Notes under the pieces: generated by a model | The model's input: only the letters and a program-made list of their open reading frames with translations | What the model was told of the DNA's origin: nothing | Databases searched by the model: none | Program-made: the position numbers and the translations under genes | DNA from: Actinomycetota bacterium | Lineage (GTDB): Bacteria > Actinomycetota > Geothermincolia > Fen-727 > Anoxymicrobiaceae | Assembly (NCBI GenBank): GCA_018896525.1 | Contig: JAHIMR010000105.1 | Coordinates: forward strand, 1 to 38,002 | Reading direction: 5' to 3' | Length of the DNA: 38,002 nt | Part shown: positions 1 to 38,002 of the stretch, piece by piece | Layout: each line of letters begins with the position of its first letter | Position numbering within the stretch: position 1 is the first letter of the stretch

Positions 1-766
1 TGACGGTCTCGATCGTCCCCTCGGAGCCCGTCACCAGGACCGCCTCGTTGATGTTGGAGATGATGGTGCCCCCCAGGGTCCCCGCGATGGTGCTCAGGAA
101 GCCGCGCCTGTTGATCGCGTAGGCGATGATGAGCGCCATGATCGTGCAGGTGAACAGAGGCAGCTCCACCATCCGGATGTCCAGAAGCGGAAGGGCTATA
201 TCGGTAACGAGGCCGACGGCTACCATTATGAGGGCCGCGACCAGGACGTAGCCGGCAGAGGCCCGCTTGTTGCCGGAGGAAACCTGCCGGTAGCGATATA
301 GAAGCAGGATAGCGGCGATGACGAGAATCACGACGTAGAGTTGTGAGGGAACGCGCAGTACACCTCTTATCTCACTGTAACCCCAGTAGCTCTCGGTAAA
401 CCCCTTTATTATCAGGTCGGTGCTCCACAGAAGAACCAGGAACACGATGCCGGGAGTGAATACTGCCACGTGTACGGCAGGGTTCCGCGAGGCACGTTCA
501 TGCTCTGTGAAAACGAGGACGAAAAGGAGGAACAGGCCCCCGGAGAAACACCAACCCGGCCCCGCGATCAAACTTCCCCAGCGCGCCGAGGCTTCCGAGT
601 TGGCGACCCTCATGATGAACTCCCCGGTGCCCCACAGTGCCAGGGCGAGCATCACCCAGAAGAAGAGGCGGTTAAGCCGGACCCTCGCGCCGCGCGAAAG
701 CACGAAGAGGCCCACAATGAGAGTCATGATCGTTGCCACCAGGGACAGCATAGCGTAGATGTTCAT
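1..766 (-). CDS. N-terminal 7-TM region of a sensor protein, probably a histidine kinase (cut by window edge)
   Basis: Reading the minus strand from an ATG at 766 gives an open frame of 255 codons that runs off the left edge. It encodes seven hydrophobic segments separated by short loops, then AGTLGGTIISNINEAVLVTG, which resembles the start of a PAS domain. A 7-TM input region followed by PAS is typical of membrane sensor histidine kinases (HisKA_7TM type) and of some GGDEF proteins. The output domain lies outside the window, so kinase is an inference. No strong SD precedes the ATG, and GTG/TTG codons lie in frame a few codons upstream, so the start is uncertain. It is divergent from the M19 peptidase gene. 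Confidence 0.6.
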   Translation of the reverse strand, partial: MNIYAMLSLVATIMTLIVGLFVLSRGARVRLNRLFFWVMLALALWGTGEFIMRVANSEASARWGSLIAGPGWCFSGGLFLLFVLVFTEHERASRNPAVHVAVFTPGIVFLVLLWSTDLIIKGFTESYWGYSEIRGVLRVPSQLYVVILVIAAILLLYRYRQVSSGNKRASAGYVLVAALIMVAVGLVTDIALPLLDIRMVELPLFTCTIMALIIAYAINRRGFLSTIAGTLGGTIISNINEAVLVTGSEGTIETV

Positions 767-828
767 CTGGTTCAACTCACTCAACACGGCGCTACTGTAA
801 CGAATATTCTTAATCGAGCGCCTTCACT

Positions 829-856
829 ATTCTACTATAGAAATGGCCACTGTCAC
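829..856 (-). promoter_or_regulatory. Candidate sigma70-type promoter for the 7-TM sensor gene
   Basis: On the minus strand GTGACA (851-856) and TAGAAT (829-834) are separated by 16 bp. Each hexamer matches the consensus at five of six positions. It lies about 60 bp upstream of the sensor start. This rests on sequence match only. Confidence 0.4.
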
Positions 857-893
857 CGTGATCCCGGGACATACGTGAGCCCTAACTTAACTA

Positions 894-899
894 TATAAT
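894..899 (+). promoter_or_regulatory. Candidate -10 element (TATAAT) upstream of the M19 peptidase
   Basis: A perfect TATAAT sits about 50 bp before the ATG at 951, in an AT-rich patch. No good -35 hexamer is found at 16-18 bp spacing, so the assignment is tentative. Confidence 0.3.
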
Positions 900-950
900 G
901 AGTATTGCAGGAATCGAGGGAATACGCGAGGCGTCCAGGGAGTTGTTGGC

Positions 951-2069
951 ATGCGGCGGGAAGAGTACCGGGTAGAGGTAAGCGAAGAAACCATGGAGTT
1001 TCACCGGCGGGCGCTGGTGGTGGACCTTCACACTGATTGTCTTATAGCAGCCCGGATACTGGGCCGTGACCTCTCAAAGCGTCACAAGGCGCCATCGGGG
1101 TTCATGCCCTGGAGATTGCACGCGGACATCCCCAAGCTCCGGGAGGGCGGCGTGGATGCCGTCTTCCTGGGGGTAGTAACCCACCCCTGGCCGAGAAAGG
1201 CGTACGCCAGGGCTGTTCGAGTTATCCATTACGAGAGGTACGTGGTCACCAAGAACAGTGATGTCGTATCGCCGGCCACTACGCCGGGGGACATCGAGGC
1301 CGCCAGGCGGTCCGGAAAGATGGCCGTCCTGATGGGCGTTGAGGGAATGCATATGCTGGGAGGCCGGGCGGAGCGCATCGAGGACCTGTACCGCCTGGGC
1401 GTAAGGTATATAACCATGGCCCACTTCAGCACCAACCGCTTCGCCACCTCGTCGGCGGACCCTATCGCCAGACAGGCAAAGCTGGGGACGCTGGGCATTC
1501 AGGCGGTGGACTTGATGAATGGGCTGGGCATGATCGTAGACGTCAGCCACACTCACACCGATATCATCGCCGAGGTATGCCGGAGGAGCTCACAGCCGGT
1601 GATAGTGAGCCACGGCGCGGTAAGTGCCATCCGGCCGGTGTTCCGCAACCTCACCGACGCCGACATCAGGAACGTGGCGGGTACAGGCGGGGTGATAGGG
1701 CTGATTTACGCCGCTAACTGGCTTTCCCCGGGGAGGGAGGTCCCCGACCTGGGTGTTGTTATCGACCACGCGGACCATATACGGAGATTGGTGGGGGTGG
1801 ACCATATCGCCCTCGGCTCTGACTGGGATGGGTTCATTGAGATCCCTCGCGGGATGGGAGACGCGGCCGGCCTCCCGGCCCTGACACAACTGTTCTTCAA
1901 CCGCGGGTACTCTTCTGAGGAGGTCGAGAAGATTCTCGGACTGAACTTCATGCGCGTGTTCCGGGAGGTGACAACCAGGAAGGGGAAGAGAGTATCGACA
2001 GCGAATGAACTCCAGGCAGGAGACGCAAAAGGAAACGTCGCGAACGGAAAGGCGGAGTGGAGTAGATGA
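951..2069 (+). CDS. Membrane dipeptidase-type zinc peptidase (M19 family)
   Basis: 372 residues, close to the family's usual length. All expected metal ligands are visible: H27 and D29 in VVDLHTD, E131 in GVEGMHM, H200 in DVSHTH, H221 in IVSHGA and D291 in LGSDWDG. M19 enzymes are binuclear zinc hydrolases that cleave dipeptides; some bacterial members act on other amide or lactone substrates. There is no signal peptide, so it is probably cytoplasmic. AGGGAG seven bases before the ATG at 951 supports this start; a second in-frame Met at 993 is less well placed. About 30 charged residues follow the last core motif. The stop overlaps the start of the lipoprotein gene (ATGA), implying translational coupling. 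Confidence 0.9.
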   Translation: MRREEYRVEVSEETMEFHRRALVVDLHTDCLIAARILGRDLSKRHKAPSGFMPWRLHADIPKLREGGVDAVFLGVVTHPWPRKAYARAVRVIHYERYVVTKNSDVVSPATTPGDIEAARRSGKMAVLMGVEGMHMLGGRAERIEDLYRLGVRYITMAHFSTNRFATSSADPIARQAKLGTLGIQAVDLMNGLGMIVDVSHTHTDIIAEVCRRSSQPVIVSHGAVSAIRPVFRNLTDADIRNVAGTGGVIGLIYAANWLSPGREVPDLGVVIDHADHIRRLVGVDHIALGSDWDGFIEIPRGMGDAAGLPALTQLFFNRGYSSEEVEKILGLNFMRVFREVTTRKGKRVSTANELQAGDAKGNVANGKAEWSR

Positions 2070-2557
2070 GAAAGGTCCTGGCGGTGGTCCTGTTGGCGCT
2101 CATGATCTCGGCCGCACTCGTCTGCGCCGGTTGCGGGGAGAAAGAGGAGTCGAAGACGCCGGAAAAGGTAACCCGGGAGACACCCCCCGAGGAGGTTGCA
2201 GACGAACCCGAGGAAACCGCGCCCGCCGAGGAGTTCGTGCAGGAGCAGTTCACTTTCAGGAGTTGCATCAACTTCGTTCGCGTCGAGCCCTCCAACAACC
2301 AGTTGCTGACAACCCCTGTTGAAACGGTCACAGCCTATTTCAGCCATGACCTGGGAGGCGGCAGCTTCATAGAGGTGACCCGTGATGGTATCACTGTCGT
2401 TGACGGCCCGATGGTGATCGCCCCGGACCTCAGGTCGGTGAGCGTCAAGGTCAAGGCCGACAGGACCGGCAACTACAAGGTCGCTTTCACCCCGTACTAC
2501 CCGAGCGGATACTACGAGACCGGCAAGTCCGGCTTCTCAGTAGTACTCGACAACTAG
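2066..2557 (+). CDS. Lipoprotein with a CopC-like beta-sandwich domain
   Basis: 163 residues. The N-terminus has a lysine/arginine start, a hydrophobic stretch and a lipobox-like CAGC with the acylated cysteine at about residue 23, followed by an acidic, Glu/Pro-rich linker to about residue 60. The rest (VRVEPSNNQLL..., AYFSHDL..., SVKVKADRTGNYKVAF) resembles the CopC/Ig-like pattern of an extracytoplasmic beta sandwich. The histidines that bind copper in true CopC are not obvious, so a metal role should not be assumed. The start overlaps the M19 stop by four bases, so the two products are made together. The function is unknown. Confidence 0.7.
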   Translation: MRKVLAVVLLALMISAALVCAGCGEKEESKTPEKVTRETPPEEVADEPEETAPAEEFVQEQFTFRSCINFVRVEPSNNQLLTTPVETVTAYFSHDLGGGSFIEVTRDGITVVDGPMVIAPDLRSVSVKVKADRTGNYKVAFTPYYPSGYYETGKSGFSVVLDN

Positions 2558-2700
2558 TGGTGCCAGTGCCTTTAAGCGGTGGCCGACAGCATACGTAACG
2601 GTTAGAAGGCCTGGCACCTCACGCCACACAATCGGCGGTCAGACAAGGTACGCCACCCCCAGGCTGTTGCCGTTGCAAAATTCACCCAAACGGTGTCTAT

Positions 2701-2822
2701 TATGCAACAGCCCAGGGGCGTGACCCCTCCCTACGCCAAGCAAGCGGCGTTACCGATGCCGGCAAGTTGCCGGCGCTACAAGGGAGACACTATGCAACAG
2801 CCCAGGGGCGTGACCCCTCCCT
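2701..2822. repeat. 32-nt direct repeat, two copies 90 bp apart
   Basis: Positions 2701-2732 and 2791-2822 are identical. Each begins TATGCAACAGCCCAGGGG, can form a small AGGGG/CCCCT hairpin, and ends TGACCCCTCCCT. The TGACCCCTCCCT tail recurs at 11311 and 22235, and CAACAGCC-GGGGC recurs after the hairpins at 2843 and 22270, so these belong to one dispersed family. Confidence 0.8.
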
Positions 2823-2842
2823 CACAAATAAACAAAAGCCAC

Positions 2843-2881
2843 AAAATGACGCACTGGTGACAGGCACCATTGCGTCATTTT
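2843..2881. terminator. Hairpin between convergent genes, probable bidirectional terminator
   Basis: AAAATGACGCA (2843-2853) pairs with TGCGTCATTTT (2871-2881), and an inner GGTG/CACC extends the stem with one mismatch. A-tract and T-tract at opposite ends give a U-run for either strand. It lies between the stop codons of the lipoprotein and radical SAM genes. It is a near copy of the perfect hairpin at 22270-22310. Confidence 0.6.
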
Positions 2882-2906
2882 GCAACAGCCAGGGGCAATA
2901 TTTTCG

Positions 2907-4625
2907 CTATTTTGACAGAAGCATTCTCACGATGCTGGCGTATCGGAACTTTCTTCCCGAAACGGGCCATTCGAGCTCTTCTTTAGGCAGAGAACTCCTT
3001 GACATAAGACGGTCCGCCTGCTCCTTCATGGAGGACATATCTGACTCAACCAGGGTGGTGCCTGTCGTGCCGTCCGCTTCGTCGAGGCGTTTCAGCAAGG
3101 CGATATTGTCATCGAGGAACCGCTTGACCATCTCCATGTACCCCAGGGACACCTTCCCGGATTCGCCCTTTGCCCTGTTCAGTTCGAGCAGGGCGGCGTA
3201 AGTCGTATCAACTATCTCCTGCCTGGACATGCACTCTGTTTCGTAGCTGAGCATGTCCCTCCAGTGGGGCTCCAGCATAGCCCGTCGGTACTCCTCCAGC
3301 GTGTTAAAAAGTAGGCGGTAGCCCTGTTGCTCCGGATGCGTCTGGGCTATGCTCCCGGGGTCCAGAAAAGGGGCAAGAGGGCCGATGAGCGGGTTTACAT
3401 TGCCGCCGAAACGATCCAGCAGGCGCGAGCAGTAGGAAACGGTATCCATCACCGATTCGGGAGTCTGGCCGGGCAGCCCTATCATGAAGAAGACGTCGAA
3501 CTTGCCGCACCCCACCTCCAGTGCCCAGGTCAGGTTCGCCTCGAGGTCGCTGTTGGTGTACCGCTTGCCGACGGCGGCACGGATTGCCTGGTCGTGGCTT
3601 TCCGGTGATATCTCAAAGGAGAAGTGGGGGAGGTTCGAGGCCACGAGATCAAAGAACCGCCTGGGCGCCGGCTCGAATAGCTCGAGAACCACGTGGTTTT
3701 CCGGGGAGACACGTCCGAGAGCCTCCAGCACCCGGGAGGCGTACTCGTCGCCGTTCTGCCTCAAGTCCCCGACGATGAAGATCGGGGCTCCGGTTATCCG
3801 GCTGATCGTTCGAACGTCCGCCGCGATTCGCCCGGGTTCTCGGAACGCCGGCCTGGCCCTGGAGAAGAACCGCTCCATGGACCAGTTCGAGCCACCGCAG
3901 AACGTGCAGTTATGCAAGCAGCCACGGCAGGTGAGGACCATGGTCATCGGGTACGACCACCAGCCTTTGAACGCGCGAAATCCCCACCGGTCCCGGTACT
4001 TGACCGCGGAGCGCAGCATGTACAGGTAGTTGTTCCCCAGGTAACCGAGGTCGTCCGGCACGTACTCACAGGCGTTACAGGCAACGTTCCCGGTGGACGA
4101 ATCCCTGTAGGTGAGGTTCGGGACGCCATCGAGCTTGCCGTCTCCCGCCAGCACGCCAAGCAGCAGGAGCAACGGCTTCTCCGCGGAGTCACCCCTCAGC
4201 ACGTAATCAACCTGAGGGCACTCGAGGAGTTCCCTGTGGAACAGTGATGCCGAGTAGCCACCCATTATCACCGGCGTGTTCGGGTGTGCCTCCTTGCAGA
4301 GACGGGCGATCTCCAGGGCCCCCTGACAGCTGGGGAGCCAGTGGAGCCCGATACCGAATGCGATAGGACGTTTGCGGCCCAGGAACCTTCCCACGTCGAA
4401 ACCGGGCTTCTCCATCATCCGGGCGGCAAGGTTGACCACCTGGGTGTTTATCCCGTTTCGCTCGAGGTACTCTCCCAGGAACGAGAAGCCGATGGGGTAC
4501 ATCTCGAAGAGCGGGCTTGCCGGGATGAGGTCCGCGATGGGGCTCGGGATCACCAGCCTCTCCCGGAAGTCGTAGACGCTCGGGGGGTGGAGCAGCATGA
4601 AATCAGGTTTCGCGAACAGTCCCAA
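2907..4625 (-). CDS. B12-binding-type radical SAM protein
   Basis: 572 residues. Residues 1-160 look like a cobalamin-binding-type Rossmann domain; VIMGGYSASL followed by VDYVLRGDSAEKPL is the usual end of that domain. The radical SAM cluster motif is C236-x3-C240-x2-C243 (CLHNCTFC), followed by GGS. FFMIGLPGQTPESV near residue 400 is the typical late barrel strand. Such enzymes use a [4Fe-4S] cluster and SAM, often for methyl transfer or rearrangement on unactivated carbon. The substrate is not predictable. The frame opens with TTG at 4625 without a clear SD; ATG at 4598 is an alternative. It is the last gene of a minus-strand operon, 24 bp after the DUF7064-type gene. Confidence 0.85.
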   Translation of the reverse strand: MGLFAKPDFMLLHPPSVYDFRERLVIPSPIADLIPASPLFEMYPIGFSFLGEYLERNGINTQVVNLAARMMEKPGFDVGRFLGRKRPIAFGIGLHWLPSCQGALEIARLCKEAHPNTPVIMGGYSASLFHRELLECPQVDYVLRGDSAEKPLLLLLGVLAGDGKLDGVPNLTYRDSSTGNVACNACEYVPDDLGYLGNNYLYMLRSAVKYRDRWGFRAFKGWWSYPMTMVLTCRGCLHNCTFCGGSNWSMERFFSRARPAFREPGRIAADVRTISRITGAPIFIVGDLRQNGDEYASRVLEALGRVSPENHVVLELFEPAPRRFFDLVASNLPHFSFEISPESHDQAIRAAVGKRYTNSDLEANLTWALEVGCGKFDVFFMIGLPGQTPESVMDTVSYCSRLLDRFGGNVNPLIGPLAPFLDPGSIAQTHPEQQGYRLLFNTLEEYRRAMLEPHWRDMLSYETECMSRQEIVDTTYAALLELNRAKGESGKVSLGYMEMVKRFLDDNIALLKRLDEADGTTGTTLVESDMSSMKEQADRLMSRSSLPKEELEWPVSGRKFRYASIVRMLLSK

Positions 4626-4649
4626 TATAATCGATCCCGGTAACTCTTT

Positions 4650-5747
4650 TCAGCTATCCAACTGGTGCAGGTACTCGGCAATGCCGTAACCGGTCTTGCC
4701 CTCGAAGTGATACTCGGTCAGCGCCTCGTTGATAAGGGTCTTATGTCCGTGAGCCTCCAGTTTCAATGGAGCAACCGTGAGGACGTCGCCGGTTATCTCT
4801 ATGGTCTTGCCTCCCGTGTCCTCGATTTGGAACTTCAACCGCTTCTGGGTAAGGCCGTCACTTTCGAACTCTGTCTCCAGCGCCACCCTCCTCAGGGGAT
4901 AGTTCACCCCACCCCTGGAGACGAAGCCGAAGAATAGGTCCACGCTGGCTATGGCAACCCGGCTCAGGTTGAAAGCGAGCTCGTCGCCGAACTGGCAGGT
5001 CAGCCAGGTCCAGAGGCGGGGCGCGGACCAGTCCCGGACCCCCCAGGAGTGGTCTCTCTGACCGCTTCCCTGGAACTCCATTTCCTGGTCCCCGATCTTG
5101 ATGGTCCCGGTTATCCGCATGGGTTGCTCGTTATGCTCGCTCGAAACCCTGGTGACCTCCCGCAGGTCCTCAAAACGCGTTCCGGCCCTTACCAGCATCT
5201 CGGCGATAGCGGTGGGGTTGGTGTTCTTGAAGTCGAAACAGGGCGACATTCCCTCCAGGGCCAGATCGAGTTCAACTCCCGTGAACTTCATGTTATCCGG
5301 ATCGACCTCGAAGAGATTCCTCGAGTCGTCGATATCGGCCATGTCTCCGTTGAACCGAAGGCGCCACCTCTTCAATGGTTCCAGGCAGTGGTACTCCAGT
5401 TGCTCAATCTTGAACTCGCCCACACTGAACGTGGTCCGCCCTCCCTGGCCGGCCGCAAGGACACGGCTGCCGCCGGCGTAAAGCATGAGGGCCCCGATGT
5501 CACTTTCCTGGTTGGGGAGGATACCTATCCTGGTCCACCCGCCTATCTTGCTACCCGGATCGGTGAAGTTGAAGTAGTAGCTCTCGTTCCAGTGGTGCTC
5601 ATCGGAAGGAACGTGGAGGTACTCGTCCTGGGGCACGGGAGGAGCTCCCGTCCTCTTCAGTTTCTTGTGGACGGCAATAGCAGAGCTCAAGGCCATGATC
5701 TTTGCCTTCTCGACAAGACCGGTTTCCGGCACCTTTACGCTTTCCAT
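4650..5747 (-). CDS. DUF7064/CrtC-like lipocalin-fold protein
   Basis: 365 residues. The signature GQRDHSWGVRDW at 229-240 and the flanking aromatic-rich strands match the DUF7065/DUF7064 pair, which is related to the lipocalin-like fold of hydroxyneurosporene hydratase (CrtC) and AttH. Family members bind hydrophobic ligands and often sit near steroid, terpenoid or fatty-acid genes; a catalytic role is unproven. No signal peptide is seen. AGGAGG five bases before the ATG at 5747 supports the start. The gene begins 18 bp after the RPH-like phosphotransferase gene, so it is clearly in its operon. Confidence 0.75.
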   Translation of the reverse strand: MESVKVPETGLVEKAKIMALSSAIAVHKKLKRTGAPPVPQDEYLHVPSDEHHWNESYYFNFTDPGSKIGGWTRIGILPNQESDIGALMLYAGGSRVLAAGQGGRTTFSVGEFKIEQLEYHCLEPLKRWRLRFNGDMADIDDSRNLFEVDPDNMKFTGVELDLALEGMSPCFDFKNTNPTAIAEMLVRAGTRFEDLREVTRVSSEHNEQPMRITGTIKIGDQEMEFQGSGQRDHSWGVRDWSAPRLWTWLTCQFGDELAFNLSRVAIASVDLFFGFVSRGGVNYPLRRVALETEFESDGLTQKRLKFQIEDTGGKTIEITGDVLTVAPLKLEAHGHKTLINEALTEYHFEGKTGYGIAEYLHQLDS

Positions 5748-5765
5748 GGGGACCTCCTGTTTTTT

Positions 5766-8519
5766 CTACAACTCTTCCAACTCTTCTTCGTTGGGATGTA
5801 GGTAGACCCTCCCGTGGTCCCCGTCAACGGTGATCACCTGACCCGTCTTGATGAGCCTGGTGGCCACTCCCACACTCAGGACACCCGGTATCCCGTACTC
5901 CCTGGCCACGATAGAGCCGTGGGAAAGGGGCCCCCCTACATCCACCACGATCGCCCCGGCGGTCACGAAGAGTGGGGTCCATGCGGCGTCGGTCACCGGG
6001 GCCACCAGTATCTCTCCGGGTTTTATCATGGCGTTGCGGCGGGGGTCGGTTATCACCCGTGCCTTGCCGGTGACCTTCCCGGGGCTGACCGCGAGGCCGC
6101 GCAGCACCTCGAAGTCACCTTCCAGTTCCAGCTCCAACTCTTTAGAGGAAAGCGGCCTGGGGCGACCGTTGCTGTACCCGGGAAGCACCACCGTCTGGTT
6201 GCGCTCGTGTTCGCGCCTGCGCCGCGCAACCACACTCTCCACCTGGATTTCGTCAACCCTGCCCTCCATGATGACCTCGACCTCATCTTTTGCCAGGAAG
6301 AAGATATCGCTGGGCTCCGACATGAAACCGTCCGCGACGAACCGCCGGCTCAGGATGTTCGTCTCTTTCTTCACCTCCGCGATGCCCGTTATCAGTACCG
6401 CCTTCATGTACTCCCGAAGGCCGATGAACTTCTGTGCCTGCCTGGTGAGGTATCGGAGGAGAAGGCGGCGCGGGCCGCTCAACCTGCCCAGGGTATCGGC
6501 AAGGGCTTTCTTCCGATCCGACTCCTGCCTCCGGGCGAGCTTGTGGGGGCTTGAATCGGCGTCGGTGTCCAGGTAGTTCATGATCATCGCAAACACGTAA
6601 CTGGGGTCATCACTCCAGTTCGGGAGCATCATCTCCGCCTCGAAGACGCTCCGGTAGCCGAACTTCTTCAGGAAGGAGCCAAGGGACGCGAGAAACTCCT
6701 TCGCCTGTGGTGACCCGTTTGTTCGTAAGACCTCGAGTATCGCCTCGGGTTCGTTTCTCCTGAAGATATCCTCCAGTTCCCCGGATTCTTTGACAATGCG
6801 CGAGAGGTCCCATATGTGGGTGCTGGGCATCGCGCTTTCCAGGTTGTGAAGTCCGGTGACCAGGCGGGAGGCCAGGATTCCCTCCGTATCGTCCAGCCAG
6901 CGCTTTGTTGCCTTGCGCAGGGAATCGAAATAGACCACCGCTAGCTGCGAGGCGGTTATATGCAGGGGGAAGACGCGTTCGCTGTCTCCCTGGCTCTCTC
7001 TCAAGATCTCCACGAACTCACCGTAAGGCATCTTCTCGAAATCATACTGCCTGAACTCGGAAATCCTCTTATCGAGGTCCTTTCTTGCCGCCCTGGCACC
7101 TCTGGGTGCCGTTATCACCTTGTACAACAGTCCGAAGACGGCTCTGATCAGGGTGTAAAGGGCCCCGGGGGTGGGGTGGAACTTCTCATCTTCTTGTCTC
7201 TCTTCCTCGTCCGGGGTCAATCGCTCGAACTCCTGGGAGGTGGCACCAGGCAGTTTTATGGTAATGGCCTTGAGTACCGTGAGGTTCAGATGGGCACGGC
7301 CGTAAAACACTCCCAGGAACGTGTATTCGCTCTTGGGATTGATTCCCTTCATGAGCCCGAAAGCTTCATTGGTCTTCACGAACCCGTAATCGAGATACCC
7401 CATGCCCGAGGAGATGGAGAGGGGTGTTAAGACACCCGGCATCACCTCGCTGATGTTGGCCAGGGTGTACTCCGGGTAATCGGGGTCAACCGTTGAGTCG
7501 AACTCGGACACCCATTCACCGGGTGCCTCATCCTCGACATCAACCACGCCGGTGGTTATCCTCCTCGACTGGAGGATGAAGAGCTCCCCACCCCGGAAGG
7601 CCCATTCGATATCCTGGGGTGAGTCATACTGTTTCTCGACTCTCAGCGCCGCCCGCACAAGTTCGGAGACCTCTTCGATGGAAAGCGAAGGCTTCCCGCC
7701 CTCTTCTTTCGCGAGGGGGGCCCTCCGGCTCCCCCGCCCCTTCTTCGAATCAAGTACGATCTTGAACGCTTTCTCTCCAATCTTCTTATCCAGGATCTCG
7801 AGTGATTCCCTGTCCACCACGAAGTGGTCGCAGTCGAGTTCCCCGGAGACCACGCCCTCGCCCAGGCCGAAGCAGGAGTTTACCACCATCTCGTCCGAGC
7901 GGTTGTTCAGGGGGTTGACCGTGAATATGACACCCGCTGAGTCGGCCGCGATCATGAGTTGGACCAGGGGAGCGATATAGACGTCCGAGAAATCCAATCC
8001 CCGGACATGCCGGTTCACTATCGCCGGATAACTGAAGACGGAAGCCCAGCACTCCTTGACCTTTTCGACCAGCTCGGCTTCGCCCCTGACGTTATAGTAG
8101 GTGTCCATCTGTCCCGGGAACGAGGTTGAGGCCAGGTTCTTTGTACCCACCGAAGAGCGCACCGCCACCAGGTACAAGTCATTCTCGCCCGCGTTTGCGA
8201 GCAGCCTCGAGTATGCGGAGAGCACCTCTCGCTGGACGGGATCCGGCACCGGACTGGAAACGATGAGTTCCCTGATTCTGCCTGCTTCGATCTCGACGGC
8301 CTCCAGGTCGGCGAAATCCATGGCCTCGATCATCTCTCCGATACGCTGCTCGAGGCCGGTATCCGAGAGGAACGATTCGTAGGCGTGCGCCAGGACACAG
8401 AACCCGGGTGGAACCGGAAATCCGGCCTCAATAAGGTGACCGAGGTTGGCCCCCTTCCCTCCGACCTGTCTCAGGTCATCCAGACTGATTTCAGAAAGCA
8501 AATTGGTAAATGTTACCAT
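5766..8519 (-). CDS. PEP-utilising phosphotransferase with rifampicin-phosphotransferase (RPH)-like architecture
   Basis: 917 residues. The N-terminus is a PPDK/PEP-synthase ATP-grasp domain: VGGKGANLG at 19-27, FTVNPLNNRSDEMVVNSCFG, GLGEGVVSG and IEWAFRGGELFILQSRRI. A long central region (about 350-800) is not a known catalytic barrel. The swivelling phospho-histidine domain is at the C-terminus, with GGPLSHGSIVAREYGIP and likely phospho-acceptor H867. Real PEP synthase ends in a TIM barrel after the His domain, and that is missing here. The order ATP-grasp, substrate domain, His domain is that of RPH, which transfers the beta phosphate of ATP to a small molecule. The true substrate is unknown. 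GGGAG lies about 10 bases before the ATG at 8519. Confidence 0.8.
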   Translation of the reverse strand: MVTFTNLLSEISLDDLRQVGGKGANLGHLIEAGFPVPPGFCVLAHAYESFLSDTGLEQRIGEMIEAMDFADLEAVEIEAGRIRELIVSSPVPDPVQREVLSAYSRLLANAGENDLYLVAVRSSVGTKNLASTSFPGQMDTYYNVRGEAELVEKVKECWASVFSYPAIVNRHVRGLDFSDVYIAPLVQLMIAADSAGVIFTVNPLNNRSDEMVVNSCFGLGEGVVSGELDCDHFVVDRESLEILDKKIGEKAFKIVLDSKKGRGSRRAPLAKEEGGKPSLSIEEVSELVRAALRVEKQYDSPQDIEWAFRGGELFILQSRRITTGVVDVEDEAPGEWVSEFDSTVDPDYPEYTLANISEVMPGVLTPLSISSGMGYLDYGFVKTNEAFGLMKGINPKSEYTFLGVFYGRAHLNLTVLKAITIKLPGATSQEFERLTPDEEERQEDEKFHPTPGALYTLIRAVFGLLYKVITAPRGARAARKDLDKRISEFRQYDFEKMPYGEFVEILRESQGDSERVFPLHITASQLAVVYFDSLRKATKRWLDDTEGILASRLVTGLHNLESAMPSTHIWDLSRIVKESGELEDIFRRNEPEAILEVLRTNGSPQAKEFLASLGSFLKKFGYRSVFEAEMMLPNWSDDPSYVFAMIMNYLDTDADSSPHKLARRQESDRKKALADTLGRLSGPRRLLLRYLTRQAQKFIGLREYMKAVLITGIAEVKKETNILSRRFVADGFMSEPSDIFFLAKDEVEVIMEGRVDEIQVESVVARRRREHERNQTVVLPGYSNGRPRPLSSKELELELEGDFEVLRGLAVSPGKVTGKARVITDPRRNAMIKPGEILVAPVTDAAWTPLFVTAGAIVVDVGGPLSHGSIVAREYGIPGVLSVGVATRLIKTGQVITVDGDHGRVYLHPNEEELEEL

Positions 8520-8656
8520 CCAATGACAACTCCCTGTTACATCAGTCAGAGTATCCGGCGCTTTCCGGATGCGATGTACGGCGTCACTATGTTACCATTC
8601 CGAAGTCCGATGTGCCCCTGTATAATTGACATAAAACAGCGACAGGCAGGGGAGTG

Positions 8657-9784
8657 ATGACAGCAGAAGAGATGCAGCCGACGAAGAAGGCCACCAGGGA
8701 TTACCGCTCCTACTCGGATACCCCGTGGGATATCTGGGACGTGATGTACGCCCGCAGGTCGAACAGGAAGTACATTCCGGCCCGACTGTCAGGCGAGTTT
8801 ACCGGGTCTCTCGAGGAGATCGTGGGGCTTTCCGGCGGCGTCAGGGGCGCCGGGAGTGAGAGTATCATCCCGGTGACCGACCAGGCGAAAGCCGACCTTC
8901 TGAGGCGCCGCTTGCTGAGAGGCGTCAGGAACAAGATAAACCTGTGGCTTGCCCGGGCCCCGGTAAGCGGATTCCTGGTGATAGCCGTTCCGGCGGGTGA
9001 CGCCGGGGCGGACCGCCCCCGCGAGTTGCCACTGGCGGTGATGGCGGTGGAGGATTGCGTCCTGTGGCTCACCTCGGTTGGGATGGGCACCTGCTGGCTG
9101 GCCGGTGTGAACCAGCAGGAGATCGCCGGGGTACTGGGCCTGGCCGGGGACGTGGCCGTTCCCGTGATCGTGTGCCTGGGTAAGCCGAAGCCGACGGGGC
9201 GTTCGATGAACTTCGACAGTCTCATGGCAAGGACGATGTCCAGGCGCAGGAAGCCGCTTTCTGTAATCGCCTCGGTGGAGACAGCCGACAGGTCGTATCC
9301 TGCTCAGGTCATTCCCTCACATCCTTTCTCCGCTGTTCCTGTTCAGGAGGTCACAGGTCTCCTGGAGCGGGTTCGCGACAGGACGGCAACTCCGGAGCCA
9401 CCCCTTGAACTGGTGGTCGACGCCTGCATGGAGGCGGCAAGGATCGCGCCCAGCGCGAGCAATTTGCAGAAATGGCGGTTCGTACTGGTAAAGGACAAGA
9501 AAAACCTTGATGAGCTTTCCGGCCTCTCAGGTGGGGTAAACGGGGGGCGATGGCGGGCCGCTATTGTCGCCGCCGGCGAAGAGGGTGGGCTGGGACAGGT
9601 CATCCTCGAGAAGCCGTTCTGGATGATAGATGTGCCTATCGCACTGTCCCATATGTCGCTCATGGCCGCCTCGATGGGGTGCGGAGCCGAGGTGCGGGTC
9701 GATGGAATTGACGAAGGTGGCATCAACCGGATGGTGCGGCTGCCTTCCGGGGTCCGCACGGTGGGGGTCCTGGGGATTCTTTGA
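8657..9784 (+). CDS. Nitroreductase-fold flavoprotein, TM1586-like two-lobed type
   Basis: 375 residues from the ATG at 8657; a GTG at 8654 is also in frame. The N-terminal lobe has the FMN-binding start YARRSNRKY (31-39) and GMGTCWLAG near 145. The second lobe has ARIAPSASNLQKWRFVLV near 260 and PIALSHMSLMAASMGCGAE near 325, which is the usual C-terminal nitroreductase pattern. This spread over a long chain fits the TM1586 nitroreductase family, in which one chain mimics the usual homodimer. FMN-dependent NAD(P)H reduction of an unknown acceptor is expected. AGGGGAG immediately precedes the start. It is divergent from the RPH-like operon. Confidence 0.75.
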   Translation: MTAEEMQPTKKATRDYRSYSDTPWDIWDVMYARRSNRKYIPARLSGEFTGSLEEIVGLSGGVRGAGSESIIPVTDQAKADLLRRRLLRGVRNKINLWLARAPVSGFLVIAVPAGDAGADRPRELPLAVMAVEDCVLWLTSVGMGTCWLAGVNQQEIAGVLGLAGDVAVPVIVCLGKPKPTGRSMNFDSLMARTMSRRRKPLSVIASVETADRSYPAQVIPSHPFSAVPVQEVTGLLERVRDRTATPEPPLELVVDACMEAARIAPSASNLQKWRFVLVKDKKNLDELSGLSGGVNGGRWRAAIVAAGEEGGLGQVILEKPFWMIDVPIALSHMSLMAASMGCGAEVRVDGIDEGGINRMVRLPSGVRTVGVLGIL

Positions 9785-9830
9785 GCCGCTATCGGATGGA
9801 ACGGGGCACTAAGTGGAAACGGGGGTTTAG

Positions 9831-10058
9831 ATGTTGAGGAACCGGGGGCTGTCGTTCGGGGAGGAGGAGCGCATATTGCTGGAGAGGATAGTAGTGGACG
9901 AAGACCGTGAGGCCGCGTTTGAGTTCCTGCGCGACGTTGTTTACCCGAGGGTGACGGACGACTCGGGGCCGGACAGTTGCCTTCATGACATATCGAAACC
10001 GGTGGACGGGGTGAAAAGGCCGATCAAGACGCACAAGAACATAGGCTCGTTCGATTGA
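9831..10058 (+). CDS. Small hypothetical protein (75 residues)
   Basis: It starts at ATG 9831 after GGGGG at five-base spacing, and it lies in a plus-strand series between the nitroreductase and the alpha/beta hydrolase. The product is highly charged, with an EEERILLERIVVDEDREAAFEFLRD helix-like segment and an ISKPVDGVKRPIKTHKNIG tail. It has no signal, TM segment or cysteine cluster. I do not recognise the family. The spacing and SD make it a believable gene, but codon bias alone cannot prove it. Confidence 0.5.
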   Translation: MLRNRGLSFGEEERILLERIVVDEDREAAFEFLRDVVYPRVTDDSGPDSCLHDISKPVDGVKRPIKTHKNIGSFD

Positions 10059-10082
10059 GGGACGCAATTCGATTGAGGGACG
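10050..10082. repeat. 15-nt direct repeat at the end of the small hypothetical gene
   Basis: TTCGATTGAGGGACG occurs at 10050-10064 and 10068-10082. The first copy contains the stop of the small gene; the second runs into the SD of the alpha/beta hydrolase. It looks like a local tandem duplication. Confidence 0.7.
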
Positions 10083-10098
10083 TAAGGGGAGGTCTGCT

Positions 10099-10959
10099 TT
10101 GATACGGTATGCAGGGCAGGAGAAGTTCGTGAAACTGGACGGGAGTCGTATCTGCTACATCGACGAGGGAGAAGGCCCCCCGCTGCTGTTCTTGCACGGC
10201 ATCGGCGGATCTATAAGCAACTGGGCCCCCAACATCGAGCACTTCAAGCGGCGGTACCGGGTGATAGCGCTGGACCTGCCGGGGTTCGGGAAGTCCGGCT
10301 ACGTCGACGCCGATTACGGCCTCGAGTTCCATGCCCGCGCCATCCGGGGACTGCTGGCGCACCTGGGAGTGGACAGGGTGTCGATAGTGGGCAACTCACT
10401 GGGGGGGCTCATCACCCTTCATATCGCGCTCTACCATAACGAGCTGGTGGAGACGATCACCCTGGTCGACAACGCCGGGGGTCACAAGTTCCCGGTGCTG
10501 ATACGGCGGGCGCTCAAGGTTCTGCCTCTAAAGTGGCTGAAGCGCATCATCCTTTTTATTACCTCCTACATGATAAGGTTCAGGTTTGCCTACCGCCTGG
10601 GAGGTATCTATGAAATCAACCGTTACACCAGGGCACTGCTGGACGAGGCCGTTTCGACGGCCCGACGACCGGATGTTGACCGGTATCTCGAGGCGTACGT
10701 GAGGACGGCGCGGACCGCGCTCGACGTGACATACCAGGAACGACTGGGCGAGATATGCAAGCCGACGCTGATAGTCTGGGGGCAGAAGGACCTGGGTCTT
10801 CCCCTGAAGGTGGGGCAGCGGATAAACACCGCGATCAAGGGCTCGTTCCTGGTGGCGATACCGCGCGCCGCCCACGTGCCGCAACTGGACCAGCCCGAGG
10901 CGTTCAACGCGGCCCTCGACCGTTTCCTGACAGGGGCCTTGAAGTGCCTCGTTCCATGA
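10099..10959 (+). CDS. Alpha/beta hydrolase
   Basis: 286 residues, normal for a single-domain alpha/beta hydrolase. The oxyanion segment is FLHGIGGSISNW (31-42), the nucleophile elbow is GNSLGG with S100, the acid is D231 in WGQKDLG, and the base is H259 in RAAHVPQ. A lid-like region at 130-200 is basic and hydrophobic, which suits a lipid-like ester or C-C bond substrate (MhpC/BphD-like proteins look similar). The start is TTG at 10099, strongly supported by AAGGGGAGG six bases upstream. The last codons and stop lie inside the left arm of a palindromic repeat (10944-11024), so the C-terminus may have been reshaped by that element. Confidence 0.85.
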   Translation: MIRYAGQEKFVKLDGSRICYIDEGEGPPLLFLHGIGGSISNWAPNIEHFKRRYRVIALDLPGFGKSGYVDADYGLEFHARAIRGLLAHLGVDRVSIVGNSLGGLITLHIALYHNELVETITLVDNAGGHKFPVLIRRALKVLPLKWLKRIILFITSYMIRFRFAYRLGGIYEINRYTRALLDEAVSTARRPDVDRYLEAYVRTARTALDVTYQERLGEICKPTLIVWGQKDLGLPLKVGQRINTAIKGSFLVAIPRAAHVPQLDQPEAFNAALDRFLTGALKCLVP

Positions 10960-11024
10960 ATACGCCTTGCCGGAGCGGCGCTTCGACGCTCTCGGTGCTT
11001 AACCGTATCTATGGAACGAAGTAC
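10944..11024 (-). repeat. Palindromic dispersed element, copy 3 (81 bp, internally deleted)
   Basis: In minus orientation this matches the 162-bp element at 29256-29417, including GCACCGAGAGCGTCGAAGCG and the next CCGCTCCGGCAAGGCG. It then jumps from GGCAAGGCG straight to the far end (TATT), losing about 80 bp across a shared GCG. The arms GTGCCTCGTTCCAT (10944-10957) and ATGGAACGAAGTAC (11011-11024) pair with one mismatch and one G-U. The left arm overlaps the hydrolase stop codon. Confidence 0.8.
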
Positions 11025-11054
11025 TTAAGAAAGCGATTTGCCCGCTCGGCGCTA

Positions 11055-11256
11055 CTCTCATGCGAGCCGCATGAGCTACGTTTCAGGAATTACCTGGGGT
11101 ACGGGATACGACTCGGTTTTGACGGGCCAATCGCGTACAATACCCGCAACGGGCGAGGTATCAAGATGGTCGTCGAGGGATTCAAGAGGCCGTACGTTAT
11201 TCCGGTTGACGACCCCCCGAAGGTGTGTGCCCTGCTCTCGGGTAACGGCCACCCAG
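11055..11256 (+). pseudogene. Relic of a bacterial PH-domain-like membrane protein (C-terminal fragment)
   Basis: One plus frame reads RNYLGYGIRLGFDGPIAYNT, then RNGRGIKMVVEGFKRPYVIP and VDDPPKVCALL. This resembles the last strands and helix of PH-like (bPH) domain proteins, where GWGIR and a final DDPxxxxxLL helix are common. There is no start, SD or N-terminal domain; instead the palindromic element ends just upstream, and a repeat hairpin begins just downstream at 11261. I read it as a decayed gene remnant. The rest of 10960-11367 (408 bases without an intact gene) is repeats and the SD of the MBL gene. Confidence 0.5.
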
Positions 11257-11260
11257 TGGA

Positions 11261-11314
11261 GTCAGGTGTTAGGCGGTCCGCCGAAACATCAGAGTCGAGT
11301 TCGGAACACCTGAC
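11261..11314. repeat. Dispersed hairpin repeat, GTCAGGTGTT type
   Basis: GTCAGGTGTT (11261-11270) pairs with AACACCTGAC (11305-11314). Flanks CCCAGTGG before and CCCTCCCTCGCAAACAGGC after match those of the copy at 22182-22241, although the 34-nt loop differs in sequence. Confidence 0.8.
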
Positions 11315-11367
11315 CCCTCCCTCGCAAACAGGCGGAGGTTAGACAAACAATCAAGAGGGGAGATCTC

Positions 11368-12096
11368 ATGAAGAGCATTCCACCGGTTCACAAGGTAAAG
11401 GGATACGGGACCGGCAACATGTACATCGTCGAGGGGGAGGAACTGGTGCTGGTGGACACCGGCGTTCCACGGGATTACCGCCTGCTGGTCGACCGTATAA
11501 AGAGCCTGGGGCGCTCTCCGGTAGAGGTGGGCCATATACTGCTGACCCACTTCCATGTTGACCACGCCGGTTGCGCCGATGCCTTTCGCCGCCTCTCGCA
11601 CGCGAAGGTGTACGCTCACAAGGATGATGTCCCGTTCATCGAGGGCAAGGAGAGGATAGAGAGCATACACAAGAAGGGGGTCCTGGGGCGGGCGGCGTCA
11701 CTTGTCCCCAACACTGCCCACAAGTATACCCGGGTGCCATCGGTGGAGGTCGACGAGCCGCTGGAGGATGGGGACGTGATACCTGTCCTCCACGGGATCA
11801 AGGTGATGCACACACCGGGACACACTCCCGGTTCCGCCTGCTTCTACCTGGAGGAGTATGGCGTGCTGTTCACCGGCGACGCGATAATCAACAGTTACCA
11901 TTTCCTGACCCTTCCAACCGTGGGGTTCTCGAATGACTTCGACGAGGCCGCGAGGTCAGTCTGCCGGGTCGCGGACATCTTCGAGGACGGGGGGCTGTGG
12001 CTCATCTGCCCGGGGCACGGCCCCATAGTAGAGCAGGACCCAAGGGAGAAACTCCTGCGCCTGCGGGGGAGGATCATGAGGAAGGGCAGGGCATAG
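11368..12096 (+). CDS. MBL-fold metallo-hydrolase
   Basis: 242 residues, a standard size. The metal motif is H61-x-H63-x-D65-H66 (LTHFHVDHAG), with H152 in HTPGHTPGS, D171 in FTGDAI and H217 in CPGHGPIV. This complete binuclear zinc set predicts an active hydrolase of the glyoxalase-II/lactonase-like group; the substrate is not predictable. GGGGAG eight bases before the ATG at 11368 supports the start. It is the last plus-strand gene before a convergent hairpin at 12121. Confidence 0.9.
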   Translation: MKSIPPVHKVKGYGTGNMYIVEGEELVLVDTGVPRDYRLLVDRIKSLGRSPVEVGHILLTHFHVDHAGCADAFRRLSHAKVYAHKDDVPFIEGKERIESIHKKGVLGRAASLVPNTAHKYTRVPSVEVDEPLEDGDVIPVLHGIKVMHTPGHTPGSACFYLEEYGVLFTGDAIINSYHFLTLPTVGFSNDFDEAARSVCRVADIFEDGGLWLICPGHGPIVEQDPREKLLRLRGRIMRKGRA

Positions 12097-12120
12097 CATC
12101 TACTGGGATCGGGACAAGAA

Positions 12121-12144
12121 GAGCCGCGACTGAAGTCGCGGCTC
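12121..12144. terminator. Strong hairpin between convergent genes
   Basis: GAGCCGCGACT (12121-12131) and AGTCGCGGCTC (12134-12144) form an 11-bp perfect palindrome. On the minus strand it is followed by TTCTTGTC, a modest U-rich tail, so it best fits termination of the thiolase/DUF35 operon and may act in both directions. Confidence 0.6.
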
Positions 12145-12174
12145 AACTGCGCGTAGGTTAACTTGTTAACGCGT

Positions 12175-12648
12175 TCAGACCTGCCGGAAGCCCTTGATGT
12201 CGAAGATGCCGCCCTCGCGGTCCTTCTTTGCCTTGAGCACCGGCTTGACCTTCCTGCCGATCGTCACCTTGTCCGGCTTCGCGTCGATGAAGTGGACGAA
12301 CTTGGCGCCCTCGGTGCCATCTACCTCGATCAGGCCCACTACGTCCGGCTCCTTCTTGGGCGAGCCGTCCATGTCCAGGTGGCACACGGTGTACGAATAG
12401 ACGGTACCGGTTCCCGGGACCTTGAACGTGCGTGTTATCTCACTGAAGCAACGCTCGCAGAAGATCCTGCAGGGGAAGTAGACCGCGCCGCACTCGGGGC
12501 AACGGCTTGCCAGGAACTCGCCCTTCTCCTTTATCGCATTGAAGAACTTCTCCAGGCCGAGCCCGTAGGTATATACGTAGTTCACCGGGATCTTGCCCTC
12601 GAAGTACGAAAGATCGACGTTTCTCTCTATGCGTTCAGAGAGTCCCAT
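12175..12648 (-). CDS. DUF35-type Zn-ribbon/OB-fold protein (thiolase partner), second copy
   Basis: 157 residues. A rubredoxin-like zinc ribbon is formed by C50-x2-C53 and C64-x2-C67 (CPECG...FCERC), followed by an OB-fold with GTGTVYSYTVCHLD and VGLIEVDG. DUF35 proteins bind acyl-CoA and form complexes with thiolase-fold partners, as in the archaeal thiolase/HMG-CoA synthase complex, in ChsH2-Ltp2 for steroid side-chain cleavage, and in BbsA-BbsB. It ends the minus-strand operon. Its ATG lies two bases after the stop of the first DUF35 gene, so translation is coupled. Confidence 0.85.
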   Translation of the reverse strand: MGLSERIERNVDLSYFEGKIPVNYVYTYGLGLEKFFNAIKEKGEFLASRCPECGAVYFPCRIFCERCFSEITRTFKVPGTGTVYSYTVCHLDMDGSPKKEPDVVGLIEVDGTEGAKFVHFIDAKPDKVTIGRKVKPVLKAKKDREGGIFDIKGFRQV

Positions 12649-12650
12649 TG

Positions 12651-13211
12651 CTATCGCCCCCCGCTCTTCTTCTTTTTACTCTTCTTACGGGCCGCCCTTA
12701 ACGGCTTGAAGTGCATGATGTCGGTGATGGAGCCCTCACGCTCGCCGGGTTTCTTCCAGACCGCCTTTACCTTCATGCCGATCTTTATCCTGTCAGGGTC
12801 AACCTCGCCCAGGACGTGGAGTATGCCCATGCCCGGGGAGGCGCCGTCGATGTGTATCAGCGCCGGCAGGTGCAGCGGCTCGCCTTCGGGGATGCGGCTT
12901 GCGTCCCAGTTGACGTGGCAAAGCGAGTAGGTGTTCACGGTGCCGGTGTCCTTGCAGTAGACCCATTCGTCGGTGGCCCTCCAGCAGAGCTCGCAGAACA
13001 TACGGGGCGGAATCATTATCCTCCCGCACTTATTGCACTTGCGGGCGATTATCTTCCCGTTCTTCAGTTCCTCGAGGTAACGACCAATGGCGACACCGTC
13101 GTCCCAGGCGTACTCAAGGTCCGGGGTCTGTGCTAACGTCAGCACTTTGCCCCTGTCAATATCACTCTGCTTGAGTTGGGTGCCACCGAGCTTGAATTTT
13201 CCGAGTTCCAT
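12651..13211 (-). CDS. DUF35-type Zn-ribbon/OB-fold protein (thiolase partner), first copy
   Basis: 186 residues. The zinc ribbon is C59-x2-C62 and C73-x2-C76 (CNKCG...FCELC), then an OB-fold with GTVNTYSLCHVNWD and LIHIDGASPGMGILH. A lysine-rich tail (KKSKKKKSGGR) ends the chain. AAGGGGG eight bases before the ATG at 13211 supports the start. It follows the downstream thiolase-fold gene by 13 bp. Two different DUF35 subunits next to two different thiolase-fold subunits suggest paired heteromeric complexes or one larger complex. Confidence 0.85.
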   Translation of the reverse strand: MELGKFKLGGTQLKQSDIDRGKVLTLAQTPDLEYAWDDGVAIGRYLEELKNGKIIARKCNKCGRIMIPPRMFCELCWRATDEWVYCKDTGTVNTYSLCHVNWDASRIPEGEPLHLPALIHIDGASPGMGILHVLGEVDPDRIKIGMKVKAVWKKPGEREGSITDIMHFKPLRAARKKSKKKKSGGR

Positions 13212-13224
13212 CTAAAGCACCCCC

Positions 13225-14385
13225 TTATCTTCTCATTACCACTACGGTGCCGACCTGCATGAGGTCGCCCCACGCCTGCGCCAAACCGCAGGTGGGGTTC
13301 CCCGGGACCTGCCGCTTCTCCGCTTCGCCGCGAAGCTGCAGGAAGATCTCAATGACCTTCATGAGACCGGTGGCGGAGATCGGGTTTCCAACCCCCAGCG
13401 CTCCCCCGGAGGGGCACATCGGCCTGTCGCCGTCGCGCTGGGTCACCCCGTCGGCCAGCAACTGCGGCGCTTCGCCCCGGTCCGCCAGGAGCAGGCCTTC
13501 CATGTGGTGCAGCTCCTTGTAGGTGAACGGGTCGTACGGCTCGGCTATCTCGATCTCTCTCCTGGGCTCCTTGATGCCGGCCATGTCGTAGGCCATCCGG
13601 GCGGCCTTCTCCACGTAACGAGGGTAGGAGAGGTCACGGGTCGCCCAGTACGCCGTGTCCAGGTTCCAGCCAACGCCGTCGATCCATACCGGCTTGTCGG
13701 TTATACGCTTGGCCGCGTGCTCGCCGGCCAGCACTATGGCCGCCGCGCCGTCGCTGGCCGGGCTGATGTCCAGCCGGTTTACCGGCCACGCCAGCAGCTC
13801 GCTGTTCAGCACGTCGTCCACGGTGATGTCCATGGGAAGCTGCGCCGACGGGTGGTCCATGGCGTTCTTTTTGTTCTTGACCGAAACCGGTGCGATATCC
13901 CTCTTGGTGAGGCCGTAGGTCTCCATGTACCGGTTGTACTCCAGGGCGAATATCCAGATAAGCGTGGGATCGAGCGCCTGCTCCGTGGTGTGGTCGAATA
14001 TCGTCAGGAACGCGCCCTGGGGGTGCGGATAACATGTCGACATCTTCTCGGAGCAGACCACCAGGCAGGTGTCGAACATTCCCGACGCCACGTGCATCCA
14101 CCCGTGGATGGGGGCGAAGACGCCGGTGCCGCCTCCCACGAACTGGCGCATGTACGGCTTCCGCCAACCTCCGGATCCGTCAGAGAGGTACTCGCCTTTC
14201 ATGTGCACGCCGTCAAAGGCGTCGGGGGCGGTGCCCAGGCTGACAGAGTCTATGTCTTTCAGCGAGAGCCCGCACGAATCAAGCGCCATCTTGGAGGCCT
14301 GCCAGGCGAGCTCTTTTCCGGTTTCCTGGGCGCGTCGGACGAACTTGGTTATCCCCGCACCCACAATTGCGACTTTTTGACTCAC
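13225..14385 (-). CDS. Thiolase-fold protein lacking the nucleophilic Cys (SCP2-thiolase/Ltp2-like)
   Basis: 386 residues with the thiolase framework: KVAIVGAGITKFVRR at the start, DGAAAIVLAGE in the middle, GGALGVGNPISATG and CGLAQAWG near the end. At the position where thiolases have CxSGxxAL the sequence reads GGTGVFAP, so the acyl-accepting cysteine is replaced by glycine. The usual GHP becomes GNP. Loss of these residues is known in Ltp2-type retro-aldolases that work with DUF35 partners. A C-C cleaving or acyl-CoA binding role is therefore more likely than classical thiolysis (inference). It starts with GTG at 14385 behind AAGGAGG. Confidence 0.8.
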   Translation of the reverse strand: MSQKVAIVGAGITKFVRRAQETGKELAWQASKMALDSCGLSLKDIDSVSLGTAPDAFDGVHMKGEYLSDGSGGWRKPYMRQFVGGGTGVFAPIHGWMHVASGMFDTCLVVCSEKMSTCYPHPQGAFLTIFDHTTEQALDPTLIWIFALEYNRYMETYGLTKRDIAPVSVKNKKNAMDHPSAQLPMDITVDDVLNSELLAWPVNRLDISPASDGAAAIVLAGEHAAKRITDKPVWIDGVGWNLDTAYWATRDLSYPRYVEKAARMAYDMAGIKEPRREIEIAEPYDPFTYKELHHMEGLLLADRGEAPQLLADGVTQRDGDRPMCPSGGALGVGNPISATGLMKVIEIFLQLRGEAEKRQVPGNPTCGLAQAWGDLMQVGTVVVMRR

Positions 14386-14398
14386 TGATCACACCTCC

Positions 14399-15550
14399 TT
14401 ACTTGTTGGATAGAATCGCGACAGCGGCTGAGGTCGTCGGCTCTCCCCGCCAGGCCTGCGCAAGGCCCGTGTGGGCGTTCGCGATCTGCCTGCTTCCCGC
14501 AGTCCCGCGAAGCTGGAGCACGATCTCCATAAGCTTCTGGGCCCCGGCTGCCTCGAACAGGTGACCAACTCCGAGGTCGCCCCCGGATACGTTGACCGGG
14601 AGGTCGCCTCCCCTGGTGGTGCGCCCGTCCTCGAGGGCGAGGCCGGCGCGACCGGGTTCGAAGAGCCTCAGAGCTTCAATGTACTCGAGTTCTTTGAAGG
14701 AAACCTCGTCGGTAACCTCCGCCAGGTCTATCTCCCTGGCGGGGTACTTGATTCCCGCCATCTTGTAGGCCATGTCGCCGGCGAGCCTTGTCGATACCGC
14801 GTTTCCCCAGTCACGGGACTCGAGGGATGGCGAATCGGTTGACCAACCGACCCCTTTGACCCATATGGGGTTGTCAGTCAGTGAACGGGCGGTCTGCTCA
14901 CTGCAGATAACGAAGACGATCGCGCCGTCCGCCACCTGGGCCAGGTCGAGGAGCCGGACCGGTTCGGAGACCGGTTCGGAGTCGAGGACGTTGTCCAGCG
15001 TAAGGTCCGCCGCGTAGGCGGCGACGGGGTTTTGGAGCGCGTTGGCGCGGTTCTTGACCACGACCCGGGCGCACTGCTCGCGGGTCGCCTTGCCGTCGTG
15101 GAGAAAGCGGTTCATGGCCAGGCCGGACACGTAGCTGTAATGCTCGTCAAGCGGCCTGTTCAGTATCGGGTCGAAAGCGAAGTTGACCATGTTGGGAATG
15201 GTCTTCATGTTGGACAGCTTGGAAAGGGCCTGTACCGCGACGATGTCGAACTGGCCGGTCAACACAAGCATGGTTCCGACGGCAAGAGAGTGGATGGCAT
15301 CTCCGGGAATCGTCTGTACCGGCTTGAGCACCGCACCAAGCTGGTCGTTGCAGTACTCGTCGGAGATGCTGTAACCCTCGCAGAAGTCCTCGGAGGTGCA
15401 GACGAACGTGTCGATGTCCTTCGGCTCAATCCCCACCTCGTTATACGCCTTGGCCGCCGCTTCGTACGTCAGTTCCCGGAAAGAAGTACCGGGCGACCCA
15501 GCGCTGAACTCGGTGTAGCCAAGGCCGGTAATAGCAACCTTGCCTATCAT
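14399..15550 (-). CDS. Second thiolase-fold protein lacking the nucleophilic Cys
   Basis: 383 residues, first gene of the operon. The thiolase scaffold is clear: KVAITGLGYTEF, DGAIVFVICSEQTARSL, SGGDLGVGHLFEAAG and TGLAQAWRG. In place of the CxSG nucleophile segment it has PGDAIHSLAVG, with no cysteine. The histidine of the late GH motif is kept, but the C-terminal catalytic cysteine seen as CG in many thiolases is HTG here. It is divergent from the 13225-14385 protein (about the same length, modest similarity), so it looks like an old paralogue and a probable heteromeric partner. GGAGG seven bases before the ATG at 15550 supports the start. Confidence 0.8.
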   Translation of the reverse strand: MIGKVAITGLGYTEFSAGSPGTSFRELTYEAAAKAYNEVGIEPKDIDTFVCTSEDFCEGYSISDEYCNDQLGAVLKPVQTIPGDAIHSLAVGTMLVLTGQFDIVAVQALSKLSNMKTIPNMVNFAFDPILNRPLDEHYSYVSGLAMNRFLHDGKATREQCARVVVKNRANALQNPVAAYAADLTLDNVLDSEPVSEPVRLLDLAQVADGAIVFVICSEQTARSLTDNPIWVKGVGWSTDSPSLESRDWGNAVSTRLAGDMAYKMAGIKYPAREIDLAEVTDEVSFKELEYIEALRLFEPGRAGLALEDGRTTRGGDLPVNVSGGDLGVGHLFEAAGAQKLMEIVLQLRGTAGSRQIANAHTGLAQAWRGEPTTSAAVAILSNK

Positions 15551-15692
15551 ATTTAGACCTCCTAACTCGGCTGATAATGCAGAGATTCAGTTGTAGCGGG
15601 ACTCACCTCCATTCGGATGCCTGTAAGTCGTGTGCAAATGAATTGCGCATGACCGGTCGTAATCTCGTCCTTTTTCAGACAAAAGCCGTACC

Positions 15693-15719
15693 AGTATATC
15701 AAACTTAGGTTGTTAACAA
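15693..15719 (-). promoter_or_regulatory. Candidate promoter with overlapping palindromic operator for the thiolase operon
   Basis: On the minus strand TATACT (15693-15698) lies 15 bp downstream of TTGTTA (15714-15719). The latter is part of a perfect palindrome TTGTTAACAA (15710-15719) that could bind a dimeric regulator. The spacing is short for sigma70, so this is tentative. Nothing else is recognised in 15551-15728. Confidence 0.3.
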
Positions 15720-15728
15720 GCGGTCAGG

Positions 15729-16238
15729 TCACTGAATGGTTTTCTCGAGGTCCGGGCTGTACATGATGAGGAGCTCTACGATCCGGTTTCGCATTCCGTC
15801 CAGCTCGGCCTTGTCAGCCATGTAAAGCGGTTCCAGCTCCTCGCCGGACTGCGCCGAGAGGGCCCGTTCCAGCTGGTGCACCCTGTTTCGAAGGTACTCC
15901 TCGGTGAGCGTCTGGGCCTCCGCCAGGTTCATGTCCGGCGGCTCGTCAGGAGCGGCCACATCGATGATGAGTGATGTCAGGACCATACTCTGGTCGACGA
16001 GGTCGTCCAGACCGTCCTGGAGTCCGTACTGGCCCGCCTTGACCCTCCCGATGATGTCCAGGGCGCTCATGTCCAACTCCTTCTCGCTCGCGAGAGTTCC
16101 GGTTATCGCCTCGCGGGCGACGTAGTTCCTGTCGCTGCTGTCACTGTCGATACCGTCGCCACCGCCACAGGCGAGAGGAACGGCCGCCAGCGCTGCCGCC
16201 ATCGAGATAACCAGAGCGACCTTCATTATCTTTCGCAT
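15729..16238 (-). CDS. Lipoprotein of unknown function
   Basis: 169 residues from the ATG at 16238. A typical signal (MRKIMKVALVISMAAALAAV) ends in a PLAC lipobox with acylated C24, followed by GGGDG. The mature part is mostly predicted helical and acidic, with no domain I recognise. An upstream extension of the frame to 16334 would put repeat DNA in front of the signal peptide and is unlikely. No SD precedes the ATG, but a TATAAT lies six bases upstream, suggesting a leaderless transcript. Confidence 0.75.
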   Translation of the reverse strand: MRKIMKVALVISMAAALAAVPLACGGGDGIDSDSSDRNYVAREAITGTLASEKELDMSALDIIGRVKAGQYGLQDGLDDLVDQSMVLTSLIIDVAAPDEPPDMNLAEAQTLTEEYLRNRVHQLERALSAQSGEELEPLYMADKAELDGMRNRIVELLIMYSPDLEKTIQ

Positions 16239-16244
16239 GAGGAG

Positions 16245-16250
16245 ATTATA
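16245..16250 (-). promoter_or_regulatory. TATAAT six bases before the lipoprotein ATG (possible leaderless start)
   Basis: On the minus strand TATAAT is followed by CTCCTC and then the ATG at 16238. The distance places the expected transcription start at or next to the A of the start codon, and there is no SD. No convincing -35 is seen. Confidence 0.35.
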
Positions 16251-16254
16251 CGCA

Positions 16255-16383
16255 ATAAACGCAAGATGGTACCAGGTACAAACGCAATAAACGCAAGATG
16301 GTGACCGCAACAATGGGGCCAGGCCCCAACGCAACTACTTTATACGCAAAGTATGTGCAAAAAGGGCCTGGCCCCTTTTGCAC
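16255..16383. repeat. Cluster of AACGCAA-flanked hairpins
   Basis: The stretch between the divergent lipoprotein and M28 genes holds three palindromes separated by AACGCAA-like spacers: GGTACCAGGTAC near 16269, GGGGCC-A-GGCCCC (16315-16327), and a 14-bp-arm hairpin at 16355-16383 beginning GTGCAAAA and ending TTTTGCAC with one mismatch. The same design occurs after 37890. Confidence 0.8.
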
Positions 16384-16451
16384 AGGAAGGCCGGGGGGAG
16401 GATTCAGTCAGCGTAATGACGTATGATTATCAGTCAAGGAGGGGTTGCCGC

Positions 16452-17624
16452 ATGCACGAGCATTTTGACGGTCACAGGGCGTACAACCACATCGCTAAGC
16501 TATCCGCCAACCGGCGATTGCCGGGGGGGCCCGGGGAGGAACTCGCCCAGGCGTATATACGCGGGGCGGGTGAGGAGATAGGGGTGCCGATGCGCTCCGA
16601 GGAGTTCACCTACGCCACCTGGCCGCTAACCGTGTTTCTGCCCGGGATATGCCTGATCCTGGCGGCGATCTGCCTGGTGGGCTCGTTCACCTACCTGTGG
16701 GGCAACTACCTGGTTGTGGTGCCGGGACTGGTCCTTCTCCTGGCCATGCAGTTGAGCTCTAAGTGGACAGGCGCGTTTGAGAGATTCGGAGCAAGGGGTG
16801 GCGACAAGCGCTCGCTCAATCTCATCGGCGAGATCAAGGGCGAGGATGCGTCGGGCACAGTCATACTCTCCGCGCATTACGACTCCAAGAGCCAGACCAT
16901 GCCGGTCATCCTGCGGGCGGGCCTGTTCATACTCGGTTTCGGTACCGCGATACTTCTCGGCTTCTGGTTGGGGGTGGCGGGGATACTGGAGTTTGCGGGG
17001 GTTACCGTCCTTGGAAACCGTGCGATCTTTTTCGTTTCGCTCGTCCCGGCGCTGTTCCTGTCACTCCTGGTTTTCAACTTCACCGGGAACAAGTCGCCGG
17101 GCGCGCTGGATAACGCGTCGGGCGAAGCGGTGATACTGGAACTGGCGAGGGTCCTGGCAGTAAGGCCCCTGCGGAACTTCGATGTCCGAGTCGCGTCGTT
17201 CGGCTGCGAGGAGGTCGGGCTCTGCGGGTCGATCAACTACCTGCTGGAGCACGAGGAGGAGTTGAAGAAACGCCCCTGCTTCATGCTCAACTTCGACATG
17301 CCGTTCTCGGCGGCCGGGCAGCTATACGTCAATACCGGCTTCGAGATGCCGCCGAACTCTACCAGCAGGCGCCTGAACGAGCTTGCCTGCAAGGTGGCGG
17401 CGGACAGGGGATTGGAGATGAAAGAAATCTACCTGCCGGTGGGAGCTGCCGCGGACCATATGCCATGGGTCAAGCACGGTTTCGAGGCGACCGGGTTTGT
17501 ATCGGTGGCAACTTTCATACACCAGGCGGGGGACTCCCTGGACAGGATCAACAGAGAGGGCCTGAGGAGGGCGGGAGAAGTCGCTCTGGAGGTCTTACGT
17601 ACGCTGGACCGGGAGCATTCGTAG
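16452..17624 (+). CDS. M28-family metallopeptidase with transmembrane helices inside the catalytic domain
   Basis: 390 residues from ATG 16452, chosen because AAGGAGG lies nine bases upstream; in-frame codons back to 16353 run through repeat DNA. Metal ligands of a co-catalytic zinc aminopeptidase are present: H142 and D144 (SAHYDSK), D220 (PGALDNASG), E253/E254 (GCEEVGL), D282 (NFDM) and H357 (FIHQAGD). Four hydrophobic segments are visible, two at about 58-103 and two at about 155-210. The second pair sits between H142/D144 and D220, which are normally close together. The enzyme is therefore a membrane protein with a catalytic domain interrupted by a helical hairpin. It is convergent with the fusion flavoprotein gene, 14 bp away. 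Confidence 0.85.
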   Translation: MHEHFDGHRAYNHIAKLSANRRLPGGPGEELAQAYIRGAGEEIGVPMRSEEFTYATWPLTVFLPGICLILAAICLVGSFTYLWGNYLVVVPGLVLLLAMQLSSKWTGAFERFGARGGDKRSLNLIGEIKGEDASGTVILSAHYDSKSQTMPVILRAGLFILGFGTAILLGFWLGVAGILEFAGVTVLGNRAIFFVSLVPALFLSLLVFNFTGNKSPGALDNASGEAVILELARVLAVRPLRNFDVRVASFGCEEVGLCGSINYLLEHEEELKKRPCFMLNFDMPFSAAGQLYVNTGFEMPPNSTSRRLNELACKVAADRGLEMKEIYLPVGAAADHMPWVKHGFEATGFVSVATFIHQAGDSLDRINREGLRRAGEVALEVLRTLDREHS

Positions 17625-17638
17625 CCACGTAACCAACG

Positions 17639-20509
17639 TCAATCAGGGGCGGCTTCCAGGTGGCGGTGTATCGAGATCGCCGCACTGCGCCCGTCGGCGC
17701 AGGCGGAAACGACCAGGTTCCCTCCCGTAACGTCCCCCCCGGCAAAAACGCCGGCCCGCGAGGTTGCCAGGGTTTCTTTATCAACCTGTATCGTTCCGTC
17801 AGGGTTGAGATTCAACTGTGTGCCCAGGTACTCAAGGGTGGCGGTGTCGAGTTCCCTTTCCCGGGCGATGATTACTGTTCCTACCTTCAAGATGTCAGGG
17901 TAATCGTTGTCGGTCGCCGGAGTTTGTGCCCAACCGCCGGTGGGCCTGGTCTCGAGGCCTTCCACTCTCCCTTCACCCAGGACCCCGGTGACAGTTTTCC
18001 CGGTGACAAACTCGATGCCCTGTTCCCGGGCCGCTTCAACGTGGCCGGGGGCCGCCGCCATTTTTTCCTCATTATCGGCGGTAACGAGGAAAACCCGCTC
18101 GGCCCCCAGCGTAAGGGCGAGCTTGCCGGTGTCGATGGCCAGGTCGCTGTCGCCGAGAACCGCCACCCTGGGAGTAAGCTCTCTGGTGACCTTGCGGCGC
18201 GCGGAGAAGAGGAAAGAAAGCGCGTCTATAACTCCCGGCAGGTCGATGCCACGGATATCCGGCATGCGCACTGCCTGGAGGCCGGTTCCCAGGAAGACCG
18301 CCTTGAACCCTTCGCGCCACAAAGAATCGAGATTGATGTCGAGGCCGAACCTGGTGTTGCCGCGAAACTCGATTCCGGACGACAAAGCACACTCGACCTC
18401 CCTCAGGAGCGCCTGCCCGCCAAGGCGGAATTCCGGAATCGCGTTAGCGGGAAGCCCCCCGGAGTCCACACCGGCCTCGAATATCTCCACGTTGTGCCCG
18501 AGCAGGGAGAGGAAGTATGCGCAAGACACACCGGCCGGGCCCGACCCGATTACCGCTATCTTCTCGCGCCTCTCGCCTTCCACGGGTTCAGGCCATCCCT
18601 CCGGCCCGGGAGCCGAGCCGCAGACCAGCGCCTCGAGCCGGGCTATTTTCAATGGCGTGTCCAGGTCCGCGCGCCGGCATTTCGCCTGGCAGAGCTCTTC
18701 CGCGGGGCAGATAAGGCCGCAGGTTTCCCCAAGGGGGTTGGCTTCCCTTATCAACCTTGCGGCTCCGGCGAAGTCCGCCGCACCCACCCGGCGAATGAAG
18801 TTCGGGATGTCGACCCCCGCGGGGCATGCCCGCATGCAAGGGGCGTCGGTGCACCGCAGACAGCGGTGTGATTCGAGGACCCCGGATATCGTATCCACAA
18901 CCGCTTCACCGGAGACCCGCGGGCGTACCGGCACCGTCTCCAGGACGGGACTCACTTCAGTTTCATGGAACTTAGGGGGACGAACCCCGAGGTACCTCAG
19001 CGTTGCCAGGGCGCAGTTTACCCCGGAGGCAGCGGCCAGCGCCACACCTCTCCCGTAAGACGTCGAGTCTCCGGCGAGGAATAGACCCCGTATCCCGGTG
19101 ACGGCCCCCGGAAGGCCGGAAGGTGCCGGCAATCCATCAACGCGAGGTCCGGCCAGGGCCCCGCCTGGCCTTCCGGTACGGCGCTCGAACGCGGCCGGGC
19201 CGGCGACGGACCTGCCTGTTGCGGCGTCCCCTATTCCGGGAATCACTCTCTCGACCCTGGAGAGCACGCTGTTCGCCTTTTCCTCCTCCAGCCGGGAGTT
19301 TGCCCCGGAGTCGTACTCCGGATCTCCGGGCGAAGGCCGCGTCCCAGGGTCTGCCAGGCGGATGGAAACGGAGTGGTAACCTTCAGGTGAAAGGTTGGGG
19401 TCCAGCAACGAGGGGACGCTGATGGCGATGAAATCGCCCGGATCGCGTTCCGGGTTGTCTATCAGTACCGTGTCCGGCTGAAGGTCGTTGGGGATCGCGG
19501 CCTCGGGAACACCAAGGTCGATTGTAAAAACGCCCGGCGCCGGCTGGAGCGAGTCTGCCCATTGGACGGTTTCCGGCCGGAGGTGCTCACTTGCGACCAG
19601 GTGCCTGAACACGTTACACACGGAGATGCCCGACACGACCGCACGGGACCGTAGAACGCGCCCGCCGGCGAGGCGCACCCCGGCGGCCCGCCTTTCCTCG
19701 ACGATTATCTCCTCGACCGGAGTACGAAAAACGATATGCCCGCCGTAAGAGACGATGCTCTTCTCCAGGCGGTCAGGTATCTGCTGGGAGGAGCCAATGG
19801 GGTAATGGGCACCCCCGACATGACGGTCTATTATTGAAAGGGCGGCCTGGATGACCGAGACATCACGGATGCCGTAGCCGGTGCTGTATACAAGGTCCGC
19901 TTCGAAGAAGGCAAGGACGAGTGGGTTGTCGATGTAACGGAGCAGCAGCTTCTCGGTGCTCGTCCGGCGATAGCGTGACAGGCGCATCATGCCGAGAGGG
20001 TGCCTGGCCAGGAGCCCCCACTTGTGAGACGTGGACTCATCGCGCGGCGGCCTTGGCGGGCCGGAGGCGTTAAGAATGGCCTGGTAGACGTGATCGAGTT
20101 CGCGTGTGAACGATAGAATGCTTCCGGCCTGCTGGGGAAAGATCGCGTTTACGTCGGCGCTGAAGGCCTGCCGGTCGGCACGAAAGTCGATAGATTGATC
20201 GCCGAAGTACATGCGGTACGCGCTATCGAGGGGAATCAGTTCCACCTGCTGGTTCAGGTAGTCGAACAGCGTCCGAAGGATGTGGAACCCTGCCTCACCG
20301 AAGCCGCTGAGAATAGAGGCGGCCATGTCGAAGGTGAAGTCGCCGGCCTTGAACGAGGAACAACAACCGCCTGGCGCGTGGGATTGCTCCACCACCAGCA
20401 CCTCCAGGCCGCTGCCGGCCAGCACCGCCGCCGTGGAAAGCCCCCCGATCCCGGCTCCAACAACGATAACCTCGTAGCCGTCCTTGAGGATTGGTTCATT
20501 TGTGCTCAA
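17639..20509 (-). CDS. Fusion flavoprotein: CrtI-like oxidoreductase + GltD/DPYD-like Fe-S FAD/NAD(P) module
   Basis: 956 residues, about twice either parent. Residues 11-510 form a phytoene-desaturase/retinol-saturase-like flavoprotein: VVGAGIGG dinucleotide motif (17-24), GGCCSS, and FLAGDSTSYGRGVALAAASG near 478-496. Residues 545-620 hold eight cysteines in two groups (C550, C553, C558, C562; C597, C601, C607, C611), the N-terminal two-cluster domain of glutamate synthase small subunit and dihydropyrimidine dehydrogenase. Residues 649-956 are the matching FAD/NAD(P) unit: VIGSGPAG (653-660) and GVFAGGDVTGG near the end. The second nucleotide motif reads VLGDSDLAID rather than GGGNVAMD. NAD(P)H could feed the CrtI-like site through Fe-S clusters (inference). 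The start is TTG at 20509 behind AGGGA. Confidence 0.85.
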   Translation of the reverse strand: MSTNEPILKDGYEVIVVGAGIGGLSTAAVLAGSGLEVLVVEQSHAPGGCCSSFKAGDFTFDMAASILSGFGEAGFHILRTLFDYLNQQVELIPLDSAYRMYFGDQSIDFRADRQAFSADVNAIFPQQAGSILSFTRELDHVYQAILNASGPPRPPRDESTSHKWGLLARHPLGMMRLSRYRRTSTEKLLLRYIDNPLVLAFFEADLVYSTGYGIRDVSVIQAALSIIDRHVGGAHYPIGSSQQIPDRLEKSIVSYGGHIVFRTPVEEIIVEERRAAGVRLAGGRVLRSRAVVSGISVCNVFRHLVASEHLRPETVQWADSLQPAPGVFTIDLGVPEAAIPNDLQPDTVLIDNPERDPGDFIAISVPSLLDPNLSPEGYHSVSIRLADPGTRPSPGDPEYDSGANSRLEEEKANSVLSRVERVIPGIGDAATGRSVAGPAAFERRTGRPGGALAGPRVDGLPAPSGLPGAVTGIRGLFLAGDSTSYGRGVALAAASGVNCALATLRYLGVRPPKFHETEVSPVLETVPVRPRVSGEAVVDTISGVLESHRCLRCTDAPCMRACPAGVDIPNFIRRVGAADFAGAARLIREANPLGETCGLICPAEELCQAKCRRADLDTPLKIARLEALVCGSAPGPEGWPEPVEGERREKIAVIGSGPAGVSCAYFLSLLGHNVEIFEAGVDSGGLPANAIPEFRLGGQALLREVECALSSGIEFRGNTRFGLDINLDSLWREGFKAVFLGTGLQAVRMPDIRGIDLPGVIDALSFLFSARRKVTRELTPRVAVLGDSDLAIDTGKLALTLGAERVFLVTADNEEKMAAAPGHVEAAREQGIEFVTGKTVTGVLGEGRVEGLETRPTGGWAQTPATDNDYPDILKVGTVIIARERELDTATLEYLGTQLNLNPDGTIQVDKETLATSRAGVFAGGDVTGGNLVVSACADGRSAAISIHRHLEAAPD

Positions 20510-20520
20510 AACAAGTCCCT

Positions 20521-20559
20521 AAGATTGTCGGTCGAAACCGTGGTCGGTAGAACGATCTT
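20521..20559. repeat. Inverted repeat upstream of the fusion flavoprotein gene
   Basis: AAGATTGT (20521-20528) and ACGATCTT (20552-20559) are complementary with one G-U, and a GTCGGTnGAA motif occurs twice between them. It lies just upstream of the TTG start and could be an operator or 5'-UTR hairpin. The remainder of 20560-20664 shows nothing clear. Confidence 0.35.
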
Positions 20560-20664
20560 AAGCTGTCCAAGTCAAGATAACAGGCAAATGATAACCATTA
20601 GACGGCATCAATGACAAGGAATGAGCCGGTTACACTGACAATACAGGCAATCTGAGGAGGGGAG

Positions 20665-21213
20665 TCAGCAACGGCGCAGCAGGATGATCTCGTCCTGAAG
20701 GACGCCTTGAAATTCGAACTGGCCGGGTATTCGGGCGACCTCGGTGAAATCCAGTTTGCGGTAGAGGGCTTTCGCTCTCTCGTTTTTGTCGAAGACGGAA
20801 AGGCGGAGGATCGTCGGGCCCGGCTTGATTGCGGTCAACCCGACGTCTATCAGTTCCGTCATCAAGGCTGATCCCAGGCCGATACCCCGGTTCTGTTCAC
20901 CCACTATGGAGATCGCGATCTCGGCGATGTGGTCCGATCGCCCGGGGTGCTGTCTCATGTCCGCGATTCCCACCAGCGAACCTTGCCTCTCGGCCAGGAT
21001 CATAACCTCACGTGAGTTGCAGACCGCTGCTTCGACGGCGTCCAGCCATTGTTCCTCCTCCTCGAGGGAAGGTTTGTCTTTGAGCTTGATCATCGCGTCG
21101 GGGTCATCAATAAGCGTGCAGATATACGAAAGGAACCAGTGAGGGTTACCGCTGTCGGCTTCGGTGAACTCCCTCAGGGTGTACTCTCTGCCGTCAAGGG
21201 TGGCCTGCTTCAC
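20665..21213 (-). CDS. GNAT-family N-acetyltransferase
   Basis: 182 residues, usual for one GNAT domain. The acetyl-CoA pyrophosphate loop is visible as EQNRGIGLGSALM (R109 to G114), preceded by the IAEIAISIV strand and followed by LRLSVFDKNERAKALYRKLDF, the classic late helix. It resembles RimJ/RimL-like or small-molecule acetyltransferases; the acceptor is unknown. GTG start at 21213 behind GGGAGGAAAGAC. It stands alone, divergent from parA, with a repeat-filled promoter region between them. Confidence 0.85.
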   Translation of the reverse strand: MKQATLDGREYTLREFTEADSGNPHWFLSYICTLIDDPDAMIKLKDKPSLEEEEQWLDAVEAAVCNSREVMILAERQGSLVGIADMRQHPGRSDHIAEIAISIVGEQNRGIGLGSALMTELIDVGLTAIKPGPTILRLSVFDKNERAKALYRKLDFTEVARIPGQFEFQGVLQDEIILLRRC

Positions 21214-21286
21214 GTCTTTCCTCCCCGGTTTTCTGCTGTGAGGTGATACCGGACCATTATGCTACCAGGTAACCGAAGAGACATGA

Positions 21287-21354
21287 GCCACTGGTACCTG
21301 TCACCAGTGCGTCATTTTGCGCCACTGGTACCTGTCACCAGTGCGTCATTTGGC
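21287..21354. repeat. Tandem 34-nt repeat, two units
   Basis: Units 21287-21320 and 21321-21354 differ only near the end. Each contains CTGGTACCTGTCACCAG and then TGCGTCATTT. In reverse complement this is the AAAATGACGCACTGGTGACAGG half of the hairpins at 2843 and 22270. It lies in the divergent GNAT/parA promoter region, so it is not acting as a terminator here. Confidence 0.8.
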
Positions 21355-21362
21355 GGTTTTGT

Positions 21363-21368
21363 TATAAT
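21363..21368 (+). promoter_or_regulatory. Extended -10 promoter element for parA
   Basis: TGTTATAAT gives a perfect -10 with the TGn extension, 35 bases before the TTG start. The -35 region falls in the tandem repeat and is weak, as often seen with extended -10 promoters. Confidence 0.5.
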
Positions 21369-21402
21369 ATTCCCTCAAAGGTAAACATGGGGGGGCATTG
21401 CT

Positions 21403-22176
21403 TTGAAGCACCAGGTAATATCTATTGCCAACCAGAAAGGCGGGGTAGGGAAGACTACCACCTGTATAAACCTTGCGGGGGCCCTTTCGGAAAAAGGCAA
21501 GAGCATCCTGCTGGTTGATATGGATTACCAGGGCAACCTGACTCTCGGAGTAGGGATGAATCCCGGTGATTTCGAGAAAGGTACGGGTGATGTGATCCTT
21601 TATCCGGAGATCTCTTTCCGGGAGGTCATCCACCAGTCGTCGATACCAAACGCGGACATCGCGCCGGCGAACATGATGCTTTCCAAGATTGACATCAACA
21701 TCGACAGGCGCGAGGAGAGGCACAAGATACTCCACGACAAGCTCTACGAGGTCAAGGACAACTACGACTACGTGTTTATCGATTGCCCCCCCGCGTTCAA
21801 CCTGCTCACCGTAAACGCGCTTTCCACCTCCGACGGAATCCTGATACCGATACAGTGTTACCCGTACTCGCTGGCCGGGCTGAACATGCTTCTGGAGATA
21901 ATCGACGACATCCGCTACGCCTACAACTTCGACCTGGAGATAACGGGGATACTACCAACGGTGTACGAGACCAATACCAGGATTGCCGCAGCCGTGCTAC
22001 AGGAACTTCATGATCGATACGGCGGCAAGGTGTTCGACACCATCATCAAGAAGAGCGTGAAGGTAGCGGAGGGGCCGATACATCAGAAGCCGATGGTGCA
22101 GTACGCCAACAGACATCCGGTCACCATGGCATACCGGGAACTGGCGTTGGAGTTCCTGCGCCGGGAGAATACCTAG
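21403..22176 (+). CDS. ParA/Soj-family ATPase, orphan (no adjacent parB)
   Basis: 257 residues. The deviant Walker A is KGGVGKTT (12-19) with the signature lysine K12, followed by LLVDMDYQGNLT and the Walker B-like YVFIDCPP. This is the whole ParA fold, and such ATPases position DNA or protein cargo by dimerising on the nucleoid. No parB-like gene or ParB-binding parS-like site is seen nearby, so its cargo is unknown; a chromosomal Soj role is less likely without ParB. The start must be TTG at 21403, since the nearby ATG at 21387 is out of frame; GGGGGGG lies about eight bases upstream. Hairpin repeats flank it on both sides. Confidence 0.85.
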   Translation: MKHQVISIANQKGGVGKTTTCINLAGALSEKGKSILLVDMDYQGNLTLGVGMNPGDFEKGTGDVILYPEISFREVIHQSSIPNADIAPANMMLSKIDINIDRREERHKILHDKLYEVKDNYDYVFIDCPPAFNLLTVNALSTSDGILIPIQCYPYSLAGLNMLLEIIDDIRYAYNFDLEITGILPTVYETNTRIAAAVLQELHDRYGGKVFDTIIKKSVKVAEGPIHQKPMVQYANRHPVTMAYRELALEFLRRENT

Positions 22177-22181
22177 CCAGT

Positions 22182-22241
22182 GGGGTCAGGTGTTAGAGAG
22201 CTGTCCGAGATTCAGAATACACTCTGGAAACACCTGACCCC
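22182..22241. repeat. Dispersed hairpin repeat, GTCAGGTGTT type, after parA
   Basis: GGGGTCAGGTGTT (22182-22194) and AACACCTGACCCC (22229-22241) are perfect 13-nt arms around a 34-nt loop, followed by TCCCTCGTAAGCAAGC. It is the second copy of the repeat at 11261-11314, with the same flanks but a different loop. Confidence 0.85.
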
Positions 22242-22269
22242 TCCCTCGTAAGCAAGCATTGGCAAGACA

Positions 22270-22310
22270 AAAAATGACGCACTGGTGACAGGCACCAGTG
22301 CGTCATTTTT
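22270..22310. terminator. Perfect 18-bp hairpin, probable bidirectional terminator
   Basis: Arms 22270-22287 (AAAAATGACGCACTGGTG) and 22293-22310 are fully complementary around a five-base loop. A5 and T5 at the outer ends give a U-run on both strands. It lies between convergent parA and the CrtI-like gene, the right place for a shared terminator, and is followed by CAACAGCCCGGGGC as at 2882. Confidence 0.75.
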
Positions 22311-22338
22311 CAACAGCCCGGGGCAAGACATCGCGTAA

Positions 22339-23868
22339 TCACCAGCCGTGGTCCCGCACGATGCATGCGGACGCGTTGATGCCTGAAACCATCACCAGGG
22401 GCACGCCACCGCCGGGGTTGGTGCTGGCACCGGCCAGGTATAGGTTGCTTATGACCGGCGATCGCCACGAGGGCCTGAACGGGCCCAGGTTTGGAATGCT
22501 CATCTCGAGCCCGTATATCGACCCCTCCGGCAGGAGCAGTTCCCTCTCGAAGTCCACCGGTGTTCTCATGTCCCGGTCCTGCACCATCTCCCGAAAGCCG
22601 GGGATCACGGTACGCTCGATGTGGGAGGCGGACTCCTCGATGAACTCCGGCTTGTACTCGTCCCAGTTATGGTACTTGAGCCGGTACGGGCCGCAGGTGA
22701 GGAGGCCCAGGGAGAACTTGCCCGGCGGCGCCAGCGTGGGATCGGTGATGCTGGGACATACTATCCCCCGGGGGAGATCCTCCATGGGTGGCATCAGTCC
22801 CCGGGCGTAGTACTCGTCCCAGTAGGCGTTCAACTGCTCGGGGGGCGGGACCATGACCGTAAAGTGGCACCTGATCTCCTCCGGTTTTTCCGAAAGCCCG
22901 AAGTAGACCATCGGTGCCGGGATGGAGAGGGTGTACTTCTCGATGGCCCGGGCGAAGCGGGCGGGCAGGTGCTCCCGGCCGACCAGGTCCAGGTAGGTGG
23001 GGATGGCGCTGGCGTTCGACAGGACAACACAGGCGCGGATGACTTCACCATCACCCGTTTCGACACCAACCGCGCGACCGTTCTCCACTACTATGCGGGT
23101 CACCGGCGTGTTCATGCGGATTTCGGTCCCGTTCTCCCGGGCGATACGGGCCATCGCCCCGGGGATGGCGCCCATCCCCCCGCGGGGGTACCAGTAACCC
23201 TCGTGCGAGAGGTAACTCATTACCGCGAATATCCCGTTTATCCGGTCGGCCGGGATGCCCGCGAACAGGTTCTCGAACGACAGTATCGTGAGCGCCTTGC
23301 GGTCCCTCAAGAACCGCCGGTTCACCGCGTCCTGGGTGCTGGTGACCACCCGGAGGATGGCGGGGATGGCCCTCATCAACTTAAGGCTGGCCGCCATCTT
23401 CAGCAGGTGCCCCGGCGTGCCGAACCGCTCCAGTGGAGGGAACGGCTTGTCTACCATCACCCTGGCCGCGTTCCACACCGTCTTCATCTCCCGGCAGAAC
23501 TCCAGCCACCCCTCGCGGTCCCCGGGAGCGAACTCCGATATCACATCGGCCGTCTCGACCGGGTCCATGGGCAGCAGCACGCTGCTGCCATCCTTGAAGC
23601 GCATATCGTATACGGGGTCGAGGAGGTCCAGTTGGACGTACTCATCCAGGGTGAGCCCCATCATCTCGAAGAAACGGTCGTACAGTTCCTTGTAGAGGAT
23701 GAAGATGGCGCCGACATCGAACTTGTGCCCGTTCAGGTCGTAAGAGGCGCAGCAACCCCCCAGGCGCTCACTGCGCTCCAGGAGGAGGACACTCCTGCCT
23801 CTTTTCGAGAGGAGGTCCGCGCAGGTCAGCCCCCCGATCCCTGAGCCAATCACAATCACGTCGTACAA
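22339..23868 (-). CDS. CrtI/phytoene-desaturase-like flavoprotein
   Basis: 509 residues, typical for CrtI-like enzymes. The FAD-binding motif is VIGSGIGGLTCADLL (6-20), then ERLGGCCASYDLNGHKFDVG, and the C-terminal FAD segment is GASTNPGGGVPLVMVSG, the family hallmark. These enzymes desaturate, isomerise or saturate polyenes (phytoene, retinol) and are membrane-associated. No phytoene synthase is nearby, so carotenoid synthesis should not be assumed. The start is TTG at 23868 behind GGGAG at eight-base spacing. It is the last gene of the long minus-strand redox operon, 31 bp after the next FAD oxidoreductase gene. Confidence 0.85.
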   Translation of the reverse strand: MYDVIVIGSGIGGLTCADLLSKRGRSVLLLERSERLGGCCASYDLNGHKFDVGAIFILYKELYDRFFEMMGLTLDEYVQLDLLDPVYDMRFKDGSSVLLPMDPVETADVISEFAPGDREGWLEFCREMKTVWNAARVMVDKPFPPLERFGTPGHLLKMAASLKLMRAIPAILRVVTSTQDAVNRRFLRDRKALTILSFENLFAGIPADRINGIFAVMSYLSHEGYWYPRGGMGAIPGAMARIARENGTEIRMNTPVTRIVVENGRAVGVETGDGEVIRACVVLSNASAIPTYLDLVGREHLPARFARAIEKYTLSIPAPMVYFGLSEKPEEIRCHFTVMVPPPEQLNAYWDEYYARGLMPPMEDLPRGIVCPSITDPTLAPPGKFSLGLLTCGPYRLKYHNWDEYKPEFIEESASHIERTVIPGFREMVQDRDMRTPVDFERELLLPEGSIYGLEMSIPNLGPFRPSWRSPVISNLYLAGASTNPGGGVPLVMVSGINASACIVRDHGW

Positions 23869-23899
23869 TGAGTCATCTCCCTGCTATCGGTGAGGGCTG

Positions 23900-24964
23900 T
23901 CACTGTGTCAGGCGCCAGCCGGGGACGTTGTCGGCGAAGCGCTTCACAGCCCGGTCCTCGATATAGGGTAGAGCGTTACCTCCGGCGCGCACCAGGGGCC
24001 GTTTGATGCAGTCGGGCAGCAGGTCCCAGACCTTCTTGACCACATACGTGGGGTAGAAAGTCGCAACCGCCCTTCGGAACTCGTCGTACGCCTCCGCCTT
24101 GTCCTCGATTGCCCTGGCCGCGACGCGGCCGGTGACCAGCGCTCCCAGCATCCCGAAGAACAGGAACGGGTCGATTACGCCTGCAAAAGTTCCGGCAAGT
24201 ATCTTGTTGCCGTGGAAGAGGCGGGGGTTTCTTATGCTGCCCACCGGGCAGGCACCTCCCATGAGGTCTGTCCACTGGCTGAACTCGGCCCCTTCAAGCT
24301 CGGCCAGCATGGTGACGAACTTTTCCTTGCCCTCCCGGGTTAGTGGCACGTCTCTCTGGAACAGGAGGGCGAACGATACCCCGTTGATAACGCAGTAGAA
24401 CGCGTAGTCCCTGGTGAACGTGTCCATCCACAGGGATACGGTCGTACGGTCGTGGTCCACCGTACCCTTGGCGAAGTAGCCATAGAGGGGGGAGTAGGGG
24501 ATGTTCAACGCCTCGTACGGCTCGATCTTGAGGCCGGTCGAGATGATACTGTCGGCGGGTAATCTGGCGTAGTCGCCCTGGGTGATGACCGGGTGGCCGA
24601 ACTCGACGTTTACCCCCAGTTTCTCCGCTTCCGCGAGGAGAAGGCTGTCCAATGACGATGAGCGGGACCCCCTTTCCACCATATACATGTCGATGGATCC
24701 CTGTAGAGGCATCCGGTATCGCCTGCCCCAGGCTATCAGGCTGGCTTCGTCCAGCGGCTTCGCCGCCGGAGCGATGTCAACTCCGGTAAAGCGCTTGATG
24801 CCCTCGATATCGAACGGGCTTCCCGCCGGGTCGGGCCTGAACTCCAGCATGCCCCCGATGCGGTCCTCCCGCTCCAGGATGTTCACCTGGTGCCCCACGC
24901 GGGCCAGGTTTATAGCCGCCACAAGCCCGGATATACCGGCGCCTACGATTGTCACTTCCTTCAT
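23900..24964 (-). CDS. FAD oxidoreductase, geranylgeranyl-reductase-like, paralogue B
   Basis: 354 residues. VTIVGAGISGLVAAINLARVG gives the N-terminal dinucleotide motif, and NPRLFHGNKILAGTFAGVID then FFGMLGALVTGRVAA resembles the late FAD-contacting helix of geranylgeranyl-reductase-like and FixC-like flavoproteins. It shares a private family pattern with the genes at 25006 and 31618: ERGSRSSSLDS, VxFEF near 125, and LPADSIISTGL. Reduction or oxidation of a hydrophobic substrate is likely; the exact reaction is unknown. GGAGG seven bases before the ATG at 24964 supports the start. It is inside the minus-strand redox operon. Confidence 0.75.
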   Translation of the reverse strand: MKEVTIVGAGISGLVAAINLARVGHQVNILEREDRIGGMLEFRPDPAGSPFDIEGIKRFTGVDIAPAAKPLDEASLIAWGRRYRMPLQGSIDMYMVERGSRSSSLDSLLLAEAEKLGVNVEFGHPVITQGDYARLPADSIISTGLKIEPYEALNIPYSPLYGYFAKGTVDHDRTTVSLWMDTFTRDYAFYCVINGVSFALLFQRDVPLTREGKEKFVTMLAELEGAEFSQWTDLMGGACPVGSIRNPRLFHGNKILAGTFAGVIDPFLFFGMLGALVTGRVAARAIEDKAEAYDEFRRAVATFYPTYVVKKVWDLLPDCIKRPLVRAGGNALPYIEDRAVKRFADNVPGWRLTQ

Positions 24965-25005
24965 CGTTCCACCTCCGGATGGTGTGTTCTCCCCGGTCCG
25001 CCTTC

Positions 25006-26088
25006 TCAGTAGGGGAGCTGCTTGTACCCGGGCAGCGCCTTGAAGAAGTTGTCCATGAAGCCCTTGAAGATATCGGCGTGGTCCTGGGAGAACTGGAACT
25101 GGGCCGGCAGTATCTTCTTCCTGAGCCCGACCGGCACGCTGTCGAAGAACCTCCTCAAGAACAGGTTTCGCTTGTAGAACCTGATGTAGCGGGTATAGAG
25201 CTCGAACGCCTCCCGCCTGTTTTGATGCGCCATCGCCGCTATCTTCCCCGAGACCAGCGAGCCGTGCACTCCGAACAGCGCGAACGGGTCCATCATACCG
25301 CCCAACGTCCCCGCCAGGATCTTATCTCCCACGAACAGGCGCGGGTTGTCGTAGGCGCCGGTGGGCACCAGGCCCTCGTGGTAGTTCCAACTGGCGCACC
25401 CCATTCCTTCCTGGCCTTCGAGTTGCCTCTCCTTGAACTCTTCCCACTCGCTGTCCCTTACCGGCTCCCTGGCGAAGTAAAGGGAGAACACCACGCCGTT
25501 GGCGGCGCCGTAGTAGGCGTAATCCAGGATGTAATCGTGGAACCACACCGCGCACAGGGCGCCCTTGTCGGTCTTGCCCCGCCCCATGTATCCGTAGACC
25601 CGCTGGTAAGGGATGCCCAGCGCCTCGAACGCCTTGAAGTAGAGGCCGGTGGCGATGATGGAGTCGGGCGGCAACCGGGCGAAGTCACCCTGGCTTACCA
25701 ACTCTTTGCCGAACTCGAAGGAGACCCCCGCCTCCAGGCACTTATCGTACAGGAGCTTGTCCAGGGCGGTATCACGGGAGCCCCTTTCCACGCAGTGCAG
25801 GTTTAGATGGGTCAGATCCATGGTAACTTGATGGTCATAAGTGTACAGGTTCCAGTTCTCGACAGGCGTTACCTGGGGCTTGTTCAGGTCGACCCCGATG
25901 AACCTGCCCAGCGGGCCGGGCTCTATCGGGGTGACGTCCACCGCGGGATGGATCTCGGGCATGCCTCCGACCCTGTCGTACTTCTCCAGGACCAGTACAT
26001 CGTGTCCGTCCCGGGCCAGGTTCAGCGCCGCGACGAGCCCGGCCAGGCCCGCTCCCACCACGATTACCTCCGATGATTCCGTTGCCAT
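25006..26088 (-). CDS. FAD oxidoreductase, geranylgeranyl-reductase-like, paralogue A
   Basis: 360 residues from the ATG at 26088. An upstream in-frame ATG at 26103 contains the SD itself (GGAGG), and that SD is ideally placed eight bases before 26088, so the shorter start is preferred. Motifs match its paralogues: [52 protein letters not shown] and [17 protein letters not shown]. The C-terminal 90 residues are rich in Phe, Arg and Lys and could associate with membrane. It lies 41 bp upstream of paralogue B and follows the small TM gene. Confidence 0.75.
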
Positions 26089-26134
26089 CTTGCGCACCTC
26101 CATTGGTGTATCAAACTATTGACCCCCACCTCAG

Positions 26135-26157
26135 TCCTCCCCCTGCGAGGGGGAGGA
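26135..26157. repeat. Perfect GC-rich hairpin
   Basis: TCCTCCCCCT (26135-26144) and AGGGGGAGGA (26148-26157) form a 10-bp stem with a three-base loop between the small TM gene and paralogue A. No U-run follows on the minus strand, so it may be an attenuator or mRNA-stabilising hairpin rather than a terminator. Confidence 0.5.
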
Positions 26158-26183
26158 AGCAGAATGGGAATCGATAACATTGG

Positions 26184-26363
26184 CTAGGTCAGCAAACGGC
26201 CCGGCATTCGCCGGGCCTCGCCCAACTGCTTTTTCAAGTGCTTGACATATCCCTCGTCCAGGCGCGAGGCCCGGTACAGCCCGGCCAGCGCGCCCGCCAG
26301 CAAGACCAGGAGCGCCGCAAGCCCTCCCCGGTGTTCCCATGCGAACCTGATTGGCCTTGTCAT
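26184..26363 (-). CDS. 59-residue single-pass membrane peptide
   Basis: A small frame runs from ATG 26363 to TAG at 26184. The product starts MTRPIRFAWEHRGG, has one hydrophobic helix (LAALLVLLAGALAGLY, about 15-30) and then a basic, helical tail (YVKHLKKQLGEARR). GGAGG four bases before the ATG is a good SD. It sits 52 bp downstream of the second FAD-linked oxidase and upstream of paralogue A, in the same direction. I infer a membrane anchor or small subunit for the flavin/Fe-S proteins, which otherwise have no TM segment. The position supports this, but nothing tests it. Confidence 0.6.
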   Translation of the reverse strand: MTRPIRFAWEHRGGLAALLVLLAGALAGLYRASRLDEGYVKHLKKQLGEARRMPGRLLT

Positions 26364-26415
26364 GCCGCCTCCGGTAACAGTGTCACCCGTTACCCCTTTC
26401 CCACGATGGGGACGC

Positions 26416-28032
26416 CTAGAACAGGACCTTTTTCATCGTGCCGGTGTCGTACTCCCATCGGCGGTTGGATATGTTGTTGGGGTCGAGTGCCATCTTCATC
26501 CTGGTGAACGTTTCCATGAACTGGACCATGTTTGGCTGCGCCGCCGGCATCGCCAGGTCCATCATCGGCATCCCCTTGATAAGCGCCCCCGCGCCGGCGG
26601 CGATTATCATGCCCTGCGCCATCGCGGTGATGGTCGCCCTCCCGTAGCCCATCAGTATCCTTATCAGGTCGTCCTTGTCGCATTGGTTGGTGTACATGTC
26701 GTACTCCATATAGGCGGAGCGACCCATGTGATACGGCTGGAGGTAGGTCGAGGCGTCGTCGGGAGCGAGGGCGTCGTCGGTGGTGCCCACCTGGTTGGTG
26801 CACGCTTCTCTCATCGTCTTCTCTATCCCCACCATGTTCTCCAGCTTGTCGATGAGCGCGCCTATCATGAACGAGCCGCGTACCCGCTGCACCCTTACGG
26901 TGACGTTGAAGTACTTGACCCAGGTGTCGAAGTTGACGTAATCGTACTCCTCGGTGAGGTCTTCCATGGCCTCAATTGGAAGGAAGCTGAAATCAGGAAA
27001 ATGCTCCTCCAGCATCTTCTCGGTAAGTTCCGACTTGAGGTCCGCCTCCTCCTGCGTCTCCCCCCCGAAAATGGTGACCAGGTTGTGCCTGGGCATCAGC
27101 TCGGTAACCTTGGCCGCTTCCTTGTTGGTCTCTCCCAGGAATATCCCGAAGAAGGAGTCCATCATGTGGGCCAGCTCCAGGCAGAGGTTGTCCTGGGCGA
27201 CCATCTCCAGGGCTTCGGCCATTACCTCCAGCCTGTCTTCCTCGTAGGAGGGGAATACCTGCTGGTGGAACCTCGCCTCGGGGTAGAGCCGGATGGTCAT
27301 CCGGGTGACTATCCCCAGGGTGCCGAACGCGTAGCGGAACATAGTAGAGAGGTCCGGCCCCGGTCCGGGTACGTGGCCTTTCACCGCACCGTAGGAGTTC
27401 GGCCCCGTCTTCAGGATGTCTCCGTTGGGAAGCACCATCTCCACGTCGATGATGTTATCCATCCCGAACCCGTACTTGGAGGCCATGGTGTTGATGTTGC
27501 AGAACGCGTGGTTGCTGATGACCCCGGCGGTTGCGCTGGTGGATGGATTGAGCACCCGGCAGCCCGCCTTCTGGGCGGCGACCTGCAGCACCAGGTAGTT
27601 GACCCCAGGCTCGATGATCGCGAACATGTTCTCTCCATCAAGCTCCACAATCTTGTCCATCCGGCGCAGGTCGCAGATGATGCCCCCGTAGGTGGGGAGC
27701 GCCATTCCGGCGGTGGTCAGCCCGGTGCCGAACGGCATGACGTCGATGAGGTACTCGTTGGCGACCCGGTAGACCGCCCCGACGTCCTCGGTGGAGGCGG
27801 GCATGCACACGACATGCGGGTAGGAAGCGGGGGTGAAGCTCTGGTCGCGGGCGTAGCCGCAGAGGATAGACGGAGAGTCGGTCGCCCACTCCTCGCCAAG
27901 TGCCTCCCGCAGGGCGGCCAGGGCCTTCCCCAGGTTCTCCACCCGGTTATGGTCCGGGTCTTTCTCCATCACCTGGGGCCTGTGTACGACCCGCCTCTCC
28001 CTGAGTTCCTCCCTTATCCTGCTCTTTGACAT
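26416..28032 (-). CDS. FAD-linked oxidase, GlcD/lactate-dehydrogenase-like (PCMH-type FAD domain)
   Basis: 538 residues. The PCMH-type FAD domain covers about residues 70-250: PHVVCMPASTEDVGAVYRVA, MPFGTGLTTAGMALPTYGG, IIEPGVNYLVLQ, STSATAGVISNHA and FGTLGIVTRMTIRL. The C-terminal cap ends with ALDPNNISNRRWEYDTG. Members oxidise 2-hydroxy acids, or aryl/alkyl ethers and alcohols, and pass electrons to partner Fe-S proteins. GGGAGG six bases before the ATG at 28032. It starts 14 bp after the CCG-type Fe-S gene, which points to a stable complex of the two. Confidence 0.85.
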   Translation of the reverse strand: MSKSRIREELRERRVVHRPQVMEKDPDHNRVENLGKALAALREALGEEWATDSPSILCGYARDQSFTPASYPHVVCMPASTEDVGAVYRVANEYLIDVMPFGTGLTTAGMALPTYGGIICDLRRMDKIVELDGENMFAIIEPGVNYLVLQVAAQKAGCRVLNPSTSATAGVISNHAFCNINTMASKYGFGMDNIIDVEMVLPNGDILKTGPNSYGAVKGHVPGPGPDLSTMFRYAFGTLGIVTRMTIRLYPEARFHQQVFPSYEEDRLEVMAEALEMVAQDNLCLELAHMMDSFFGIFLGETNKEAAKVTELMPRHNLVTIFGGETQEEADLKSELTEKMLEEHFPDFSFLPIEAMEDLTEEYDYVNFDTWVKYFNVTVRVQRVRGSFMIGALIDKLENMVGIEKTMREACTNQVGTTDDALAPDDASTYLQPYHMGRSAYMEYDMYTNQCDKDDLIRILMGYGRATITAMAQGMIIAAGAGALIKGMPMMDLAMPAAQPNMVQFMETFTRMKMALDPNNISNRRWEYDTGTMKKVLF

Positions 28033-28046
28033 GAGAAGCCTCCCGT

Positions 28047-29249
28047 TTACAGTGCTTTTTCGATGACCTCGGCGAGGTCGTAGACGTCCAGCTTGTACTT
28101 GCCTTCACTCGCGGCGCTCTCAAACATCCGCACGCAGATGGGACAGGAGGTGACGATCGCCTCCGCGCCGACAGAATCGGCCTCAAAAAGCCGCTCGTTG
28201 GTTACCCACCGGACGTACTCCGGCTCCCAGAAGAACACAGAACCGCCACCGCCGCAGCAGAGAGAGTTCTTGAGGTTCCGCTCGAACTCCAGCAACTCCA
28301 GCCCCGGCATCGCCTCGAGCACCTTGCGCGGGGCCTCGAACACCCCCTGGCGGCGGCCGAGCCGGCAGGGGTCGTGGTAGACGGCCTTGACCTTGACCTC
28401 GTTCGCGAGCTTCAGCTTGCCTTCGTCTATCAGACCGGCGGCGATCTCGGAGAAGTGGTATACCTCGATATCGATTGCCTTCGCGTACTCCTCCTTGAGG
28501 ACGGTGTAGGCGTGGGGATCGGCGGTTATGACCTTGCCCGCGCCGGACTCCTCGATCTTCTCTGTGTTGGCGGCGGCCACTGTCTCGAAGTAGTCCCGGT
28601 CGCCTATCATGAGCAGAGCGCTGCCGCTGGAAACCTCGGCTGTGCCCAGGGTCCCGAACTCCACGCCCCCCGCCCGCAGAACCTTCGCCACTGCTTTCAT
28701 GCGGGGCGCGAGCTCGGGGAAGACGCCGTAGTCGTCACCCACGAAGAGCAGGTACTCGACTTTCTCGTCCAGGGCGTTCTTGATGTCCAGGCCATCTTCC
28801 CACTCGACCCTCTTCCTGGCGGGAACCCCGTAGGGGTTGTCGGTTTTCTCGATGTTATCGAGCATCTCCGAGAACTGTTCCATCGGGGCCCACCCGTCCT
28901 GCACCGCCTGCTCACGCAGGAGCTGGATAACCCACAACGGGTGCATCTGCTTGACGGGGTAGCAGCGGTCCTCGCAGGATCCGCACAGCATGCAGGTGTA
29001 CAGGGCGTGCCGCATCCGGTCGTCCGGCTCGATCTCCACCAGGTCCAGGCAGCGGGCTATCTCCAGCTTGCCCGAGGCGTAGTACGCCTCGTAGCGGAAG
29101 CGAGTGCCGGACGGGCAGTTCCGCCAGAAGCGAGGTTCTTCACACTGCTGGGCCATGACCGCCTGGCACAGTTTGCATTTGCCGCATAGCGAGAAATCCT
29201 CTCTCAGTTCCGAGAGCACCTCGCGCGGGGCGGTGATTCTGCGCTTCAT
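28047..29249 (-). CDS. Fe-S electron-transfer protein with CCG domain (GlcF/HdrD-like)
   Basis: 400 residues. Two N-terminal cysteine clusters are visible: C22, C25, C28, C36 and C86, C89, C92, C96, fitting two [4Fe-4S] sites. One complete CCG motif follows: YHDPCRLGR (C295), CCGGGG (C331, C332) and CPIC (C369, C372). The expected first CCG site is degenerate: where CxxC would precede LKEEY the sequence is ADPHAYTVLKEEY. Such proteins link FAD dehydrogenases to quinones or other carriers. The SD (GGAGG, nine bases before the ATG at 29249) lies within the terminal arm of a palindromic element, so translation may depend on RNA folding. Confidence 0.85.
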   Translation of the reverse strand: MKRRITAPREVLSELREDFSLCGKCKLCQAVMAQQCEEPRFWRNCPSGTRFRYEAYYASGKLEIARCLDLVEIEPDDRMRHALYTCMLCGSCEDRCYPVKQMHPLWVIQLLREQAVQDGWAPMEQFSEMLDNIEKTDNPYGVPARKRVEWEDGLDIKNALDEKVEYLLFVGDDYGVFPELAPRMKAVAKVLRAGGVEFGTLGTAEVSSGSALLMIGDRDYFETVAAANTEKIEESGAGKVITADPHAYTVLKEEYAKAIDIEVYHFSEIAAGLIDEGKLKLANEVKVKAVYHDPCRLGRRQGVFEAPRKVLEAMPGLELLEFERNLKNSLCCGGGGSVFFWEPEYVRWVTNERLFEADSVGAEAIVTSCPICVRMFESAASEGKYKLDVYDLAEVIEKAL

Positions 29250-29255
29250 TGTCTA

Positions 29256-29417
29256 GTGCCTCCTTCCATGGGTACGGTTGAGCACCGAGAGCGTCGAAGC
29301 GCCGCTCCGGCAAGGCGCGCGACCGAGACGTACTCCTGTAGTACGTCTTGGGAGCGGAACGCAGCCGGTGTGGATGCAGCGGCGTTCGAATGCCAGCGTA
29401 TTTGTGGAAGGAGGCAC
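29256..29417 (+). repeat. Palindromic dispersed element, copy 1 (162 bp)
   Basis: Terminal arms GTGCCTCCTTCCA (29256-29268) and TGGAAGGAGGCAC (29405-29417) are perfect inverted repeats. Inner complementary pairs follow: TACG/CGTA, a GCGCCGCT/AGCGGCGT region and CCGGC/GCCGG, capped by a GACGTACT/AGTACGTC hairpin. The whole element can fold into one long stem. It fills the gap between two operon genes: one arm abuts the stop of the upstream FAD gene, and the other contains the SD of the Fe-S gene. Confidence 0.85.
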
Positions 29418-30818
29418 TTAGATCCCTTCCAGTAGCTCGTCGGGGTTGAGGAGGCCCTTTGGATCGACGATTCTCTTGAACAGCTTGATCATCTCCACGT
29501 ACGACGGGTCCGTCCGGGAGTAGACCATCTCGGCAACCGGCCCGGTAGGCTTGTCGATGAACGCTTTGTTGTCCAGAAGCGCCTCGCATGACCCCAGGTA
29601 GGCGGCCTCCGCCGACCCCGCCGCCTTCTCGTTCCCGGAGTTGTAGTAAATGTCAGCGCCGCAGTATGCCGCGCCTCCGAAGTAAGTGGGGACCAGTATC
29701 TTTCCTAAGTCGTCCGGCTTGCCCCCCGCCGCGCTTACCTGCTCTTCGATTACCTGGAACGTCTCGGGGACGTTCTTGAAGTACTCGTAGCAGTAGACGT
29801 GCCGGCAATCACCCTTGTAGAAGTTTCTGTCGTAGACGTACCACGGCTTACTGAGCGACTTCTCCAAGCCCTCGGGGACCTGGCCGCGAAGATGCTTTCC
29901 GCCAAGCTCTTTCGCCGCTTCCTTGATGTACCCTTCCCATAACTCCACGAGCTCCTTGTGGTGCTCCATGGTGATGACCACGGTCCACGGCTTGAGCTTC
30001 TTCTTGAGGGCGGACACCTTGCCGGCGTCCCCCCCGGCGAGCGTTACCGAAAGGTAGCGGTCGTTTGCCGCGAAAGCCTCGAAGCACCAATCGGCGCGGC
30101 TTACCTTGTAGATGAGGTCCTTTGCGGGGCCGACCTCGTCAAACCCGAAGGCCACCAGCCGTCGCTCCTCACGGTTGGGGTAGGTGTAGACCAGGCCGTA
30201 GTAAGGGATTCCGAATATATCCTCCGATGCCCCGAAGAACGGTGAGAACTGGGGCCCCTGGTCCTCCCTGAAGTCGGCGTGGCCCTCATCGGTCATCTGC
30301 TGCGAGCCGGAGACCCATAGCTGACCGTCGGCCATCATGGCGTGGAAGACGGAGAGGTGGGGGTGCCGGTACCCCCCGGAGCCCATCAGGATATCCCGGT
30401 CGATGTATGACCGCAGGACGAATGGGGACTGACCGGCGACCGGGAACAGCAACCGCTGGTTCTCCTTGTCCAGTTCCTTCTGGAGCTGCTCGAAGGTCAC
30501 GCCCGCATAGACGAAGGCGGTCAGGTTCCTGGTGTCGATCTTCTTGATCCGGTTCATCCTGGCCAGGTCGACCAGGACGCCCTCCTTCTTCGCCAGGGAC
30601 TTATCCGAGAACTTTCTTTTGAGCGAGAAAAGGGGTATCTCGTTTTGGTGACAGAAGGCCGCGACATCGGAAAGCTGGTCCACGTTCTCCGGGGTCACCA
30701 GCAGGAGGTCGGTGCCGGAGACCGGCTCCTTGAAGTACGGTGAGACGGCCCTGTCGCCGCTTCGCACGTTTCCGTCCCCAAGGAGTCTCTTGAGCTCTTT
30801 GGTCGCGCTTGGGTTCAT
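29418..30818 (-). CDS. Divergent FAD-linked oxidase subunit (GlcD/GlcE-like)
   Basis: 466 residues. The FAD domain is in the first half: GTDLLLVTPENVDQLSDVAAFC, VLVDLARMNRIKKID, AFVYAGVTFEQLQKEL and LFPVAGQSPFVLRSYIDRD. The C-terminus IVDPKGLLNPDELLEG is the common end of this superfamily. The middle is unlike well-known members. With the CCG protein and the 538-residue oxidase it makes a three-part FAD/Fe-S/FAD set resembling glycolate oxidase GlcDEF, although the two FAD proteins are both longer than GlcE. GGGAGGAG is close to the ATG at 30818. It follows the SCP2-like gene by 31 bp. Confidence 0.8.
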   Translation of the reverse strand: MNPSATKELKRLLGDGNVRSGDRAVSPYFKEPVSGTDLLLVTPENVDQLSDVAAFCHQNEIPLFSLKRKFSDKSLAKKEGVLVDLARMNRIKKIDTRNLTAFVYAGVTFEQLQKELDKENQRLLFPVAGQSPFVLRSYIDRDILMGSGGYRHPHLSVFHAMMADGQLWVSGSQQMTDEGHADFREDQGPQFSPFFGASEDIFGIPYYGLVYTYPNREERRLVAFGFDEVGPAKDLIYKVSRADWCFEAFAANDRYLSVTLAGGDAGKVSALKKKLKPWTVVITMEHHKELVELWEGYIKEAAKELGGKHLRGQVPEGLEKSLSKPWYVYDRNFYKGDCRHVYCYEYFKNVPETFQVIEEQVSAAGGKPDDLGKILVPTYFGGAAYCGADIYYNSGNEKAAGSAEAAYLGSCEALLDNKAFIDKPTGPVAEMVYSRTDPSYVEMIKLFKRIVDPKGLLNPDELLEGI

Positions 30819-30849
30819 ATCTCCTCCCAGTCTGTTGTCAGCCGCTGAT

Positions 30850-31266
30850 CTAACCGACGTCTATTATCGATTCCAGCCCTTTTTCCGTGAGTATCTCCGG
30901 GTAGATCTTGAAGGCGGGCTTGATGACCGGCAGCAGCTTCAGCAGCTTGGGGACCGAACCCTCCGACTCTATGTCACCGCTGGTGAGCGCCTTTATGAGG
31001 TTCAGCTTGCCCAGCCAGAACTTGTGGGCGACGTCGCTGTCCATGGTCAGGGTGGCGTCGGCGGTCAGATCCGCCTTCCCCGGTGTCAGCACGATCTCGT
31101 CGCCGGTGCAGTCTATCCACACCTCGCCTTCGGGGTCGTCATAGACAAAGTTGACTATTAACTTGGAAGCCAGGGCTTTCTTCTTGATGTCGGGATCGTC
31201 CGAGAGACGGTCGAAAAGCTCCTGGAGACACCAGTAAAGGTCCTCGATGTTGTCGAAGTACGGCAT
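30850..31266 (-). CDS. SCP2-like sterol/lipid-carrier domain protein
   Basis: 138 residues from the ATG at 31266, supported by AAAGGAG nine bases upstream; a longer frame to 31401 is not preferred. VWIDCTGDEIVLTPGKADLT, ADATLTMDSDVAHKFWLGK and LIKALTSGDIESEGSVPKLLKL match the SCP2 sterol-transfer fold, in which a hydrophobic tunnel binds sterols, fatty acyl-CoA or other lipids. As first gene of the redox operon it may present a lipid substrate to the flavoproteins (inference). No enzyme domain is attached. Confidence 0.8.
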   Translation of the reverse strand: MPYFDNIEDLYWCLQELFDRLSDDPDIKKKALASKLIVNFVYDDPEGEVWIDCTGDEIVLTPGKADLTADATLTMDSDVAHKFWLGKLNLIKALTSGDIESEGSVPKLLKLLPVIKPAFKIYPEILTEKGLESIIDVG

Positions 31267-31369
31267 GGCGACACTCTCCTTTCGGTCAATACGACCTTGC
31301 CGGGACAATAAGACCTCGAATGCCGGACGCATCTTCCTCAAGAAACGAATCGGCATTACTCGAGCGCCA

Positions 31370-31401
31370 TACAGGTTATTATTATATAGTGTAACTGTCA
31401 A
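31370..31401 (-). promoter_or_regulatory. AT-rich promoter-like region for the redox operon
   Basis: On the minus strand a perfect TTGACA (31396-31401) is followed by an AT-rich run containing TATAAT, but the spacing to TATAAT is only nine bases, and no good -10 lies at 16-18 bp. It is about 100 bases before the SCP2-like start. The 351-base gap 31267-31617 otherwise holds palindromic copy 2. Confidence 0.25.
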
Positions 31402-31433
31402 TGACCGGGCAGTGCAATCGCACTATCAACTAC

Positions 31434-31593
31434 TGCCCCGTCTCATAAGTACGGTGACGCACCGAGAGCGTCTCCGCTCCGCGCTGGCAAGGCGCGTGAC
31501 CGAGATGTACTCTTGTAGTACTTCGAGGGAGCCCAGCGCAGCCGGAGTGGATGCAGCGGCGTTCGAATGCCATTGTATTTGTGAGACGGGGCA
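31434..31593 (+). repeat. Palindromic dispersed element, copy 2 (160 bp)
   Basis: It aligns end to end with copy 1 (29256-29417), sharing GCACCGAGAGCGTC, GGCAAGGCGCG, GTACTC-TGTAGTAC and GTGGATGCAGCGGCGTTCGA. Its terminal arms TGCCCCGTCTCA (31434-31445) and TGAGACGGGGCA (31582-31593) are perfectly complementary but differ from those of copy 1 at four positions, all compensated. It lies in the divergent region upstream of paralogue C. Confidence 0.85.
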
Positions 31594-31617
31594 CGATGGA
31601 ACAGCGAGGTGGTGGGA

Positions 31618-32685
31618 GTGGCTGAGAACGTAGTGGTGGGTGCTGGGCTTGCGGGAATGGTGGCCGCGATCAACCTGGCGCGGGAGGGCCGGGAGGTGCT
31701 GGTCCTGGAGAGGGAATCCAGGGTCGGCGGCTCTCCGTTGTATCACCCTTCCCCGGAGGGAACCCCGATAGATCTGCCCCGGTTGGCCGAGTACACGGGG
31801 ATTGATATCTCCGGCGCGGTGGCCCGTTTCAAAGCGGGAAGCGTTGTGGTATACGGCGAGAAGGTCACGGTGGACATGGACGCCATCTCCTCGGTGGTGA
31901 TAGAGAGGGGGCCTCGTTCGACGTCCCTGGACAGTTACCTGTACGAGCTGGCGGTGAAGGAGGGCGTGAAGTTCGAGTTCAATCACCCGGTGATATCCAA
32001 CGACGATACAGTCAAGCTGCCTCCGGATACGATAATCGCCACCGGTCTTTACTTCGAGGGGTTCGACGCGCTGCGCGTCCCGTACCTCACCTCGTTCCAT
32101 TTCGTGACCCGGAGGAAGGTCCCCGACGAGGAGGCCAACCACGTGACCGTCTACCACGGTCAGTTCACCTCCGACTACGCCTACACCTGTTCGGTGAACG
32201 GGATTCAGTTCGCCCACGTCTTCCAGCGCAGGCCGATCGGGAAGGACACACTTCACGCCTTTACCGAGCAGGTATTCGTCTCGGAGGGAATCGAGTTCGA
32301 TGGGTGGGAGCAGTTCACGTTCCCGGTCCCGGCGGCCTCTATCAACAACCCCCGGCTGTTCGCCGGCGACAAGATACTGGCGGGGACACTCGCCGGATGT
32401 ATGGAGTCGTACATGTTCTTCGGCATGCTGGGGGCGCTGGTCTCGGGGAAGATAGCGGCGATGGCGGTAAGTGACAAGGCGAGGGCTTATCAGGAGTTCA
32501 AGCTCGCCACGTCCGCGTTCAAGGGCGCGTACCTGATGAAAAAGATGGGGAATATAACTCCCCACTGGCTGCACCGGTTGATGCTCCTTCAGGGTATTCC
32601 CCGGTTGTCTGAGTACCCGGCACTCGCGGATGTCGTGAAGCGGGCGATACCCGGTTGGCGCAACTGTGAGAGGGCCGGGGCTTAG
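31618..32685 (+). CDS. FAD oxidoreductase, geranylgeranyl-reductase-like, paralogue C
   Basis: 355 residues from the GTG at 31618, chosen because GAGGTGG lies about five bases upstream; a GTG at 31609 is also in frame. [53 protein letters not shown] and [17 protein letters not shown] show it belongs with the two minus-strand paralogues. It is the first gene of a plus-strand operon, divergent from the long redox operon, with a CrtI-like gene 20 bp downstream, echoing the paralogue-then-CrtI order on the other strand. Confidence 0.75.
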   Translation: MAENVVVGAGLAGMVAAINLAREGREVLVLERESRVGGSPLYHPSPEGTPIDLPRLAEYTGIDISGAVARFKAGSVVVYGEKVTVDMDAISSVVIERGPRSTSLDSYLYELAVKEGVKFEFNHPVISNDDTVKLPPDTIIATGLYFEGFDALRVPYLTSFHFVTRRKVPDEEANHVTVYHGQFTSDYAYTCSVNGIQFAHVFQRRPIGKDTLHAFTEQVFVSEGIEFDGWEQFTFPVPAASINNPRLFAGDKILAGTLAGCMESYMFFGMLGALVSGKIAAMAVSDKARAYQEFKLATSAFKGAYLMKKMGNITPHWLHRLMLLQGIPRLSEYPALADVVKRAIPGWRNCERAGA

Positions 32686-32705
32686 TTATCAAGCGAGGGG
32701 GTCAA

Positions 32706-34160
32706 ATGCGGAAGAAAGTCGTGGTGATAGGGACCGGACCGGGGGGCAGCGCCTGCGCGGCCCTGCTCCAGAGCAGGGGGATGGACGTAACAATCCTCGA
32801 GCAGAACAGGTTTATCGGGGGCAGGTGCTCCACGTTCGAGGAGAACGGCTTCATGGTGGACACCGGTGTGCACATGTTCGCGAGCGGCCCTTCGGGCCCG
32901 CACGGGCAGGTGGCGCGCGAGCTGGGGGTGGCCCAGCCCTGGATGATCCGAAACCCCTCGGAGTCGATGTGGATGAACGAGAACGGGGTCTTCTACCTGT
33001 ACCAGAAGAACACCAGCTTCTCCGCGCTGGGGGAGCTCGTCAAGGCGGGGATTACCGGGCGACAGAGGATCAATATCCTGAACACGCTTCGCCGCTCGGT
33101 CAACAGCTTCGGGGTAGTTGGCCTCTTGAAGGAGATGGCGGGAGTGAGGAGAGCCAACCCCGCGTTCCTGGAGAAGTACGACGAGGTCACGACCAGGGAG
33201 TTCCTGTACCAGTTCACCGAGGACAGCGGAGTGCACCGGGCGATGAACTGCCTGAGCATGTTGCTGCTGGTGGTACCGTACGACAAGTCGTCGGCGGGGG
33301 AGTTCATCTACGCTGTCTCCGGCATATTCGGAAACGGTACCCTGGGGGTCCCCCGGGGCGGGGCGATTGGGGTGCCGCGCTCCTTCCTGAGGGCCTTCCG
33401 GCGCGACGGAGGACAACTCCTGCTGGGGGTAGCGGCCAGGGATATACTGGTCGAGGGCGGCAGGGTGACCGGGGTCGTCGGCTCCGACGGTGAGACGTAC
33501 ACAGCCGACGCGGTTGTCTCCAACGCGGGGCTCCACAGGACCGTTGAGCTTGCCGGGGAGGACAGCTTCCCCGCCGAGTACGTGGAGTACATCAAAGGGC
33601 TGAAGCTCTCCTACTCGTGGCTGGCCACCAAGCTGGCACTCGAGCGAAGGGTGGTGGACCTGAAGGCCCCGTCGTTCTTCCCGATACCGCAGGTGGAAGC
33701 CGATGAGATATTCGCTTACTGCGACGAGCCGGATGGTCTTCCCGAGGACCCATTCCTGTTCGTGCCGGTGCCCACAGAGTGGGACCCGACCCTGGCGGCG
33801 GCCGGGCGCCAGTTGATAATCATGGGCGTTCCGACCTCCAACGACGTGGACCAGGAGGACAGGAGCCAGAAGATACTGGACATAGGCGAGAAGAAACTGT
33901 TCTCGTTCTTCCCCGCCATAGAGAGGAACCTCATGTGGAAGAGCCGGATAACCAACAAGGACACCAACCGCATTACCCGCAAGGGGAAGGGTGACTGCAT
34001 AGGCCTTGCCCAGATACCGGGACAGGTCGGCTCACGGAAGCCACATCCCAAACTCCCGGTCGAGGGACTGTGGGCCGTCGGGTGTGACGCCGGCGCCAGG
34101 GGCGTGGGCACCGAGCAGGCGACGGCCTCGGCGATGCTGGTGAGCAGCTTAATAACGTGA
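32706..34160 (+). CDS. CrtI-like flavoprotein
   Basis: 484 residues. VVVIGTGPGGSACAALL (5-21) and NRFIGGRCSTFEENGFMVDT are the FAD-binding start of phytoene-desaturase-like enzymes; AVGCDAGARGVGTEQATASA is the C-terminal FAD segment, less canonical than in the gene at 22339. The GRCSTFEENGFxVD pattern resembles the amine-oxidase/CrtI group in general. GAGGGGG four bases before the ATG at 32706 supports the start. The stop overlaps the methyltransferase start (GTGA), so they are translationally coupled and may act on the same molecule. Confidence 0.8.
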   Translation: MRKKVVVIGTGPGGSACAALLQSRGMDVTILEQNRFIGGRCSTFEENGFMVDTGVHMFASGPSGPHGQVARELGVAQPWMIRNPSESMWMNENGVFYLYQKNTSFSALGELVKAGITGRQRINILNTLRRSVNSFGVVGLLKEMAGVRRANPAFLEKYDEVTTREFLYQFTEDSGVHRAMNCLSMLLLVVPYDKSSAGEFIYAVSGIFGNGTLGVPRGGAIGVPRSFLRAFRRDGGQLLLGVAARDILVEGGRVTGVVGSDGETYTADAVVSNAGLHRTVELAGEDSFPAEYVEYIKGLKLSYSWLATKLALERRVVDLKAPSFFPIPQVEADEIFAYCDEPDGLPEDPFLFVPVPTEWDPTLAAAGRQLIIMGVPTSNDVDQEDRSQKILDIGEKKLFSFFPAIERNLMWKSRITNKDTNRITRKGKGDCIGLAQIPGQVGSRKPHPKLPVEGLWAVGCDAGARGVGTEQATASAMLVSSLIT

Positions 34161-34996
34161 CTCGGGAGTACCGGCACGGCGGTTGGGACGAGTGGCTCCA
34201 GCGCCTGGAAGGGAAGGTCCGGGGGGCGCCGGAGGTTGCCTGGCTCGACCGGATAGCGGACCGGGTCCTGGACAAGGCACGTCTCCGGCGTGGGGACAGC
34301 GTGGTAGACCTGGGCACCGGGCACGGTCTGCTGGCGATGAAAGCGGCGCGCGCTGTAGGGCCGGGCGGCACCGTGGTGGCGTTAGACTCCGACCCCGGTT
34401 GCCTGGATGAGCTGCGGCGGCGCCGTGATAGCATGAGTATCAGGAGTATCCTGACGGTTGTCGGCCGCATGGAGGACCTGCCTCTCGAGTCAGAGAAGTA
34501 TAGCGCCGTTGTATGTCGTTCGGCGCTGACATATTCGGAGAACCTGGGTGCCGTGGTATCGGAGATATCAAGGGTAATGGCGCCGGGGGGCCGGTTCTCG
34601 GTATTCGAGCCGCTGGCGGGAGAGATGGAATGGAGGGCTGATGAGGGTGTTTCGCTCGAGGGTTTTCTCCGGCTGGAGCGAATCGTTTCCGAGGAGCGGG
34701 AACCACGGCCTCCGGACCGCGAGAGTTTAAGGCGCGCGTTCGCCGACCGGTTCGGTGGCGTGGAGTCGCTGGTGGTCCACCATAGAGTAACGTTCGAGGG
34801 TATGTGTGTAGAGGAGATAGCCGGTGAGTACCTTCACGACCTGCCCGGCGAAATGGCAGCAACGCAGGTGCTGGGCCGGCGGGTTCCCGGGGAAGACGTT
34901 ATGAGCGCGGTCTCGGGTTTCGCCCGCGAGGCGTCATCGGGAAAGGTGAAGGGGCGCCTGCCGTGCATATTCCTGTGGGGAGTTAAGGCCGTATAG
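34157..34996 (+). CDS. Class I SAM-dependent methyltransferase
   Basis: 279 residues. Motif I is VVDLGTGHG (49-57), followed by VVALDSDPGCLDEL, the acidic ribose loop; VVGRMEDLPLESEKYSAVVCRSAL and ISRVMAPGGRFSVFEP are motifs II to post-III. It resembles UbiE/COQ5-like small-molecule methyltransferases. GTG start overlapping the CrtI-like stop by four bases. The C-terminal 120 residues are more variable and probably set the substrate. Being tied to a CrtI-like gene, it may methylate a terpenoid or quinone-like product (inference). Confidence 0.8.
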   Translation: MTREYRHGGWDEWLQRLEGKVRGAPEVAWLDRIADRVLDKARLRRGDSVVDLGTGHGLLAMKAARAVGPGGTVVALDSDPGCLDELRRRRDSMSIRSILTVVGRMEDLPLESEKYSAVVCRSALTYSENLGAVVSEISRVMAPGGRFSVFEPLAGEMEWRADEGVSLEGFLRLERIVSEEREPRPPDRESLRRAFADRFGGVESLVVHHRVTFEGMCVEEIAGEYLHDLPGEMAATQVLGRRVPGEDVMSAVSGFAREASSGKVKGRLPCIFLWGVKAV

Positions 34997-35002
34997 GTTT
35001 AA

Positions 35003-37882
35003 ATGGGTACTGGAGAGGGGTCGATAAAATTGACCGGCCTACCGAGACTAAGGACGCGGACAGTGCTGGCGATTGTGGTTGCGCTGGCGATACTTCTTTG
35101 GGCCGGGTCGTTTGCCCTGGCGGGGGAAGGTGGAGCGGCGGTGTCACCCGCGGAGGCCCGCGCCGAGGCGGCAGACCTCATCACGAGGGTGATGAGTGCC
35201 TCAAGGAACGGTACCGCGCAGATGGGATCGGTCCCGGATTGGGAAGGGGCGGTCCCCGGTGAACCGATGCTGGTTTTCGCCTCCAACGGCTCCCCGTCGC
35301 AGTACCTGGTACCGGTGCTCGACAGCGGGGGAGCGGTGGTCTCGACCATAGGGGTAAGCGCGATAACCGGGGAGTGGACCAGGTACTCTCCCGTATATGG
35401 TCTGCCGGAGTTCCCGCTGGTGGATGCCGGTGAAGCGGTCGGCATGGTACGCGATTTCTTGAGGCGGCGGGGAGTTGACATCGATTTGCCGGCGCCCGAG
35501 GCAAGGGTCGCGCCTGACAAGGTCATCTACTGGTTCTTCGACCTTCCGGGCGACCTGCCGATAGACGACGTCTATCTGCCGGCGTTCTCCGAATCCAACC
35601 CACTCGCCGACCCCGCTTTTTCCAGCATGGAGGGGCCCGAAAAGAGTAATGGGGCCGGCGACTGGCTCCCGTGGGCGGGGAGTGGCGCGGTAGCGACCGA
35701 GCCGCCGGCCAGGGCGGGTGGCGCCCCGGCCGCGTACGACATCGCGGATGTCCCTTATCACGTGCAGGAGACAGGCTACTGGTGCGGGTCCGCCTCCCTG
35801 GAGATACTGTTCGATTACTTCGGGCCCGACATAAGCCAGTCCGAGATAGCAGGGGTCGTGAACTCCGACCCCACTTACGGGTGCTACAACAGAGAGCTGT
35901 TCAGGGGCGCGCAGTTCTCCAGTAACAGCACCTCCATCCAGGACCCGTTATTGCACGGCTATACCGCCAGGGGGATTGGCTATGGGGCGGCCTACGATTA
36001 CTGGGAGGACGGCTCTTCGCTATACGGCTCCCGGTACACCGACCTCAAGAGCCTGGTATCGAAGAACTACCCGGTCATTATTCTCTCCTACTACGACACC
36101 CCGCCATCGTCCGGTCACTTCAGGGTGGTCAAGGGATACAACGACACGCTGGACGAGTTTATAGTGCATGACCCCTGGTACACCCCGCCGTGGGGTGGGC
36201 CCGACCAGCACTTCAACCAGACGTTCCTCGTTGATTCGCTGTGGAACTACTCCGACCGCTGGGGGATGATCGCGTCCCCGTGGTCGGTCGCGCTGACCAA
36301 ACCGACGAGCGTCTACGCGGGCCAGGAGTTCACCGTGGACGCGTCGGTGTCGTACGGGGGGCCGGAACCGCTGAGCGGCCAGTACCCGTGCAGCAACGCG
36401 ACCGCGACGCTGCAGTATCCGTCCGGATACGTCGTCGTTGGCGGCCAGGACAGCAAGCAGATAAGTGGTATAGACGCCACCGGCTCCACCGGCTCCACCG
36501 GTTGGACGGTCAGGGCGCTGAAGGCCGGGAGCACCGATGATATCCAGGTTACCGCGATGGGGACGGTGTTCGGTAGCACCAGCGATTACCCCGGCTACAG
36601 CGACTGGATCGGCGGCATCGGGCCGGGGGGGTCGGCCCCTCCGGTCACCTCACGGACATGGGGCCACGATTCGGTGGGGGTGCCGAACCCGTCGCAGCTA
36701 TGGTACCTGGCCGAGGGGTGCACCAACGGGGGGTTCGAGACGTGGGTGCTGGTACAGAACCCGAACAGCCGGTCCGCCAACGTGAGTCTTACCTACATGA
36801 CCGCGGATGGGGCTGTGCGGGGGCCGACCGAGATACTCCCCGCAAATTCGCGCAAGACGTTTTACGTGGCGGACGTCGTACCGGATTGCTGGGACGTCTC
36901 CACGATGGTCACCTCCGACGAACCGGTCATCGCCGAGAGGTCGATGTACGGCAACGGTCGTACCTGGGGACACGATTCCATCGGCACATCCGCGACATCG
37001 GACAAATGGTACCTGGCCGAGGGGTGCACCAACGGGGGGTTCGAGACCTGGGTCCTGGTGCAGAACCCTAACAACGTGCCGGCGACCGTGACCCTGAAGT
37101 ACATGACCCAGGACGGCCTGGTAACGGGGCCGACCGAAACGCTGCCCGAAAACTCGCGCAAGACTTTCAACGTGGCCGATACCGTACCTGGCTGCTGGGA
37201 CGTATCGACCCTGGTAACCGCCGATAGCGACGTAGTCGCCGAGCGGTCGATGTACGGCAACGGCCGCACCTGGGGACACGACTCCATCGGCGTGTCGGCG
37301 CCTTCAAGCGAGTGGTACCTGGCCGAGGGGTGCACTAACGGGGGCTTCGAGACGTGGGTGCTGGTTCAGAACCCTAACAACGTGCCGGCGACCGTGACCT
37401 TAAACTACATGACCCAGGACGGCCTGGTAACGGGGCCGACCGAAACGCTGCCCGCCAACTCGCGCAAGACGTTCTATGTGGCCGATACCGTACCTGGCTG
37501 CTGGGACGTATCGACCCTGGTAACCGCCGATAGCGACGTAGTCGCCGAGCGGTCGATGTACGGAAACGACCGCGGGTGGGGCCACGACTCGAAAGGCGTA
37601 TCGGTGCCTTCAACAACGTGGTACCTGGCGGAAGGGTGCACCAATACCGGTTTCGAGACATGGATCCTTGTTCAGAACCCGAACGCCATTCCGACCGATG
37701 TGACGTTGACGTACATGACACCCGACGGTCCCATCGACGGTCCGACCGAGACGCTGCCGGCCAACTCGCGCCAGACGTACAACGTGGCCGAAACGGTACC
37801 AGGCGCCTGGGAGGTGTCCACCATGGTCACCTCTACCCAACTGATCATCGCCGAGCGCTCAATGTACGGCGACCCACGCTAA
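35003..37882 (+). CDS. Secreted C39-like peptidase-fold protein with four C-terminal 102-residue repeats
   Basis: 959 residues. A signal peptide with a basic start (PRLRTRT) and hydrophobic core (VLAIVVALAILLWAG) ends near AGEGG. A pro-region to about 245 contains a PepSY-like stretch. A peptidase C39_2-like domain follows: Cys261 in GYWCGSASLEILFDYFG, His372 in SGHFRVVKGYND and Asp390 in FIVHDPW, a full papain-like triad. An Ig-like segment (about 430-540) leads to four tandem repeats starting at 551, 653, 755 and 857, each with WYLAEGCTN and SMYG. It is probably a surface-exposed protease or binding protein. ATG 35003 has a weak SD; TTG 35030, behind AGAGGGG, is an alternative start. Confidence 0.85.
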   Translation: MGTGEGSIKLTGLPRLRTRTVLAIVVALAILLWAGSFALAGEGGAAVSPAEARAEAADLITRVMSASRNGTAQMGSVPDWEGAVPGEPMLVFASNGSPSQYLVPVLDSGGAVVSTIGVSAITGEWTRYSPVYGLPEFPLVDAGEAVGMVRDFLRRRGVDIDLPAPEARVAPDKVIYWFFDLPGDLPIDDVYLPAFSESNPLADPAFSSMEGPEKSNGAGDWLPWAGSGAVATEPPARAGGAPAAYDIADVPYHVQETGYWCGSASLEILFDYFGPDISQSEIAGVVNSDPTYGCYNRELFRGAQFSSNSTSIQDPLLHGYTARGIGYGAAYDYWEDGSSLYGSRYTDLKSLVSKNYPVIILSYYDTPPSSGHFRVVKGYNDTLDEFIVHDPWYTPPWGGPDQHFNQTFLVDSLWNYSDRWGMIASPWSVALTKPTSVYAGQEFTVDASVSYGGPEPLSGQYPCSNATATLQYPSGYVVVGGQDSKQISGIDATGSTGSTGWTVRALKAGSTDDIQVTAMGTVFGSTSDYPGYSDWIGGIGPGGSAPPVTSRTWGHDSVGVPNPSQLWYLAEGCTNGGFETWVLVQNPNSRSANVSLTYMTADGAVRGPTEILPANSRKTFYVADVVPDCWDVSTMVTSDEPVIAERSMYGNGRTWGHDSIGTSATSDKWYLAEGCTNGGFETWVLVQNPNNVPATVTLKYMTQDGLVTGPTETLPENSRKTFNVADTVPGCWDVSTLVTADSDVVAERSMYGNGRTWGHDSIGVSAPSSEWYLAEGCTNGGFETWVLVQNPNNVPATVTLNYMTQDGLVTGPTETLPANSRKTFYVADTVPGCWDVSTLVTADSDVVAERSMYGNDRGWGHDSKGVSVPSTTWYLAEGCTNTGFETWILVQNPNAIPTDVTLTYMTPDGPIDGPTETLPANSRQTYNVAETVPGAWEVSTMVTSTQLIIAERSMYGDPR
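36653..37882 (+). repeat. Four tandem 306-bp coding repeats
   Basis: The units begin at 36653, 36959, 37265 and 37571, exactly 306 bp apart. Each encodes WGHDS, WYLAEGCTN-GFETW, VQNPN, a GPTExLPxNSR segment and AERSMYG. Units 2 and 3 are nearly identical in DNA over long stretches, implying recent duplication or gene conversion; unit 4 is the most diverged. Confidence 0.9.
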
Positions 37883-37896
37883 AAAACGCAAAAACG

Positions 37897-37979
37897 CAAG
37901 ATGGTACCCGGTACCAAACGCAAGATTCCTGCCAATATCTACCAAAACGCAAGAACGCAACATTGGTGCCAGGCACCAA
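37897..37979. repeat. AACGCAA-flanked hairpins at the right end of the window
   Basis: GGTACC-C-GGTACC (37903-37915) and TTGGTGCC-A-GGCACCAA (37963-37979) are separated by spacers with repeated AACGCAAGA. The design equals that of the cluster at 16255-16383. No gene is seen from 37883 to the end. Confidence 0.8.
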
Positions 37980-38002
37980 CGGTGCATTGGGAGTGGGAAA
38001 CA

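Follow-up and report, generated by a model that had tools for sequence, protein, structure and literature searches.

CrtI-type enzymes are generally seen as catalysts of oxidative steps in carotenoid metabolism, and the CrtISO/CrtI family (TIGR02730 and TIGR02734; PDB 4dgk and 4rep) is the closest described relative of the first half of the protein reported here, with which it shares its fold and FAD motifs. A parallel to the chemistry proposed below, the saturation of isoprenoid double bonds by a flavin, is found in geranylgeranyl reductases, which have a different fold and an external donor, and in retinol saturase, a lone CrtISO-like domain. A reduced CrtI-type flavin has precedent: CrtISO depends on FAD in its reduced state, and in the absence of oxygen CrtI, once its FAD is reduced, isomerises prolycopene (PMC3382138). 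In M. acetivorans the geranylgeranyl reductase is fed by ferredoxin and a CrtI homologue makes hydroxyarchaeol (PMC10821996). The second half of the protein resembles a family of Fe-S flavoproteins. Among these, NfnL (NfnA), the large subunit of NADH-dependent ferredoxin:NADP oxidoreductase (5jfc, 4ylf), combines two [4Fe-4S] clusters, one Glu ligand included, with an FAD/NAD(P) fold, and DPD (1h7w) has a similar layout, in which an NAD(P)H-type FAD module is linked by an Fe-S relay to a second flavin that reduces C=C bonds. GltD, the small subunit of glutamate synthase, and PRK12771-type proteins belong to the same sequence family.

Here, we report a single protein in which a CrtI-type module is genuinely fused to such an Fe-S flavoprotein, coupling the CrtI fold to an internal Fe-S relay. 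The gene lies in a stretch of 38,002 nucleotides, hereafter the window, and has the following parts:

17639..20509, (-) strand: complete fusion gene, stop-free ORF of 956 aa starting with TTG
18980..20509, (-) strand: N-module, residues 1-510, CrtI/CrtISO-type FAD domain (Pfam, TIGR02730, AF2 model)
18878..18979, (-) strand: linker, residues 511-544, kept across the order (alignment; profile match)
18620..18877, (-) strand: Fer4_20-type domain with two putative [4Fe-4S] clusters, residues 545-630 (Pfam, ligand alignment)
18200..18562, (-) strand: FAD-binding half of the C-module, residues 650-770, GSGPAG (Pfam, alignment, AF2 model)
17825..18172, (-) strand: degenerate NAD(P)-binding subdomain, residues 780-895 (loop loss, identity ratio)
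18143-18154, (-) strand: GDSD loop, residues 786-789 (alignment)
17654..17797, (-) strand: second FAD-binding half, residues 905-952, FAGGD (alignment)

The same colinear ORF recurs, across four families, in every other genome sampled from the window's order (12), so that the fusion is present in 13/13. An assembly join or frameshift at the junction is ruled out by this identical layout throughout the order and in other phyla, and so is an oddity of a single genome. Four of the 13 copies are incomplete and most of the others are single ORFs. The copies of G009 and G010 are truncated at contig ends, that of G012 is in two pieces on two contigs with the break exactly at the contig ends, and that of G007 (C226; loci L016 / L130) is interrupted by a change of frame near residue 740, reflecting either a sequencing error or a pseudogene. 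In the alignment of the order invariant residues flank the linker on both sides and the linker itself is conserved; by profile, it matches the N-terminal segment that precedes the Fe-S domain of DPD.

Each half has matches far beyond chance. Pfam placed Amino_oxidase/NAD_binding_8 at residues 21-500 (above cut-off), Fer4_20, the Fe-S family of DPD domain II, at 544-629 (3e-25) and Pyr_redox_2 at 650-938. The best NCBIfam model of the N-module was the carotenoid isomerase TIGR02730, with 231.9 bits, below the equivalog cut-off of 586.9 bits that defines CrtISO, and the CrtI family model TIGR02734 gave 144.7 bits against a cut-off of 238.1; the fusion thus falls outside both families. The two modules were folded separately with AF2. 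The N-module model (pLDDT 74.5, from an input of only four sequences) had its best fold matches in the CrtI-type structures 4rep, 3ka7 and 4dgk and places it in the CrtI/CrtISO superfamily fold with amine-oxidase-type FAD binding. The C-module model (pLDDT 85.7) aligned with NfnL and DPD at TM 0.86-0.90 (0.87-0.89 for NfnL), and its best NCBIfam model was the GltD-like PRK12771; by its Fer4_20 domain, cluster ligands and FAD motifs it is a module of the DPD domain II/GltD/NfnL type. The layout nevertheless differs from each of these systems. NfnL is paired with NfnS and not with a CrtI fold, and no NfnS-type partner of a bifurcating Nfn was recognised among the window genes scanned. The second flavin of DPD is an FMN in a C-terminal TIM barrel, which by Pfam is absent here along with the second Fe-S pair, so the fusion is not a DPD; its own second flavin would be the FAD of the N-terminal CrtI fold. 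No PDB chain matched across both modules and no description of the layout was found in the open-access subset of the literature that was searched, which agrees with the earlier impression that no characterised enzyme is built in this way; novelty is accordingly provisional.

The Fe-S domain contains eight cysteines (550, 553, 558, 562, 597, 601, 607 and 611), as originally noted. Alignment to NfnL and to DPD with its assigned ligands indicates that C597 is not a ligand and that E626 fills the eighth position, so that the predicted ligands are seven cysteines (550, 553, 558, 562, 601, 607 and 611) and E626. All seven cysteines are kept in the 35/35 tabulated fusion rows from the order, Desulfobacterota and archaea, f11 (see below) being outside this table. 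The eighth position (window 18632-18634), the non-Cys ligand of the second cluster, varies by clade: 11/12 sequences of the order have Glu there, whereas Desulfobacterota and archaea have Gln or His, with His in all short archaeal forms. In NfnL the Glu at the equivalent position ligates the proximal cluster and influences its coupling (PMC9503767).

The fusion is not confined to one genome and occurs in the window's order, in Desulfobacterota and in an archaeal phylum. A scan of genome contigs was dominated by ordinary GltD proteins. Full-length relatives were present in 6/247 genomes of Desulfobacterota (the phylum of Desulfosarcina), often in several copies, up to five per genome, and the complete ORFs measure 938-1060 aa; in one of these genomes, G493 (L163, G493:C246), three full-length fusion genes stand in tandem. 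Of 196 genomes of the archaeal phylum, eight carry the fusion, two at full length and the rest as forms of 789-819 aa. Next to one archaeal copy are genes for a protein with gelsolin repeats and for a proteasome subunit, and since gelsolins occur in Asgards (PMC9433394) the archaeal carriers are probably Asgard archaea. In f11, another family of the window's phylum, four genomes encode proteins of 626-629 aa in which the CrtI part is followed by a decayed Fe-S domain with eroding ligands and the flavoprotein is gone. No fusion was found in the samples of Chloroflexota (251 genomes), the phylum of Clostridiales 1_7_47_FAA (250) and Acidobacteriota (247), or in 199 genomes from the phylum of Scalindua, a sample without a positive control; all phylum counts refer to samples and do not imply absence outside them. 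Apparent short copies in G447 (L161, 682 aa) and at L162 proved to contain runs of N in the assembly and were left out, and apparent fusions at L040 and L052 were other than CrtI fusions.

In the N-module tree all fusions grouped with f11 in a single clade (SH-aLRT 93) that excluded the standalone CrtI-like proteins. In the C-module tree the fusion C-modules likewise grouped together (100), to the exclusion of 60 standalone homologues, which distinguishes them from GltD and PRK12771-type proteins. Both trees share the main split between the window's order and the rest. These trees are most simply explained, and likely so, by one fusion event after which both modules were inherited or transferred together. 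Placement of f11 outside the flavin-bearing fusions was rejected by the AU test (p 0.0001). The test also rejected (p 0.007) a tree with both f11 and the short archaeal forms outside the NAD-bearing fusions, so the stripped forms reflect secondary losses and not ancestral states.

The genes conserved around the fusion in the window's order are:

16353..17624, (+) strand: membrane M28 peptidase, convergent, conserved neighbour (synteny)
22339..23868, (-) strand: a second, separate CrtI-family protein of 509 aa (synteny; TIGR02734 304.8 bits, which passes the cut-off)
23900..26103, (-) strand: two FAD proteins of 354 and 365 aa (synteny)
26416..30818, (-) strand: FAD_binding_4 protein (538 aa), CCG Fe-S protein (400 aa) and FAD_binding_4 protein (466 aa), a GlcD/GlcF-like set

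The CrtI-family gene, the two small FAD proteins and the GlcD/CCG/GlcD-like set form a block common to families of the order, and the GlcD/GlcF-like part, a possible redox partner, is found also in locus L134. The M28 peptidase is probably unrelated to the fusion. Geranylgeranyl reductases were considered for the 354- and 365-aa proteins, and neither PDB nor NCBIfam gave such an assignment. In Desulfobacterota a gene of the geranylgeranyl-reductase superfamily adjoins the fusion at five loci (about three independent lineages), and genes for BaiCD-like old yellow enzymes are beside it at several. In archaea a GT87 glycosyltransferase, of a family that uses polyprenyl-linked sugars, is present at four fusion loci and UbiA at one, and a 180-aa membrane protein with no Pfam match is common to five (L208:11626-12165, L206:6310-6849, L198:2497-3036, L210:5640-6188 and L207:9039-9593). 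These neighbours suggest that the chemistry concerns C=C bonds of hydrophobic substrates. The name CrtI-like suggests a carotene, a weak link: phytoene/squalene synthase (PF00494) was absent in 25/26 carrier genomes including the window's, the MAGs being incomplete, while the same search was positive in 7/14 control genomes. Most carriers are therefore unlikely to use the enzyme on a carotene, and judged by the presence of SQS/PSY in the same genome the fusion does not qualify as a carotenoid biosynthesis enzyme.

We tentatively favour the reading, to which we would give somewhat less than an even chance, that the protein is an anaerobic flavoenzyme that reduces C=C bonds of a hydrophobic, non-carotenoid substrate. 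Electrons would enter at the C-terminal FAD and pass singly over the two [4Fe-4S] clusters to the N-terminal FAD, which would hydrogenate the substrate, possibly a polyprenyl or terpenoid chain; the donor would probably have been NADH in the ancestor, as in present Desulfobacterota, and another in the window's order. The fusion, its single origin, the cofactor motifs, the decay of the NAD site and the missing carotenoid entry enzyme are directly supported; the direction of electron flow, the donor and the substrate are inferred. That a usually oxidising or isomerising fold has been turned into a reductase, as originally suggested, is plausible. Electron transfer from NADH to an alkene is downhill, and the reductase genes beside the Desulfobacterota fusions, together with GT87 and UbiA beside the archaeal ones, support the proposal. 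Against it, the N-module resembles isomerases too, the separation of the two FAD sites may be too large, the conserved neighbours in the order are, CrtI-like proteins aside, not typical C=C reductases, and the f11 relatives function, if at all, without an electron module. With still more reserve, we consider it possible that the fusions constitute a cross-domain family of Fe-S-wired CrtI-fold reductases that act on lipids other than carotenoids in anaerobes, Asgard archaea among them. According to lineage, the NAD(P)H port of this family would have decayed, been cut out or been lost with the whole flavoprotein, switching the donor away from NADH. The fusion bears on the role of the CrtI-like proteins of such organisms, most of which have no assigned function, and possibly on anaerobic saturation of polyprenyl lipids.

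The reaction could also be redox-neutral, the electron module merely keeping the N-terminal FAD reduced for a CrtISO-like cis-trans isomerisation, or a hydration, of a polyene or polyprenyl chain. We regard this as unlikely but serious. The carotenoid isomerase is the best family model of the N-module, the isomerisations by CrtISO and by reduced CrtI (PMC3382138) and the hydroxyarchaeol made by a CrtI homologue (PMC10821996) fit such a role, and a purely catalytic use of electrons would make it less surprising that f11 has lost the electron module. A dedicated relay from NADH over two [4Fe-4S] clusters would however be costly just to prime a flavin in anaerobes, the Desulfobacterota neighbours are net C=C reductases, and the score of the isomerase model is far under its cut-off.

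The reductase reading leaves the donor to be considered, and the original prediction had NAD(P)H wired directly to the CrtI-type active site. As also noted, the NAD(P) loop is altered: it reads GDSDLA in the window protein, with VTA where an NADPH-type YRR is expected, and thereby departs from the GGG[ND]xA loop and YRR of NADPH-dependent GltD and NfnL. None of the order's sequences (0/12) retains a GGGN-type loop; in its place are GDSD, GDGD, GESN, GNNN, GCGR and others. Outside the order a GGGSVA(A/S)(D/N) loop is retained in 11/11 Desulfobacterota rows and 2/2 full-length archaeal rows, where the strand after the loop ends in an acidic CLE. An acidic strand end is typical of NADH use, and loop and CLE together suggest NADH as the donor in these copies. 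Within the order the NAD subdomain is the least conserved and fastest-evolving part of the C-module, with a mean identity of 0.38 against 0.60 in the adjoining FAD half; the NAD/FAD identity ratio at matched FAD identity was 0.64 in the order, 1.00 in Desulfobacterota and archaea and 0.91 in standalone proteins. In the archaeal copies of about 800 aa the NAD subdomain is missing from between the two FAD halves. Loop loss and rapid evolution make direct wiring to NAD(P)H doubtful for the window protein. That it still binds NAD(P)H and passes its electrons to the CrtI-type FAD is improbable on these grounds, despite the retained FAD motifs and overall NfnL/DPD fold and the intact loop and acidic strand end of its relatives. 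The NAD(P) site has decayed in the order, and the protein is then probably fed by a different donor, which may be ferredoxin or the GlcD/CCG set encoded nearby, by way of the FAD and clusters that it keeps. With their different degrees of stripping of the NAD(P)H site, the lineages form a ready-made series in which the source of the electrons can be studied.

An outward flow, in which the CrtI module dehydrogenates its substrate and the clusters pass electrons to an acceptor such as the GlcD/CCG set, ferredoxin or a partner resembling ETF, would suit the classical CrtI desaturases, the unavailability of O2 as acceptor in anaerobes and the nearby CrtI-family gene that passes the desaturase cut-off, but is highly improbable given the missing carotenoid entry enzyme and the uphill desaturation of an unactivated chain with NAD+ or ferredoxin as acceptor.

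Other genes near the fusions were observed. Two consecutive SCP-x-type thiolase-domain proteins are encoded at window 13225-15550, and several genomes of the order have related genes close to their fusion; a third, divergent CrtI-like protein (window 32706-34996) has a four-base overlap with a methyltransferase gene. A radical SAM/B12 protein, a DUF7064/7065 protein and a PPDK_N/PEP-utiliser protein follow one another at window 2907-8519, and PPDK_N is fused to a PlsY-like domain near one archaeal fusion. In f11 a TspO/MBR-like gene (L137:6226-7038) is directly upstream of the gene for the CrtI part and decayed Fe-S domain, similar sequences occupy the same position at L138:179-982 and L139:7449-8243, and a SOUL haem-binding gene is upstream at L136:8371-8925, so that a link to tetrapyrroles is possible in this family.

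Follow-up and report, generated by a model that had tools for sequence, protein, structure and literature searches.

A conserved flavin-rich redox locus of the class Ca. Geothermincolia, possibly acting on a hydrophobic carboxylic acid

A cluster of flavoprotein, Fe-S, carrier and methyltransferase genes in the window (the whole 38,002-nt stretch of DNA analysed) forms one redox locus. Relatives within the class Ca. Geothermincolia (Actinomycetota) show its core genes in unchanged order, again with a divergent layout. The first-pass annotation had named a lack of synteny in relatives as grounds for refutation, and the locus passed this check. Such class-wide conservation means that the cluster is not a chance assembly. 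We propose, with a probability of about 0.4, that the locus carries out redox chemistry on an SCP2-held substrate, either a hydrophobic carboxylic acid or an acyl-CoA, with the electrons leaving via Fe-S centres. The substrate would probably be a fatty or cyclic carboxylic acid, oxidised or reduced, and the catabolic (oxidative) direction seems the most likely.

Gene organisation, conservation and selection

All the genes named in the first-pass annotation were recovered with the same coordinates and order (Table 1), C, CRT2 and MT being divergent from the run CRT1 to SCP2. The tight spacing described earlier holds throughout, the one exception being the CCG/FAD4b gap, which contains an inserted repeat. 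The end of this repeat carries GGAGG ahead of the CCG start. Since SCP2 homologues align only from about position 31266, the ATG there, with AAAGGAGAG (SD) ahead, is most likely the true start. TM59, with a hydropathy peak of 1.82 over 19 aa, has kept its position in several family-f1 genomes (49–81% identity). Beyond the range first described, a CrtI-GltD fusion gene belongs to the same synteny block in related families, with counterparts nearby in loci L086, L087, L090 and L095, and positions 13225–15550 of the window encode two SCPx-type thiolases.

Table 1. Features of the redox locus and the associated fusion gene (window coordinates)
Feature	Position	Strand	Remarks
CrtI-like domain + GltD-like NAD(P)H/Fe-S flavoprotein fusion	17639..20509	-	956 aa; Pfam and NCBIfam domains
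CRT1, CrtI-family flavoprotein	22339..23868	-	509 aa; TTG start
A, GGR-fold flavoprotein paralogue	23900..24964	-	354 aa
B, GGR-fold flavoprotein paralogue	25006..26103	-	365 aa
TM59, single-span peptide	26184..26363	-	59 aa
FAD4a, VAO/GlcD-type FAD dehydrogenase subunit	26416..28032	-	538 aa; PF01565 E 7.5e-24
CCG, Fe-S subunit	28047..29249	-	400 aa; PF02754 E 5e-19
Dispersed hairpin repeat, CCG/FAD4b gap	29253..29417		165 bp
FAD4b, second VAO/PCMH-type FAD subunit	29418..30818	-	466 aa; PF01565 E 1.8e-14
SCP2 domain carrier protein	30850..31266	-	138 aa; start most likely at 31266, revised from 31401
C, GGR-fold flavoprotein paralogue	31609..32685	+	358 aa
CRT2, divergent CrtI-like flavoprotein	32706..34160	+	484 aa; PF01593 E 6e-19
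MT, SAM-dependent methyltransferase	34157..34996	+	279 aa; PF13649 E 1e-15

An orthologue of FAD4a (at least 57% identity) was found in 23 of the 31 class genomes. It was missing from G013 (99% complete), and G014 contained the FAD4a-CCG-FAD4b triad without A/B/C. The core is retained in G008 (1.8 Mb, 99% complete), a finding as compatible with housekeeping as with catabolism. Comparison of the window with the second copy present in its genome bin revealed purifying selection on all genes, with dN/dS values of 0.11–0.30 (CRT1, 0.12; A, 0.22; B, 0.16; TM59, 0.15; FAD4b, 0.11; CRT2, 0.12; MT, 0.30). The class is uncultured; hot springs, fens and mines are among the sources of its genomes. Literature searches on the class, the gene combination and prenyl-synthase loss turned up no paper on the locus.

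A general linkage of A/B/C genes with CrtI/FAD4/CCG genes outside the core was also considered and dropped as not significant: in class loci away from the core, the figures were 19/285 near versus 13/263 far (p = 0.47), or 26/286 versus 14/263 when extra labels were included (p = 0.10), and outside the class the figures were 19/97 and 6/49 (p = 0.35).

The dehydrogenase triad, its carrier and neighbouring acyl-CoA genes

The triad shows the arrangement of glycolate oxidase GlcDEF, with two FAD_binding_4 subunits and one CCG Fe-S subunit encoded in one operon. In CCG, cysteine positions in the alignment define two [4Fe-4S] motifs and one CX35CCX36CX2C motif. A 2-hydroxyacid oxidase of the glycolate/lactate type, surrounded by unrelated flavoprotein genes, would account for this arrangement and for the match of the FAD4a model (pLDDT 79) to D-lactate dehydrogenase. 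However, similarity to GlcDEF is low, FAD4a and FAD4b scoring 89.9 and 49.2 bits, far below the GlcD equivalog cut-off of 567.9; the first CCG motif is degenerate, the triad is accompanied by SCP2 and a larger number of flavoproteins, and A/B/C and the CRT genes are in fixed linkage across the class. We consider such an oxidase improbable.

The FAD4a model matched both D-lactate dehydrogenase and p-cresol methylhydroxylase/VAO folds, with TM-scores of 0.67–0.78 (VAO-type structures, 0.70–0.78; p-cresol methylhydroxylase, eugenol oxidase and vanillyl-alcohol oxidase [VAO], about 0.75–0.78). The shared FAD domain and overall fold, together with the presence of up to 24 homologues per genome, could point to VAO-like FAD4a/FAD4b that oxidise alkylphenols or lignin-type aromatics. 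Against this, D-lactate dehydrogenase fits the model about equally, and the alignment shows no conservation of the YGG segment found in the closest VAO-type enzyme. An aromatic substrate would also leave SCP2 and A/B/C unexplained, and we hold it to be a poor candidate. Further differences from the VAO/PCMH family are the diverged substrate domain, which does not align by sequence, and an Fe-S partner in place of cytochrome or oxygen.

That the locus includes a carrier for a hydrophobic substrate, as proposed in the first-pass annotation, is borne out at the level of sequence: SCP2 matches PF02036 with 29.2 bits (cut-off 21.3), and in two loci a second triad lies adjacent to an SCP2 gene whose product is 70–71% identical. 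MT reached none of the NCBIfam cut-offs listed.

Variants of the triad occur at other loci. L152 encodes a 946-aa FAD4a-FAD4b fusion beside FAD4b-CCG-FAD4a and an A/B/C protein; in L253, CCG follows a 981-aa protein that contains two FAD_binding_4 stretches; and CRT1 relatives accompany the triad in L107–L109 and L246. Acyl-CoA partner genes are found at paralogous or distant loci, none lying inside the locus itself: 1) An ADP-forming acyl-CoA synthetase-like gene is located between CRT1 and the triad in L108 and L109. 2) An AMP-binding enzyme is encoded between A/B/C genes in L245. 3) An AMP-binding ligase and a thiolase adjoin a FAD4b-type protein in L253. 4) The second triad of L115 adjoins genes that by sequence resemble enoyl-CoA hydratase and SDR, along with acyl-CoA mutase and SCP2. 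5) In Solincola-type loci, an aldehyde:ferredoxin oxidoreductase gene lies beside SCP2 and MT.

The A, B and C flavoproteins and the isoprenoid question

The A, B and C proteins had been described as geranylgeranyl-reductase (GGR)-like, a description that holds for the fold but fails for the family motifs and cut-offs. The structure model of C (AlphaFold2, pLDDT 95.6) has PDB entry 3oz2 as its closest, first match (TM 0.68, E 5e-16), and the overall fold and the GxGxxG FAD motif are shared with the GGR family (TIGR02032; GGR_cat, PF22578; 3oz2). However, neither YxWxFP, the GGR substrate motif, nor the FAD motif GD-x-x-G was present in any of 100 A/B/C sequences, GT replacing GD in nearly all of them; no GGR_cat match was obtained, and the TIGR02032 scores of A (42.0 bits), B (37.4) and C (40.4) are all below the curated cut-off of 158.8. 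By contrast, a GGR-like neighbour in L246 has both a GGR_cat match and the sequence GYAWMFP. With the family motifs absent and the curated cut-offs missed, identification of A/B/C as GGR was ruled out. In Pfam, A matched only general FAD/NAD-binding domains, and a Foldseek search against viral structures gave no useful match. The three proteins form separate clades in the tree (support 94/80 for A, 96/84 for B and 100/99 for C), and A/B/C is an undescribed GGR-fold FAD family with three ancient branches. The family yields up to about 20 matches per genome in the class, and three genomes from elsewhere contain members as well.

Of the two proteins annotated earlier as CrtI-like, CRT1 belongs to the CrtI phytoene desaturase family by score (TIGR02734, crtI_fam, 304.8 bits; cut-off 238.1), its best PDB match being phytoene dehydrogenase 4dgk (E 7e-50), whereas CRT2 is a distant relative that falls short of the same cut-off (103.8 bits). 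The CRT genes sit with a dehydrogenase triad, and the class lacks phytoene synthase: neither phytoene/squalene synthase (SQS_PSY, PF00494) nor trans-prenyl diphosphate (polyprenyl, including GGPP) synthase (PF00348) was detected in any of the 31 class genomes, with controls positive, and PF00348 is present in 73 of 74 other Actinomycetota genomes. The earlier statement that this is not a standard carotenoid cluster was upheld. For menaquinone, mqnC gave weak fragment matches only, none above the cut-off, and no menB match in the class genomes exceeded the cut-off of 342.7 bits, four genomes reaching 252–262. Since none of these four genes passed in the class, de novo metabolism of carotenoids, steroids or prenyl lipids is unlikely, as is a menaquinone sink. 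Synthesis of carotenoids or steroids de novo and menaquinone as the acceptor were therefore rejected. The isoprenoid or steroid-like substrate of the first-pass annotation is not supported as a product of the cell, nor is exchange with a menaquinone pool.

The isoprenoid, carotenoid or steroid pathway of the first-pass annotation still finds some agreement in the CRT1 score, the fold of C and the presence of UppS in 31/31 and of UbiA-family proteins in 25/31 class genomes. The missing backbone synthases and the divergence of A/B/C from GGR weaken it strongly, to the point of being very improbable; all that is left of it is a cis-polyprenyl chain or import of the isoprenoid, and an imported steroid is likewise a possible substrate.

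Proposed function and significance

For the processing of a hydrophobic acid proposed here, we infer the substrate class, complex formation, the electron acceptor, the oxidative direction and the role of each flavoprotein. SCP2 would carry the hydrophobic carboxylic acid, free or as a CoA thioester, and FAD4a, FAD4b and CCG would constitute a three-subunit GlcDEF-type dehydrogenase taking electrons from it. Fe-S clusters, one of them a non-cubane CCG cluster, may relay the electrons to ferredoxin, ETF or another cytoplasmic carrier, and TM59 may anchor the dehydrogenase at the membrane. Further desaturation, saturation or isomerisation of the same compound could be performed by A, B, C, CRT1 and CRT2, and MT would methylate it. 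In favour of this reading are the conserved order and layout of the core, the Fe-S motifs of CCG, the FAD4a-FAD4b fusion, the acyl-CoA partner genes with the two SCPx-type thiolases, the CRT1 relatives beside the triad at other loci and the backbone synthases missing from the class. Against it stand the position of the acyl-CoA partners outside the locus, the non-significant linkage of A/B/C away from the core, the G014 triad that lacks A/B/C and the retention of the core in the small G008 genome.

The main rival is a biosynthetic locus, in which the FAD proteins would saturate, desaturate or cross-link SCP2-presented acyl chains of a lineage-specific membrane lipid that MT methylates. The housekeeping-like conservation, extending to G008, and the presence of SCP2 and MT are consistent with this; the fusion, within this block, of a CrtI domain with an NAD(P)H/Fe-S GltD module would fit a reductive function, and in the window's own genome one A/B/C paralogue adjoins a CDP-alcohol phosphatidyltransferase gene. 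However, the core contains no acyltransferase or headgroup gene, the genes for acyl-CoA synthetase, thiolase, hydratase and mutase seen at related loci fit a degradative role, and the FAD4a orthologue is missing from the nearly complete G013. We give a membrane-lipid role a somewhat lower probability than the catabolic reading.

It is more doubtful, though conceivable, that the new A/B/C family acts with the GlcDEF-like triad and the CrtI-type enzymes in transforming hydrophobic acids by an undescribed anaerobic, flavin-based reaction, or in the synthesis of a non-isoprenoid membrane redox carrier. About ten fixed redox genes, including an undescribed flavoprotein family, characterise much of an uncultured class of Actinomycetota. 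Solving the locus would show what a large set of unannotated flavoenzymes does and give insight into lipid or carbon metabolism in a group apparently living without trans-prenyl isoprenoids or menaquinone.

Conservation and second copy of the cluster

The window, at 38,002 bp, constitutes the whole of contig C79 in a draft genome of 2.9 Mb (G000). Relatives of FAD4a, a FAD_binding_4 protein like FAD4b, were found in Ca. Geothermincola, Ca. Solincola and Ca. Geohydrothermomicrobium, and the window was therefore assigned to the class Ca. Geothermincolia (named in PMC10746217) of the Actinomycetota. Every gene named in the first-pass annotation was present; the minus strand carries CRT1, A, B, TM59, FAD4a, CCG, FAD4b and SCP2, the plus strand C, CRT2 and MT. 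The start of SCP2 was revised, since alignments with homologues begin only at about the ATG listed in the table, and the 59-aa peptide TM59 is a real gene: it occupies the same position in several genomes and has a dN/dS of 0.15.

Locus comparison across the class revealed the order FAD4b-CCG-FAD4a-B-A, divergent from C-CRT2 (CCG, Fe-S subunit; A, B and C, paralogous flavoproteins; CRT2, CrtI-like), bearing out the proposal of one conserved locus. SCP2 and the methyltransferase gene MT adjoin this core in the window's order; in other families both are located on the far side of CRT2, beside an aldehyde:ferredoxin oxidoreductase (PF01314 and PF02730). An orthologue of FAD4a with at least 57% identity was detected in 23 of the 31 class genomes, those without one including G013 (99% complete). 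Contigs C73 and C28, which belong to the same bin, carry a near-whole second copy of the cluster, its proteins sharing 75–91% identity with those of the window (dN/dS of 0.11–0.30 in every gene compared); this copy may be a duplicate or derive from a second strain.

Neighbouring genes and repeat elements

Other features of the window are listed in the table. The CrtI-GltD fusion, which several related genomes also encode close to the cluster, may be a self-sufficient saturase driven by NAD(P)H. Homologues of the C39-like protein occur at the cluster end in several relatives. In genome G111 (loci L255 and L256), relatives of the radical SAM, DUF7064/7065 and PEP-synthase-like genes adjoin A/B/C genes.

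For the hairpin element, about 40 near-full copies were scored genome-wide (234 first-look candidates), and one copy with 78% identity was found in G009 (L080). Its fold z-score is -6.4 and its ends co-vary (10 pairs, 26 cells changed on both sides; 0/500 shuffles as high), while an Rfam search gave no match.

Features of the window
Feature	Position	Strand	Remarks
B12-type radical SAM, DUF7064/7065 protein, PEP-synthase-like gene	2907-8519		
Two SCPx-type thiolases	13225-15550		
CrtI-GltD fusion	17639-20509		956 aa; CrtI/carotenoid-isomerase-like domain and GltD-like NAD(P)H/Fe-S flavoprotein
SCP2, revised start	31266	minus	ATG with Shine-Dalgarno-like AAAGGAGAG
C39-like protein	35003-37882		959 aa; C39-like peptidase domain and four ~102-aa repeats
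306-bp tandem DNA repeats	36624-37841		within the C39-like protein gene
Dispersed ~165-bp hairpin element	29253-29417, 31430-31594, 10963-11025 (partial)		
Short intergenic palindromic repeats	2836-2898, 21284-21351, 22264-22326		type TGACGCACTGGTGACAGGCACCAGTGCGTCA

Flavoproteins A, B and C and the FAD4a-CCG-FAD4b triad

The window's A, B and C proteins share 38–42% identity pairwise and fall into separate clades in a tree of 100 members (support 100/99 for C, 96/84 for B and 94/80 for A), indicating that they are ancient genes which have been kept separately. AlphaFold2 predicted C with high confidence (pLDDT 95.6), and the geranylgeranyl reductase (GGR)-like 3oz2 is the closest solved structure (TM 0.68), FixC also ranking high; even a 60-row sequence profile reaches solved structures mainly via the FAD-binding N terminus. 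Although the fold resembles GGR, neither the GGR motif YxWxFP nor GDxxG, in which GT nearly always replaces GD, was found in any of the 100 A/B/C sequences. The missing motifs, together with scores far below the family cut-offs, speak against membership in the GGR family, and A/B/C are best regarded as a new family whose fold is GGR-like. With C as query, each class genome yielded from 1 to about 20 matches, a portion of which were short and confined to the FAD-binding N terminus; among the other Actinomycetota searched, none was full-length. Outside the class, full-length members were found in three genomes, labelled in their draft records as Lake Pavin 'Proteobacteria' (G105), 'Deltaproteobacteria' (G106) and bacterium (G111).

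The triad has the same architecture as GlcDEF; membership in the GlcD equivalog was excluded by scores. The FAD4a model (pLDDT 79) fits D-lactate dehydrogenase about as well as it does p-cresol methylhydroxylase/VAO folds. CCG retains two [4Fe-4S] motifs and one CX35CCX36CX2C motif, its first CCG motif being degenerate in the window and intact in some paralogues. A single 946-aa protein in L152 fuses the FAD4b and FAD4a halves, and in L253 CCG is preceded by a protein of similar make-up, 981 aa long and containing two FAD_binding_4 stretches; this arrangement suggests that FAD4a and FAD4b form one complex.

Predicted substrate

The first-pass annotation had proposed a lipid-like substrate, isoprenoid or steroid-like, and electron exchange with the quinone or ETF pool. 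PF00494 was detected in 0/31 class genomes, as was PF00348 (trans-prenyl diphosphate synthase; G000 included), the latter being found in 14/14 control genomes and 73 of 74 other Actinomycetota. With neither detected, the cell is apparently unable to form phytoene, squalene or GGPP via known enzymes. UppS is present in all 31 class genomes, UbiA-family proteins in 25, and IspH of G000 passes TIGR00216. In G000, which lacks a polyprenyl synthase, two tandem UbiA-family proteins adjoin IspH (L210, positions 9411-11245, on contig C55); their scores against every NCBIfam prenyltransferase are low. No match above cut-off was obtained for MqnC or MenB, a result covering these two and not every quinone, and a menaquinone sink is thus without support. 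Neither the isoprenoid nor the quinone part of the proposal is supported; a lipid-like substrate is plausible.

Related loci repeatedly contain genes of acyl and CoA chemistry. In L108 and L109, an ADP-forming acyl-CoA synthetase-like gene sits between CRT1 (CrtI-family) and the triad, two A/B/C genes flank an AMP-binding enzyme in L245, and an AMP-binding ligase and a thiolase adjoin a FAD4b-type protein in L253. The second triad of L115 is accompanied by acyl-CoA mutase, enoyl-CoA hydratase-like and SDR-like genes (the latter two named from sequence alone) and a close SCP2 homologue. Together with the two SCPx-type thiolases encoded in the window, this guilt by association leads us to infer that the substrate is an acyl-CoA or a hydrophobic carboxylic acid. 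A role of the cluster in lipid modification is the chief alternative. Linkage of A/B/C to CrtI, FAD4 or CCG genes away from the core was not significant in two tests. The cluster, whose function is predicted, is real, conserved and undescribed, and contains a new flavoprotein family.
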